From Calditrichota bacterium (GTDB lineage: Bacteria > Calditrichota > Calditrichia > Calditrichales > J004), in assembly GCA_024277115.1 (NCBI GenBank), contig JAJRVW010000181.1:1-51929 (forward strand): DNA of 51,929 nt, in the 5' to 3' direction. Under the pieces are notes generated by a model. It was given only the letters and a program-made list of their open reading frames with translations, searched no databases and had not been told where the DNA came from. The position numbers and the translations under genes are program-made. How positions within the stretch are numbered: the stretch's first letter is position 1; every line of letters begins with the position of its first letter. Of this stretch, positions 1 to 51,929 are shown piece after piece.

Positions 1-85
1 CTTTTGTGAACACGCCCTCAAGAACTTCGGCAACAACTTTCCTCTTGAAAACCTCACTATATCTCTTTGGCTTGTTTTTGCTCAT
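1..85 (-). CDS. IS transposase OrfA, N-terminal fragment (partial)
   Basis: From the ATG at 85 the minus strand encodes a basic peptide starting MSKNKPKRYSEVFKRKVV and ending at the contig edge after 28 codons. The pattern of basic residues followed by 'Y(S/T)xxFKxxVV' is the start of the HTH_Tnp_1 domain of IS3-family OrfA proteins, which binds the element's inverted repeats. An AGGA box precedes the start. The identical peptide is encoded at the other contig end (51844-51929), so at least two copies of this IS exist in the genome. Confidence 0.7.
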   Translation of the reverse strand, partial: MSKNKPKRYSEVFKRKVVAEVLEGVFTK

Positions 86-139
86 TTTTTGTCCTGGTTT
101 TAGTTGACTGGTTTAGTCAACCTATTTCAGGACTATACA
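1..139 (-). mobile_element. 5' end of an insertion sequence (IS3-like), truncated by the contig end
   Basis: The reverse complement begins TGTATAGTCCTGAAATAGG and is, over its whole 139 nt, the same sequence as the last 140 nt of the window. The terminal TG, the short leader with an internal GTTGACT/AGTCAAC dyad, and the HTH-type ORF that follows are what one expects at the left end of an IS3-family element. Only the left inverted-repeat end and the first codons of orfA are present; the rest lies outside. Family assignment is from recognition, not a search. Confidence 0.75.
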
Positions 140-153
140 TTCAATAAAAATAA

Positions 154-181
154 AAACCCCGAACTTAGAAAGCCGGGGTTT
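154..181 (-). terminator. Rho-independent terminator of the FG-GAP gene
   Basis: An 8-bp perfect stem AAACCCCG / CGGGGTTT (154-161 with 174-181) with a 12-nt loop lies 88 nt past the stop of the FG-GAP gene. On the minus strand it is followed by a T-rich run (TTTTTATTTTATT). Confidence 0.75.
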
Positions 182-269
182 CGAGAGAGTGTCGAAAAAA
201 ATTCAACACTTATAAAACATTTATTCCGTTTCCAAAACAGTTTGGCCACGAGAAAACTGCGATTTGGTA

Positions 270-2921
270 CTACTTGATGAGGATCATTTTATTTGTTTGC
301 ATAAATGTCCCGGCCGTGAAACGTGCAAAATATATTCCTGAGGCTTGTTGAAGGCCAATTGTATTTAGCCCCTTCCATGTAAACTCATGAACACCTGAAG
401 AAAGTTTTCCTGCAAATACCTCTTTTACGAGTTTGCCTGCAGCGTTATAAATACTAAGATTAACAAGATTATCCGCTTTATCAGCAGGTATCTCGAATCG
501 CAAAGTAGTTTGCGGGTTAAACGGATTTGGAAAATTAGGGTGCAGTTTAAATGTGCTAATTATCTTCCCGGCCATCACTTCTACAACGGTATGATAAACA
601 CGCGCGCCCTCGATACTTATATCAGATAAACGATAAAGATATGTTTCGCCTTCAACAACATTGTTATCAACATAAGAGTAAGTATTTTTAATGTTGGAGT
701 TCCCTTGGCCGCGCAGCTCAGAATTTGTTTTATACGAAGCAATCTCAACAAAGCTGTCATCATATTTTAATGACTTCTCAATAATATAGCCCACATTATC
801 CAACTCGGACGCTGTTTCCCAATTTAATTTAATGGACTGCAATTCTGCAATTGCTGTAAAGGATGTTAAAGAAACAGGTAAACTGTTATCAGACGAATTT
901 GAACCAATCGCAAACTCTGAAAAAGAGGCAATATTCGCGTTAGAATATAAAGTATTACCAATGCGCAGTGTATTTACCGGAGTCCAGTTATCGCCACTTG
1001 ATGCACGTTTTAAAATCACAAGTTTATCGGGGTTGGAAATACCAACTATTCCGCTAATGTCAAGATATACTTCTGCGGTAAAGCTGCTGACCGAGCCACC
1101 ATCGGTAATGACCCAATAGCGCTGGTCACTAACCACATTTGGCGTTACCGTACTTGCGTCATTTGATGTTGCGCTACCGGTAAAACCACCTGCAACCGGA
1201 GCGGAATCGTTACGGGTGATGTCAAGTGTCCCGCCATCTGTATCAGTATTAGTTTCAAACTCAACAGCCGCGCCGGTATTGCCAATAAGGTACATAAAGG
1301 CTTGCTGTTTTATTACTTTTGCCGTACCACTTTGGGTAAAAACCATAAACTTACCAACAGGCATATCGGTGTAAGTGGTCGTTGTCCGTGCAGCGCCACC
1401 ACTTGTATTAAGCCAGTTTACCTGAATAGAGTCAATTTTTGTGGCTGTGCCCAAACCAAAATGGGCGCGCATATCTGATTGGGAACCAGCGCCAGATTGT
1501 GCTGAAATTTCACGCATTTGATTTGTTGTTGCTGTTTGTTCCGGGATATTGGCAAACACGTGGATTTGTGCACCAATAGCAGATATGTTTTTTGTTGCAC
1601 CGACAAGCTTAATATTTGCAAAAGTATTGCCATTGCTGGTAGTATTTGTATAAAGAAGAGGAATGCCATCACGGCCAACCATAAAATCTAAATCACCATC
1701 ATTATCGATATCTGAGAAAGCTACGCCGCGCCCACTACTTGTTGTACTACCATCTGATAAATCAAATGTCGTTGCAGACTCCGTTAAATTATAGCTTGGC
1801 GAACCGGAATTAATATAAAGCCGGCTTGCAGGATTTGTAAAAACACCGTCCGAGGTCGTTGTAGTAAATAAATCCAAATCACCATCATTATCAACATCGG
1901 CCCAGTCACTTCCACGTACATAAAATTCATTAGCTACTATATCAGCTGAGGTGACATCTGTAAACGCCGTTGTGCTGGCTGTACTATTGTTTTGGAAAAC
2001 AAAACTATGCTTTGTTCCCGCTTCCGGCTTTGTTCCGGTAAACAGATCCAGATCACCATCATTATCATAATCGCCCCAACCACAAGCTTGTGTTGAGGTT
2101 TGCGTTGGTCGAAGCGCTGCCGGAGTATCATCTATAAATGTACCGCTTCCGTTATTTTTCCAAAGTGTATTCAACTTTGTTGAGCCACGGGCAGTATAAA
2201 TATCCATATAGCCATCCCCATTATAATCAGCCCAAACCATTGCTCCTTGTAGGTTTGAATAGGGATTTGCTATGCCATCAATATCCGCACCAGCTATAAT
2301 AATATCCCCAATCCCACTTGGGTTTAATGTACTCCCGGAACCAGAATCATTTCTATAAACAAGGTTAGTTTCAGCGCCTTCCCCAAAAAAAGTAATCCTT
2401 CCTCTTTTTTGAAAAAGATCGATAAATCCATCATTGTTATAATCACCCCAGCCCACAACGCGGGAATCTTCAATATCATCAACAATTGGGCCAAATGAGG
2501 TATTATTAGTAAAATCCCCAGCACCATTATTTACATACAAATTATTTTTTTGTTTTGACCCACCAGAACCCTCCTGGGCATTGGCGATATGTAAATCTAT
2601 AAACCCGTCATTATTATAATCGCCCCAAGTGGCCGTACCCGATGTATGTGTTGTTGCTGTAATAACCGAAAGACCAGAATTGCTGAAGGTACCGGATGAA
2701 TTGCTAAATAGCGCATTATCATAGGGTGTTCCATCCCCACTGTTCCCGCGGCTTAAAAATAGATCAGGCCAGCCGTCATTATTATAATCAGCAACCGCAA
2801 TACCGTTTGATTCGTTTGCAATTTCATCAATATGGGTTGGACCGCTAAAAGTTTGTGCGGACAGGTTTGAAAGGAATAGTAGCAGTAGTAGGAAGAATAA
2901 AGATTGTATTGAGCGATGCAT
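270..2921 (-). CDS. Secreted FG-GAP/VCBS repeat protein with ASPIC/UnbV region and C-terminal sorting domain
   Basis: About 883 aa. A signal peptide (hydrophobic FFLLLLLFL, cleavage near LSAQ) is followed by seven calcium-binding loops of the type DYNNDGWPDLF spread over residues about 45-415, the hallmark of a seven-bladed FG-GAP/VCBS propeller. An ASPIC/UnbV-type segment follows (AIGAQIHVFA ... QSDMRAHFGLG, about 445-510), then a beta-rich region. The C-terminus is a FlgD/type-A sorting-like domain beginning PNFPNPFNPQTTLRFEIP and ending KMILIK, typical of FCB proteins exported by type IX or related secretion. The start is ATG 2921 with AAGGAGG six bases upstream; a TTG two codons earlier lies against the same box and is less likely. 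Its ligand is unknown; surface adhesion or polymer binding is inference. It is transcribed alone, between a hairpin at 3014-3044 and the terminator at 154-181. Confidence 0.85.
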   Translation of the reverse strand: MHRSIQSLFFLLLLLFLSNLSAQTFSGPTHIDEIANESNGIAVADYNNDGWPDLFLSRGNSGDGTPYDNALFSNSSGTFSNSGLSVITATTHTSGTATWGDYNNDGFIDLHIANAQEGSGGSKQKNNLYVNNGAGDFTNNTSFGPIVDDIEDSRVVGWGDYNNDGFIDLFQKRGRITFFGEGAETNLVYRNDSGSGSTLNPSGIGDIIIAGADIDGIANPYSNLQGAMVWADYNGDGYMDIYTARGSTKLNTLWKNNGSGTFIDDTPAALRPTQTSTQACGWGDYDNDGDLDLFTGTKPEAGTKHSFVFQNNSTASTTAFTDVTSADIVANEFYVRGSDWADVDNDGDLDLFTTTTSDGVFTNPASRLYINSGSPSYNLTESATTFDLSDGSTTSSGRGVAFSDIDNDGDLDFMVGRDGIPLLYTNTTSNGNTFANIKLVGATKNISAIGAQIHVFANIPEQTATTNQMREISAQSGAGSQSDMRAHFGLGTATKIDSIQVNWLNTSGGAARTTTTYTDMPVGKFMVFTQSGTAKVIKQQAFMYLIGNTGAAVEFETNTDTDGGTLDITRNDSAPVAGGFTGSATSNDASTVTPNVVSDQRYWVITDGGSVSSFTAEVYLDISGIVGISNPDKLVILKRASSGDNWTPVNTLRIGNTLYSNANIASFSEFAIGSNSSDNSLPVSLTSFTAIAELQSIKLNWETASELDNVGYIIEKSLKYDDSFVEIASYKTNSELRGQGNSNIKNTYSYVDNNVVEGETYLYRLSDISIEGARVYHTVVEVMAGKIISTFKLHPNFPNPFNPQTTLRFEIPADKADNLVNLSIYNAAGKLVKEVFAGKLSSGVHEFTWKGLNTIGLQQASGIYFARFTAGTFMQTNKMILIK

Positions 2922-3013
2922 AAGCAACCTCCTTGTTGTATAAAATTTGATTTAAGTTATATTTTGTTTTGTCGAGTGTTAAAAAGTTTAATCTAAAGTA
3001 TAGCAATACTAAT

Positions 3014-3044
3014 ATAACACCGGAAACACTCTTTCGGGTGTTAT
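3014..3044 (-). terminator. Hairpin between the esterase gene and the FG-GAP gene
   Basis: ATAACACC (3014-3021) pairs with GGTGTTAT (3037-3044) around a 15-nt loop. It sits 56 nt after the esterase stop on the minus strand, but the following T-run is weak. It could be the end of the secA transcript or part of the FG-GAP leader. Confidence 0.35.
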
Positions 3045-3099
3045 ATGTCACAGGAATAATCGATTCTAAAAATTGTCTTACAGAAGGAAGATCGAGGAG

Positions 3100-3870
3100 C
3101 TAATTCTGAAGAAAATTACGGAGTGATTTTTCAAAATTTATAGGTGCGGCAGAATGAACCCAATGTGAGGCATTTTTTATCTCTTCAATTTTGCTCTGAG
3201 GAAAGTACCGGCTGATCATCTCATGATCGTCGGGTAAGATATAGTCCGAATGCTCCCCTTTCATAAAGAGTGTATCAACCAATATTGGATGATCAGAGAC
3301 TTGAAAATCAAGGATCGTTTCCATCCCATTTTTTATAGCAGGCAAGTTTATACGCCACTCAAATAAATTTTTTTCTTTGCGAAATATATTTTTTAACAAA
3401 AATTGAACAATGGCCGGGTGAACATTTAATCTTTTTAAAAGAAGGTTTTCAATTTCTTTGCGTGATTGTACTGCGGCCAGATCGACTGATAGCATCGCCT
3501 CAATAAAAATCTTAAAATGTGAACTTTCGTAAGCCTTTGGTGCAATATCGACTACAATTAATTTTTGTAAAATTTGTGGATATTTTGAGGCAAAACACAT
3601 AGCAACTTTTCCACCCATGGAATGCCCAAGCAAAGATACATCAGAAAGATTGTTCCCTTCGAGAAATTGCCGGATATCTTCTGTCATCACATCATAATCA
3701 AAAATATCACTATGGGGCGACCTGCCATGATTTCGTAAATCAACAAGATAAAAACAATAATCCTCGGACATTTTTTTTGCGATGGAATGCCAATTGTCGG
3801 ACATACCAAAAAGCCCGTGTAATACAACGATTACCGGGCCTTTACCAATTTTTTTAAAATTAAGTTTCAT
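3100..3870 (-). CDS. Alpha/beta hydrolase, YbfF-like esterase
   Basis: 256 aa from the ATG at 3870. The fold signature is clear: oxyanion-hole region VVLHGLFGMSDNW (about 15-27), VDLRNHGRSPHS (about 43-54) and the nucleophile elbow GHSMGG with Ser at about 84. A late acidic segment (LFMKGEHSDYI) and His in NASHWVHSAAP complete the probable triad. The order and wording of these motifs match the YbfF family of small acyl esterases; the physiological substrate is not known. The frame is open further upstream and would overlap secA, but homology to the family begins at MKLNFKK. No convincing ribosome binding site precedes that ATG, so coupling to secA (41 nt upstream) may matter. Confidence 0.8.
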   Translation of the reverse strand: MKLNFKKIGKGPVIVVLHGLFGMSDNWHSIAKKMSEDYCFYLVDLRNHGRSPHSDIFDYDVMTEDIRQFLEGNNLSDVSLLGHSMGGKVAMCFASKYPQILQKLIVVDIAPKAYESSHFKIFIEAMLSVDLAAVQSRKEIENLLLKRLNVHPAIVQFLLKNIFRKEKNLFEWRINLPAIKNGMETILDFQVSDHPILVDTLFMKGEHSDYILPDDHEMISRYFPQSKIEEIKNASHWVHSAAPINFEKSLRNFLQN

Positions 3871-3911
3871 ATAAATCAAGGGTATTATACGGAGGAAGTG
3901 ACAATCCTGGT

Positions 3912-6899
3912 TTACACCAACGCCCCATGACATTTTTTGTATTTTTTACCACTACCGCAGGGGCAAGGATCGTTTGGCTTGGCGGTCTTTTCCACTCGGA
4001 CAGGTTGTTGCTTGTTCGAGCGTTCTTTCGATGCTTTTTGGATATCTGTCTCCCCCCCGACTTGGGCGCCGCTATAACCCATATTTGTCGAAGCCTCATG
4101 AACCATTTTAAAACTCTGCTTGCGTTGTTCTGCCCGGTTTAGAGGTTGGGGTTCCTCAACTTGCAACTTGCCGATCAGCCAATTTAATGTCTTTTCGTTG
4201 ATACTGTGGATCAGATTTTCAAATAGTCCGTAGGCTTCCCTTTTGTACTCTATCAATGGGTCTTTTTGCCCATAAGCGCGTAGATGGATGCCTTCTTTTA
4301 GCATATCCATCTGATAAAGATGGTCTTTCCATTCTGCATCAATCACACGGAGGATAAAGTAACGTTCAAGAACGGCCATGCGTTCACGGCCCATGCGTTC
4401 TTCTTTAATCCTGTAAATGGCAAGCAGCGCTTTTTTTACGGCCTCTTTTAAATCATCAAAAGTATAAGAATGTATTTCTTCACGGATCGTTTTAAAATCT
4501 GTAAAAGCCACTTTTTGGACTTCGGATTCCAAGGCATCCAAATCCCATTCTTCGGTGTGTCCATTAGGATCAATAAAACTCCGGCAGGTCGCATCGACAT
4601 ATTCATCCAAAATATTCCCCATCTCAATAGATGGGTCTTCGCCACTAAGCGCAACCCGGCGGCGGTCATATATAACCGTTCGCTGCTGGTTCATCACATC
4701 ATCATAATCGATCAGCCTTTTACGGATTGAAAAATTCCGGCCTTCAACTTTTTTCTGTGCTTTGCCAATGGAGCGTGTCATCATTTTATGGGTGATAACC
4801 TCACCTTCTTCTGCGCCTAATCTCTGCATAATGCCCGCAACCCGTTCCGAGCCAAACAGGCGCATCAAATCATCTTCGAGGCTCAGGTAAAATACGGTGC
4901 TTCCAGGGTCGCCCTGGCGCCCACTACGTCCACGCAACTGCCGGTCAATCCTACGTGATTCGTGGCGCTCGGTACCGATTACATGTAACCCGCCGGGAAT
5001 ATCTTTCTCCGGGTCGCCGGCTTTTAAAACCGATGGGTCCAGCTTAATATCCGTACCACGCCCGGCCATGTTCGTAGCGATGGTAATGGCACCACGCTCG
5101 CCGGCCTGGGCAACGATTTCGGCTTCACTTTTATGTTGCTTTGCGTTTAAAACATTATGCTTTAATCCGCGGCGTTTAAACATTCGGCTAAGTGTTTCCG
5201 AAACTTCCACGGTTACCGTACCCACCAAAACAGGTCGGCCAAGTTTGTGCATTTCTTCAACTTCGTTCACAATGGCATTATACTTTTCACGTTTGGTTCT
5301 GTAAAGAAGATCCTCCCAATCGTACCGCGTAATCGGCTTATTGGTAGGAATGACCATCACGTCCAGCTTATAAATCTCCCAGAACTCGGCAGCTTCTGTT
5401 TCGGCCGTACCTGTCATCCCGGAAAGTTTGTCGTACATCCTAAAATAATTTTGTAAGGTAATGGTGGCCAGAGTCTGTGTCTCGCGTTCAATCTTTACAT
5501 TTTCTTTTGCTTCGATTGCCTGGTGCAGGCCATCACTATAACGGCGCCCAGCCAAAATACGTCCGGTAAACTCATCAACGATTAATACCTTGCCGTCCTG
5601 TACCACATATTCCTGGTCTTTTTCATATAAAGAATAGGCGCGTAATAATTGCGAAATATTTTGCAGCTTTTCGCCACGCTCATTAATGATCTGGTACACT
5701 TCGTCTTTTTTGGCAAGTTTCTGGCTTTCGTCTAAAGTCTCATCATTTTCGATCGTGGCAACTTCGTCACCCATATCGGGCAATAAAAACATATCCGGAT
5801 CGGCGGGGTTAAGGCATTCCCTACCATTTTCTGTCAAATCGATTGTGTGGCTTTTTTCATCCACGATATAATAAAGCTCGCCAAAATAATGTTCGTCCGA
5901 TGTTTTATTTTGCCCTTTGTCCCTCAGATAATCATTTTCCACTGTTTGCACCAGTTTCTTTATGGATGGATCCTGGTACAATTTCATTAAGCGTTTATTT
6001 TTGGGCGCCCCTTTTTCTGCAAGAAGCAATTTCCTGGCACCTTCACGTTCTTTAGAATCATTAATAAGGGCGTTTCCTTCTTGGATAAGATGGTTTACCA
6101 ATCTATTCTGCTGGGTGACCAGACGATCAACCAAGGGCTTCATCTCGTTATATTTATGGGTAGAAACGCTTACCGGACCGCTAATGATAAGCGGTGTACG
6201 TGCCTCATCAATCAGGACACTATCCACTTCATCCACAATGGCGTAATGATGGCCACGCATCTGCACAATGTTTTCTTCGGTACTGGCCATATTGTCGCGT
6301 AAATAATCAAAACCAAATTCATTATTGGTTCCATAGGTTACATCGCAGCCATAAGCCACTTTACGCTGTTCCGGGGTCATGTCGTTTAAAATGACACCAA
6401 CGGTAAGCCCTAAATAACGTAAAACCTGGCCAACCCATTCGGAGTCACGTTGCGCTAAATAATCATTTACGGTAATTAGGTGTGCGCCTTTGCCTTCCAG
6501 TGCGTTCAGGTAAAGCGGAAGGGTTGCCACAAGGGTCTTTCCTTCACCTGTGGCCATTTCTGCAATTTTGCCCTGATGCAAAATGATCGCACCGATTAAC
6601 TGCACATCAAATGGAACCATGTCCCAGGCTGTTTCGCGACCGGCCACTTTCCACGAGGTACCTTTTAGGCGACGACACGTATCTTTTACAACAGCGAATG
6701 CCTCAGGCAAAATATCGTCCACTGTTTCGCCGTTCTCCAACCGCTCCTTAAACTCTACTGTTTTATTTTTAATTTCTTCTTCGGAGAGGTTTTGATACTC
6801 TTCGTATAATGAATTTATTTGATCTACCAAGGGGTAGAGCTTTTTTATTTCACGCTCATTTTTGGAACCAAATATTTTTTTAAATGTGCTTTGAATCAT
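3912..6899 (-). CDS. secA: Preprotein translocase ATPase SecA
   Basis: 995 aa. SecA drives unfolded preproteins through SecYEG. Walker A reads MATGEGKT (115-122); Walker B/DEAD region is DEVDSVLIDEARTPL; helicase motifs such as MTGTAETEAAEF and TNMAGRGTDI follow. The C-terminus has the SEC-C zinc motif CPCGSGKKYKKCHG. It is longer than the roughly 840-900 aa of proteobacterial or Gram-positive SecA. The extra length lies after LIISGPV and runs through a charged stretch (about 240-420), as in Bacteroidota/Chlorobi-type SecA. The start has a good AAGAGGAAATT-ATG context, 9 nt after the metallophosphoesterase stop. Confidence 0.98.
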   Translation of the reverse strand: MIQSTFKKIFGSKNEREIKKLYPLVDQINSLYEEYQNLSEEEIKNKTVEFKERLENGETVDDILPEAFAVVKDTCRRLKGTSWKVAGRETAWDMVPFDVQLIGAIILHQGKIAEMATGEGKTLVATLPLYLNALEGKGAHLITVNDYLAQRDSEWVGQVLRYLGLTVGVILNDMTPEQRKVAYGCDVTYGTNNEFGFDYLRDNMASTEENIVQMRGHHYAIVDEVDSVLIDEARTPLIISGPVSVSTHKYNEMKPLVDRLVTQQNRLVNHLIQEGNALINDSKEREGARKLLLAEKGAPKNKRLMKLYQDPSIKKLVQTVENDYLRDKGQNKTSDEHYFGELYYIVDEKSHTIDLTENGRECLNPADPDMFLLPDMGDEVATIENDETLDESQKLAKKDEVYQIINERGEKLQNISQLLRAYSLYEKDQEYVVQDGKVLIVDEFTGRILAGRRYSDGLHQAIEAKENVKIERETQTLATITLQNYFRMYDKLSGMTGTAETEAAEFWEIYKLDVMVIPTNKPITRYDWEDLLYRTKREKYNAIVNEVEEMHKLGRPVLVGTVTVEVSETLSRMFKRRGLKHNVLNAKQHKSEAEIVAQAGERGAITIATNMAGRGTDIKLDPSVLKAGDPEKDIPGGLHVIGTERHESRRIDRQLRGRSGRQGDPGSTVFYLSLEDDLMRLFGSERVAGIMQRLGAEEGEVITHKMMTRSIGKAQKKVEGRNFSIRKRLIDYDDVMNQQRTVIYDRRRVALSGEDPSIEMGNILDEYVDATCRSFIDPNGHTEEWDLDALESEVQKVAFTDFKTIREEIHSYTFDDLKEAVKKALLAIYRIKEERMGRERMAVLERYFILRVIDAEWKDHLYQMDMLKEGIHLRAYGQKDPLIEYKREAYGLFENLIHSINEKTLNWLIGKLQVEEPQPLNRAEQRKQSFKMVHEASTNMGYSGAQVGGETDIQKASKERSNKQQPVRVEKTAKPNDPCPCGSGKKYKKCHGALV

Positions 6900-6908
6900 A
6901 ATTTCCTC

Positions 6909-7622
6909 TTAATAACCTTTCAGTAATCTTTCCGCTAAAAAGACTGGTAAACCTGCTTTAATTATTTTGTCGTATGTTTTCTGAATTTCATATTCCAGGC
7001 GGATATAGTCTATTTTATTTGTTTCATCATCATAAATTACAAAACAACTACGTGGGTCTCCATCACGAGGTTGCCCTACACTGCCAACATTTACCAAATA
7101 TTTGTTGTTATCTTCTAAAACAAGTTCTTTTTTTCTGTAGTACTCTGAATCCGAAAAAATAACCGGTACATGCGAGTGCCCAATAAAACAGACATTTTGA
7201 TTGAATGTTTTTAAATGCTTACGCGCATCGTTAACCGAGAGTACATAATCCCAACTTGACGGGCTTTTTGGCGATGCATGGACCAGGTAAGATGTCTCAA
7301 GCTCGTATGTAAAAGGCCAGCTCTTGATAAATTGTGTATTTTCTTTTAAAAGCTTTCCCCGTGTCCAGAAAGTTGAGAGCTTTGCGTATTCATTAAAATT
7401 TTGAATGTCACCAATCCCAATCCCCGCATAATCATGGTTACCCATCAGCACAGCCTGGCAATTATCCCGGATAAGCTCCACACATTCATTCGGATTTGGC
7501 CCGTAACCAATTACATCACCTAAACAAAAAACTTTATCCACCTTATTTTCATTCAGGTAGGCAAGCACGCGCTCCAGGGCCTCAAGGTTTGCATGGATAT
7601 CTGATATAATTGCGATCGTCAT
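6909..7622 (-). CDS. Metallophosphoesterase, YfcE/MJ0936-like phosphodiesterase
   Basis: 237 aa from ATG 7622. Binuclear metallophosphatase motifs occur in order: D-x-H in ISDIHANL (about 6-13), GDVIGYGP (about 35-42), GNHD (about 62-65), a metal-ligand His in LVHASP and GHSHVP (about 145). This is the compact YfcE-like class, Mn-dependent phosphodiesterases of uncertain cellular substrate. The ATG lies 1 nt after the nusB stop, so translational coupling is likely; a TTG four codons upstream is a weaker start. Confidence 0.85.
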   Translation of the reverse strand: MTIAIISDIHANLEALERVLAYLNENKVDKVFCLGDVIGYGPNPNECVELIRDNCQAVLMGNHDYAGIGIGDIQNFNEYAKLSTFWTRGKLLKENTQFIKSWPFTYELETSYLVHASPKSPSSWDYVLSVNDARKHLKTFNQNVCFIGHSHVPVIFSDSEYYRKKELVLEDNNKYLVNVGSVGQPRDGDPRSCFVIYDDETNKIDYIRLEYEIQKTYDKIIKAGLPVFLAERLLKGY

Positions 7623-7623
7623 T

Positions 7624-8073
7624 TTAGTGGGCAAGCCCGGGAACTAATCCGCGACCTGATTTTTTTATTCTATTTTCAGATTTCAATTGTTTAAGTACCG
7701 CATCAAGTATGCCATTGATAAAGCCATCGCTTCTATCCGTGCTATACATTTTACTTATTTCAATTATCTCGTCCATCGTAACCATCGGAGGAATATCGTC
7801 AAAAAAAAGAAACTCGGTAATGGCCATTCTAAGTAAAACCCTGTCGATAACCGCAACTCGCTCAAAGCGCCAGTGTTTTAATTTACTTTTAATCAGCTCA
7901 TTTAATTCTTCTTTTGCGGCAGTACATTTGGTGACAATATCTTTTGCAAAAGGTGATGCATGATCCTGTTCTGCCTGCATTAAATAATTGAACTGTTCCT
8001 CCAGGTCCATATCATTATACTCAGATGCATAAAGTACTTTTAATGCAAATTCCCGTTCTTTTCTTCTATCCAT
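7624..8073 (-). CDS. nusB: Transcription antitermination factor NusB
   Basis: 149 aa, the normal NusB length. The N-terminal DRRKEREFALKVLYASEY is the RNA-binding helix pattern of the family. The C-terminal helices IDRVLLRMAITEFLFFDDIPPMV and SDGFINGILDAVLKQL region match the NusB fold that binds NusE (S10) and boxA RNA during rRNA transcription. It sits 30 nt after the dehydrogenase stop, with an AAGAAGAG box ahead of the start, and 1 nt before the metallophosphoesterase start. Confidence 0.93.
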   Translation of the reverse strand: MDRRKEREFALKVLYASEYNDMDLEEQFNYLMQAEQDHASPFAKDIVTKCTAAKEELNELIKSKLKHWRFERVAVIDRVLLRMAITEFLFFDDIPPMVTMDEIIEISKMYSTDRSDGFINGILDAVLKQLKSENRIKKSGRGLVPGLAH

Positions 8074-8103
8074 TTTTTTTGATTTTCTCTTCTTAATATG
8101 ATC

Positions 8104-8955
8104 TTATTCGTAGGAATAAAACCCTTTTTTTGTTTTTCTGCCTAAGTACCCTGCCGCAACCATCTTTTTTAGTAACGGACAAGCCCTGTATTTTGTATCT
8201 CCCAAACCATCATATAAAACATTCATAATACTCAGGCATACGTCAAGTCCGATAAAATCGGCTAATTGCAACGGCCCCATCGGGTGGTTCATCCCAAGTT
8301 TCATCACAGTATCGATGGCTTCTTCCTCGGCGACCCCTTCCATCAAACAGTAAATAGCCTCATTTATCATGGGCATTAAAATTCGATTGGAGATGAAACC
8401 GGGATAATCATTTACCTCGACAGGTATTTTACCCAGCTGGGAAGAAATTGATTCAATTTTATTATAACAAGCATCCGATGTTGCCAAACCACGAATTATT
8501 TCAATTAATTTCATGATTGGCACCGGGTTCATAAAATGCATGCCAATTACTTTATCCGGCCTGTTTGTAACCGCAGCAATCTCTGTTATTGAAATTGAAG
8601 AGGTGTTTGTTGCAAGGATAGTATCCGAGTTGCAAACCTCATCCAATTTTTTAAAAATCTGTTCTTTGATCTTTTGGTTCTCAGTTGCCGCTTCAATGGC
8701 TAAAATAGAATCACCGGCAACATTATAATCTGTTGATAAATTAATACGGGCCAGCGTATCTGTTACATCTTGTGCACTGATTTTTTCTTTTTTTAACTGC
8801 CGGTTTAAATTGGCTTCAATTTTTTTATAAGCCGCATCTAAGAATTCCTGCTTAATATCAATAAGGTTTACACTAAAACCAGTTTGCGCAAAAACATGGG
8901 CTATACCGTTGCCCATAGTACCACACCCGATTATACTCACTTTTCCCAAAGACAT
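8104..8955 (-). CDS. 3-hydroxybutyryl-CoA / 3-hydroxyacyl-CoA dehydrogenase
   Basis: 283 aa, the usual size of the single-function enzyme. The NAD-binding fold starts [14 protein letters not shown] (GxGxxG, about 6-19). The catalytic segment is NTSSISITE ... [17 protein letters not shown] (His about 138, with NP following). The C-terminal domain contains [15 protein letters not shown] and [17 protein letters not shown]. It oxidises 3-hydroxyacyl-CoA to 3-oxoacyl-CoA with NAD(P)+, or works in reverse. The gene starts 1 nt after the thiolase stop, so the two enzymes for successive steps are translationally linked. Whether they serve beta-oxidation, butyrate-type metabolism or storage-polymer synthesis cannot be told from here. 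Confidence 0.93.
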
Positions 8956-8956
8956 T

Positions 8957-10144
8957 TTATACCCTTTCTACAATTACCGTCGAGGCTTCTCCGCCACCGA
9001 TACAAATTGAGGCCAGGCCTCGTTTAACATTATTTTGTTTCATAGCGTTTAAAAGTGTGACCAAAATACGCGCCCCGCTTGCCCCAATCGGATGGCCAAG
9101 CGCAATGGCCCCACCATTCACGTTTACCTTATCAACAGGGATGTTAAGAAGGCGATTGTTTATAAGGGTAACGACTGCGAATGCTTCATTAATTTCAAAT
9201 AAATCAATATCATCGATTGCAAGCCCGGCTTTTTTAAGCGCTTTGTTGATGGAATCCGCCGGGGCTGTTGTAAATTCTTCCGAAGCCCGTGCTGCTGAAG
9301 ATTGCGCTATTATTTTTACCAGTGGTTTCAAGCCTAATTCTTTTGCTTTCTCCGAAGACATCAAAAGCAAGGCAGCTGCCCCATCATTTATGGAGGAAGC
9401 ATTGGCTGCCGTAACGGTTCCGTCTTTTGTAAATGCCGGACGAAGCGTTTTCATTTTGTCAAAATTCGCTTTTTGCGGCCCTTCATCTTCACTGATTTTA
9501 ACAGGATCGCCTTTTTTCTGTGGAATTTCTATCGATACAATTTCCTCGGTAAATAGTGCTTTTTTTTGTGCCTCCTGTGCCCTTGTATAACTTTTAATGG
9601 CAAATTCATCTTGCAAATCTCTTGGAATGTTGCACGTATCAGCGCAAAGTTCTGCAGCGTTGCCCATGTGGAAATCATTATAAACATCCCATAAACCGTC
9701 TTTTATCATACCGTCAATAATTTCTCCATGGCCCATTTTGCTCCCACTACGGTGCTTGGGCAGGTAGTATGGAACCTGAGACATATTTTCCATCCCGCCT
9801 GCGATGACAACATCGGCATCACCAACCATAATTGCCTGCGCTGCGAGCATCACCGATTTTAATCCGGAACCGCAAACTTTATTAATGGTCAGACATTGTA
9901 CCTGTTTGTCTAAGCCGGCACCCAGAGCGGCTTGTCTTGCCGGAGCCTGTCCTTCATTGGCAGGGAGGACATTTCCCATGATTACTTCATCAACCTGGTC
10001 TGTGGCAATTTTTGAACGCTCAACAACTGATTTTATTACAATACTTCCGAGCTTTGTTGCCGGAATATTTTTTAATACGCCCATAAATGAGCCTATTGGT
10101 GTTCTTGCAGTAGAAACTATTACAACTTCTTTTAACCTATCCAT
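8957..10144 (-). CDS. Acetyl-CoA C-acetyltransferase (thiolase)
   Basis: 395 aa, full length. The acyl-accepting Cys is at position 91 in [10 protein letters not shown]. The second active-site region is [17 protein letters not shown] (His about 352), and the base Cys is in CIGGGEAS (about 382). [12 protein letters not shown] is the classical acetoacetyl-CoA thiolase loop. It condenses two acetyl-CoA or cleaves 3-oxoacyl-CoA. A GGATGTGAA box precedes the ATG, and this looks like the first gene of the run that ends with secA and the esterase. Confidence 0.95.
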
Positions 10145-10266
10145 TTCACATCCGATTTTGTATTTTAAATAAGTCAGGCAATTTAGCTATTTTAATAACC
10201 TATATCAACTTATTGAAGAAGTCTTGAAATGAAGAAGTTTTTACTACTGAACCAGAACTATATTTT

Positions 10267-11253
10267 CTATTTATTGCGATCATTTTCTGCTGAGAAACGA
10301 TCATAGGCATCCAAGATGTCTTTAACAAGCGGATGTCTTAATATATCTTGGTCAGACATTTCAATAAAAGCTATATCGCTTACATCTTTTAAAATATGAA
10401 TACTGCTTATTAATCCGGATTTCTTTGAAGCATCGAGGTCTACTTGTGTAATATCCCCGGTAACCACTGCTTTTGAGTTACGGCCAAGCCGGGTTAAAAA
10501 CATCTTCATTTGCATAAACGTGCTATTTTGGGCTTCATCTAAAATTACAAATGCATTGTTAAGAGTCCTACCACGCATATAGGCCAATGGCAAAACCTCA
10601 ATTGTATCATAAGAGAAATATTTTTTAAGGGTATCTTTTGGCATCATATCGGCCAAAGCATCATAAAGGGGTTTCAAATAGGGATCAATTTTCTCTTTAA
10701 AATCACCCGGCAAAAAACCAAGGCTTTCTCCGGCTTCTACTGCCGGCCTGGATAAAACTATTTTACTTACTGTACCATTCATCAATGAGTGAACGGCCAT
10801 TGCAACGGCCAGGTAGGTCTTCCCCGTCCCAGCAGGGCCTACTGCAAAGACAAGGTCATTTTTTAAGATAGACCTGACAAGCGCTTCCTGCTTCTCCGAT
10901 TTCGGGACGATACTTTTTGCAAAAGTATGAATACTCAAATCGTTCGCAAGATGTTCACTGGCAACGGTCTCGTTTTTTCCAATATTATCAGAATATACTT
11001 TAAGAGTTGCCAACACATCCTGTGGGGTAAGCTGGTTGTTTTTAATTACAACAGTACTCAACTCATGTAAAATATCACAAAGAACATTAACATCGCGGGT
11101 ATCTCCAATTAACTTTATTTCTGCTCCTCGTGGAATAATACGCGCATTAAAACGCTGCCGGATTAGTGTAATATTTTCTTCATTCTTTCCATAGAACAAA
11201 GTTTCCTGAATTTTTGGATCAAGTATATATTTTTTTTCTATCATCATTTCCAT
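10267..11253 (-). CDS. PhoH-like ATPase
   Basis: 328 aa. The P-loop is GPAGTGKT (139-146), with LSRPAVEAGESLGFLPGD and the Walker B ILDEAQNST (about 237), the standard signature of PhoH/YbeZ proteins. The N-terminal region (about 25-70: FNARIIPRGAEIKLIGD) resembles the KH-like domain of YbeZ. YbeZ acts with the RNase YbeY in RNA and ribosome metabolism; no ybeY lies next to it here. Three ATG codons lie close together at the start; the first is taken. The likely ribosome binding site AGGAG is inside the hairpin at 11261-11292. Confidence 0.9.
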   Translation of the reverse strand: MEMMIEKKYILDPKIQETLFYGKNEENITLIRQRFNARIIPRGAEIKLIGDTRDVNVLCDILHELSTVVIKNNQLTPQDVLATLKVYSDNIGKNETVASEHLANDLSIHTFAKSIVPKSEKQEALVRSILKNDLVFAVGPAGTGKTYLAVAMAVHSLMNGTVSKIVLSRPAVEAGESLGFLPGDFKEKIDPYLKPLYDALADMMPKDTLKKYFSYDTIEVLPLAYMRGRTLNNAFVILDEAQNSTFMQMKMFLTRLGRNSKAVVTGDITQVDLDASKKSGLISSIHILKDVSDIAFIEMSDQDILRHPLVKDILDAYDRFSAENDRNK

Positions 11254-11260
11254 AAACAGA

Positions 11261-11292
11261 AAAAGCTCCTGATCGAGCGATCAGAAGCTTTT
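11261..11292 (-). terminator. Hairpin between the LysM gene and phoH; covers the phoH ribosome binding site
   Basis: AAAAGCT (11261-11267) pairs with AGCTTTT (11286-11292), and TGATCG (70-75) with CGATCA (78-83), separated by a 2x2 internal loop. On the minus strand it ends in CTTTTT. It begins 23 nt after the LysM stop and ends 7 nt before the phoH ATG. The only good Shine-Dalgarno sequence of phoH (AGGAG) lies in its descending arm. Confidence 0.6.
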
Positions 11293-11315
11293 AAATTTTT
11301 TATTAAAAATATCTT

Positions 11316-12155
11316 TTAACGCGCTATTTTTATTACCTGGTGTGGATAAATCATATTTTGATCAGCAATTGAGCTCTTATTTGCTTCGTAAAGTTTATTC
11401 CACTGGAAGGTACTTCCATAAATATTTGAATATCCTGCAATCATCGATAAGTTTTCACCCTTTTGTACCAAATGCTCATTAGGGCCAACTACGCGAGGGA
11501 TTAAGAATGTTTGATCTGGGAAAATTAAATCTGGGTTTTTAATTTGGTCAGCATTCGAAGAATATATTCTAATCCATGCAAAGGCATCATTATAAATATC
11601 TGGGTTTGCAGCAATTTTCCATAGATAATCACCACGCATTACCGTATAAGATGGAGGTACAGCACCTTTTCCTTTTTCCTGTGCCTGATCTATAAGGCTC
11701 TGAATCTGGTTAATCAATTGTTCGTTTGCACTTACCACAGATAAATCATTTTCTTTTTGGGCATCAAGCCTTGCCTGCAATGCATCCAATTCAGCCATTT
11801 TACCATAAATATCTTCAGCGGAAAGTGACAACATGGAATTAACATCATTTCTTAGTTGGCCTAGCTCGCCATTATAAGCTTGATTGCCATCACCATCTGT
11901 TCCACATTTTGCATAAATATCTGTCCATGTCTGATCGATATCAGCATTTAGTGCATCCAGCTCCTGCTGTAAACTTGCTATTCTTGCATCTTCATCAGCA
12001 ATACCCTGCTCAGCAGTTGCTAATCGCTCTTGCCATTTTTGTAACTCGGCCAAATACTGTTCTTCAGTCATTTCCTCATAATTGTATGAATTTTGAGCAA
12101 ATACCGAGGCCATAGAAAAGATCACCATTAAAAATGTGATTTTTACAATGTTCAT
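11316..12155 (-). CDS. Exported coiled-coil protein with two C-terminal LysM domains
   Basis: 279 aa. A signal peptide (FLMVIFSMASVFAQ) ends near residue 21. A charged helical stretch (about 28-150, rich in E, Q, A, L, D) looks like a coiled coil. Two LysM repeats follow: YTVMRGDYLWKIA ... PDQTFLIP (about 175-225) and HLVQKGENLSMIA ... HQVIKIAR (about 233-279). LysM binds N-acetylglucosamine in peptidoglycan, so the protein probably sits in the periplasm on the wall. The upstream small lipoprotein (30 nt away) is also a coiled coil, and the two may act together; that is inference. No catalytic domain is visible. Confidence 0.85.
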   Translation of the reverse strand: MNIVKITFLMVIFSMASVFAQNSYNYEEMTEEQYLAELQKWQERLATAEQGIADEDARIASLQQELDALNADIDQTWTDIYAKCGTDGDGNQAYNGELGQLRNDVNSMLSLSAEDIYGKMAELDALQARLDAQKENDLSVVSANEQLINQIQSLIDQAQEKGKGAVPPSYTVMRGDYLWKIAANPDIYNDAFAWIRIYSSNADQIKNPDLIFPDQTFLIPRVVGPNEHLVQKGENLSMIAGYSNIYGSTFQWNKLYEANKSSIADQNMIYPHQVIKIAR

Positions 12156-12184
12156 GTTTAGTCTCCTGTCGTTGGTAACGATTA

Positions 12185-12475
12185 TTACTCGGAATCACCC
12201 GAATGACGTTCAGTAACAGCTGCATCTACTTTAGCTTTTTCAGCCTTAGCTTTTTCTAATTCAGCTTTTTTCCGATCGACCTGGCTTTGCAAGTCGTTTG
12301 CTTCTGCTTTCTTCTCTTGTTGTGTTTTCTCTGCATCTAGTGCTGCTGACCTTGTTTCTTCCAAAGTTTGAATTTCTTCTTCACTTGGTTTCCAACCGCA
12401 ACTCGTTAAACTTAGGCCAATTATTAGGAACAAAGAAATCACCAAGAGCTTGATAGAAAAGGTACGTTCGTTCAT
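12185..12475 (-). CDS. Small coiled-coil lipoprotein
   Basis: 96 aa. An N-terminal hydrophobic segment ends in the lipobox LTSC (Cys about 26), so the mature protein is lipid-anchored. The remaining ~70 residues are almost all charged or Ala/Gln in heptad-like spacing (EEEIQTLEETRSAALDAEK ... KKAELEKAKAEKAKVDAA), predicting a long helix. It is similar in design to Lpp-type envelope spacers, but no family can be named. AGGAGACTTGATTA precedes the ATG. It is followed 29 nt later by the LysM protein, probably in the same transcript. Confidence 0.8.
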   Translation of the reverse strand: MNERTFSIKLLVISLFLIIGLSLTSCGWKPSEEEIQTLEETRSAALDAEKTQQEKKAEANDLQSQVDRKKAELEKAKAEKAKVDAAVTERHSGDSE

Positions 12476-12509
12476 TAATCAAGTCTCCTAAATGAATAAT
12501 TTTAATTGA

Positions 12510-12550
12510 ATTATAGTGCAAAACCTACTAAAAATGTAGAATTATGTCAA
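12510..12550 (-). promoter_or_regulatory. Possible promoter of the lipoprotein-LysM transcript
   Basis: In the 108-nt gap after aspS the minus strand carries TTGACA (12550-12545) and TATAAT (12515-12510). They are 29 nt apart, too far to be one sigma-70 pair, so each would need a weaker partner (TAGGTT lies 17 nt after TTGACA). The AT-rich context and the position 35-75 nt ahead of the start fit a promoter region, but the exact element is unresolved. Confidence 0.35.
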
Positions 12551-12583
12551 GCTGAATTATGCTTCATTTAACTAAAGGCAGTA

Positions 12584-14332
12584 CTAATGCTTTATAGTCT
12601 TTAGGCTTAATTCCTGTAATTGTTTTTTGTCCACTTCCGAAGGCGCCATATCCATAAGCGAGAGTCCGGAATTAGTCTTTGGAAATGCAATCACATCACG
12701 TATTGAATCATTGCCTGTCAATATCATAACTAATCGATCAAGACCAAATGCAATCCCACCATGTGGAGGCGCACCGTATTTTAAAGCATCAAGCAGAAAA
12801 CCAAACTTACTTTCTGCTTCTTCTTTTGAAATACCTAGTAATTTAAACATTTTTTGCTGAACAAGTGTATCATGGATCCTAATACTTCCACCTGCAATTT
12901 CACTCCCATTCAGGACGAGGTCATAGGCACGGGCCGTTATATCTTCAGGGTTTTCCTCAAGATTTTCCAAGTCTTTAACGGTAGGGCTTGTGAAGGGATG
13001 ATGACGTGCAACATAACGTTGCTCCTCTGAATCATATTCTAAAAGTGGGAAATCAGTAATCCACACCAATTTGTATTTTTTTTCTGTAATAAGATTTAAT
13101 TGGTTTGCAAGGTTAAGACGAATTTGTCCAAGAATTTCAAATGTTGATTGATATTCATCTGCAATTATTAAAACAAGATCACCCTCCTGTAAGGAAAGTC
13201 TCGTTTTAAGGTTTTCTTTTTCTTCCCCTGTTAAAAACTTTGCTACTCCTGTGGCAATTTCATCCGCTGCCACCCTAAAAAAGGATAGACCTTTTGCTCC
13301 AAGTTTTTTTGCATCAAGAATCAGATTATCAATCTGCTTACGTGTAATATTTTTACCATCAGATATTTTTATACAAGCAATTTCTTGCACAGATTTGAAG
13401 GCATTAAACTCTGTATTTTGAAAAATATCTTTAATTTTTTCAATCTTAAGGTCGAATCGTAAATCAGGTTTATCCGATCCATAGACTTCAAAAGCTTCTT
13501 TATAGCCCATTCTTTTAATAGGCATTTCAATATCAAGATTTAAGACCTGTTTAAATAAATATTGAACTAAGTTGCTTGCAACAGAGATGACATCCTCCTC
13601 TTCTACAAAAGAAAGCTCAAGGTCAATTTGGGTAAATTCAGGCTGTCTGTCTTTTCTTAAATCTTCATCCCTAAAACACCTAACTACTTGAAAATACTTA
13701 TCAAATCCTGACACCATCAACAGCTGTTTATAAGTTTGCGGTGATTGCGGTAAAGCATAAAACTTTCCTGCAAAATTCCTGCTCGGAACCAAGAAATCCC
13801 TGGCCCCTTCTGGTGTTGATTTCATTAGTATTGGAGTTTCAATTTCACAAAACCCTTCCTTTACAAGATAGTGTCTAACATGACTGGTTATCGTGCTACG
13901 GGTTCTTATATCATTATGGATTTTTTCCCTTCGTAAATCTAAATATCTGTATTTAAGTCGAATTTCTTCATTTACATTGATATCATTATCGATTTCAAAC
14001 GGAGTGGTTTTTACAGTATTTAAAATTTCTAATTCTTCCACATTTATCTCAATGTCACCTGTTGTCAGATCACTATTTTCTGCATCTTCTGGCCTTGGCT
14101 CAACAATCCCAGTCACCTTTATTACAAACTCATTCCTAAGTGCCTTTGCTGCTTCAAAGGCGGGTAAATTATTTTTGGGATTAAATACAATCTGGGTTAC
14201 GCCATATTGATCGCGAAGGTCAACAAAAATTAAACCACCATGGTCCCTTCTTTTTTTAACCCAGCCACTTAAGGTAACTATTTGTTTTAGGTTTGTGTTC
14301 GAGAGTGCCCCACAAGTATGTGTTCTCAACAT
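12584..14332 (-). CDS. aspS: Aspartyl-tRNA synthetase (bacterial type)
   Basis: 582 aa, the normal length for bacterial-type AspRS. The N-terminal OB-fold anticodon-binding domain starts MLRTHTCGALSN and contains LSGWVKKRRDHGGLIFVDLRD. The class II core has motif 1 around SHVRHYLVKEGFCEIETPIL, motif 2 FRDEDLRKDRQPEFTQIDLE and motif 3 GGIAFGLDRLVMIL. The bacterial GAD insertion lies between motifs 2 and 3. It charges tRNA-Asp. Whether it also charges tRNA-Asn cannot be judged here. The gene is preceded by the AgmX terminator (14413-14441), so it has its own promoter. Confidence 0.97.
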   Translation of the reverse strand: MLRTHTCGALSNTNLKQIVTLSGWVKKRRDHGGLIFVDLRDQYGVTQIVFNPKNNLPAFEAAKALRNEFVIKVTGIVEPRPEDAENSDLTTGDIEINVEELEILNTVKTTPFEIDNDINVNEEIRLKYRYLDLRREKIHNDIRTRSTITSHVRHYLVKEGFCEIETPILMKSTPEGARDFLVPSRNFAGKFYALPQSPQTYKQLLMVSGFDKYFQVVRCFRDEDLRKDRQPEFTQIDLELSFVEEEDVISVASNLVQYLFKQVLNLDIEMPIKRMGYKEAFEVYGSDKPDLRFDLKIEKIKDIFQNTEFNAFKSVQEIACIKISDGKNITRKQIDNLILDAKKLGAKGLSFFRVAADEIATGVAKFLTGEEKENLKTRLSLQEGDLVLIIADEYQSTFEILGQIRLNLANQLNLITEKKYKLVWITDFPLLEYDSEEQRYVARHHPFTSPTVKDLENLEENPEDITARAYDLVLNGSEIAGGSIRIHDTLVQQKMFKLLGISKEEAESKFGFLLDALKYGAPPHGGIAFGLDRLVMILTGNDSIRDVIAFPKTNSGLSLMDMAPSEVDKKQLQELSLKTIKH

Positions 14333-14412
14333 TAAAATGAAACTCCTTGAATTTGTGTAGTTCTAATGAGGCGGGAAGATAAATAAAAAAGGAATAGGTC
14401 TCAACAATAAAA

Positions 14413-14441
14413 AAAAAGCCTCGATAGAATCGAGGCTTTTT
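14413..14441 (-). terminator. Strong Rho-independent terminator of the TPR-ExbB-ExbD-AgmX operon
   Basis: A perfect 13-bp stem AAAAAGCCTCGAT / ATCGAGGCTTTTT with a 3-nt loop starts 6 nt after the AgmX stop and is followed on the minus strand by a further run of T. The A/T tails on both sides would also let it act in the other direction. Confidence 0.9.
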
Positions 14442-14446
14442 AGGAA

Positions 14447-15553
14447 TTAATTAGCAAAAATCCATTTATACCTGGCAGTTACATCGCCATCTTTTTTATC
14501 AATGGCATCAAATCGCCAAGATCGGATTTTACGTGAAATACAGCTTTCAACTTTTTTGCTTTTCAGGGTAGATTTTCTAATCCGAACTCTTGTAACACGT
14601 CCTACAGGCGAAATTGTAAATTCTGCCGTCACACTACCTTTTAGGTTGGGGTTAATTCTTGATTCTCTCTTATAACAATCTTCAATAGCATCAGAATGTT
14701 TTCCAACAATGCGGCCAATTGCATCTTGCGAGCGGGCAGATGATTTTGTTCCTCTTCCAGATACAGAACCTTCAACACCTTTAATACCAAAACTTGCATT
14801 ACGATTAATAGAGACAGAACCACTTTGACCAACGCCCGTTCCAATTAGATCATCAATTCCTGCCCTGCCTGCTCTTCCTCCACTGCCTTTTCTTTCTCCG
14901 AGACTGGATCGTCTTGATGATGAAGATGCTGACTCCAAACCGCCGACACCACTTAGTACCTGATCCAAATCACCTAAAGCACCGCTACCTGATTCTCCGA
15001 GTACGTCATATACTGCATCGCCAGAACCACCGCCACCTCCTGCAGAAAGCTCACCTAAAACTCCTGTACCAGCTACCTGTTGCTGCATTCGATCTCTTGC
15101 GGAAGCCCTTCGGGCAGCGTCTCTACGTGCCGCATCCCTTCTTTCAGCTGCAGATGGTCCAGCCGCTTCTTCACGTTTTCCTTCATCACGCTGCGCCCTA
15201 ACATCTTTTTCTTCTTCTTGTGTAGCTGCTGTTCCTTCTTCCTCAACGGCAAGTGTTTCCTCTACAGGTTCGTCTATCACAGGTTCTTCAAATGTAGCAT
15301 CATATACTTTTTGGATATACTTTTCTTTTAAGACATTTGCAAGTTCTTCCTCTGAATAAACATTATTTGCAAGAATAATTACAGTCGTATAAACCAAAAT
15401 CAATGCGGATAGAAGGATTAAATAAAATCTAGAATCAATACCATCAAGTATTCCCCGTTCAAACTCCTTGGGAAAGCTGACGATTCTATAGCCCCCACCA
15501 CCTGCGGAACGTTTTACACCCTGAGCTTTAGGATTAGGTTTTAACACTTTCAT
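14447..15553 (-). CDS. AgmX/PglI C-terminal domain protein (TonB/GltJ-like energy transducer)
   Basis: 368 aa. A cytoplasmic N-terminus (about 1-40) is followed by one membrane segment (FYLILLSALILVYTTVIILA, about 43-62). A long acidic and then Arg/Ala/Gly/Ser-rich linker (about 70-270) follows. The C-terminal globular domain (about 280-368: IGRIVGKHSDAIEDCYKRE ... GSVTAEFTISPVGRVTRVRI ... SCISRKIRSWRF) is the AgmX/PglI domain, related in design to TonB. Such proteins carry proton-motive energy from an ExbB/ExbD motor to the periplasm or outer membrane. In Myxococcus the AgmX/GltJ protein is part of the gliding machinery. It is the last gene before a strong terminator. Confidence 0.85.
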   Translation of the reverse strand: MKVLKPNPKAQGVKRSAGGGGYRIVSFPKEFERGILDGIDSRFYLILLSALILVYTTVIILANNVYSEEELANVLKEKYIQKVYDATFEEPVIDEPVEETLAVEEEGTAATQEEEKDVRAQRDEGKREEAAGPSAAERRDAARRDAARRASARDRMQQQVAGTGVLGELSAGGGGGSGDAVYDVLGESGSGALGDLDQVLSGVGGLESASSSSRRSSLGERKGSGGRAGRAGIDDLIGTGVGQSGSVSINRNASFGIKGVEGSVSGRGTKSSARSQDAIGRIVGKHSDAIEDCYKRESRINPNLKGSVTAEFTISPVGRVTRVRIRKSTLKSKKVESCISRKIRSWRFDAIDKKDGDVTARYKWIFAN

Positions 15554-15579
15554 TTACATGCCTTTTTATATTATTGTTT

Positions 15580-16064
15580 TTAACCTTTTTTAACTGTTAG
15601 TAGTCGCATTTTATAAAATTGGGATTTGCTACATGTAAACATAATTTTATAAAGCATCTCAAAAGGAATCGTTTGATCACCCTGAATAATTACGGTATGT
15701 GTAAATTCTGTCCCGACATCCACTTCTAACTTAGACTGCTCTTTAGCTACGTTTGCCAGCGCCTTATACAACGGTTGAATTAACACACTTTCGGGATCGA
15801 CATCACTAACTGACATTAATTGGTTATTATTAATAAGAATTGCTTCTTTAGTAATAGATACCTGGAGCTCTTTCTTAGGCTTTTCCCCCATTACAGATTC
15901 AGGTAGTCTAAGTTCTTCAGAAGCTGTTATCAATGCGCCTTCTGTCGAGAATGATTTTAAAAGAAAAAGCAGAATAATTGTCATCATATCCATCATTGAA
16001 TTCATATTCAATGAGCCGGATTCTTCTCGCGAATGTCTTTTGATTTGGATGGTTGAAACGCCAT
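15580..16064 (-). CDS. ExbD/TolR-family protein, reading frame shifted near the N-terminus
   Basis: Translation should start at ATG 16064, which has a clear GGAG-AAATAA-ATG signal and encodes MAFQPSKSKDIRE. That frame ends at a TGA (16010-16008) after 18 codons. The frame encoding the membrane helix and the rest (MNSMMDMMTIILLFLLKSF ... LLTVKKG) is one base away and joins it naturally as ...IRE-ESGSLNMNSMMDMM. The region is 485 nt, one base short of 162 codons, so a single-base deletion around 16020-16030 explains it. The intact product would be about 161 aa with one TM helix and a periplasmic ExbD domain, partner of the ExbB-type channel. A shorter product starting at TTG 16011 or ATG 16005 would lack the cytoplasmic N-terminus. 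Sequencing error or true mutation cannot be separated here. Confidence 0.8.
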
Positions 16065-16082
16065 TTATTTCTCCAATGTTGT

Positions 16083-16628
16083 CTATTGAATCACACTGCC
16101 AAAATTTATTTCAGGAAACAGCACTTTTTCTGTTCCGTCTTCTTCATACGTCTGAATATTATCAATAACACTTACTAAATCCTGGTACTCAACTTTATTG
16201 CCAGCAGTGATCACAGCCCTGTTTTCATCTTTATAACCTTTGCCTGCAATCAATTTTTTTACTTCGATTAATTTAGTTTTTAGAAGAGCATAATCATAGG
16301 TGCCATCATCTAACACAGGCACTGTCGGCCCTTCTCCAGAATCTGAAGGAAGAAGCGCCTGTGCATTGGCGATTGTGATCCCGGCACTTGTAATCGCAAG
16401 TTTGAGACCTATTTTCATTTCTTCTTCTTTTTTATCTTGTTGCTCTGCAGGATTATTTCCAACAGACTTAGTAGGCGGGGCATTTATTTCAATTGCACCT
16501 AGTTTAACCCACTCTGCACCTTGTAACAATAGAGGGATTAATACAACCATTAAATTCATAACCGGCCTGATATCTAATTCCATATTCAATTCATCGGAAT
16601 TTTGCCTTGCTGACGGTTTGTAAGCCAT
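16083..16628 (-). CDS. ExbD/TolR-family biopolymer transport protein
   Basis: 181 aa. A short cytoplasmic N-terminus (MAYKPSARQNSDELNMELD) precedes the single TM helix (RPVMNLMVVLIPLLLQGA, about 21-38). The Asp at about 19-20, just ahead of the helix, is in the usual place of the proton-carrying Asp of ExbD/TolR/MotB-type stators. The periplasmic part (about 45-181) has the ExbD ending (VITAGNKVEYQDLVSVIDNI). An AAGG-TTAATTT-ATG start lies 24 nt after the ExbB-type gene. It is one of two ExbD paralogues in tandem; two different TolR-like subunits per motor are also known from Agl-type gliding motors. Confidence 0.88.
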   Translation of the reverse strand: MAYKPSARQNSDELNMELDIRPVMNLMVVLIPLLLQGAEWVKLGAIEINAPPTKSVGNNPAEQQDKKEEEMKIGLKLAITSAGITIANAQALLPSDSGEGPTVPVLDDGTYDYALLKTKLIEVKKLIAGKGYKDENRAVITAGNKVEYQDLVSVIDNIQTYEEDGTEKVLFPEINFGSVIQ

Positions 16629-16652
16629 AAATTAACCTTCTAAATTATATTA

Positions 16653-17315
16653 TTAACGATTACCAGTTATCAAATTGATTAACTTGACTAAATGCTCATC
16701 CATTTCATCAATTATTTTACTTGTCCTATTTGCAATATAAGTATAAACAATTAAAGTAGGGATCGCCACCATCAAACCAAATATAGTTGTATTCATGGCT
16801 GTTGAAATACCACTTGCCAACAATTTGGATTTTTCTGATTCCGGAATCCCAGGGGCTGCAACAGCGGCAAATGATAAAATCAGTCCATAAATCGTTCCCA
16901 TAAGACCAGTCAAAGTGGCAACGTTTGCAAGCATCGAAAGATAATTTGTTCTCTCTTTTAGCTTTGGAATCACTTCCAGGGTACCTTCATCAACTGCGTT
17001 TTGAATGGCCCGGAAATCTAAAGTCTCACTTTCATTAGCACGTTTCAATCCACGTAATACAACAAAAGGCAGGGCTTTAAGTTTTCCTTTTTCACACAGC
17101 TCGATGGCGCGTTCCATATTTCCACCGGCAACCAACTTTCTTATTTCAGCCATAAACTTATCGGCATTAACATTTGAGCGAACGACAATATAATATATTC
17201 TTTCTATTGCGATAGCTGCTGCAATAGCGCCAAATAAAGCGATAAAGTACATGTACATTGAGCCGTCTTGACTCAACCCAAATGAAGTTCCAAATTGGTC
17301 TAAAAATAAACCCAT
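16653..17315 (-). CDS. MotA/TolQ/ExbB proton channel family protein
   Basis: 220 aa with the family's three-TM layout: helix 1 (MYMYFIALFGAIAAAIAIE, about 20-38), a large cytoplasmic loop (about 45-125), helix 2 (MLANVATLTGLMGTIYGLI, about 128-146) and helix 3 (NTTIFGLMVAIPTLIVYTYI, about 173-192). The TGLMGTIYGLI and GLMVAIPTLI motifs are the conserved channel-lining helices. With ExbD proteins it forms a proton-driven motor in the inner membrane. The start has an excellent AGGAGG-ATTAATTC-ATG context. It lies 31 nt after the small exported protein. Confidence 0.93.
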   Translation of the reverse strand: MGLFLDQFGTSFGLSQDGSMYMYFIALFGAIAAAIAIERIYYIVVRSNVNADKFMAEIRKLVAGGNMERAIELCEKGKLKALPFVVLRGLKRANESETLDFRAIQNAVDEGTLEVIPKLKERTNYLSMLANVATLTGLMGTIYGLILSFAAVAAPGIPESEKSKLLASGISTAMNTTIFGLMVAIPTLIVYTYIANRTSKIIDEMDEHLVKLINLITGNR

Positions 17316-17346
17316 GAATTAATCCTCCTACGAAAGTAACTTTTGA

Positions 17347-17685
17347 TTATCTATTTCTGTTTAGTAGTTTTTTTATATCTATAATATCGTTTTTTCTATC
17401 CGTTGTAGATTCTATCTTCAACTCCTGTCCTTCATCAATTATTTCCCTGATAAATGACTTTTCTAAATTTACTTCATCAAACTCCGGCTTTATCCTTTGG
17501 CTGAACAATTGTACTTGTGGTTTCTCAACCTCAATTTTTATAATCGCTTCGCCCGCTTCAACAATATCGTCTTGTTGAAAATTATTTTGTACTTGTGTGG
17601 AATCTGAAGCTTGTGCAAAACTATTTGCAACGAATAAAATCATTGTAAAAATGAATGCTAAATATAAATGTTTGATCACCTTCAT
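17347..17685 (-). CDS. Small exported protein of the envelope cluster, function unknown
   Basis: 112 aa. A signal peptide (LYLAFIFTMILFVANSFAQ) is cleaved near residue 25. The mature part is about 87 residues, rich in E, D, K and I, without Cys and without a recognisable domain. The segment EAIIKIEVEKPQVQLFSQRI looks like beta strands, and the C-terminus is basic. Its ATG overlaps the stop of the upstream TPR gene (ATGA, 4 nt), so it is translationally coupled to it. It is followed by the ExbB-type gene. Position suggests a periplasmic part of the same machine; that is inference. Confidence 0.75.
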   Translation of the reverse strand: MKVIKHLYLAFIFTMILFVANSFAQASDSTQVQNNFQQDDIVEAGEAIIKIEVEKPQVQLFSQRIKPEFDEVNLEKSFIREIIDEGQELKIESTTDRKNDIIDIKKLLNRNR

Positions 17686-20600
17686 TTAGTTTCCTTATTG
17701 CTGAGTGGAATTCTATTCTTTCTAAGTGTGTTTATTTCTTTTAATGTCTTCGGATCTACAAAGGTGGAAGAATTTACTGTTTGAGATTCGGCAGTAGAGA
17801 TTAAATCTAAAGGAACTAATTCAAAATAGCCATACAATTTTAAACCACCACCTGTTACATCTTTATCAAGAACATCAATAGCGATAATATTACTGCCTGG
17901 TTTGATAAACCTATCGAATGTATAATAGTCTAATGTATCCAATATTGAGTAGTCGTTTGCATCATCATCAATAATGTACTCACCATTAAGATACAGTCTA
18001 AAATCTTCATCGGCTGTAACATAAAGTTCCCCACCAACAATTTTCCCGTCTAACGCAAATGATTTCCTGAAGAAAACTAAGGTATCAACCGTTGTAGATG
18101 AGGCTGAGGGCATTATCGCCCCTGTAGAATCAGAGACAAGAGTTATTGCTAAAGAATCATTCACTTTATTTCCGTCAGACGTATCTGCAAGCTGTGGCAT
18201 AATTGCCACAGAGTCAATTAGTGAGTCAGTAGTTACAGGAAACGTATTTGTGACAACTACCTTTCTCATCCATATTGCAGCCGGATCAACACCAAATATA
18301 GAATACTGGTTCATAGATGAGGCAACTATTTCCACATTTTCCCAGGAAGAATCATCAAAATTTTCTTTGATCCATACGACAGGATTGTCTTTCGTAGAGT
18401 ATAGCCAGCTCTGATCTGAGCTTATTTCAATCCGTTCTTTATCAATACTTTCTGAATAGCGCACAGGATCAAGTTCCAGTAACTTCATCATTAGCTTATT
18501 AGCCCATCCCCCTTTTAGCGCATACTCCTCTTTTATTTCAAAAGCTGATTCTAATAAAGCCAAAGAATTGTCACTTAAATTAAAATAATACGTTTCTGTT
18601 GCTATCCTTCCATCATCATAATTATAATTTTGAGTGGAATCAAAAAGCGTTTCGAATTGGATGCTGGTAGAGTTTGCAGAATCGCTGAATACTTTCATTC
18701 GTTCGCTCATTTCAACAGAAAACTGGAGCAGCCTTTCTTTGGTACTAATTGTAATATCATTTTCTATACCATTGTCCATAGCAAGTTGCAGTGTCTTTGC
18801 ATATGCTTTAATAGTGTTTAGCGATAATGTTATACTTTCATCGATCATCTGATTTGCATCATTATCTACCCCATAATAATCGAGGCCTTGAGAATTTTTA
18901 GCTCCAAACTCTTTTGAAATTAGTTCTTTATAGTCATTAAAGTTTTTTTCATACTCATCTAAGCTTGTAATGGCGAGTTCTTCATATTCATCGCCTAAGA
19001 TATTAGAGGTAAGCAAGATTTGTCTTTTAGACTCCTCAACATATTTATTTAAAAGTCCCATTTCGTCAGCTTCTTTAATATTTCTTAAATGTGCATTAAT
19101 CGTTTGCTCTACAGCTGGGCCAACAACTGTTGTGAATACTGAACTTTTATATAAAATTGAAGATAAGACATTGCTTGTAGGCGGCTCAATATTTAAAGCA
19201 TTATCTACATTTTCGGACGTTAAACTAGCTTGGGCATAAAGCAATTTTGAAATTTTATCTTTAGCTTTTGTATACCATTTTACTGCCAGGTCTCGGGTCG
19301 AGTCAACTTCAACTTCACGTGCCTGCAGAGTATCAGTGGCGCCCATCTCAATATTTGAGGAATCGGTACTACCAAACATATTAATATTTAATTTGTCGGC
19401 GATGACAGGAATTTTCTCAATTACATCTTTGTATCGATTTACAGCGTTTTCATACAATGCGGCAGATTGTTCATTTATTTGCTTCTTTTTTACAAATTTC
19501 TTGTTTTTATCAAGATTTGGGTTTAGCTCCTGCTTCACATAAATATCAGCAAACTCTTCAAAACTTCGTGCTGTATTATATATCGCTTCAAAACTTCTGG
19601 GAGAACCAAAAGCCAACACTTTTGTGTATGCTGTATTTAACTCTGTCAATAAACCTTTCAACTTCTGTTGTTGGTCATCAATATTAGATTGAGGCTGGGT
19701 AAGGCGAATATCTACAAATTCATCGTGCAGAATGTTTGCAAGCTTGTGAACGGCTTCACCGGCAATAAATGGATTTGATTCTTTACCAGCCTTTTTGAAC
19801 TGCTCACTTTTTGCGATAGCCTTATTGTATTCTGTTTTGGCTGCCTCTGTTTGGTTATTATTCAGAAAATAATTACCACGCTCATAAAAGGCGGTTACAA
19901 CACGATCATCATTGGGATATTTTTTGGCAAACTCATCATAGATTTTGTTTGCTGAGACCAAATCATCAAGCTTTAAATAGAGCTCTGCATTTTTGAAAAA
20001 CAGATCAACCGAATAATCCAAAGCAGGGTACGTCGCAATATATAAATTATTTATACGGATAGCTTCTAACCATTCCCCGGCTTTTTGATAAAAATAGCTG
20101 CTGTTATAAAGTTTGGTTTCAATATCGGGCGAGTCTGGATAAGAAGTAAAAATGCGCTCGGAAATATTAGCTGCATTTGAAAATTGTTCAAGCTCTTTAT
20201 AATTGTCCACCATTTTATTTAAAGCATCTACAGCAAATTTTGACTTAGGGAAATTTGTTGCAATAATATCGAATGTTTCGTTTGAGCGAACCCAGTCCCT
20301 TGCTTTTTCATAGTTTAATCCCGCGTTCCATAATGCAGGCTCTACATAGCGTTTATCATCCGGGGCTTCTTTATAAAGTCGTATAAACTCATTGGCCGCA
20401 GCAAAAAAATCACCCTGTTCGGCGAGGAATTCAGCATTCTTAAAGATGGCTTCTGCTAAACGCCTGCTTGCAAATTCACGTTGTTCTTCGGGGAGGTTTT
20501 TATCGCTTAAGATACGTTTTGCAATAATTTCACTGTCTTTAAATTTACCCAGAGCAAAATAGGAATCCATAATGGAGCGCATTGCCAAACTTTTCTCTTT

Positions 20601-22484
20601 TGCACCCGGGAAGCGGCGAACCAAGGTTTGAAAATATACTTTGGCCTCACCAAATTTTTTGTGGTTGTAATAAATACCGCCTGCACTTGCCAGAAAGTTG
20701 GGTGTATATTCACCGTTTGGAAATAATCTTATATAATTATCATAAGACTGAATCAAGTTCGTCTCTTCAGGTGTAAGCGTTTCCGGGCTTAACTGGGCAA
20801 TATCCGCCAGACTAACTTTTGCACTGTCTTGCCCACCGTATTTTATTTTCACAATCGTATCTGCAACACCTACTGCATACGATGCCGCGTTATGCTGATG
20901 ATTCGTTTCGAGATAGTCATTGCTCACAGTTAAATATTCTTCGAAAGCTTCATCAAAACGACTTAGTTCTTTATCTAACATTAGTGCATAGTTCCAATGA
21001 ATTTCATACGCATTGGAATCACTTGGGAAAAGAGATAAGTATTCTTTACATCCTCTTCCAAATTTTTCCCATAAAGCAACATTTGGGGTACCTTCAGCTT
21101 TTAATTCCTGGGCTTTATTAAGGTCATAAATCAGATTTGTCCTAAACGCTTCTTCACTATTCTTATATGCTGCATTTAAATACTTTACTTTATCGATATT
21201 ATCAGAATTCTCTAAATTTGTGTACCAGGCAGCCTTTGGATTATACAATTTATATAATTTTTCTCTTTCGGAATATGCAAGGACATCTTTCCCCTCCGAG
21301 AACACTGCCTTTGCAATATAATCCTGCATCAAAGGAGCCTCTTTATAATTTGGATACATATCTAAAAGGGTGCTAAAGGCATATATTGCTTTTTGTTGTT
21401 CATCAATTTTTTGATAGGTTTGCCCAATGGCACGCATTATATCAACACCAAAAGGCTTATCGCCAATTTTCTGGATCATGCGGCGCGCCTTATTTACGCC
21501 CTCAGGGGTATAAGCTTCGTCAGTAAAACTGATCCCTATATACTCAATTGCCTCATCCCGCACATTAGGATTGCTTATTGCCTGTTTGGGGTCTAATTTT
21601 TTTGCACGGTCAATATCATCTGCAACGGCTACAAAATAGGCTATCGCATCATTATAATATTTGGGATCGTGCGATGCCAATTTATAGTAGCTCCATCCTA
21701 ATTTGTAAAGAGCTTCATCATATCTTCGTGATTTTTTATAGCGCAATACTTTTTTATATAACTGAATTGCCTTACGCAATTCTAAAATTGACTGTTCGTC
21801 ATCTGTTTTATCTTCACGTGGCTTAAAATAATATTCGGCAAGGTTAATATAAGATTCCGGCGCAAAAGGGCTATCAGGGTATTTATCTATAACTTCCTGG
21901 AACAGGCGTCTACTTTGTAGGCCATCATTCATTTTATTTTTAAGCCAGGCAACACTATAAAGGGCATCATCTGCATAGTCACTGGCAGGATATTCACTTA
22001 ATAGTTTTTCGTAAACTTGAATTGCCTTCGAATAATCTTTTTTGGGGTCCTCGGGAAGTTCCGGTTCAGTACCTATTTCACCGGTTGTAAATTGTTCGTA
22101 CTTTTTCTCATACAAGGTAAATAATTTATCAAATTCATCATTGTCTATTTCATATTGCCGATCAGCCTCTTCGATGTAGTACTCTGCAATACGAATATAT
22201 ATTTTATCCCGGTCCTTTATCTTTAAGGCATCATCGGATAAAAAACTTTCACCCAGTTTTTTACCTTCAATTAGTGATTTTTCTTCATCCTTCTGAAGTT
22301 TCTTTGCCTTGCGGTCATAGAATTTTTTTATTTCCATGAGCTCATCGATCGAGACTTTTTCAAAAAGCGAATCCCGGCTGGCCAAATCTTTGTTTTGCGC
22401 AAACACTGGCTTCCCGATAAGCGCGATTGAAGCAATCACTATGATCAATATCAAATTACGGTTGAACTTAATTTTACTTTTCAT
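17682..22484 (-). CDS. Giant exported TPR-repeat protein (about 1600 aa)
   Basis: From ATG 22484 the product is 1600 aa, with a signal peptide (LILIIVIASIALIGKPVFAQ). Many tetratricopeptide-type helical pairs follow over residues about 150-900 (e.g. YEKLLSEYPASDYADDALYSV, LFQEVIDKYPDSPFAPESYI in parts), the pattern of periplasmic scaffold proteins. After a helical region comes a C-terminal beta-sandwich (about 1370-1570) with VWIKENFDDSSWENVEI and DFRLYLNGEYIIDD, resembling a galactose-binding/jelly-roll module. An alternative ATG at 22520 overlaps the upstream stop (TAATG) but would give an unusually long signal-peptide n-region. The protein probably acts as a large periplasmic or outer-membrane scaffold for the ExbB/ExbD/AgmX machine (inference). 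Confidence 0.82.
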   Translation of the reverse strand: MKSKIKFNRNLILIIVIASIALIGKPVFAQNKDLASRDSLFEKVSIDELMEIKKFYDRKAKKLQKDEEKSLIEGKKLGESFLSDDALKIKDRDKIYIRIAEYYIEEADRQYEIDNDEFDKLFTLYEKKYEQFTTGEIGTEPELPEDPKKDYSKAIQVYEKLLSEYPASDYADDALYSVAWLKNKMNDGLQSRRLFQEVIDKYPDSPFAPESYINLAEYYFKPREDKTDDEQSILELRKAIQLYKKVLRYKKSRRYDEALYKLGWSYYKLASHDPKYYNDAIAYFVAVADDIDRAKKLDPKQAISNPNVRDEAIEYIGISFTDEAYTPEGVNKARRMIQKIGDKPFGVDIMRAIGQTYQKIDEQQKAIYAFSTLLDMYPNYKEAPLMQDYIAKAVFSEGKDVLAYSEREKLYKLYNPKAAWYTNLENSDNIDKVKYLNAAYKNSEEAFRTNLIYDLNKAQELKAEGTPNVALWEKFGRGCKEYLSLFPSDSNAYEIHWNYALMLDKELSRFDEAFEEYLTVSNDYLETNHQHNAASYAVGVADTIVKIKYGGQDSAKVSLADIAQLSPETLTPEETNLIQSYDNYIRLFPNGEYTPNFLASAGGIYYNHKKFGEAKVYFQTLVRRFPGAKEKSLAMRSIMDSYFALGKFKDSEIIAKRILSDKNLPEEQREFASRRLAEAIFKNAEFLAEQGDFFAAANEFIRLYKEAPDDKRYVEPALWNAGLNYEKARDWVRSNETFDIIATNFPKSKFAVDALNKMVDNYKELEQFSNAANISERIFTSYPDSPDIETKLYNSSYFYQKAGEWLEAIRINNLYIATYPALDYSVDLFFKNAELYLKLDDLVSANKIYDEFAKKYPNDDRVVTAFYERGNYFLNNNQTEAAKTEYNKAIAKSEQFKKAGKESNPFIAGEAVHKLANILHDEFVDIRLTQPQSNIDDQQQKLKGLLTELNTAYTKVLAFGSPRSFEAIYNTARSFEEFADIYVKQELNPNLDKNKKFVKKKQINEQSAALYENAVNRYKDVIEKIPVIADKLNINMFGSTDSSNIEMGATDTLQAREVEVDSTRDLAVKWYTKAKDKISKLLYAQASLTSENVDNALNIEPPTSNVLSSILYKSSVFTTVVGPAVEQTINAHLRNIKEADEMGLLNKYVEESKRQILLTSNILGDEYEELAITSLDEYEKNFNDYKELISKEFGAKNSQGLDYYGVDNDANQMIDESITLSLNTIKAYAKTLQLAMDNGIENDITISTKERLLQFSVEMSERMKVFSDSANSTSIQFETLFDSTQNYNYDDGRIATETYYFNLSDNSLALLESAFEIKEEYALKGGWANKLMMKLLELDPVRYSESIDKERIEISSDQSWLYSTKDNPVVWIKENFDDSSWENVEIVASSMNQYSIFGVDPAAIWMRKVVVTNTFPVTTDSLIDSVAIMPQLADTSDGNKVNDSLAITLVSDSTGAIMPSASSTTVDTLVFFRKSFALDGKIVGGELYVTADEDFRLYLNGEYIIDDDANDYSILDTLDYYTFDRFIKPGSNIIAIDVLDKDVTGGGLKLYGYFELVPLDLISTAESQTVNSSTFVDPKTLKEINTLRKNRIPLSNKETK

Positions 22485-22519
22485 ACTTTTAATCCAAAAA
22501 ATTCCCATGTGAAAATTCA

Positions 22520-25135
22520 TTATTGATCAGACTCATCTTCATCAAAACTTGGTGGAATTGTATTGATATCCAAATTATTTATGTTATTGCTATCTTCTGT
22601 TTCATGTGTATCAAAATAACTCTCTTCAAACTGACGATTTAATTCTTCCCGCTCACGAATTCTTTCTTGACGTCGCACTCTACGTGTCATTAACGTAATT
22701 TCGTTTTGAATTTGCTTAATTTTATGAACAACATACTCTTTACGCTTCATCAAGAGATCATTTATTTTTTGAATTTGCTCGCGCATTTGACCAATCTGTT
22801 CTTTCTGCAAACTGCGGATAGCGAAGTTTACATTCGCCAGGCCAAAAGCGCCATAATCGCTCCAACGGCTGAGGTTGATATTAGTCTGGCGCATTTTCAT
22901 CGAGTAAACCCAAGTATCAACATAATCCAATTTTTTCAACAAGTCGATAAAACGTTCTTTACTAATTTCAAGATTGGCCAGTTTCTTATAATCACTGCGT
23001 GATTTTGCATTAGAAATCTGGACATCTAGCCGGGCAATTTTAGCAATAATATCTTTGCGCTCACTCTCAGAATCTTCCCGCATTTTGCTAATTTTTTTAT
23101 TTTCCAGCTCAACAACACTTTCTTTCCGCGCCAGGGGGTGTTCATCAAAATAATTAAAACCCAGCACCGAACTACTTTCGATCGGATATGCATTTATAGC
23201 ACGATAAATCTTTAATTGCATGGTTTCAATACGTTCTAAAAGGACATCATCATTCTTTTCAGTTGCCTTTTGTTTCAGGCGATCCAATTCTGTGATTTGT
23301 GCTTTTAAACGTTTTACTTCATTATTTGCAGCAGTTCCAACGGGGCTTAAATCAGCATACTTCAACTTAAACAACGGTTTTTCAACTTTCTCACGCATTA
23401 TTACTGCCCGGTTAAAAGCATTCATGTTTCTCGCTTCTAATGCTTTATTCTCTAGTCGCGAGGCTGTTTTAACTATATCTTCTAATTTTGTTTGTTGCTC
23501 GTTTAGATTGTCGGAATGCTCCTTTACTTCTTTCGCATTATATGCAAACCTAAAATTATCGATAGCGCCATTGGTGTCAAATTGCAGTTGGTTGATATAT
23601 CCCAGTAAAGTCCTGGCTTCAAGATTATATTCAGAATTTAAAAAATTATTAATTAATAATTCCAAATATTGTTTGGCATTATTAAAGTTTCGGTCAGTAA
23701 TTAATTTACCAATTTCCATTTTGTAAAATGACCAGCTATAGCCCATTAAAACACGATCATAATTGGGGTATCGGGCAGTAATTTGATCGAAATACCTGAT
23801 AGCTCCAGCGGGGTTCCCTAACTCATACTGGATATAACCCATCTTTGCTAAAATATCAAACCGGAAATCCGGCTCTAAATCGGGTGTTTTTAAAATTGAG
23901 TTTAATACATTGAATGCTTCTTCAAAATTATTTGCACCAGTCAGGGCTTTTGCCTGAATAAACCGTCCGTAATTATATAAAGATGATTTTGGGTTTATTT
24001 CATAGGAAAGAGAAACAGCGTCTTCATAAAACTTACCGTTCAAAGCAGCATTAATTGCTAATAAAAGTGCTTCTTCATATTGGCCATCTGTGCTGGAGAT
24101 GATATTCTGCATCTGGCGAAAATGATTGACCGCCTCACCATATTTTTCAAAATGGCTGCTTATTTCGATCAGACGTTTATATGTTCTAGGCGCATAGGAA
24201 GATGAAGGATAATCATTTATAATTTCTTCAAATTGCTCTTCGGCCATATTAAAACGACCTAAATGATAATTACACTCTGCCATGTAAAATAGAACATCGT
24301 CAAGTTCACCTATCTGGCCGTAATTTTTCAATATTTCATCAAACGAAAGTTGCGCCAATTCATAATAACGGAAATTATAAGCTTGGACAGCTTGTTGCAA
24401 TTCGCGCTTGAACATACGTTGCATATCACCAACAGTAGATTTTTTTATGAGCCTTTTCTTTACAACGGCAATATCTGTTAAACGCAAATGATATTTTATC
24501 CGCTCTGTCTTTTTCCATTCGTTATAAACATCAAATATACTGGCCTGTGCATCGGAACTACGGCTAACTTTAGAATTACCTGTACTGCCAAAAGATGAAA
24601 CTATTTTGTTATTAGCCTTATTTAGGCCCTCAATTATCTGGGGGTTTGTACTTAAATTTGTTGCCGGGTCCAGCTTAATCAATTCCTCAGCAAGATAAAG
24701 TAATTGTATAGCATCGTCAAAAACACGTTGGCGCTTATAATCCATAACGCCTTTATCGATTGTCGATTCAATTCTTTTTTCCAGGTCATCGATAAAACTG
24801 TATAGCTGACTGCCCGAAGCCGGAAGACGGTTTTTTAAAGCGTCAATTTCCTTTAGGCTTGCTTTCAACTTATCAAAATATTTTGCCCTTTTATCAGAGA
24901 CACTACCAACCCGCGCTTTTATTTCTTCATTTATCATGCGGATTTGTTGCACAAGATAGCGTTCTTTTTCAATATTTTGTTCGCCATAACGTGTCAACAG
25001 CTTATTAATATATGTCTTAAGATGATCATTAAACTGCTCATCCGTAACACTGTTGGACTGGGCATAATTGGAATTAATTAAAAGGAAAAAAACCGAAAGG
25101 CAAGTAAACCACTTGGAAAGGGTTTTAAAACGCAT
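22520..25135 (-). CDS. Exported TPR and coiled-coil protein (about 871 aa)
   Basis: Starts at ATG 25135 with AAGGTG six bases upstream. Signal peptide (WFTCLSVFFLLINSNYAQ). The N-terminal third is helical and highly charged. Residues about 255-540 contain TPR-like units (LDDVLFYMAECNYHLGRFNM, FEEIINDYPSSSYAPRTYKRL in parts). The C-terminal third is again coiled coil, ending in an acidic, Asn-rich tail (SNNINNLDINTIPPSFDEDE). Its stop overlaps the first ATG of the next TPR gene. It is the first gene of the envelope cluster; the 103-nt gap to atpC must hold the promoter, but I see no convincing -35/-10 pair. Confidence 0.8.
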   Translation of the reverse strand: MRFKTLSKWFTCLSVFFLLINSNYAQSNSVTDEQFNDHLKTYINKLLTRYGEQNIEKERYLVQQIRMINEEIKARVGSVSDKRAKYFDKLKASLKEIDALKNRLPASGSQLYSFIDDLEKRIESTIDKGVMDYKRQRVFDDAIQLLYLAEELIKLDPATNLSTNPQIIEGLNKANNKIVSSFGSTGNSKVSRSSDAQASIFDVYNEWKKTERIKYHLRLTDIAVVKKRLIKKSTVGDMQRMFKRELQQAVQAYNFRYYELAQLSFDEILKNYGQIGELDDVLFYMAECNYHLGRFNMAEEQFEEIINDYPSSSYAPRTYKRLIEISSHFEKYGEAVNHFRQMQNIISSTDGQYEEALLLAINAALNGKFYEDAVSLSYEINPKSSLYNYGRFIQAKALTGANNFEEAFNVLNSILKTPDLEPDFRFDILAKMGYIQYELGNPAGAIRYFDQITARYPNYDRVLMGYSWSFYKMEIGKLITDRNFNNAKQYLELLINNFLNSEYNLEARTLLGYINQLQFDTNGAIDNFRFAYNAKEVKEHSDNLNEQQTKLEDIVKTASRLENKALEARNMNAFNRAVIMREKVEKPLFKLKYADLSPVGTAANNEVKRLKAQITELDRLKQKATEKNDDVLLERIETMQLKIYRAINAYPIESSSVLGFNYFDEHPLARKESVVELENKKISKMREDSESERKDIIAKIARLDVQISNAKSRSDYKKLANLEISKERFIDLLKKLDYVDTWVYSMKMRQTNINLSRWSDYGAFGLANVNFAIRSLQKEQIGQMREQIQKINDLLMKRKEYVVHKIKQIQNEITLMTRRVRRQERIREREELNRQFEESYFDTHETEDSNNINNLDINTIPPSFDEDESDQ

Positions 25136-25247
25136 ACCAGGCACCTTATTTTATTTAACCCTTTGTAATTTTATTCAAAAGGATTTGAAATTATTGTTCA
25201 GATGTGTTTATTGGGAGGAAAGTAAATATAAAAAAACCAGAAGTAAA

Positions 25248-25658
25248 CTAAGAAGTGTAATCAGCAACATGAATCCGGTTAATTGCACGGCTTAGAGCTA
25301 ATTTTACACGAGTATCATCTATGTTATCTGATTTAGTTTTTAACCTCTCCTCTGCTCTCTCTTTTGATTTTAATGCTCTGCCAACATCAATCTTATTTGA
25401 TATCTCGGCAGTTTCCACAATAACTTTTATCTCATTATTGCGAACTTCACAAAATCCACCGCTTGTTGCTACAAAAACAAAAGCTTTATCTTTAGTCTGT
25501 ATTTTTATAACACCGATTGTAATATTAGAAATTACTGGCGCATGCTTATCTAAAATTTGGAATTGCCCTTTTGCACCAGGAACCACACAGCTAATAACTT
25601 CTTTAGAAAAAGTTTGTCCCAAAGGCGTAACTATCTCCAAATGAAGATTTTCGTTCAT
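25248..25658 (-). CDS. atpC: F1 ATP synthase subunit epsilon
   Basis: 136 aa. The N-terminal beta-barrel has LEIVTPLGQTFSKEV, VPGAKGQFQILDKHAPVIS and VATSGGFCEVRNNEIKVIVETAE, all standard for epsilon. The C-terminal helical hairpin (about 88-136) is also present. Epsilon connects the gamma shaft to the c-ring and can inhibit ATP hydrolysis. It is the last gene of the ATP synthase operon and is separated from atpD by a terminator-like hairpin (25704-25730). Confidence 0.95.
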   Translation of the reverse strand: MNENLHLEIVTPLGQTFSKEVISCVVPGAKGQFQILDKHAPVISNITIGVIKIQTKDKAFVFVATSGGFCEVRNNEIKVIVETAEISNKIDVGRALKSKERAEERLKTKSDNIDDTRVKLALSRAINRIHVADYTS

Positions 25659-25703
25659 TTATAGCTCCCTTTTGTTTCGACTGTATAAATCGAAACTTAA
25701 ATA

Positions 25704-25730
25704 AAAAGATGATGCAAAACATCATCTTTT
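25704..25730 (-). terminator. Terminator-like hairpin between atpD and atpC
   Basis: AAAAGATGATG pairs perfectly with CATCATCTTTT (11 bp, loop CAAAA). On the minus strand it is followed by TTTTTATTT. It stands 33 nt after the atpD stop and 46 nt before the atpC ATG. It may work as a partial terminator or as a processing/stability element inside the operon. Confidence 0.65.
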
Positions 25731-25762
25731 GATATATTTATTTATATTGATAAAATTAATAA

Positions 25763-28037
<2,275 letters not shown>

Positions 28038-28038
<1 letters not shown>

Positions 28039-29561
28039 TAATCACCCTCGTATCTAAAAGCCTCAACAAACTTAGCTAAGATTTCTTTCATGGTATTTTC
28101 CAACTCTTCGCCGATCTTGCCTTTTTCAAAAATTTCTGACAATACTTTTGGATACTTAAGCTCCAAATGATTGATATATTCCTTTTCAAAACGCTTTAAG
28201 ACCGATACAGGAACCTGATCCAGAAAACCATTTGTTGCGGCAAAGATTACGGCAATCTGCTTGTTGAATGACATGGGCTGATATTGGCCTTGTTTTAATA
28301 TCTCAACAAGACGTTCACCGCGCCTCAACTGTTGTTGCGTGGCAGGATCCAAATCTGAACCAAATTTTGCAAATGCTTCCAATTCCCTGTACTGTGCAAG
28401 CTCCAAACGTAATCGCCCGGCAACCTGCTTCATCGCTTTAATCTGTGCGCTACCACCCACACGGGAAACAGAGATACCCACGTTAATCGCAGGACGCACG
28501 CCCGAATAAAACAGATTTGATTCAAGGAATATCTGGCCATCCGTAATAGAAATAACATTTGTTGGAATATAAGCAGAAACATCACCGGCCTGTGTTTCAA
28601 TAATCGGCAAAGCTGTTAGTGAACCACCACCTAAATCGTCACTTAATTTTGCGGCGCGTTCCAATAAGCGGGAATGCACATAAAAAACATCACCCGGATA
28701 AGCTTCACGGCCCGGCGGACGGCGTAACAATAATGAAACCTCACGATATGCCCAGGCATGTTTAGATAAATCATCATAAACAACCAAGGCATGCTTGCCA
28801 TTATCACGAAAATACTCACCCATGGCAGCGCCTGCATACGGCGCAATAAACTGAAGCGGTGCCGGATCATTGGCGCTGGCCGCGACAATAATTGTGTAAT
28901 CCATGGCGCCTACTTCTTCCAATGTCCTTACAACTTTTGCGACAGTAGATGCTTTTTGCCCAATGGCTACATAAATACAAAATACATCCGTCTCTTTTTG
29001 GTTGATAATCGTGTCGATGGCAACCGCAGTTTTACCTGTTTGCCTGTCACCAATAATTAACTCGCGCTGCCCACGACCGATGGGGATCATTGAGTCAATC
29101 GCTTTTATACCTGTTGCCAATGGTTCTTTTACAGGCTGACGTTGAATAACGCCTTCTGCTTTTCGTTCAACCAAAATAAACTTATCTGTTTTGATCTCAC
29201 CTTTACCGTCCATTGGAGTGCCCAACGGACTGACAACACGGCCTAACATTTCTTCTCCGACTGGAACCTGTACTACTTTATTGGTACGTTTAACGGTATC
29301 CCCTTCTTTTATCAAAGTATCTTCGCCAAAAAGGATAATACCTACGTTGTCTTCTTCAAGGTTAAAAACCATCCCCATCACATCATGAGGGAACTCAATC
29401 AACTCGCCGGCCATGGCTTTTTCAAGACCATAAACACGGGCAATCCCGTCACCAACCTGAAGAACAGTACCAACTTCGTATACGTCTGATTCTGTCTGAA
29501 AATCCTTTAATTGTTTTTTCAGAATAGCAGAGACTTCATCTGGTCTAACTGCATTGCTCAT
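28038..29561 (-). CDS. atpA: F1 ATP synthase subunit alpha
   Basis: 507 aa, the usual length. P-loop [10 protein letters not shown] (about 169-178), IGRGQRELI just before it, Walker [17 protein letters not shown] and the arginine-finger region [18 protein letters not shown]. This is the non-catalytic nucleotide-binding subunit that alternates with beta in the hexamer. It starts 25 nt after atpH. Confidence 0.98.
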
Positions 29562-29586
29562 TTATTCAACCTCTTAATTTAAAACT

Positions 29587-30117
29587 TTATGAAACCAGTT
29601 TTTCTTTTAATTTAGCTAACTGATAACGAATGCTGTTATCAATAATTACATCTTCAATCTTCACTGTAAAACCACCGATCAAAGCGGGATCCTCTTTTGT
29701 TTCTAACAAGACCGATTTATTTGTCATTGTTTCAAGATTTGCTTTAATCGCATCAAGTTGTTTTTGATCCAGTACAGAAGGACTTGCTATTTCTGCAACA
29801 ATTTGATTGCGGAAATCCAATAAAAGCGCATCGAACCTTTCCAAAATAGAATTTAAAACACTCACCCTCTTCTTATCACACAATAGAAACAGAAAATTTA
29901 AAGTCAGGGTATCAATCTTCCCCGAAAACAATTCTTTCATTATTTCTGCTTTTTTGTGCCCACTAATTAGCGGATTAGAGATAAATGCCTCAAAGTCTTT
30001 ACTTTCAACTAAAAGGTCCTTTAAAACAATTAAATCATTAGCTATTTTGTTTAATTTATTTTCATCCTGCGCAAGCGAGAAAAGTGCTTTTGCATAGCGA
30101 ATTGATATCCGGCTCAA
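29587..30117 (-). CDS. atpH: F1 ATP synthase subunit delta
   Basis: 176 aa. The N-terminal ISIRYAKALFSLAQDENKL and the C-terminal LIGGFTVKIEDVIIDNSIRYQL are conserved in delta/OSCP. The C-terminal part holds the b-subunit while the N-terminal helical bundle caps alpha. Only 15 nt separate it from atpF upstream. Confidence 0.95.
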   Translation of the reverse strand: MSRISIRYAKALFSLAQDENKLNKIANDLIVLKDLLVESKDFEAFISNPLISGHKKAEIMKELFSGKIDTLTLNFLFLLCDKKRVSVLNSILERFDALLLDFRNQIVAEIASPSVLDQKQLDAIKANLETMTNKSVLLETKEDPALIGGFTVKIEDVIIDNSIRYQLAKLKEKLVS

Positions 30118-30132
30118 CTAAAAACTCCTTAG

Positions 30133-30627
30133 CTAATTCTTTAATGATTTTGGCATTGAAGAAATATAATCATCAACTACTTTTTTATTCGTTTCTTTAT
30201 CTATCGCCTGGGCTAAGATTTTTTCTGTTGCACCAATAGCAAGGTCAACAACTTCCGCCCTTAAAGATTTAATGGCGTCATCACGTTGTTTTTCAATTTC
30301 CTGCCTGGCCTTCTCAACTTCTCTTGCGGCGTCTTCTCGCGCTTTTTCCAGAATCTCCGTACGGGTTTTCTGAGCTATATCCTGCGCTTCCCTCAATACA
30401 TCCTGAGCTTGCGCATCCGCTTCCGCGATCATTCTCTTATGCTTACTAAGAAGCTCTTCAGCTTCGTCACGCTGTTTTTTTGCTTCATCAATATCATTAC
30501 GGATACCTTCTTCCCGATCCGTAAGCGAACTAAGCAAAGGCTTTAACGCGGTTCTGTATAAAATGACAAGGAGCAAGAAAAAAGTAATCCAGGTCCATGC
30601 CATCATCCCAGGGTTTAATTCTAACAT
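30133..30627 (-). CDS. atpF: F0 ATP synthase subunit b
   Basis: 164 aa. One N-terminal membrane helix (MMAWTWITFFLLLVILYRTAL, about 8-28), then a long charged coiled coil with heptad-like E, A, K, R content to about 150. This is the peripheral stalk of the enzyme. Only one b-type gene is seen, so it should form a homodimer. It follows atpE by 11 nt. Confidence 0.95.
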   Translation of the reverse strand: MLELNPGMMAWTWITFFLLLVILYRTALKPLLSSLTDREEGIRNDIDEAKKQRDEAEELLSKHKRMIAEADAQAQDVLREAQDIAQKTRTEILEKAREDAAREVEKARQEIEKQRDDAIKSLRAEVVDLAIGATEKILAQAIDKETNKKVVDDYISSMPKSLKN

Positions 30628-30638
30628 TTTTTATATTC

Positions 30639-30875
30639 CTAAGCTTTGTTTACCAAGAAGAAAGCAATTACAATACCGAAAAGCGCTACACCCTCAATCA
30701 TCGCCGCAGCAATAATCATTGTGATACGTATGGCATTTCCTGCTTCCGGCTGACGCGCTGTACCGTCCATTGCCGAAGCGGCCAACCTGCCAATACCCAT
30801 ACCGGCGCCGATAGTTGTTAAACCTGCACCAAGGCCAGCTGCTAAATATGCTAATGCTAATGACCATTCACCCAT
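30639..30875 (-). CDS. atpE: F0 ATP synthase subunit c
   Basis: 78 aa, two helices with the polar loop ARQPEA. Helix 1 is Gly-rich (GLGAGLTTIGAGMGIG). The ion-binding Glu is in helix 2 (AAAMIEGVALFGI, about residue 60). The Gln in helix 1 and Ser/Thr after the Glu that mark sodium-type rings are absent, so a proton-type ring is expected. The start has an AGGAGGATTTTAG context. Confidence 0.96.
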   Translation of the reverse strand: MGEWSLALAYLAAGLGAGLTTIGAGMGIGRLAASAMDGTARQPEAGNAIRITMIIAAAMIEGVALFGIVIAFFLVNKA

Positions 30876-30967
30876 CTCTAAAATCCTCCTGAAATATTTA
30901 TTTAAGTCTACTTAATTCACAATTATTAGTTATTTTTTTGTCTTACAAATTTTAATTATAATAAAAC

Positions 30968-31831
30968 TTAGTGATCCGGATTTACACTCATCCCGATAAA
31001 CAAGGCTGATAGAAGCGTGAAAATATATGCCTGAATTGTTGCCACTAATAGTTCGAGAAAGAAAACAAACAATCCGAAGCCAATGGAAATCGGTGAAGCA
31101 AAATATGTCTTAAAAACCACTACCAAACCAATCAAGGCAAACAAAACGATGTGTCCTGCTGTCATATTCGCAAACAAACGGATCATCAAGGCCACATGCT
31201 TGGCAATAAGGCCAACAACCTCAACCACAAACATCAAGGGCCATAAGTATACAGGAACACCATGTGGTACCAACCCTTTATAATACCCAATTAGGCCGTT
31301 CTCTTTTATTCCAAAGATTTGAGTTGATAAAAAAGTTATAATCGCCAACGAGGCCGTAACACTAATATTTGCCGTTGAGGTTGAGAACAAGGGAACTAAA
31401 CCCATCAGGTTGGCAACCCAGACAAACATAAAAAAGGTAACCAGCAATGGTGTAAACTTTTTGCCTTGCTTTTCGCCCATATTACTAATGGCAATCTCAT
31501 CCCGTACAAAAACCACAATCATTTCTAAAAACATACCAAAACCTGATTGCACTTTTTTATTTTTCTTGACTGTACGGAACATAAAAAACAAAATAATCGC
31601 GGCAATCCACAACATTACAACATGGTTGGTAATGGAAAGATCGATTGAATAACCACCGATTTGAATGGGCTCGAACTGGGGAAGATGAATATGAATACCG
31701 AAAGGCAGGTGCCACTCATCACTATTGGAGATATGCCCGATAATCCACTGGCCAATATTTTCCGGCTCGGCCGCTGCGGGGGCTGCTGCAAGTGAATCTG
31801 AAACGGCAGCGTGCGTTGTAACTTCTGTCAT
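30968..31831 (-). CDS. atpB: F0 ATP synthase subunit a
   Basis: 287 aa. The essential Arg is in MIRLFANMTAGHIVLFALIG (about 216). Multiple membrane helices lie over about 75-280, ending VATIQAYIFTLLSALFIGMS, the conserved last helix. An Ala/Glu-rich N-terminal extension of roughly 60 residues precedes the first helix, as seen in Chlorobi/Bacteroidota-type AtpB. It forms the proton half-channels with the c-ring. The start is 2 nt after the upstream AtpI-like stop. Confidence 0.96.
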   Translation of the reverse strand: MTEVTTHAAVSDSLAAAPAAAEPENIGQWIIGHISNSDEWHLPFGIHIHLPQFEPIQIGGYSIDLSITNHVVMLWIAAIILFFMFRTVKKNKKVQSGFGMFLEMIVVFVRDEIAISNMGEKQGKKFTPLLVTFFMFVWVANLMGLVPLFSTSTANISVTASLAIITFLSTQIFGIKENGLIGYYKGLVPHGVPVYLWPLMFVVEVVGLIAKHVALMIRLFANMTAGHIVLFALIGLVVVFKTYFASPISIGFGLFVFFLELLVATIQAYIFTLLSALFIGMSVNPDH

Positions 31832-31833
31832 TT

Positions 31834-32283
31834 TTAAAATTTACCTGACTGTTTGTAAGTATGTAAAATATAAATCTCAATCACTTGAAATAGAAAATAT
31901 AATATAAAGAAGGCAACTGTAAAAACAAAATGATTTACAGGCATTTTTAATATTATTGTGAAAAAAATAGCTAACAATAAAAACAATCGAATCAGTACGG
32001 AGCTATTAAACCCCTTTACGAACACATAACCCGGTTTCTTTAATAATTTTTTAATAAAAAAAAGGGTGATTGACACATTAAGCGGGCAAATTACCCCGGC
32101 ATAAATCAATGCAAGTAGTCCTTCGTTTTGTATCTGCCCCGTTACTAAAAGCGCAACGACTGTAGCAGAATAAAAGAACAAAACGGATAAAATATATTTA
32201 AATGATTTTTTTAGATCAATCAGGGTCCTTCTCCATATTTGAAATAACGATATAAAGTTTATAAAACCCCAAAGCAAACCCAA
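31834..32283 (-). CDS. AtpI-like small membrane protein of the ATP synthase operon; start uncertain
   Basis: Up to 149 aa. About four hydrophobic helices: YILSVLFFYSATVVALLV, LLALIYAGVICPLNVSI, VLIRLFLLLAIFFTIIL and VFTVAFFILYFLFQVIEIYI. Size, topology and place between atpZ and atpB fit the AtpI/assembly-factor class that helps build the c-ring, but the sequence itself is poorly conserved. The longest frame starts at TTG 32283 and overlaps atpZ by 68 nt. A more natural start lies near 32222, where AGAAGGA precedes CTG/ATT codons next to the atpZ TGA; no ATG is available there. The stop is firm, the start is not. Confidence 0.65.
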   Translation of the reverse strand: MGLLWGFINFISLFQIWRRTLIDLKKSFKYILSVLFFYSATVVALLVTGQIQNEGLLALIYAGVICPLNVSITLFFIKKLLKKPGYVFVKGFNSSVLIRLFLLLAIFFTIILKMPVNHFVFTVAFFILYFLFQVIEIYILHTYKQSGKF

Positions 32284-32467
32284 TAAATAAGCCTATTAAA
32301 AGGAACAAGAAATCAAAACCATAAGCCTGGTCCAACCTGTAACCGATATACCCAAATATGATCATCGCACTCATAAAAAAATAAGAGATGCTTAAATATG
32401 GCCCTGCTGTGGAAAATGCAGAACGTACTTCTTCTTGATCGTCATTGTTCTTTTTTGAGGCAAACAC
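32216..32467 (-). CDS. atpZ: AtpZ/AtpI-type accessory subunit of ATP synthase
   Basis: 83 aa. Two membrane helices (ISYFFMSAMIIFGYIGYRLD, about 28-47, and FLFLLIGLFIGFALGFYKLY, about 53-72) with the G-x-x-x-D turn between them are the AtpZ pattern. AtpZ-type proteins sit at the head of many ATP synthase operons, with proposed roles in c-ring assembly or Mg/Ca uptake. It begins 8 nt after the bactofilin stop. Confidence 0.85.
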   Translation of the reverse strand: MFASKKNNDDQEEVRSAFSTAGPYLSISYFFMSAMIIFGYIGYRLDQAYGFDFLFLLIGLFIGFALGFYKLYIVISNMEKDPD

Positions 32468-32475
32468 TTAACGTT

Positions 32476-32871
32476 CTAACTATCTTTTTCTGTTTTTGAG
32501 GAGGGGGCTGTTGCAACGGGCGCCGATGTAACACCCATTGAAGAGGTCCCGTCGAAAAGCGCGCCTTCATCAATAATAAGTTTCTTCGCCTTAAGTTCAC
32601 CAATTAAGCTGGACTTAGCCTCTAAAACAATTTTTTCACTGACGATAACTTTGCCCTTTATCTTGCCTCCAATAACTGCATTTACAGCCTCTACATCTCC
32701 TTCAATACGTCCATTCTCACTTAAAGTGACTGTATTCTTACAGATTAGTTTGCCAATTATTGTGCCGGCAACATGAATACTGCTTTCAGTTCTAATATTG
32801 CCTTCGATTTGGGTCCCTTTGCCGATAAAGTTTAACTCGGTGGATGAACCTGAATTCCCTTTTAATGCCAC
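32476..32871 (-). CDS. Bactofilin (polymer-forming cytoskeletal protein)
   Basis: 131 aa. The core is a right-handed beta-helix, visible as short repeating units of about 18 residues: GTQIEGNIRTESSIHVAG, GRIEGDVEAVNAVIGG, SSLIGELKAKKLIIDEG. Short disordered tails flank it. Bactofilins form filaments without nucleotide and often work with an M23 peptidase encoded next door, as here (13 nt upstream), in cell-shape or wall-patterning roles. Confidence 0.92.
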   Translation of the reverse strand: MALKGNSGSSTELNFIGKGTQIEGNIRTESSIHVAGTIIGKLICKNTVTLSENGRIEGDVEAVNAVIGGKIKGKVIVSEKIVLEAKSSLIGELKAKKLIIDEGALFDGTSSMGVTSAPVATAPSSKTEKDS

Positions 32872-32884
32872 TTTATAAATCCTT

Positions 32885-33694
32885 TCAATTTTTATTACTT
32901 TTTGATGTACTTACATATAAAAGGGGATCGATGGGCTGGTCATTCTTCCATATCTCAAAATGGAGATGTGCCCCGCTACTAATTTCCCCAGTATCGCCCA
33001 CCAAGGCAATCACTTGTCCTTTATTAACTTTTTCGAGGACTGAGACTAAATTGCGTTGGTTATGTTTATACAAAGAAATATATCCATACTTGTGTTTTAT
33101 TATTAAAATATAGCCCGATTTCAATGTCCATCCTGCAAAGATTACAGTGCCATCGGCAGTAGCTTTTATTGGTGAGCCCTTGGACGCCGCAATATCAATT
33201 CCATAATGCGGGTCAATCAACAGGTCGTCAACAATATAGCCCCGTGTTTTAAATCCATCCACCGGCAATAATGAGGGAATAGAATTGAAAATCGTCCTGC
33301 GCTTTTCCGGTTTCAGGTTATCAAAATCAAGCGGCTTATTTTGGGCTGTATCAGTTTCAGATATTTTTTCGATCTGAACATACCCGGTAAGCGTATTCCG
33401 GATTTTGTCGTTCATTTTGCGCATCTGGGATAAATCGTCTTTCATCCCTTCCATACTTTTTAAACTTGTACGCAGTTCAAAATTCTCTTCCTTCAGGCGC
33501 ATATAGTCAAGTGAAACCGCTGCTACGCTCCAATAGGTAGAAGCACCGGCAATAATGAGGACGAGAATAAGAAAGGCCACAAAAATTATCATGCGTACGG
33601 TTAACGCACTTAGGGTAAAATTCTTAGGTTTGTCCTTGCTATCCGGTACAATAAGAAATGAATAAAATTTAACTTTTCGTTTTTTGTGTGCCAT
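32885..33694 (-). CDS. M23-family peptidase with N-terminal membrane anchor
   Basis: 269 aa. A basic cytoplasmic N-terminus precedes one TM helix (MIIFVAFLILVLIIAGAS, about 35-52) and a short coiled coil (about 60-100). The LytM/M23 domain (about 155-260) has zinc ligands in HYGIDIA (H-x-x-x-D) and GAHLHFEIW (H-x-H). All catalytic ligands are present, so it should be an active endopeptidase on peptidoglycan cross-links. Encoded directly before bactofilin, a pairing known from several phyla. Confidence 0.92.
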   Translation of the reverse strand: MAHKKRKVKFYSFLIVPDSKDKPKNFTLSALTVRMIIFVAFLILVLIIAGASTYWSVAAVSLDYMRLKEENFELRTSLKSMEGMKDDLSQMRKMNDKIRNTLTGYVQIEKISETDTAQNKPLDFDNLKPEKRRTIFNSIPSLLPVDGFKTRGYIVDDLLIDPHYGIDIAASKGSPIKATADGTVIFAGWTLKSGYILIIKHKYGYISLYKHNQRNLVSVLEKVNKGQVIALVGDTGEISSGAHLHFEIWKNDQPIDPLLYVSTSKSNKN

Positions 33695-33753
33695 GCTGTT
33701 TTAACTAAAATACTTTTATAATTTTTAGAATCAGCCCTAACAGGCCAAATAAT

Positions 33754-34626
33754 CTATTTCTCTATCTGGTCAAACAATTCAACAAGGCGGCTCAGATCCT
33801 CAGGAGAATAAAAATCTACTTCTATGGTGCCCCCTTCTTTTTTAGGACGGATCAAAACTTTTGTACCCAAAACATCCCGCAAGTTGTCTTCCACCTTTTG
33901 CACAAAAACCGAGCGGCGCTGCACTTCTTTCTTTTTGGGTCTGGCCTTCGATTTTTCCTGCTCCTCTTTTATCAGGCTCTCAACTTTGCGGACAGAAAGT
34001 CCATCACTTAAAATTTGTTTCCAGATATTCTTTTGTTTCTTATCATTGGATATGGCAAGCAGACTACGGGCATGCCCCATACTTATTTCATTTTTTCGGA
34101 CACTGGCCTGAATATGGGTTGGTAATTTTAAAAGCCGGATAATATTTGTAATAGTGCTGCGTTCTTTGCCAATTTTTTTAGCTACCTCATCCTGTGTAAG
34201 CTTGCATTCTTCAATCAACCGCTGATAAGCTTGCGCCTGCTCGATAGGGTTTAAGCGCTCGCGTTGCACATTTTCAATAATCGCCAGTTCCAGCATCTCT
34301 TCTTTAGATTCGATCTGCCGGATGTAACACGGTACACGGTCCAGGCCAATTTCTGTAACAGCACGCAAACGCCGCTCACCGGATATAAGTTCAAAATGAT
34401 CATCAACCCGCCGGACTGTGATGGGCTGGATTACCCCATTCTCCTCGATAGATGATTTCAATTCCTGCAACGCAACGGGGTCAAACTCCAACCGTGGCTG
34501 GTATGGATTGGGGCGGATTAGCATTACTTCAATTTCATTTAGCGTAGCATCTTCGCTCATCGGCGCAGATTTCGTATCCGGGATTAAGGCGTTTAGCCCA
34601 CGGCCAAGTCTATTTGTTTTTTTCAC
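33754..34626 (-). CDS. parB: Chromosome-partitioning protein ParB (Spo0J)
   Basis: About 290 aa from GTG 34626, which has AGAGGAAG upstream; a TTG at 34644 gives a longer form. Domains in order: N-terminal [10 protein letters not shown] (ParA-contact motif), CTPase/ParB core with LRPNPYQPR-type segment and SGERRLRA (GERRxRA box, CTP binding), HTH with [18 protein letters not shown], and a C-terminal dimerisation part. It loads on parS and spreads. The start overlaps the 3' end of parA, the usual coupling. No parS-like TGTTTCACGTGAAACA palindrome was spotted in this window. Confidence 0.95.
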
Positions 34627-35377
34627 CAAGGACTTCCTCTGCAAGGTTCATATAATTCTGGCTTCCGATACAAACAGCATCGTACATTATTACAGGCTTT
34701 CCAAAACTTGGCGCTTCGCCCAAACGTACATTTCTGCTGATCTCCGTTTTATATACTTTTTCTTTAAAATAGTCGCGCACTTCCGCAGCAACCTGGTTTG
34801 ATAAGTTGAGGCGGTTGTCGTACATGGTTAATGCCACACCTTCAATCTGAAGTGATTTATTCAGGTTCTTTTGCACAAGATGGATCGTATTCAACAACTG
34901 CGAGAGCCCTTCCAAAGCATAATATTCGCACTGGATCGGTATCAAAACCGAATCGGCGGCCGTTAGGGCATTCAAGGTCAACAAACTTAAAGATGGCGGG
35001 CAATCGATAAAAATATAGTCATACTTCTCTTTAAGCTCGCCCAGGGCATGCTTTAATTTATACTCCCTCGCCGATTTAGAAACAAGCTCGACCTCAGCAC
35101 CAACCAGGCGAATATGTGAAGGAATAAGATCAAGATTTGGGACGGCTGTTTTTATAACTGCCTCCGTCGCATCCACATCCCCAACTAGTATCTCATAAGA
35201 CGTGTTTTCATTGTCCTCGGGCTTTACACCCACACCACTGGTTGCATTGGCCTGCGGATCCATATCGATCAATAAAGTTGATCGCTCCGCAATTGCAATA
35301 CAGCTTGCCAAATTTATGGCCGTGGTCGTTTTGCCCACACCGCCCTTTTGATTTGTTATAGCAATAATTTTGCCCAT
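34610..35377 (-). CDS. parA: Chromosome-partitioning ATPase ParA (Soj)
   Basis: 255 aa. Deviant Walker [11 protein letters not shown] (about 10-19), Walker A' [11 protein letters not shown] (about 39-49), Walker [18 protein letters not shown] (about 114-130). This is the short ParA/Soj form without an N-terminal HTH, typical of chromosomal parAB. With ParB it positions origins. The parAB genes stand at the head of the long co-directional run through M23, bactofilin and ATP synthase; parAB are often close to the replication origin. Confidence 0.96.
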
Positions 35378-35650
35378 ATTATCCCGGTTTTTATTTAAAC
35401 TTAATTAATTAAAACATACCGACTATTAAAATTTGGGCCAGATCAGCAGCCCGGATACGATCTATCTATCCTAAAAAATGGAGACGGGTAATTTAAAAGG
35501 ATGCTTCTTTTAAAGCAAGGTGATTTATTGGAGTATATGGATTGGAAGAGGGAAAGATTGAAAGAATAAGAAATTACACGGTTTGAAAAAATCATGTTAA
35601 AAATGGACGCGTGAGGACGCTCTATCCGTTCTAATCCTTAACTTGTCTTT
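35378..35650 (-). other. Intergenic region upstream of parA, no gene seen
   Basis: 273 nt, AT-rich, between the TPR gene stop and the parA start. It must hold the parAB promoter. I see no tRNA, hairpin or open frame I would defend, and no parS-like palindrome. Confidence 0.5.
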
Positions 35651-36673
35651 TTACCGGTTCGTTTTTCCCTTTAATCTTTTAGTTTTATCACACCTGCCCA
35701 AAACTTCATTCATTAAACGTCTGACTTCATCGTTCATACTTATCAATTTTTTATTTTCAATAGATTTAAGGCTATCAATGATTTTTAAGGCCTGGCCACA
35801 ACTATCCGCCCGGGCGTACATATCCGCCAAACGGCCAAGGGCAGTCATTTTATGGTTGGGATTGGCATTCGGGTCGCCGGCAATTAAATCCAACAAAGCT
35901 TTATACGATGCAATGGCTTTGGGGAAATTTTTCTCCTTCATATAAACATGCGTGTGGGCCCAGCGCATAAAAATACTTTTGGGATAGGCCGCAACTATTT
36001 CTTCAGCAAATTCTTCCGCCTCATTAAATCGCCCAAAATCCAGCAAAATATAAATAAGCTGATGCATAGCCATATATTTACTGTGCCCATTATACCGGAT
36101 TGTTTTATAAATGTCGTCAATCCCTTCTTCGCGCCGGTCCGGGATAAATGGAATCCAGTCCACTTTGGTGCTAAGCCAATATTTATAGGCGCCCAAGCCA
36201 AGGTATGCATCCCACAAAGTACTGTCCGCCTCGATGGCTTCCTCCAGGTAATCCGCCGCCCTATTGCCATTTTTTACAGCACTGAACCATGCGCCAATCT
36301 GCCCCTGGTAGAAGGCGAGGTAACCATAAGCGCTACCTACATAAAAAAGAGTTCTGGCTTTTTCTTTTTTGGGCAGGATTGTATCTTCCAACTGCGAGGC
36401 GCCCCGGTTTACAACCTGTTGCAAGGCATGTTCAAAAGAATCGTTCTGATCCTTATTTTCAAAATGGGTCATTTGGGAATTGAGTACCGAGGCATAATAA
36501 AAATAGACGGCCAGAGACGAATCGCCCTTTTCCATACGCGCGGTAAGCAGGGATTCGGCCTTGGTAAACTGGGTGTTTATGGTAAGCTCGATACTTTGCT
36601 TAATCCAATCCTGCGCTAATAAAGGAATGGTGAGAAAAAGAAGTGTTACTATTTGGCGAACAAAAAAATTCAA
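35651..36673 (-). CDS. Exported TPR-repeat protein, function unknown
   Basis: 340 aa. Signal peptide (IVTLLFLTIPLLAQ, cleaved near 21). Several helix pairs of TPR type over about 100-310: ARTLFYVGSAYGYLAFYQGQ, AADYLEEAIEADSTLWDAYL and AIASYKALLDLIAGDPNANP. The C-terminus (about 315-340) is strongly basic. A WIPFIPDRREEGIDDI segment in the middle is characteristic, but I cannot tie it to a named family. It stands alone and intact, between parA and the broken small gene. Confidence 0.75.
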   Translation of the reverse strand: MNFFVRQIVTLLFLTIPLLAQDWIKQSIELTINTQFTKAESLLTARMEKGDSSLAVYFYYASVLNSQMTHFENKDQNDSFEHALQQVVNRGASQLEDTILPKKEKARTLFYVGSAYGYLAFYQGQIGAWFSAVKNGNRAADYLEEAIEADSTLWDAYLGLGAYKYWLSTKVDWIPFIPDRREEGIDDIYKTIRYNGHSKYMAMHQLIYILLDFGRFNEAEEFAEEIVAAYPKSIFMRWAHTHVYMKEKNFPKAIASYKALLDLIAGDPNANPNHKMTALGRLADMYARADSCGQALKIIDSLKSIENKKLISMNDEVRRLMNEVLGRCDKTKRLKGKTNR

Positions 36674-36755
36674 AATTTATTTCCGAAATCCAAGTGAATG
36701 GCAAACCTAATACAGGGATGATTTTACTTCAATAATAATAGCGGTTTTATTTTAT

Positions 36756-36996
36756 TTAATTTCCTGCTGTATCAAAAAAAGACGTTCCAGGTTTGAAAAA
36801 CTTGGAACATGTGTTGAAAGAGGAGATCACTTCAAGAACAGCATGTGTTTTATTTTCCTCTACCTTGCCAGAAAACGAGCCTGCCTGAAGGTTGTAAATT
36901 CTTAAAGCACCATATACATTTCAGGTGCTGAGGCTTCTGTTTCTTGTGATAATATATTTGAGAATAACATGATTATTAAAATATAATTTTTTTCAT
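36756..36996 (-). pseudogene. Small exported protein gene broken by two single-base indels
   Basis: A GGAGG box overlapping the PQQ-gene stop precedes ATG 36996, but the frame ends after six codons (MKKIIF). Adding one A to the A7 tract gives a good signal peptide (MKKNYILIIMLFSNILSQ) that runs to ...ASAPEMYMVL and stops at 36902. Adding a second A near 36918 continues it as ENVYGALRIYNLQAGSFSG and onward to a stop at 36756. The span is 241 nt, two short of 81 codons, matching two single-base losses. The last part overlaps a hairpin (36784-36808), so the true 3' end is unsure. Family unknown. Confidence 0.4.
36784..36808 (-). terminator. Hairpin with T-run, related to the repeat at 38380
   Basis: GTTCCAGGTT (36784-36793) pairs with AACTTGGAAC (36799-36808) with one G:T pair. 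On the minus strand it is followed by GTCTTTTTTT. The arm sequence GACRTTCCAGGTT is shared with the larger inverted repeat at 38380-38453. It would terminate the PQQ/small-gene transcript. Confidence 0.55.
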
Positions 36997-37004
36997 TTTG
37001 CCTC

Positions 37005-38283
37005 CTATTTTAGTGCCCACATATACCTGGACTTATATCCAGGAATAAATAGTCTTCCAAAACCTTGGCTAAATGAAAAATCCCAATAAGTATTGTATGG
37101 ACCGGGAGAGACGATTTCATTAATAATAACAGAATCTTGCATAATTATTAATTTTCTATTTTCACGATCTGCGCCAGCTGTTGTAAAAATTATTTGATTG
37201 TTGGAATTGCAGTTTATTGGACTTAAACGACTTAACACATCTTGATATGATGAATAATAATCCCACTTTATATTTCCAAAATAGTCAATGCAATATTAAG
37301 TTACCTTCCCCAAGGTATATATTGCCATTTTGATCAATCGTAAAATTGGAAACACTTAAATCATTCCATTTAAGAACTGTCTTCCATCTTATTTGCCCAC
37401 TCTTATCCAATGAGAATAAGCATGTATTCAAACTATCATCATTTGAAACAACATAGATATTATCTTGTGAATCAACGATAGGGATTCTAGATGCAGTATT
37501 TCCAAAACGCCATTTCTCACTTTGCGTTGTCACATCATAGGCTAAGACGCCCGGCCCATCATTATCTCCTGGTATATAAAGTATTTTTCCATTGGTAGAG
37601 AAACTCATTCCTTCCAGCGATTGTGCCTGAAAGTTCTCATTTTCGGCGCTCCATAATAAGCGGCCATCTTTACTAATAGCAATTAATGCTGAAGGATACA
37701 GGCCAATCATATAAAGGGTGCCTTCTTTGTCAACATTTATTACTGTTTGCAGAACCCGGCTACCCGTTTCTACCTCCCATTTTAGCGTACCATCCGGGTT
37801 TATGGCCAAAAATTTATTTTCATAAGGAAAGCTGGTATAAATAGTCCCATCGGTCGCAATTAATGGCGATGAAGGTTCTCTTTTGTTATAGGCGGGAAAC
37901 TCATAACGCCATTTAAAGGAGCCGTCAAAATTTACCGCCACAAGGCCGGATTTGGGGTTCTCTTTTTCCCAGTACAATATCTCCACAAAATAAAGTGTGG
38001 AGTCTTCCCCAATGGCAACACCGCTAGCCACAAAGAAAGAATCGATCGCCCAATCAACTACAAATTCAACCGGGGCAACCTCATTGCTTCTTCCTGTATT
38101 TTGTGGATCGTGGCGGTACATCGGCCAAGGGCTGTTGGCCAAACTAGGCCAGGGCACGTATTCCTGGTAGCCTGCGGGTTTGGGCTTGGGGCCGGTGCCT
38201 TCTTCGGAGTAGGCTAAGAACAAAATATAAGACAAAAGAAATAAGACAAAGGAAAAAAGGCGAAAGGATATACTTTTCGGCAT
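37005..38283 (-). pseudogene. PQQ-like beta-propeller exported protein, frameshifted near the C-terminus
   Basis: The start ATG 38283 has GGAGG seven bases upstream. A signal peptide (LFSFVLFLLSYILFLAYS) is followed by SPWPMYRHDPQNTGRS, the classical opening of PQQ/outer-membrane-assembly-type propellers. Blade motifs include LVAVNFDGSFKWRYEF, FLAINPDGTLKWEVET, LIAISKDGRLLWSAEN and LFSLDKSGQIRWKTV. The frame ends with ...GEGNLILH at 37285. Removing one A near 37297 restores LYCIDYFGNIKWDYYSS, a perfect next blade, and runs to ...SRYMWALK at 37005. The span is 1279 nt, one more than 426 codons, matching a single insertion. The intact protein would be 425 aa; role unknown. Confidence 0.75.
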
Positions 38284-38379
38284 GAGGATACCTCCAAATA
38301 AAACGGATTATTTATAAACAGTTGGTGACGGGGACTAACATACAAAACCAAAATCGGCAGGCCCAAAAAAAAACGATAC

Positions 38380-38453
38380 AAAAAGACATTCCAGGTTTTG
38401 GAAATCACGCCAATCGGCGGATTAAACTACTGGCTAACCTGGAATGTCTTTTT
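38380..38453 (-). terminator. Large terminator with an 18-bp perfect inverted repeat
   Basis: AAAAAGACATTCCAGGTT (38380-38397) and its exact reverse complement (38436-38453) enclose 38 nt that contain a second small hairpin (CGCC-AATC-GGCG). A/T runs on both sides make it a potential bidirectional terminator after the FG-GAP gene. The arm sequence recurs in the hairpin at 36784. Confidence 0.65.
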
Positions 38454-38480
38454 ATTTTATTCCCAAATTTAACGGAATAT

Positions 38481-38528
38481 TCGAGGTTACTACTTTGCAA
38501 CCCCGAAGACCCTCAGCCCGGATTCGGG
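38481..38528. repeat. Degenerate copy of the two-hairpin intergenic repeat
   Basis: TCGAGGTTACTACTTTGCAA followed by CCCCGAAGACC closely resembles the second hairpin of the repeats at 49117 and 51551 (there TCGAGGTTACTGCGTTGCAA then CCTCGAAGGTC). A small CCCG-GATT-CGGG hairpin follows, directly against the stop of the FG-GAP gene. Confidence 0.6.
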
Positions 38529-40817
38529 TTATTTAAGTAAAACTAATTTGCGGATTTGTGTAAATCCTGTATTTGTTGCAATTCTATAATAATAAATACC
38601 GCTGCTAAGGTTTGGCGCATTAAAATGGACGGCATATTTCCCTGCCGCCTGTTTTGCATTGGTCAATGTTTTAATCTCACGGCCAAGCGCGTCATACACA
38701 ATCAACTTTACATAAGAGGCTGTTTTTAGTTCGTAAGTGATGCGGGTTGAAGGATTGAAGGGATTTGGATAGTTTTGCCGTAAAGCAAATTTGAAAGGGC
38801 GGGGATTATTTTGATCAATTGATGAAACATCTTCCCGTACTTCTATTACCCACATATAATCCAACGCATCAAATCCATTGGAAAACTCTACCCTTACCGT
38901 ATCAAAGCGGGGCACATTAAAAGAAGATGCCCGATAATTATAAATGGGGCTCGTTGATTTTTGCACACCGTTTAAAAACCAAATATGGTTTATAGAATAA
39001 CCTGATGAATCTTCTGCAAAAACCTCAAAAGCGATACGCTCACCTTTTTCAATAAGGGTGTCCGGCTTAGTGGGGAACGTACCCGAAACCACAATGCCGG
39101 GCCGGCCTTGCACATGCATATAATTTTCAAAAAGCCTTTCCCTTGTCTCCAGTCCGTTAGAGGCAGAAAGCCTGACGCTGTAAATCCCCAAAGTATCATA
39201 ATGCCAAACAGGATTTTGATCGGTTGCATCAATAACGCCGTCATTATCAAAATCCCATTCCCAGGATTGTAGCGGTTCATTTTCGTTGGATATGGACAAA
39301 TCCAAAAAAGAAGCCGTATCTTTCTCAAAAATCAAACTGCTCTTTGCCCGGAAATTTATCCTAAAAAAAGTGGATGGCGTTCTTTCCCTGATTAATTTTG
39401 TCTGGTTTGCGGGAATACTTCCCATCACATCTGTTTGTCCCGAGGGCCATAAAATGATAAGTGAATCAATTTGAGCTGCATCGGCCAATCCAAAATGAAC
39501 TTCCAGGTTTTGGCCGCAATAGCCGCTTTGCCCGGAAACTGTGCGCATCTGCCAGACTGTTTTCCCGTTTATCTATGCTTTTGCCTTTACCACTGCACCA
39601 ATCGCCGAGACATTGCTAATCGAACCTTGTAATTTTAAAACAATCCAATTATTTGTACCGCCATTATTCATAAAAAGAGCATTATTTTCATTGGCATTAA
39701 AACATTTCGCCACGGCCAAATCAAGAAAACCATCCCGATTATAATCCCCAAAAACAGCGCCATAGGCCCATCCTAAATCCCGGGAAACAATACTCGTATC
39801 TTTGCTAAAAGAACCATCGCCATTATTAAAATAGAGAAAGTTTTTAGTCCGGTCCGTTGTAAAGGCATTGGCCACAAATAAATCAAGGTCACCGTCATTG
39901 TCCACATCGCCCCAGGCCGTACCGATGGAATAACCCTTATCATTTACGATAATCCCATCGGTGATCCGCTCAAAGGTACTGTCACCATTATTTTTATATA
40001 GAAAGTTATTTTGCCCTTTAAAATTGGCGACAAATAAATCGAGATCACCATCATTGTCGTAATCCGCCCAACTGCTGCCAAATGAATCCCCACCGTTGTT
40101 TACAATTGCCCCATCGGTTACTTCAGTAAAACTGCCATCGCCGTTTGCTTTAAACAGATGATTGTTTTGATTGTCTTCGTTTGGAATGAATAAATCAATA
40201 TCGCCATCATTATCATAATCTGCCCAATCAAAGTGGCGCGACTTTGCCGTTTTTTCAGTCAATGGGATACCGGAAACTTTGTAAAAGGATTCAGCCGTTT
40301 GACTTTTATAAAAAAAGTTTTTTCGATCGCCGCCGCTGTTGGCCACAAACAAATCCAGGAATCCATCAAAATTAAAATCATGCCAGGAACCCGCCTCAGA
40401 ATATCCACCACTGAGCGAAACGGTATCGGGCAACAAACGAAATGTTTTGTCTCCATTATTTATATAAAGAAGGTTGTTTTTTCCGTACCAGTTGGCCACA
40501 AATAAATCGGCAAAACCATCGTTGTTAAAATCGCCCCAGGTGCTGCCATCCGAAGGACTTTTGTCGTGCGTAATGGCCATGGAATCTATTTTGGTAAATG
40601 AGCCGTCCCCATTGTTTTCATAAAACATATTGTTTTCCCCTGCCCTTGGCCCATTTGTAAAAAACAGGTCCAGGTCGCCGTCATTATCATAATCAATCCA
40701 GTTGGCGCTACGTGAATCGCCGCCATCCATAGCTGGGGCGAGGGATTCCATTTTTGTAAATTGCTGGGCCATTGAAACAGAGAGAGTGCTGATCAAGAGT
40801 AAGTATAAAATTTTCAT
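38529..40817 (-). pseudogene. Secreted FG-GAP/VCBS protein with ASPIC/UnbV, PKD and sorting domains; in-frame TAG
   Basis: One 763-codon frame interrupted by a single TAG at codon 415 (39575-39573), with no frame change. The first part has a signal peptide (ILYLLLISTLSVSMAQ) and seven Ca-loops (DYDNDGDLDLFFTN, DFNNDGFADLFVAN and so on), then VSAIGAVVKAKA. After the TAG the same domain continues (INGKTVWQMRTVSGQSGY, LEVHFGLADAAQIDSLII). A PKD-like domain follows (SWEWDFDNDGVIDATDQNP ... YSVRLSASNG), then a C-terminal sorting domain (NYPNPFNPSTRITYEL ... IRKLVLLK). The stop falls inside the ASPIC/UnbV domain, so the upstream product would lack the sorting tail. Nonsense mutation or base error; readthrough is not supported. 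Confidence 0.82.
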
Positions 40818-40870
40818 TTTTCCTCCGGGTAAATTAACAACATTTGATTTTAAGAATTTGGAACAGGCCT

Positions 40871-40970
40871 TCGACAGGCTCAGGCTGACAAACCGCCCTT
40901 GTCATGTTGAGCTTGTTGAGACATCCCCTTCATAAGAAAAACAACTACCTTCGACTGGCCGAGATTGACA
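40871..40970. repeat. Cluster of three palindromic ~20-bp units
   Basis: TCGACAGGCTCAGGCTGACA (40871-40890), its near reverse complement TGTCATGTTGAGCTTGTTGA (40900-40919) and TCGACTGGCCGAGATTGACA (40951-40970). The first two can fold into an imperfect hairpin. Translation of one frame gives CHVELVETS, a peptide I recall from spurious ORFs in many genomes, where it marks a widespread palindromic repeat. Lies between the FG-GAP gene and the response regulator. Confidence 0.7.
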
Positions 40971-41072
40971 GGCTTAGAGCTATGGATATAATAATAAATC
41001 GGATTTTTAATGCACCTAATATGCGGTGAAGTGGATTGGTTTAGAGGTGAAACGGACAGAGAGGAAAAAAAA

Positions 41073-41831
41073 TTATTTGTTAAGCGCGGCGAAAAAATGA
41101 TCACGATAGGAACGGCTTAAGGTAAACTGCCGGCCTGATATGGTTTTAACGAGGTAATCCCCTTTTGAGATGGGCTCAAACTCTTTGACAAGATCGAGCC
41201 TGATAATTGTTGAGCGGTGGATACGGCAGAACTCGGACGGATTTAATTGTTTTTCCAATTTGCTTAACCGTTCGCGATATAAAAATACGTCCTCTTTGGT
41301 ATGGATTTTAACATAGTCTCCATCAGCCGAAAACCATAAAACCTGCCCTATATTTAAAACGATTGTTTTTCCACGCTCTTTAACAACCAGCCGTTTTATA
41401 TTCTGTTTTACTTGCGCAGAACCATTGATGAGTGCGGATAATTTTTGATGAAAGGATTGTTCCTGATCGCTCTCGGTAAGTTTTTTTATACGCTGAAAAG
41501 CATCACGAAAAAGTTGCTCGTTAACAGGTTTAAGAAGATAATCCACCGCATGGACCCGAAAGGCCTCGAGGGCAAATTCATCAAAAGCGGTCACAAAAAT
41601 AAAATAGGGTAGTTTTTCCATTTTGAGATTAGCGATCACCTCAAAGCCATTCAGGCCGGGCATTTGAATATCAAGAAAAACCAAATCAGGCTGCAAAGTA
41701 GAAATTGCATCACATGCTTCAACGCCGTCCTTGCATTCCGCGACAATCTGAACATCTTCATCTTTTAATAAATGGCGGAGCCCTTTTCGGGCAAGCTCTT
41801 CATCATCTACAATTATTGTTTTTAAGGACAT
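41073..41831 (-). CDS. LytTR-family response regulator
   Basis: 252 aa. The receiver domain (1-120) has the acidic pocket DDEE (9-12), phospho-acceptor Asp 54 in LVFLDIQMPG, Thr in FVTAFDEFA and Lys in YLLKPVNE. The LytTR DNA-binding domain (about 145-250) contains VKERGKTIVLNIGQVLWFSA, YVKIHTKEDVFLYRERL and CRIHRSTIIRLDLVKEFEP. It regulates transcription through direct repeats. The LytS-like kinase is 221 nt upstream on the same strand and is the expected partner. Confidence 0.93.
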   Translation of the reverse strand: MSLKTIIVDDEELARKGLRHLLKDEDVQIVAECKDGVEACDAISTLQPDLVFLDIQMPGLNGFEVIANLKMEKLPYFIFVTAFDEFALEAFRVHAVDYLLKPVNEQLFRDAFQRIKKLTESDQEQSFHQKLSALINGSAQVKQNIKRLVVKERGKTIVLNIGQVLWFSADGDYVKIHTKEDVFLYRERLSKLEKQLNPSEFCRIHRSTIIRLDLVKEFEPISKGDYLVKTISGRQFTLSRSYRDHFFAALNK

Positions 41832-41924
41832 GCGTAAAATATCTTTTTGTTTTTATAAATAACACAATTTTAAATGTAGCGGCGAACAGTGTTCTTCCTG
41901 CCAATTCAACAAAACCTGTTCTTC

Positions 41925-41972
41925 GTTCACAATCTCTCGATTGGGAACCAATTGAAACGAAATTCTGTTTCA
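41925..41972. repeat. Two-stem palindromic repeat, copy 1
   Basis: First stem GTTCACAATC-TCTC-GATTGGGAAC (41925-41948, one mismatch), second stem TGAAAC / GTTTCA (41953-41972). The same arrangement occurs at 43380-43429. It lies between the sensor kinase and the response regulator. Confidence 0.65.
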
Positions 41973-42052
41973 AATCCGCAATCAAAAAACTATGCTTTAC
42001 GAACAAGGAGTATTGAACATCGATTTTTGATGTAAAAACAAGAACAACAATT

Positions 42053-43117
42053 TTACAATGGAATCTCTATCAAAACCCTTGTCCCTTTGTCTTGCTCATT
42101 TTCTAATCTAAAATTATAATCAGCCCCATAAAGCGAGTCCAGCCGTTTTTGCATATTTGTTAAACCAAGTCCGAGGTTATTTTCCGAATGGGCTTGTTGC
42201 CCCTCGCCCTGCCCATTGTCTAAAATCTGCAATGCGAGGAGGTTCGATTTTTTTTTGGCTATTATCTGTATCAAGCCCTCTCCACGCTTTTTGGCAACGC
42301 CGTGTTTAATGGCATTTTCTACAAGTGGCTGAAGTAAGAGTGACGGAATATTTATCGAAAGTGTTTCAGGGGAGACATCTATTTCTATTTTTAAACGGTT
42401 GCCAAACCGTATTTTCTCTATAGCCAAATAATCTTTAATAAAGCTAATTTCCGCTTCCAAAGTAACAAACTGTTGGCGTGCATGTTTAAGGGAATAACGC
42501 AATAAATCACTTAAAAGATGGATTGTTTTATCGGCCAGTTTGGGGTTTTCGCGGGTTAACACCGAGATTGAATTTAAAGTATTAAATAAAAAATGGGGTT
42601 GAAGCTGCGCCTTTAAAACATCCAGTTGGGATTGAACCAAATCTGATTGGAGCCGCATCGACCGGGCATGCTCATCTTTTAATTTTTTATTATAGATCAT
42701 TACCTGAATTACAAAAAGCATTATAAAATAAACCAGCATGCTGTAATCAAAGGTCGAAAAAACATTGATATATATCCGGGGACCTGTGATACCCTGAACG
42801 CCTTCCTTAATCCAAAGCCTGTAAACAACGTAGCTTGAACTATGGATGATGGAAACCAGGATCGCTGCGGATAGATGAACAGTTCCCGGCAATGCCCAGC
42901 GTTCTTTACTAAAAGGGAATTGTCGGGACAAGAAGACTGTAATCGGCATGAGAAAGAACCATAGAATAAAATTCGGCATATCAATAATTAAAATATCAAG
43001 CCAATTTACATCTTGTCCAATCTCCACACGGTAAAAATAAGACTGTGCAGAATATAGAAGCCCGGCCACAGCCCAGACCGAAAAGATAATAAGTATATTT
43101 TTTAAATTTTTATACAC
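42053..43117 (-). CDS. LytS/YehU-type membrane sensor histidine kinase
   Basis: 354 aa from GTG 43117 with AGGATA just upstream. Four hydrophobic segments (about 8-28, 41-63, 80-100, 123-141) anchor the N-terminal half. The kinase part has the His_kinase motif LQPHFLFNTLNSISVL (His about 175) and an HATPase with LLLQPLVENAIKHGVAKKR (N box), DNGQGEG and NNLGLGLTNMQKRL (G boxes). This is the class that pairs with LytTR regulators, encoded downstream. The upstream small frame ends inside its ribosome binding site. Confidence 0.92.
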   Translation of the reverse strand: MYKNLKNILIIFSVWAVAGLLYSAQSYFYRVEIGQDVNWLDILIIDMPNFILWFFLMPITVFLSRQFPFSKERWALPGTVHLSAAILVSIIHSSSYVVYRLWIKEGVQGITGPRIYINVFSTFDYSMLVYFIMLFVIQVMIYNKKLKDEHARSMRLQSDLVQSQLDVLKAQLQPHFLFNTLNSISVLTRENPKLADKTIHLLSDLLRYSLKHARQQFVTLEAEISFIKDYLAIEKIRFGNRLKIEIDVSPETLSINIPSLLLQPLVENAIKHGVAKKRGEGLIQIIAKKKSNLLALQILDNGQGEGQQAHSENNLGLGLTNMQKRLDSLYGADYNFRLENEQDKGTRVLIEIPL

Positions 43118-43119
43118 AT

Positions 43120-43326
43120 CTATCCTAAAAAAAATAAAGGTTTAACCAAGACACTCAAATCAGTCCAATCCACATAATCATGATCATATTCTTTCTCATA
43201 CTCAAAAAAAGCAAGTAAGAGCACGATTATGATCAAGAGTATGAAGGATAAAACTGTCCATTCATTTTTCTTGTTCACAATCTCGATTGCAGAATAAAAT
43301 CCATCAATACCGCAACCAAGTTTCAT
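43120..43326 (-). CDS. Possible small membrane protein ahead of the sensor kinase
   Basis: 68 aa from ATG 43326 (the frame is open further, into the repeat at 43380). One TM helix (VLSFILLIIIVLLLAFF, about 25-41) is followed by an acidic segment (EYEKEYDHDYVDWTD). The TAG stop lies in the kinase's Shine-Dalgarno region, which would couple the two genes. Against it: no strong ribosome binding site, and part of the frame resembles the palindromic repeat (GTTCACAATCTCGATTG at 43273-43289). Confidence 0.35.
   Translation of the reverse strand: MKLGCGIDGFYSAIEIVNKKNEWTVLSFILLIIIVLLLAFFEYEKEYDHDYVDWTDLSVLVKPLFFLG
43273..43289. repeat. Partial copy of the palindromic repeat's first stem
   Basis: GTTCACAATCTCGATTG matches the first stem of the repeat at 41925 with a 2-nt shorter loop. 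No second stem is seen. It lies inside the possible small membrane protein gene. Confidence 0.35.
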
Positions 43327-43379
43327 TTCATGCTTATTCCAAATCTGGAGATTTGAAGCGAGGACACCATCCTGCGCTT

Positions 43380-43429
43380 GTTCCCAATCACCCGATTGGG
43401 AACACGATTGCATGGAAACTTTGTTTCCA
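43380..43429. repeat. Two-stem palindromic repeat, copy 2
   Basis: GTTCCCAATC-ACCC-GATTGGGAAC (43380-43403, perfect 10-bp stem) and TGGAAAC-TTT-GTTTCCA (43413-43429, perfect 7-bp stem). The same arrangement stands 1.45 kb away at 41925-41972. The second stem begins 4 nt from the end of the receptor kinase gene and may serve as its terminator. Confidence 0.7.
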
Positions 43430-43433
43430 ATAC

Positions 43434-46400
43434 TTATAAATTGTCAACTATTTTATTAATCTTATCTATAATAAAGCCAATATCCTTTGGTCTGTCCTCA
43501 AAATCTTTTTTAAGACAATTTTCCACTAACTCGCCCCATATAGGATTAATATCAGGCCTCAACTCCAAAATGGGCTTGGGTTGATAATTAAAAATGGCAT
43601 GGATCAAACCCATTTCATTTTCTGCATTAAAGGCAAGCGTATTACTCAATAATTCATAGATTATCACCCCAAGTGAAAAATAATCCGAGCGTTTGTCGAT
43701 TTGCAAACCGGTAATTTGCTCCGGCGCCACATAGGCCAACGTACCCATTGCCGTACCCAAATTAGTCATGGTGGAAACAATGGGCGCTTTGGAAAGCCCA
43801 AAATCCATGATGCGTATATTTCCATCGGAATCGAGCATAATATTATTTGTTTTCAGGTCCCGGTGAATGATTTCTTTTTTGTGGATGACTGCCAGCCCGG
43901 AACAAATCTGTAATAAAAAGTTAGCGACACTTTTTTCAGACAGGGGATGGTTCTCCCGGATATATCGTCTTAAAGTGCCCCCTTCCAAAAGCTCCATAGC
44001 AATATAGCCCTGATAACCAGACTCCGAAACCTCAAAGACGCGCACAATATTTGGGTGTTCCAGAGTCTCCAATATTTGACACTCGCTGTCAAACCGTTTT
44101 TTATTATCCGCACTTTCCAATAATTCTTCACGCAAAACTTTTAGGGCCACTCTTTGTTTACTTTGAATATCCAGTGCCTTAAACACACGCCCCATACCGC
44201 CTTCGCCAATTTTTCCCAATATTTTATAATGCGAAATATAGCGTGTCTGGCGGTTTTTTATAATGTAATTACGGGTCAGCAAAAAGCTTACGGCAGCCAG
44301 CAATCCCACCAAAGAAGGGATAATGTTTATAACCAAAATTGAGCTGAGGATCAAAAAATGATAGCTTATAATAAAGAAGGAAAATGGAAGAATAAAAAAT
44401 ACAGGATTTTTAAAAGACTCTATAATCCCAAACCTTTTAAAAATAAAAAGAACAACGGCCAGTAAAAGAAAAAATAGAACCACGCCTAAAAGATTCTCAA
44501 ACCTTAATAATTGCCAGGTGCGCATTATGTCTTTTTTAACAAGATAAAAATAGTGCCCGAATAAACCGGATTCATTTACAACATACGTTGTCCCCATCTT
44601 TAAATCTGTAAAATGATGTGTTTGGCCAGATGGAAAAATTATTTTAGCTGAATAGGAAAAATCCGGATTAAGCCCAAAATGGGTTTCATTCAGGCGGGCA
44701 ACCGTGCCAGGCGATGCGCCTAATCCTGTTTGTTTTTGCGAGACATAAACCGTGTCCTGGTTCGTATCGAGGGCAAAAAGATAAATGCGCGCTCCAATGG
44801 CCATGCGGTTGCTAATATCGCCTTTCAGTTTAAATTTTACAAAATGCTTATTGTCAAGATTGTTTTTATAGAGCGCCGCCCGTTTCCCTTTGCCCAGGCC
44901 ATATTCGGAACTGCCAAAAAATATATCCATGTCACCGTCATTATCTATATCTGCAAGTGATGGCGTGCCAATAAAATGAATACCGGCCTTTTCCGTAATT
45001 TCATCGAACAACATATTTTGTTTATTTAGAAACACCCGGCCACCAACAACTAAATCCATCCAACCGTCATTATTCAAATCAGCTGCGTTAATAATACCGC
45101 CAACTTCTTCTTTATGTCTTAATTTTATTTTTAACCCACCCATCTCCGCCACTTTAAAAAAAGTCGCATCACCACTATTTTGCAATAAAATAGGATGCCT
45201 GTCCTGATTAAACAAAAGCAGGTCCGTAAAGCCATCATTATTCAAATCTTCCGCCAGCGCCGCCTTTATATAAATGGAGTATTCCAAACTAAAAAAACAC
45301 GGACTGTCAAATCGTTTAAATTTAAAAGCGCCTTCATTTAAAAAGCAGTCCAGGTAGCGGCCGTTTTGCGCCTTGTCCCGGTAAGGGATTATAATATCTA
45401 CCAGGCCATCTGCATTCAGGTCAGAAAAAACCGTGCCAAACGGCCTAAGCTCCGATAACTTCGCGAGGGCCACAGCCTTGGTAATATCCGTAAAGTTGCC
45501 CGTCCCCTGCCCGGCAAAAATAAAATCCTGGTCGGTATAATTGGACATGTAAAGATCGAGATTGCCGTCATTATCCAGATCAACCAAACTTACAGTCCTG
45601 TTACTGATAAAATCCGCCAGGCTGTCTTGCATAATTTTAAGGCCACTAAATGGTGTAAAATCAAAGCCGGAGGTTCCCAATAATAATCGATAGGTTTCTG
45701 AATCAGAAATTTCAAACAGATCGGCTGTACCGTCATTATTTATATCGGCGATCATCGCATTGTGGTAATCAACCTCCGAAAGCAAACCGGCGCTAAGGCT
45801 GACATCGGCAAACTGCGTGTGGCCATTATTTCTGAAATAATGATTGGGGCCTTCATTTACCACAAACAGATCAAGGTTGCCATCATTATCCTGATCGTTG
45901 ATTATGGCCGTAGTACCTTGTGTTTTTAGGGAAGCCGATTGGGTGATTTCCGAGAAAGAAAGTTGTGAACTATGGGCATTTGTGTAAATTCCGGTATGCC
46001 CCATCAGCCAGATAAGCTGCTCTCCCGCCTTATTATAAACAATTTCCAAATCCTGAAAATAGTCCTTGTAATCTTTAAAGGCGCCAGGTTCCCGCCAGCC
46101 ATTTCCATCAAAATTTATCAGGCGGCTATTTTCGCCACAGACCCACGGCTGTCCTTTGTTATCAAATTTAACCGCCGTAAAATTATCACGATATTTTGTT
46201 TTAACCCGTTGCCATCGCCCTTCGTCAAAACGAAGAATCGTCCCCTTTTCGCCAACAATCCAACCCTTTTTTTGAGAGTTAAAATTTACATTTTTAAGAT
46301 TATTTTTTGTGGGGGATTTAAACAATTTCCAGCTTTTGTTTTCATATTTTAAGATGATGCCATTTTTCCCGACCGCCCAGCCCAAATCAGCATTTATCAT

Positions 46401-47009
46401 TTTAAGCGCGTTTAAATCAACACTAAACATACTGCTGCGCGGCAAATCTTTTAAGGGCGATTTGTATTCCTGCCATTCCCGTCCATCATAATAAAGGATA
46501 TTTCCCAACTGCCCCACCATCCAGGCTGTACCGTCTTCCAAAAGATCGATAGCTTGCCACATGGAATAATCCTGATTATCCCACATCACTTTGGGCAAGG
46601 AAATATTTTTCACTTTATTAGATGTGACCACATTAAATATTGGTTGATAATCGCCATTATGGGTGAGATGATTTACCGACCACACAGTCGAGGTATCGAT
46701 CGGGATGATGAGTGGAAAATCCGAATACGGAAAAGAATAAATCGCCGTCCATTGTTTACCGTCATATTTATAAAGCCTGCCCGGCACATCACCACGGCCA
46801 CGGGAAATAGCAAAACCGTTCTTATCGTCGATCATTTTTATGGAAGCGCCAAGATCCATCTGGGCCTGCATGTACCAGGTTTGGCCGGCTGAAACATCAA
46901 CAGTTGGCCCGCCAGTTTTTTTTTCAGGATTACAAGCATTAATAAGGAACATCAACGCAATTAAAAAAGTGAGGAATGGCTGCTTAAAATTTGAGTAAAT
47001 AGTTTTCAT
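43434..47009 (-). CDS. Receptor Ser/Thr protein kinase with extracytoplasmic FG-GAP propeller sensor
   Basis: 1191 aa, intact. The N-terminus has a lipobox-like end (LIALMFLINAC, Cys about 26). Residues about 40-370 look like a first beta-propeller of Ycf48/BNR type (LGWAVGKNGIILKYENKSW, GWIVGEKGTILRFDEGRW). Residues about 380-745 carry seven Ca-loops (DQDNDGNLDLF ... DIDNDGDMDIF), then an ASPIC/UnbV segment (AIGARIYLFA ... HFGLNPDFSYSAKIIFPSG, about 755-815). Three or so membrane helices (about 840-925) lead to a C-terminal Hanks-type kinase (about 928-1191). The kinase has P-loop GEGGMGRV, Lys in VALKVL, HRDLKTNN, DFG, APE and the SDYFSLGVIIYELL helix, all intact. The order is reversed compared with PknB-type receptors, whose kinase is N-terminal. 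Downstream lie a LytS/LytTR pair and an FG-GAP protein. Confidence 0.9.
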   Translation of the reverse strand: MKTIYSNFKQPFLTFLIALMFLINACNPEKKTGGPTVDVSAGQTWYMQAQMDLGASIKMIDDKNGFAISRGRGDVPGRLYKYDGKQWTAIYSFPYSDFPLIIPIDTSTVWSVNHLTHNGDYQPIFNVVTSNKVKNISLPKVMWDNQDYSMWQAIDLLEDGTAWMVGQLGNILYYDGREWQEYKSPLKDLPRSSMFSVDLNALKMINADLGWAVGKNGIILKYENKSWKLFKSPTKNNLKNVNFNSQKKGWIVGEKGTILRFDEGRWQRVKTKYRDNFTAVKFDNKGQPWVCGENSRLINFDGNGWREPGAFKDYKDYFQDLEIVYNKAGEQLIWLMGHTGIYTNAHSSQLSFSEITQSASLKTQGTTAIINDQDNDGNLDLFVVNEGPNHYFRNNGHTQFADVSLSAGLLSEVDYHNAMIADINNDGTADLFEISDSETYRLLLGTSGFDFTPFSGLKIMQDSLADFISNRTVSLVDLDNDGNLDLYMSNYTDQDFIFAGQGTGNFTDITKAVALAKLSELRPFGTVFSDLNADGLVDIIIPYRDKAQNGRYLDCFLNEGAFKFKRFDSPCFFSLEYSIYIKAALAEDLNNDGFTDLLLFNQDRHPILLQNSGDATFFKVAEMGGLKIKLRHKEEVGGIINAADLNNDGWMDLVVGGRVFLNKQNMLFDEITEKAGIHFIGTPSLADIDNDGDMDIFFGSSEYGLGKGKRAALYKNNLDNKHFVKFKLKGDISNRMAIGARIYLFALDTNQDTVYVSQKQTGLGASPGTVARLNETHFGLNPDFSYSAKIIFPSGQTHHFTDLKMGTTYVVNESGLFGHYFYLVKKDIMRTWQLLRFENLLGVVLFFLLLAVVLFIFKRFGIIESFKNPVFFILPFSFFIISYHFLILSSILVINIIPSLVGLLAAVSFLLTRNYIIKNRQTRYISHYKILGKIGEGGMGRVFKALDIQSKQRVALKVLREELLESADNKKRFDSECQILETLEHPNIVRVFEVSESGYQGYIAMELLEGGTLRRYIRENHPLSEKSVANFLLQICSGLAVIHKKEIIHRDLKTNNIMLDSDGNIRIMDFGLSKAPIVSTMTNLGTAMGTLAYVAPEQITGLQIDKRSDYFSLGVIIYELLSNTLAFNAENEMGLIHAIFNYQPKPILELRPDINPIWGELVENCLKKDFEDRPKDIGFIIDKINKIVDNL

Positions 47010-47183
47010 AGATTATAAAGTAGCCCAAACAAGTCAGAAAAGAAGCTTACATCATCTGCCCCAGAGGTACAAAATTCATTGACCTGTTTTAACAAATTCG
47101 AATTTATTTAGAACTGCTGTTTTTAAGAATATAATAAAGATATGTTTTTTTGTCAGTCGGAAGGAATTAAAAATGTTTTCCCA

Positions 47184-47927
47184 TTATTTTTTTTGTGACA
47201 AATTAAGTCCTATTCCAACCAAATAATTAATTTTATCTCTATCGTCGCGAGAACCCTGCTTATTCACGATGTAGGACATCTCTGTAAATAAAATCAATCT
47301 ATAGAAGTTTGTAAAATTATATTTATAATTTAAACTTAAAAATATATCATCAGAATAACTTCTATTTGAATTTATCCGGAAGTTTACCGTAGCACTTAGG
47401 ACACCATAGCCGTGATCAAAAAAAAGATAACCTGTACCAAAATAAAAACCCATATTATCAAACCTGTTCGCTGATGTAACTTTAGTGGCAAAACCTTCCC
47501 TGATAATTATTCCATTAAGAAGGGCGGGTGACATTTCCAGCACAGAATTGAAATTATTGTTTTTCTCTGAACTATAGCCGACACTATAAAAGAGATAATT
47601 AATAGGTATTATTTTATTCGAAAAAAGGATCGGGATATTAGCCTTTGAAAAATCTATAAAAAAACAGCTCCCCTTTTTAGTAATTAAAAGATTTTCGATA
47701 TTTTTTTTTAAACTATCAACTACCACTAGGCTATTTGTCTCTATTTTTGCAATCGTTTTATAGTTGATTGTTTTATGCTCTGATGTAATGATTCCCCATT
47801 TCTTAAAGGCGATTAAATTGACAGAGAGGATCGTTTTATTTTTTAAGTAAATGTCACTGGTCGCATCTTCTGCTAAGAGCGGGAAATATAAAATGGGAAG
47901 AAGTATTAAAATGAGAATGAGTTTCAT
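47184..47927 (-). CDS. Exported protein, probable outer-membrane beta-barrel, unknown function
   Basis: 247 aa. Signal peptide (LILILILLPILYFPLLA). The first 100 residues of the mature part are beta-rich with IYLKNKTILSVNLIAFKKWG, resembling short SH3-like or 'knot' domains. From about 140 on, alternating polar/aromatic strands (FDNMGFYFGTGYLFFDHGYG, YSDDIFLSLNYKYNFTNFY) suggest barrel strands, with the last strand ending LVGIGLNLSQKK rather than in an aromatic. Not recognised as a named family. No clear ribosome binding site. Confidence 0.65.
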   Translation of the reverse strand: MKLILILILLPILYFPLLAEDATSDIYLKNKTILSVNLIAFKKWGIITSEHKTINYKTIAKIETNSLVVVDSLKKNIENLLITKKGSCFFIDFSKANIPILFSNKIIPINYLFYSVGYSSEKNNNFNSVLEMSPALLNGIIIREGFATKVTSANRFDNMGFYFGTGYLFFDHGYGVLSATVNFRINSNRSYSDDIFLSLNYKYNFTNFYRLILFTEMSYIVNKQGSRDDRDKINYLVGIGLNLSQKK

Positions 47928-47954
47928 TTTATTGATTAAGGTGGGTAAAAAATA

Positions 47955-47980
47955 AAACGCGGGCGGTAAAACCCGCGTTT
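47955..47980 (-). terminator. Rho-independent terminator after mdh
   Basis: AAACGCGGG (47955-47963) pairs perfectly with CCCGCGTTT (47972-47980) around an 8-nt loop. On the minus strand it is followed by TATTTTTT. It begins 8 nt after the mdh stop. Confidence 0.85.
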
Positions 47981-47988
47981 AAAATTAA

Positions 47989-48948
47989 TTATTTATTGGT
48001 TAAAGCAACAACTTCATTAGCGGTTTTTTGGACTGAGGCAACGGAATTCTTGAACATTTCTTTTTCTTTGTCCGTCAAATCCATTTCGATGATTTGCTCA
48101 ACACCATTTTTACCCAAAATTGCCGGTACACCGATAAACAATCCATTAACGCCATATTCGCCGTTTAGCAAGGCGCTTACGGGCATGATTTTACGTTTGT
48201 CATAAACGATCGCTTCGGCCATTTGCAAGGCGCTCCACGCGGGTGAAACAAATGCGGAGCCACTTCCAAGAAGTTTTACAACTTCGCCTCCGGCCTTACG
48301 GGTACGCGCTTCGATGGCATCCAGTTTTTCCGGCGAGACAAATTGCTCCACAGGCATCCCGGCAATTCTACACGCCGAACGAATGGGCAACATATCGTCG
48401 CCATGACCGCCAAGCACCATGGCCTCAATATTTTCCACGCTTACGTTGGCTTCTTGCGCGATAAACAATTTATAGCGTGCAGAATCCAACACACCGGCCA
48501 TGCCCATAATGGTAGAACGGTCGCGGTTAAGGTTCATCTGCAAGCGGTACACAATCGCATCCAAAGGATTGGCAATAGAAATAATAATGGCATTCGGGGC
48601 AAATTTTGCAATGCCTTCACTAACAAAATCAGTAATTTTAAGATTGGTGCCAAGTAGTTCTTCGCGGGTTGGCATGGTGCCGTCCGGGCGTGTTGTACGT
48701 GGTACGCCGGCTGTGTTGATCACAATATCCGCGCCTTAAATTACATCATACTCTTTTGAACCTTCCACACGTACATCCGAGCCAATTACCGGGGAACCCT
48801 CGGCTATATCCAGGCATTTTCCCTGGGCAAACTCCGGTGGTTTAACATCAACAAGGGCAACATTACGCGCCAGTTTACGCTCAACAGCTTCGTGTACAAC
48901 AACGCCGCCAATATTTCCACCGCCAATTACTGCGATTTTATTTAACAT
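47989..48948 (-). pseudogene. mdh: Malate dehydrogenase with an in-frame TAA at codon 71
   Basis: One 320-codon frame with GGAG-AATGAATT-ATG at its start. The NAD fold (IAVIGGGNIGGVV) and ALVDVKPPEFAQGKCLDIAE lead to ...SKEYDVI, then TAA (48738-48736), then in the same frame GADIVINTAGVPR, LLGTNLKI, ISIANPLDAIVYRL, the catalytic GGHGDDMLP (His) and a normal C-terminus. The residue at the stop falls in the loop where related enzymes have K, A or similar; AAA to TAA is one substitution. The rest is free of damage and looks like a type-3 (LDH-like) malate dehydrogenase of the citric acid cycle. A broken copy of such a central enzyme suggests either base-calling error or a redundant gene elsewhere. 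Confidence 0.88.
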
Positions 48949-49259
48949 AATTCATTCTCCATAATTTTTTAGAAGTAAGGTTTTAACATCTTAATTTTTT
49001 GATTTTTGTAACCGCAAAAGTTACTCAGTACAATTATGCAAAGCAAGCAGGGAATGAATATACTCGGCTTGTTTTTAAATTGTTAAAATATGACAGGTTT
49101 TTAGAATTCATTAAAATAAAAAGGGCCTGCAAATTTAATTGCAGGCCCAAATGTTTTCTCGTTTAAGCGACCTTCGAGGTTACTGCGTTGCAACCTCGAA
49201 GGTCTTTCGTGCTCCCGTTAATATCACGTGGACTTTCAACCATGTGTACAAATTACAGC
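48949..49259 (-). other. Intergenic region with repeat element, no gene seen
   Basis: 311 nt between the barrel-protein gene and mdh. It contains the repeat at 49117-49216 and the mdh leader (GGAG box at 48961-48957). No open frame or RNA gene that I can support. Confidence 0.6.
49117..49216. repeat. Two-hairpin intergenic repeat, copy A
   Basis: Hairpin 1 is GGGCCTGCAA / TTGCAGGCCC (49123-49148), followed on the minus strand by TTTTTATTTT, so it can terminate the barrel-protein transcript. Hairpin 2 is GACCTTCGAGGTT / AACCTCGAAGGTC (49169-49181 with 49192-49204), a perfect 13-bp stem with loop ACTGCGTTGC, then TTTCGTGCTCC. Both hairpins and the spacer TCTCGTTT-AGC recur at 51551-51660. Confidence 0.8.
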
Positions 49260-49955
49260 TCATATAAAGATTACTAAAGATAACTTAAAACTATTTACCT
49301 CTCCTTTTATACCAAGCAGGGAATCAACAAATATTTCATCCCGCATATCTTTTTGATATTCAATATCAAGGCCGTAATTTTGATAAATTAGCCCTAAACC
49401 TATGTTTAAAGTATATCCAGGTTTGTAATCTGAAAATGTATTTTCAATGAGCTTAAATCTAAATGTTTTATCATATAGTTTATTTTCATATTCATATAAG
49501 TATTCTTTCCGTTTAAGCTTTGTAAAATCCTTAATAGGATAAGATCTTGATCCACCAAATTGAATGCTCATTTTCCATTTTTGATTGATATCAAATTTAT
49601 ATTTTAAATTCAGCGGTATTTCAATAAAAGATATTTTGCCTTCAATATCATAGTTATAAACCGATCTCCCCAAGGGATATACACCCATATCAGAAACAGA
49701 CCCGATGGTCCTGTTTTCTAAGGTAAACGATTTGACCGAGTATTCTAAACCTAAAGTTAAATAAAGGTTTTCATATATTGACCATTCCCTGCCAATGCTA
49801 AAATTATATTCAAGGCCAGGTTTTATATCTTCCAAATTATTTAAAGTGGAATATTTTAGTCCTGTTTTGACATACCAAAAATGTTGGCTGTATATTGTGT
49901 TAATCATTATAAATAAAATAAAAACAGCATATATTATTCTTCTGGATATTCTCAT
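49260..49955 (-). CDS. Outer-membrane beta-barrel protein (PorT/OmpW-like design)
   Basis: 231 aa. Signal peptide (IIYAVFILFIMINTIYSQ). The rest shows amphipathic strands with alternating hydrophobic/aromatic residues (WYVKTGLKYSTL, LYLTLGLEYSVKSFTL, ISFIEIPLNLKYKFDI, YTLNIGLGLIYQNYGLDIEY). The last strand ends FKLSLVIFI. The strand 'IEIPLNLKY' is typical of FCB 8-stranded barrels. Its Shine-Dalgarno AAGAGG overlaps the stop of the upstream propeller lipoprotein, 6 nt away, so the two are coupled. Confidence 0.75.
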   Translation of the reverse strand: MRISRRIIYAVFILFIMINTIYSQHFWYVKTGLKYSTLNNLEDIKPGLEYNFSIGREWSIYENLYLTLGLEYSVKSFTLENRTIGSVSDMGVYPLGRSVYNYDIEGKISFIEIPLNLKYKFDINQKWKMSIQFGGSRSYPIKDFTKLKRKEYLYEYENKLYDKTFRFKLIENTFSDYKPGYTLNIGLGLIYQNYGLDIEYQKDMRDEIFVDSLLGIKGEVNSFKLSLVIFI

Positions 49956-49961
49956 AATAAA

Positions 49962-51178
49962 TTACCTCTTTATCATATAAATAACTGCTTTGCTATTATT
50001 TTCTCCAACTGCAACTGCTATATTATCTTTGAAAGCAAGCCCGTGAAATATATCGACGTCATTAAACACTGTGTATTCTTTCCATTTCTTCCCGTTAAAA
50101 TGGGCCAAAATACCAAAATCGCCTTCAACAAAAATATCATTAATATTATTACCCCTGATCCTATCCGTAAAAATTAGTGGAAGTTTTGTATACTCTTTCC
50201 ATTGTTTGAGTCTGTCGCGTGTAATAACTCCCGCTCCACTCACAAAGATTCGGTTCCTATCCCTAAACCAAACTGATTTAAACGTCGATCAGAAAACGGC
50301 CAGTATTCTTCTATAATCGAGTTATCTGGTCTTAATTGAAGTAACTTTTTCTCGCCTGTGTCCCATTTGAAAGATAGCGGTAATAAAATATATGCCTGCC
50401 CAGTATTTTCATCTATTGATCCCCAAATGTCATTTATATCAATTTCCGTTGGGACATCTAAAAAACTCCAACTACCATTTTTTTTATGCAATAAAACATT
50501 ATCTGTTCCGGTTGCAGCCTTACTTCCCGTTACAAAGACTTCTTGTTGACTTACTCCCCAAGTATCTTTTAAGGCACCTTTTAAATTTGGGTAATCTACA
50601 GTACTGGTGCCACAGATTTTAGACTTCACCCACCTTAGTTCCCAATTATTCCCATCCCAGTGTATCGCATTATAAGCTGTTATCCATTTTGTGCTGTCTC
50701 CATTCCACCGATCTGTATCTTCCGTATGTATTTTTCCAAAAGCCCAAATATTATTTGGTTTTATTATTTCTACATCCCATAAAATACTGCTTCCTCTTCC
50801 ACTCCATTCAAATTTTTCAATGGTAAAATCATGGCTGGTGGTATCCATAGTTGTCGCCATGGCTGTAACTGTTTTACTTTTTTCCTTGCCTTTTTGGGCA
50901 AATGCTGTGTAGGTGTAAGTAACAGCAGGCTCGAGGGTTTCATCATGGATCAGGGTGTCACTCTTATCAAGGGTTCCTTCAAAAACAGTTACCGTGTCGC
51001 ACATCAGCACATAGGTAAAACCGGGCTTAACCGGCGCGGCGCGCAGGGTTATCCAGTTTTCTATCACTTCTGCGTCTACCTCGAGGGTAATCTCCTGGTC
51101 TTTAAAAACAGAGTCCGTGGGCGAGCACGATCACATAATTATGACTAAAAATTTAAAAATTACGAATTGCGTTTTCAT
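49962..51178 (-). pseudogene. Propeller-type lipoprotein broken by an in-frame TGA and a frameshift
   Basis: ATG 51178, with GAGG 12 bases upstream, starts a lipoprotein signal (MKTQFVIFKFLVIIM), but codon 16 is TGA (51133-51131). The same frame goes on as SCSPTDSVFKDQEITLEV, where Cys 18 would be lipidated. A fibronectin III-like part follows (ENWITLRAAPVKPG ... YTYTAFA), then propeller blades (LWDVEIIKPNNIWAFGKIH, AIHWDGNNWELRWV, ILLHKK-type strands). Near 50288 the frame shifts by one base: ...YWPFSD joins STFKSVWFRDRNRIFVSG and runs to ...KAVIYMIKR at 49962. The span is 1217 nt, one short of 406 codons. Blade style resembles the first propeller of the receptor kinase. Confidence 0.72.
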
Positions 51179-51789
51179 GTGGGTTAATTCCTCGGTTTGT
51201 TTAGTGAAAATTTTTAGGTGTCGGATAGTGTATACTTAATTGTTTGGGACACTCGTCCCGAGGTTGAGGGCGTCACTGGCAAAATCCCTAAAACATAATA
51301 ATTAACTGTTTGCCATCCGGACAAAAATTATAATCCTAAAGTATATCGCTGCCGTTCCCCCTCAGAAAACGTCCCGCAAATATTCGCGGGACAAGCGGCA
51401 AAAAATCTTAAATGTGGCGTGTGGGCTTAAAAACGCCGTGTGAAAAGTAAGTTAGACAATGTGGTTTAGTTTCTCAATACCTAACAGATTAAATATAACA
51501 ATTGTTTATCAAGCCGAAATTAGTCCTTTTTAATAAGAAACCTGTAAAACAAAAAGGGCCTGCAAAATAAATTGCAGGCCCTAAGGATTATCCAAATACT
51601 GTCTCGTTTCAGCGACCTTCGAGGTTACTGCGTTGCAACCTCGAAGGTCTTTCGTGCTCCTTCACATCCCGATAAAAACGCTCCCATTCCCGTACACTAT
51701 ACGAGGACTTTCAGCAGTGGATAAATCGCGTTGAGCGACCTTTGCGAAATCCCGTGTATTTTACGGGAGATGAAGTGTTCCATCACTTC
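51179..51789. other. Gene-free, palindrome-rich region next to the IS
   Basis: About 610 nt without a supportable gene. Besides the repeat at 51551 it has GTCCCGC / GCGGGAC (51371-51392) and TCCCGT / ACGGGA (51750-51768), both small hairpins, the latter 21 nt from the IS end. The AT-rich first part may hold the promoter of the propeller lipoprotein. Confidence 0.6.
51551..51660. repeat. Two-hairpin intergenic repeat, copy B
   Basis: Hairpin 1 GGGCCTGCAA / TTGCAGGCCC (51556-51581) and hairpin 2 GACCTTCGAGGTT / AACCTCGAAGGTC (51614-51626 with 51637-51649) are identical in stem sequence to copy A at 49117. The spacer is about 12 nt longer. Similarity may extend in broken form to GGACTTTCA near 51705. 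No gene ends here that would need a terminator. Confidence 0.8.
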
Positions 51790-51929
51790 TGTATAGTCCT
51801 GAAATAGGTTGACTAAACCAGTCAACTAAAACCAGGACAAAAAATGAGCAAAAACAAGCCAAAGAGATATAGTGAGGTTTTCAAGAGGAAAGTTGTTGCC
51901 GAAGTTCTTGAGGGCGTGTTCACAAAAGA
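51790..51929 (+). mobile_element. 5' end of an insertion sequence (IS3-like), second copy, truncated by the contig end
   Basis: Starts TGTATAGTCCTGAAATAGG and equals the reverse complement of positions 1-139 without a visible mismatch, plus one base. It points out of the window, as does the left copy. No target-site duplication can be tested because only one end of each copy is present. Confidence 0.75.
51844..51929 (+). CDS. IS transposase OrfA, N-terminal fragment (partial), second copy
   Basis: ATG 51844, AGGA box 8 bases upstream, 28 codons plus two bases to the contig edge. Encodes the same MSKNKPKRYSEVFKRKVV... peptide as the left end, then VVAEVLEGVFTK. This is the beginning of the HTH_Tnp_1 domain of an IS3-type OrfA. 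Confidence 0.7.
   Translation, partial: MSKNKPKRYSEVFKRKVVAEVLEGVFTK

Follow-up and report, generated by a model that had tools for sequence, protein, structure and literature searches.

A receptor Ser/Thr kinase with a double-propeller FG-GAP/ASPIC sensor in Calditrichota and its predicted link to sigma54 activators

The receptor gene and its domains

The stretch of DNA analysed here (the window) is 51,929 nucleotides long and comes from a Calditrichota bacterium. It carries a gene for a receptor Ser/Thr kinase, followed by genes for a LytS-type histidine kinase, a LytTR response regulator and a secreted FG-GAP/ASPIC protein (Table 1). The span that a sequence-only reading had given for the receptor gene proved exact.

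Table 1. Features of the receptor gene and of the genes downstream of it
Feature	Position	Strand	Basis or remark
Receptor Ser/Thr kinase CDS	43434..47009	-	1191 aa; single unbroken ATG reading frame
Lipoprotein signal peptide, residues 1-26, lipobox LINA/C, Cys26 the predicted lipidated residue	46932..47009	-	Sequence, orthologue conservation
YCF48/PSII_BNR-type beta-propeller, residues ~45-355	45945..46877	-	Pfam PF14870, AlphaFold, Foldseek to YCF48
FG-GAP/VCBS beta-propeller, residues ~360-718, seven DxDNDG-type loops	44856..45932	-	PF13517/PF01839, Asp columns, Foldseek to CRTAC1
ASPIC/UnbV beta-sandwich, residues ~723-812	44574..44843	-	PF07593, alignment with paralogues, CRTAC1 match
Helix 815-834 and TM helices 837-859, 869-886, 891-921	44247..44567	-	Hydropathy, AlphaFold, paralogue conservation
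Hanks Ser/Thr kinase domain, residues 928-1189	43443..44228	-	PF00069, PknB-like fold
LytS-type histidine kinase (His_kinase + HATPase_c), next gene downstream of the receptor	42053..43117	-	Pfam; order kept in G001
LytTR response regulator (Response_reg + LytTR)	41073..41831	-	Pfam
Secreted FG-GAP/ASPIC/PKD protein with type IX sorting tail	38529..40817	-	In-frame TAG at 39573-39575

Pfam finds the protein kinase domain (PF00069) at residues 928-1174 (E 7.9e-60; 202.9 bits, cut-off 31.7), and the motifs VALKVL, HRDLKTNN, DFG and APEQ are all there. Judged by domain score and motifs, the kinase is of the Hanks type and is active-site-complete. The sensor side matches FG-GAP_3 (PF13517) in four stretches (E 4.3e-32; 111 bits, cut-off 26.9), FG-GAP (PF01839; E 2.4e-12; 46.9 bits, cut-off 22.1) and, near residues 152-261, PSII_BNR/YCF48 (PF14870; E 7.1e-11; 42.3 bits, cut-off 27). 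The ASPIC/UnbV match (PF07593, residues 737-809) scores 19.5 bits on the whole protein and 24.1 in a six-frame search, against a gathering score of 23.4; the ASPIC identity of this segment is taken from its paralogues, which score above the cut-off, and from a structural match to CRTAC1. The seven loops read DQDNDG, DINNDG, DLDNDG, DLNADG, DLNNDG, DLNNDG and DIDNDG, and alignments of 33 and 56 relatives show little variation in their Asp columns. Hydropathy and AlphaFold both place three transmembrane (TM) helices between ASPIC and kinase, a part that is conserved in histidine-kinase and Ser/Thr-kinase paralogues alike.

The AlphaFold2 model of the full-length protein (mean pLDDT 86, pTM 0.71) runs from the strands of two propellers and a sandwich through the four helices to the kinase. 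The sensor was also modelled alone (residues 42-836, 56 relatives; pLDDT 90, pTM 0.88), since kinases swamped the fold search made with the full-length model. With Foldseek, the best match of the sensor in the PDB is CRTAC1 (9etn), which has FG-GAP and ASPIC, followed by the double-propeller periplasmic domains of Bacteroides hybrid two-component systems (4a2m is second-best), and then by PorZ and YCF48. The first propeller matches the YCF48 structures 5oj5 and 2xbg, and a profile search of PDB sequences gives CRTAC1 at 1.9e-39 and YCF48 at about 1e-18. These matches together indicate that the first part of the sensor is a second propeller. In a viral fold library only kinases and generic propellers were matched.

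The sequence-only reading had proposed an FG-GAP/ASPIC sensor that has seven loops of the DxDNDG type, a Hanks kinase at the C-terminus in which no catalytic motif is missing, and a lipid anchor combined with TM helices, and had suggested a Pfam search as a check. In that search FG-GAP and Pkinase stand above cut-off and ASPIC/UnbV is sub-threshold on the whole protein. The N-terminal part does consist of propellers by Pfam, AlphaFold and the CRTAC1 match, the loops can be read in the sequence, and the kinase assignment holds. What was overlooked is that the first third of the protein is a propeller of its own, of the YCF48 type.

Lipobox and topology

The N-terminal hydrophobic stretch of the receptor ends in LINAC. 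The lipobox was called by pattern, hydropathy and orthologue conservation. All 20 members of the receptor's clade with complete N-termini have its Cys, which was found in none of the 61 relatives searched (49 histidine-kinase and 12 other non-Ser/Thr-kinase receptors; ten of these 12 have a receiver neighbour, and the one checked by Pfam carries HisKA_3).

It seems very unlikely that the Cys of LINAC arose by chance in an ordinary signal peptide and that there is no lipid anchor. The Asn at position -2 is not textbook, and the Ser/Thr-kinase receptors L016 and L083-L086 lack a lipobox, both of which would suit a chance residue; against it stand the retention of the Cys behind the hydrophobic stretch in 20 of 20 orthologues at about 35-63% overall identity, its spacing, 15-23 residues ahead of a conserved W[YF]xQ..VDLG motif, and its absence from the 61 relatives named above. 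Because it is confined to one clade, the lipobox looks like one evolutionary event that was kept by selection.

Basic loops follow TM1 (K-R) and TM3 (RNYIIKNRQTR) and fit an N-terminus outside and a kinase inside. The kinase would be cytoplasmic, because three TM helices follow an exported N-terminus. A predicted lipid anchor together with three TM helices is the best reading of the topology, unusual yet consistent. That the topology might be odd had been suspected from the sequence, and this suspicion is supported.

A sensor shared by two kinase chemistries

Other ASPIC-bearing reading frames of like length in the same genome share the FG-GAP/ASPIC/three-TM part and end in histidine kinases. 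Three such receptors (L013, L014 and L015) are each followed by a receiver-sigma54 (NtrC) regulator, and L016 is a second Ser/Thr-kinase receptor of this genome. A homologous sensor module is therefore common to the window receptor and to relatives that are two-component sensor kinases.

By a hand count of matches to an ASPIC-three-TM profile, receptors that the profile search matched along most of the protein occur in 34 of 40 genomes searched in the host phylum. With a profile that extends into the kinase N-lobe, 391 genomes from the class of an Ignavibacteriales MAG yielded 21 receptors with a Ser/Thr kinase and about 38 others. A wider profile scan of contigs, which may omit near relatives of the host genome, gave full-length matches only in a Bacteroidetes MAG (L145) and in the Ignavibacteriales MAG (L146). 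No full sensor-plus-three-TM match was seen in 347 genomes of the Geothrix (Acidobacteria-like) phylum or in 133 genomes of a Zixibacteria-like phylum, where few candidates per genome were scored and the matches were of the ASPIC type only; single genomes of Latescibacterota, Myxococcota and others also gave ASPIC-type matches and no full receptor. The survey of the architecture that had been recommended from the sequence thus places it in the host phylum as well as in the class to which the Ignavibacteriales MAG belongs, and it does not appear to be general. A general bacterial architecture was rejected, as the full sensor with three TM helices had no match among the candidates scored in these other phyla. 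A chance or single-genome fusion was likewise rejected, as there are 29 Ser/Thr-kinase receptors in two lineages.

Most family members carry histidine kinases, and the Ser/Thr kinase is confined to a single clade. A sensor-only tree (92 rows, kinases left out) has one change between outputs, with the Ser/Thr-kinase sensors forming one clade (SH-aLRT 96). A FastTree tree of the kinases offers a hint only: one supported set holds the Reg_prop kinases together with 27 of the 28 FG-GAP kinases, and the remaining FG-GAP kinase lies outside. Since the Asp columns of the loops do not vary between receptors that differ in output, calcium in the FG-GAP loops would more likely be structural than sensed.

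Partner genes follow the kinase type

The downstream same-strand neighbours of 94 receptors were classified with local HMMs. Ser/Thr-kinase receptors have a GAF-sigma54 neighbour in 19 of 29 cases (for one of the 19, the contig stops behind the GAF domain) and a receiver-sigma54 neighbour in none. Histidine-kinase receptors show the converse, with 44 receiver-AAA-HTH neighbours and no GAF-AAA neighbour. By Pfam, the partners of Ser/Thr-kinase receptors consist of GAF, Sigma54_activat and AAA lid, and the receiver is absent. The GAF-sigma54 gene lies about 2.6 kb from the receptor at two loci (L255, L261) and overlaps the reading frame at another (L273); no recognised partner was found within 900 bp at 8 of the 29 Ser/Thr-kinase loci. 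A third receptor type, with HisKA_3, pairs with a receiver protein of about 209 aa. The association of output with partner type has a Fisher p of 1.6e-16, which is pseudo-replicated, as each state is largely one clade, and overstates independence because the sensor tree needs one output change only. The telling point is that the pairing of kinase and partner appears to have stayed intact across deep divergence. The occurrence of the same sensor with histidine kinases in the same genome, and the usual GAF-sigma54 neighbour of the Ser/Thr-kinase versions, had both escaped the sequence-only reading.

The host genome also encodes three Ser/Thr kinases that stand alone, each directly behind a GAF-sigma54 activator (C120, C50, C25). 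Pairing of a kinase with a GAF activator is therefore a wider theme in this genome.

The favoured explanation, which we consider somewhat probable, is that the protein is an inner-membrane receptor Ser/Thr kinase whose ancestral output was a phospho-regulated sigma54 activator. It should be pointed out that adjacency of genes does not prove phosphorylation. A bolder reading may be offered tentatively, as one that falls a little short of probable. The sensor family would once have switched from a histidine to a Ser/Thr kinase while its sigma54 activator went from a receiver to a GAF domain, so that a Hanks kinase and an activator form a dedicated one-to-one pathway like a two-component system, with the receptor held by lipid and three TM helices that possibly tether the sensor across the periplasm.

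Perhaps, instead, the receptor is an envelope monitor like the PASTA kinases, phosphorylating many cytoplasmic proteins, and its gene neighbours are incidental. The kinase domain is structurally closest to PknB-type kinases, and characterised bacterial Ser/Thr kinases are often pleiotropic (PMC4601284). Such a monitor is unlikely, as it would explain neither why each kinase type pairs with one type of activator only nor why the host genome has more kinases next to GAF-sigma54 genes.

The neighbourhood in the window's genus

The window receptor's own neighbours are LytS and LytTR, not a sigma54 activator. A GAF-sigma54 orthologue with 54-55% identity to the L146 partner is present and unlinked to the receptor both in the window genome (G000; C55) and in a second genome of the genus (G001). 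The unlinked activator of G000 has an in-frame TAA, and may be a broken gene or reflect a sequencing error. In G001 this activator and the FG-GAP/ASPIC gene are both intact, so recent nonsense changes or assembly errors in G000 are possible. A promoter scan of the window found sigma54-type promoters at chance level only.

This raises the question of whether the main partners of the window protein are now the products of the adjacent genes, with the kinase tuning LytS/LytTR and the secreted FG-GAP/ASPIC protein serving as ligand or regulated product. The order receptor, LytS, LytTR, FG-GAP/ASPIC protein is kept in G001 (62, 58, 63 and 73% identity, respectively). There the end of the receptor gene and the beginning of LytS share 8 bases, and LytS and LytTR overlap as well, which suggests one transcript. 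However, the arrangement is seen in two genomes of one genus only, the gap between receptor and LytS in the window is about 316 bp, the FG-GAP/ASPIC gene is interrupted by a stop codon in the window genome, and LytS has its own histidine-kinase output. An output through the neighbours is possible but rather doubtful as the main role. Because the activator is unlinked and the LytS/LytTR block conserved, the output in the window's genus may be the unlinked activator, LytS/LytTR or both.

A model of signalling

Returning to the sigma54 output, the following steps can be proposed. The exported N-terminus would be lipidated at Cys26, with lipid and TM helices both holding the sensor at the membrane. 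The FG-GAP loops are probably built around Ca2+, and a ligand would bind the propellers; the sequence-only reading had named a surface polymer, calcium or a partner FG-GAP protein as candidates for what is sensed. Binding would move the ASPIC/TM unit, so that two kinases meet and autophosphorylate in trans, and the kinase would then phosphorylate a DNA-bound regulator. In the family, this regulator is most likely the adjacent sigma54 activator, which has a GAF region where the histidine-kinase relatives have a receiver. Receptor and activator would thus use Ser/Thr phosphorylation for the task that the related histidine kinases carry out through Asp phosphotransfer. Small molecules are ligands of GAF domains, and the activator could therefore also sense independently. 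In the window's genus the activator would be supplied from elsewhere in the genome, and the receptor gene comes first in the block that also encodes LytS, LytTR and the secreted FG-GAP/ASPIC protein.

Comparison with known systems

Mycobacterium tuberculosis PknD has a kinase-first domain order. Like the window receptor, PknD joins a transmembrane Hanks kinase to an extracellular beta-propeller sensor (PMC6213207, citing Good et al. 2004); it has one six-bladed propeller, whereas the window receptor has two propellers and ASPIC before three TM helices, a C-terminal kinase and an N-terminal lipobox. The Bacteroides hybrid two-component systems of the BT4663 type (Reg_prop and Y_Y_Y) also have two propellers, a beta-sandwich, a TM segment and then a kinase. 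The window receptor differs from them in its propeller families, in having ASPIC and not Y_Y_Y, in its Ser/Thr kinase and in its three TM helices. Membership in that group was rejected, with Reg_prop, Y_Y_Y and HisKA/HATPase absent from the window protein by Pfam. By analogy, PknD and the BT4663-type systems are the closest mechanistic models, and the receptor would work like both as a member of neither.

The PASTA receptor kinases (PknB/Stk1) share the kinase fold and the catalytic motifs, but the window receptor has no PASTA domains and a reversed domain order, and membership was rejected (NF033483, 270.6 bits against a cut-off of 450; PASTA absent by Pfam). CRTAC1 and the bacterial secreted FG-GAP-ASPIC proteins have the FG-GAP propeller with ASPIC, but are secreted and without a membrane or kinase part. 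The YCF48/HCF136 assembly factors resemble the first propeller (PF14870), but have a single domain and no receptor function; cyanobacterial Ycf48 is annotated as a lipoprotein (8am5). The FHA-type sigma54 activators of Myxococcus probably act downstream of Ser/Thr kinases. The activators described here differ from them in carrying a GAF domain at the N-terminus and in lying beside the gene of the kinase, which is a propeller receptor.

Significance

The Hanks kinases of bacteria are commonly regarded as pleiotropic enzymes that have few transcription partners dedicated to them. The combination of YCF48, FG-GAP, ASPIC and three TM helices appears to be a new class of periplasmic sensor. The sequence-only reading had left room for the architecture being already described; no link of FG-GAP or ASPIC to a receptor kinase, and no description of this sensor, was found in a literature search whose coverage took in few subscription papers. 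For ASPIC domains in membrane proteins, the receptor suggests a candidate function. One sensor module occurs with either kinase chemistry, and each version has a different type of sigma54 activator next to it. This amounts to a set of matched natural proteins, and the set makes the replacement of a histidine kinase by a Hanks kinase in a dedicated pathway directly testable.

Receptors with other sensors and outputs

Hanks kinases are also found behind a different sensor (Table). The Reg_prop/Y_Y_Y sensor of the L017-type receptors is of the kind found in hybrid two-component systems, but these receptors carry a Hanks kinase, which is about 50% identical to the kinase domain of the window receptor. 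The same Reg_prop, Y_Y_Y, TM and Ser/Thr kinase architecture was also seen at loci L088, L089, L091 and L092.

The FG-GAP/ASPIC/3TM sensor has a third output type, a HisKA_3 histidine kinase, as found in a Pfam run on L276 only. Nine more loci resemble L276 (the set being L275–L283 and L287), and at each of the ten the next gene after the receptor encodes a protein that bears a receiver and is about 209 aa long.

In the second Ser/Thr-kinase receptor, the catalytic loop reads HRDLTSFN instead of HRDLKxxN, i.e. the lysine is replaced by threonine, in both genomes of the genus (L016, L084).

Coordinates of receptors, activators and other genes (G000, genome of the window)
Feature	Location	Strand	Remarks
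Reg_prop + Y_Y_Y + TM + Ser/Thr kinase receptor	L017 3086–6349	-	G000 C88
Same architecture	L084 529–3798		
HisKA_3 receptor	L276 4585–7992	-	Pfam
Second Ser/Thr-kinase receptor	L016 2174–5611	+	
Second Ser/Thr-kinase receptor	L084 7844–11284	+	
GAF-sigma54 activator orthologue	L296 about 1231–3030	+	G000 C55; in-frame TAA
Stand-alone Ser/Thr kinase behind GAF-sigma54 activator	G000 C120 4856–7082		
Same	G000 C50 18418–20621		
Same	G000 C25 19067–21295		
Further FG-GAP/ASPIC protein	window 270–2927	-	
Two very large adjoining TPR proteins	window 17682–25144	-	1612 + 874 aa

Interrupted frames and neighbouring genes

The interrupted GAF-sigma54 activator has an intact orthologue in the same-genus genome G001 (L294 1399–3186), and at three places in G000 such activators are directly followed by stand-alone Ser/Thr kinases. 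Within the window, the FG-GAP/ASPIC/PKD/type IX gene 38529–40817 has an in-frame TAG in its ASPIC domain (39573–39575, minus strand), and the G001 counterpart is intact. The type IX tail of gene 38529–40817 is resembled by the C-terminal end of the further FG-GAP/ASPIC protein. Both TPR proteins contain YbgF/BamD-like repeats.

Possible sigma54 target

In three related Ignavibacteria-class genomes (L255, L257, L261), an ammonium transporter gene and a Gcw_chp outer-membrane-type gene are close to the receptor, and this hints at a nitrogen-linked sigma54 target.
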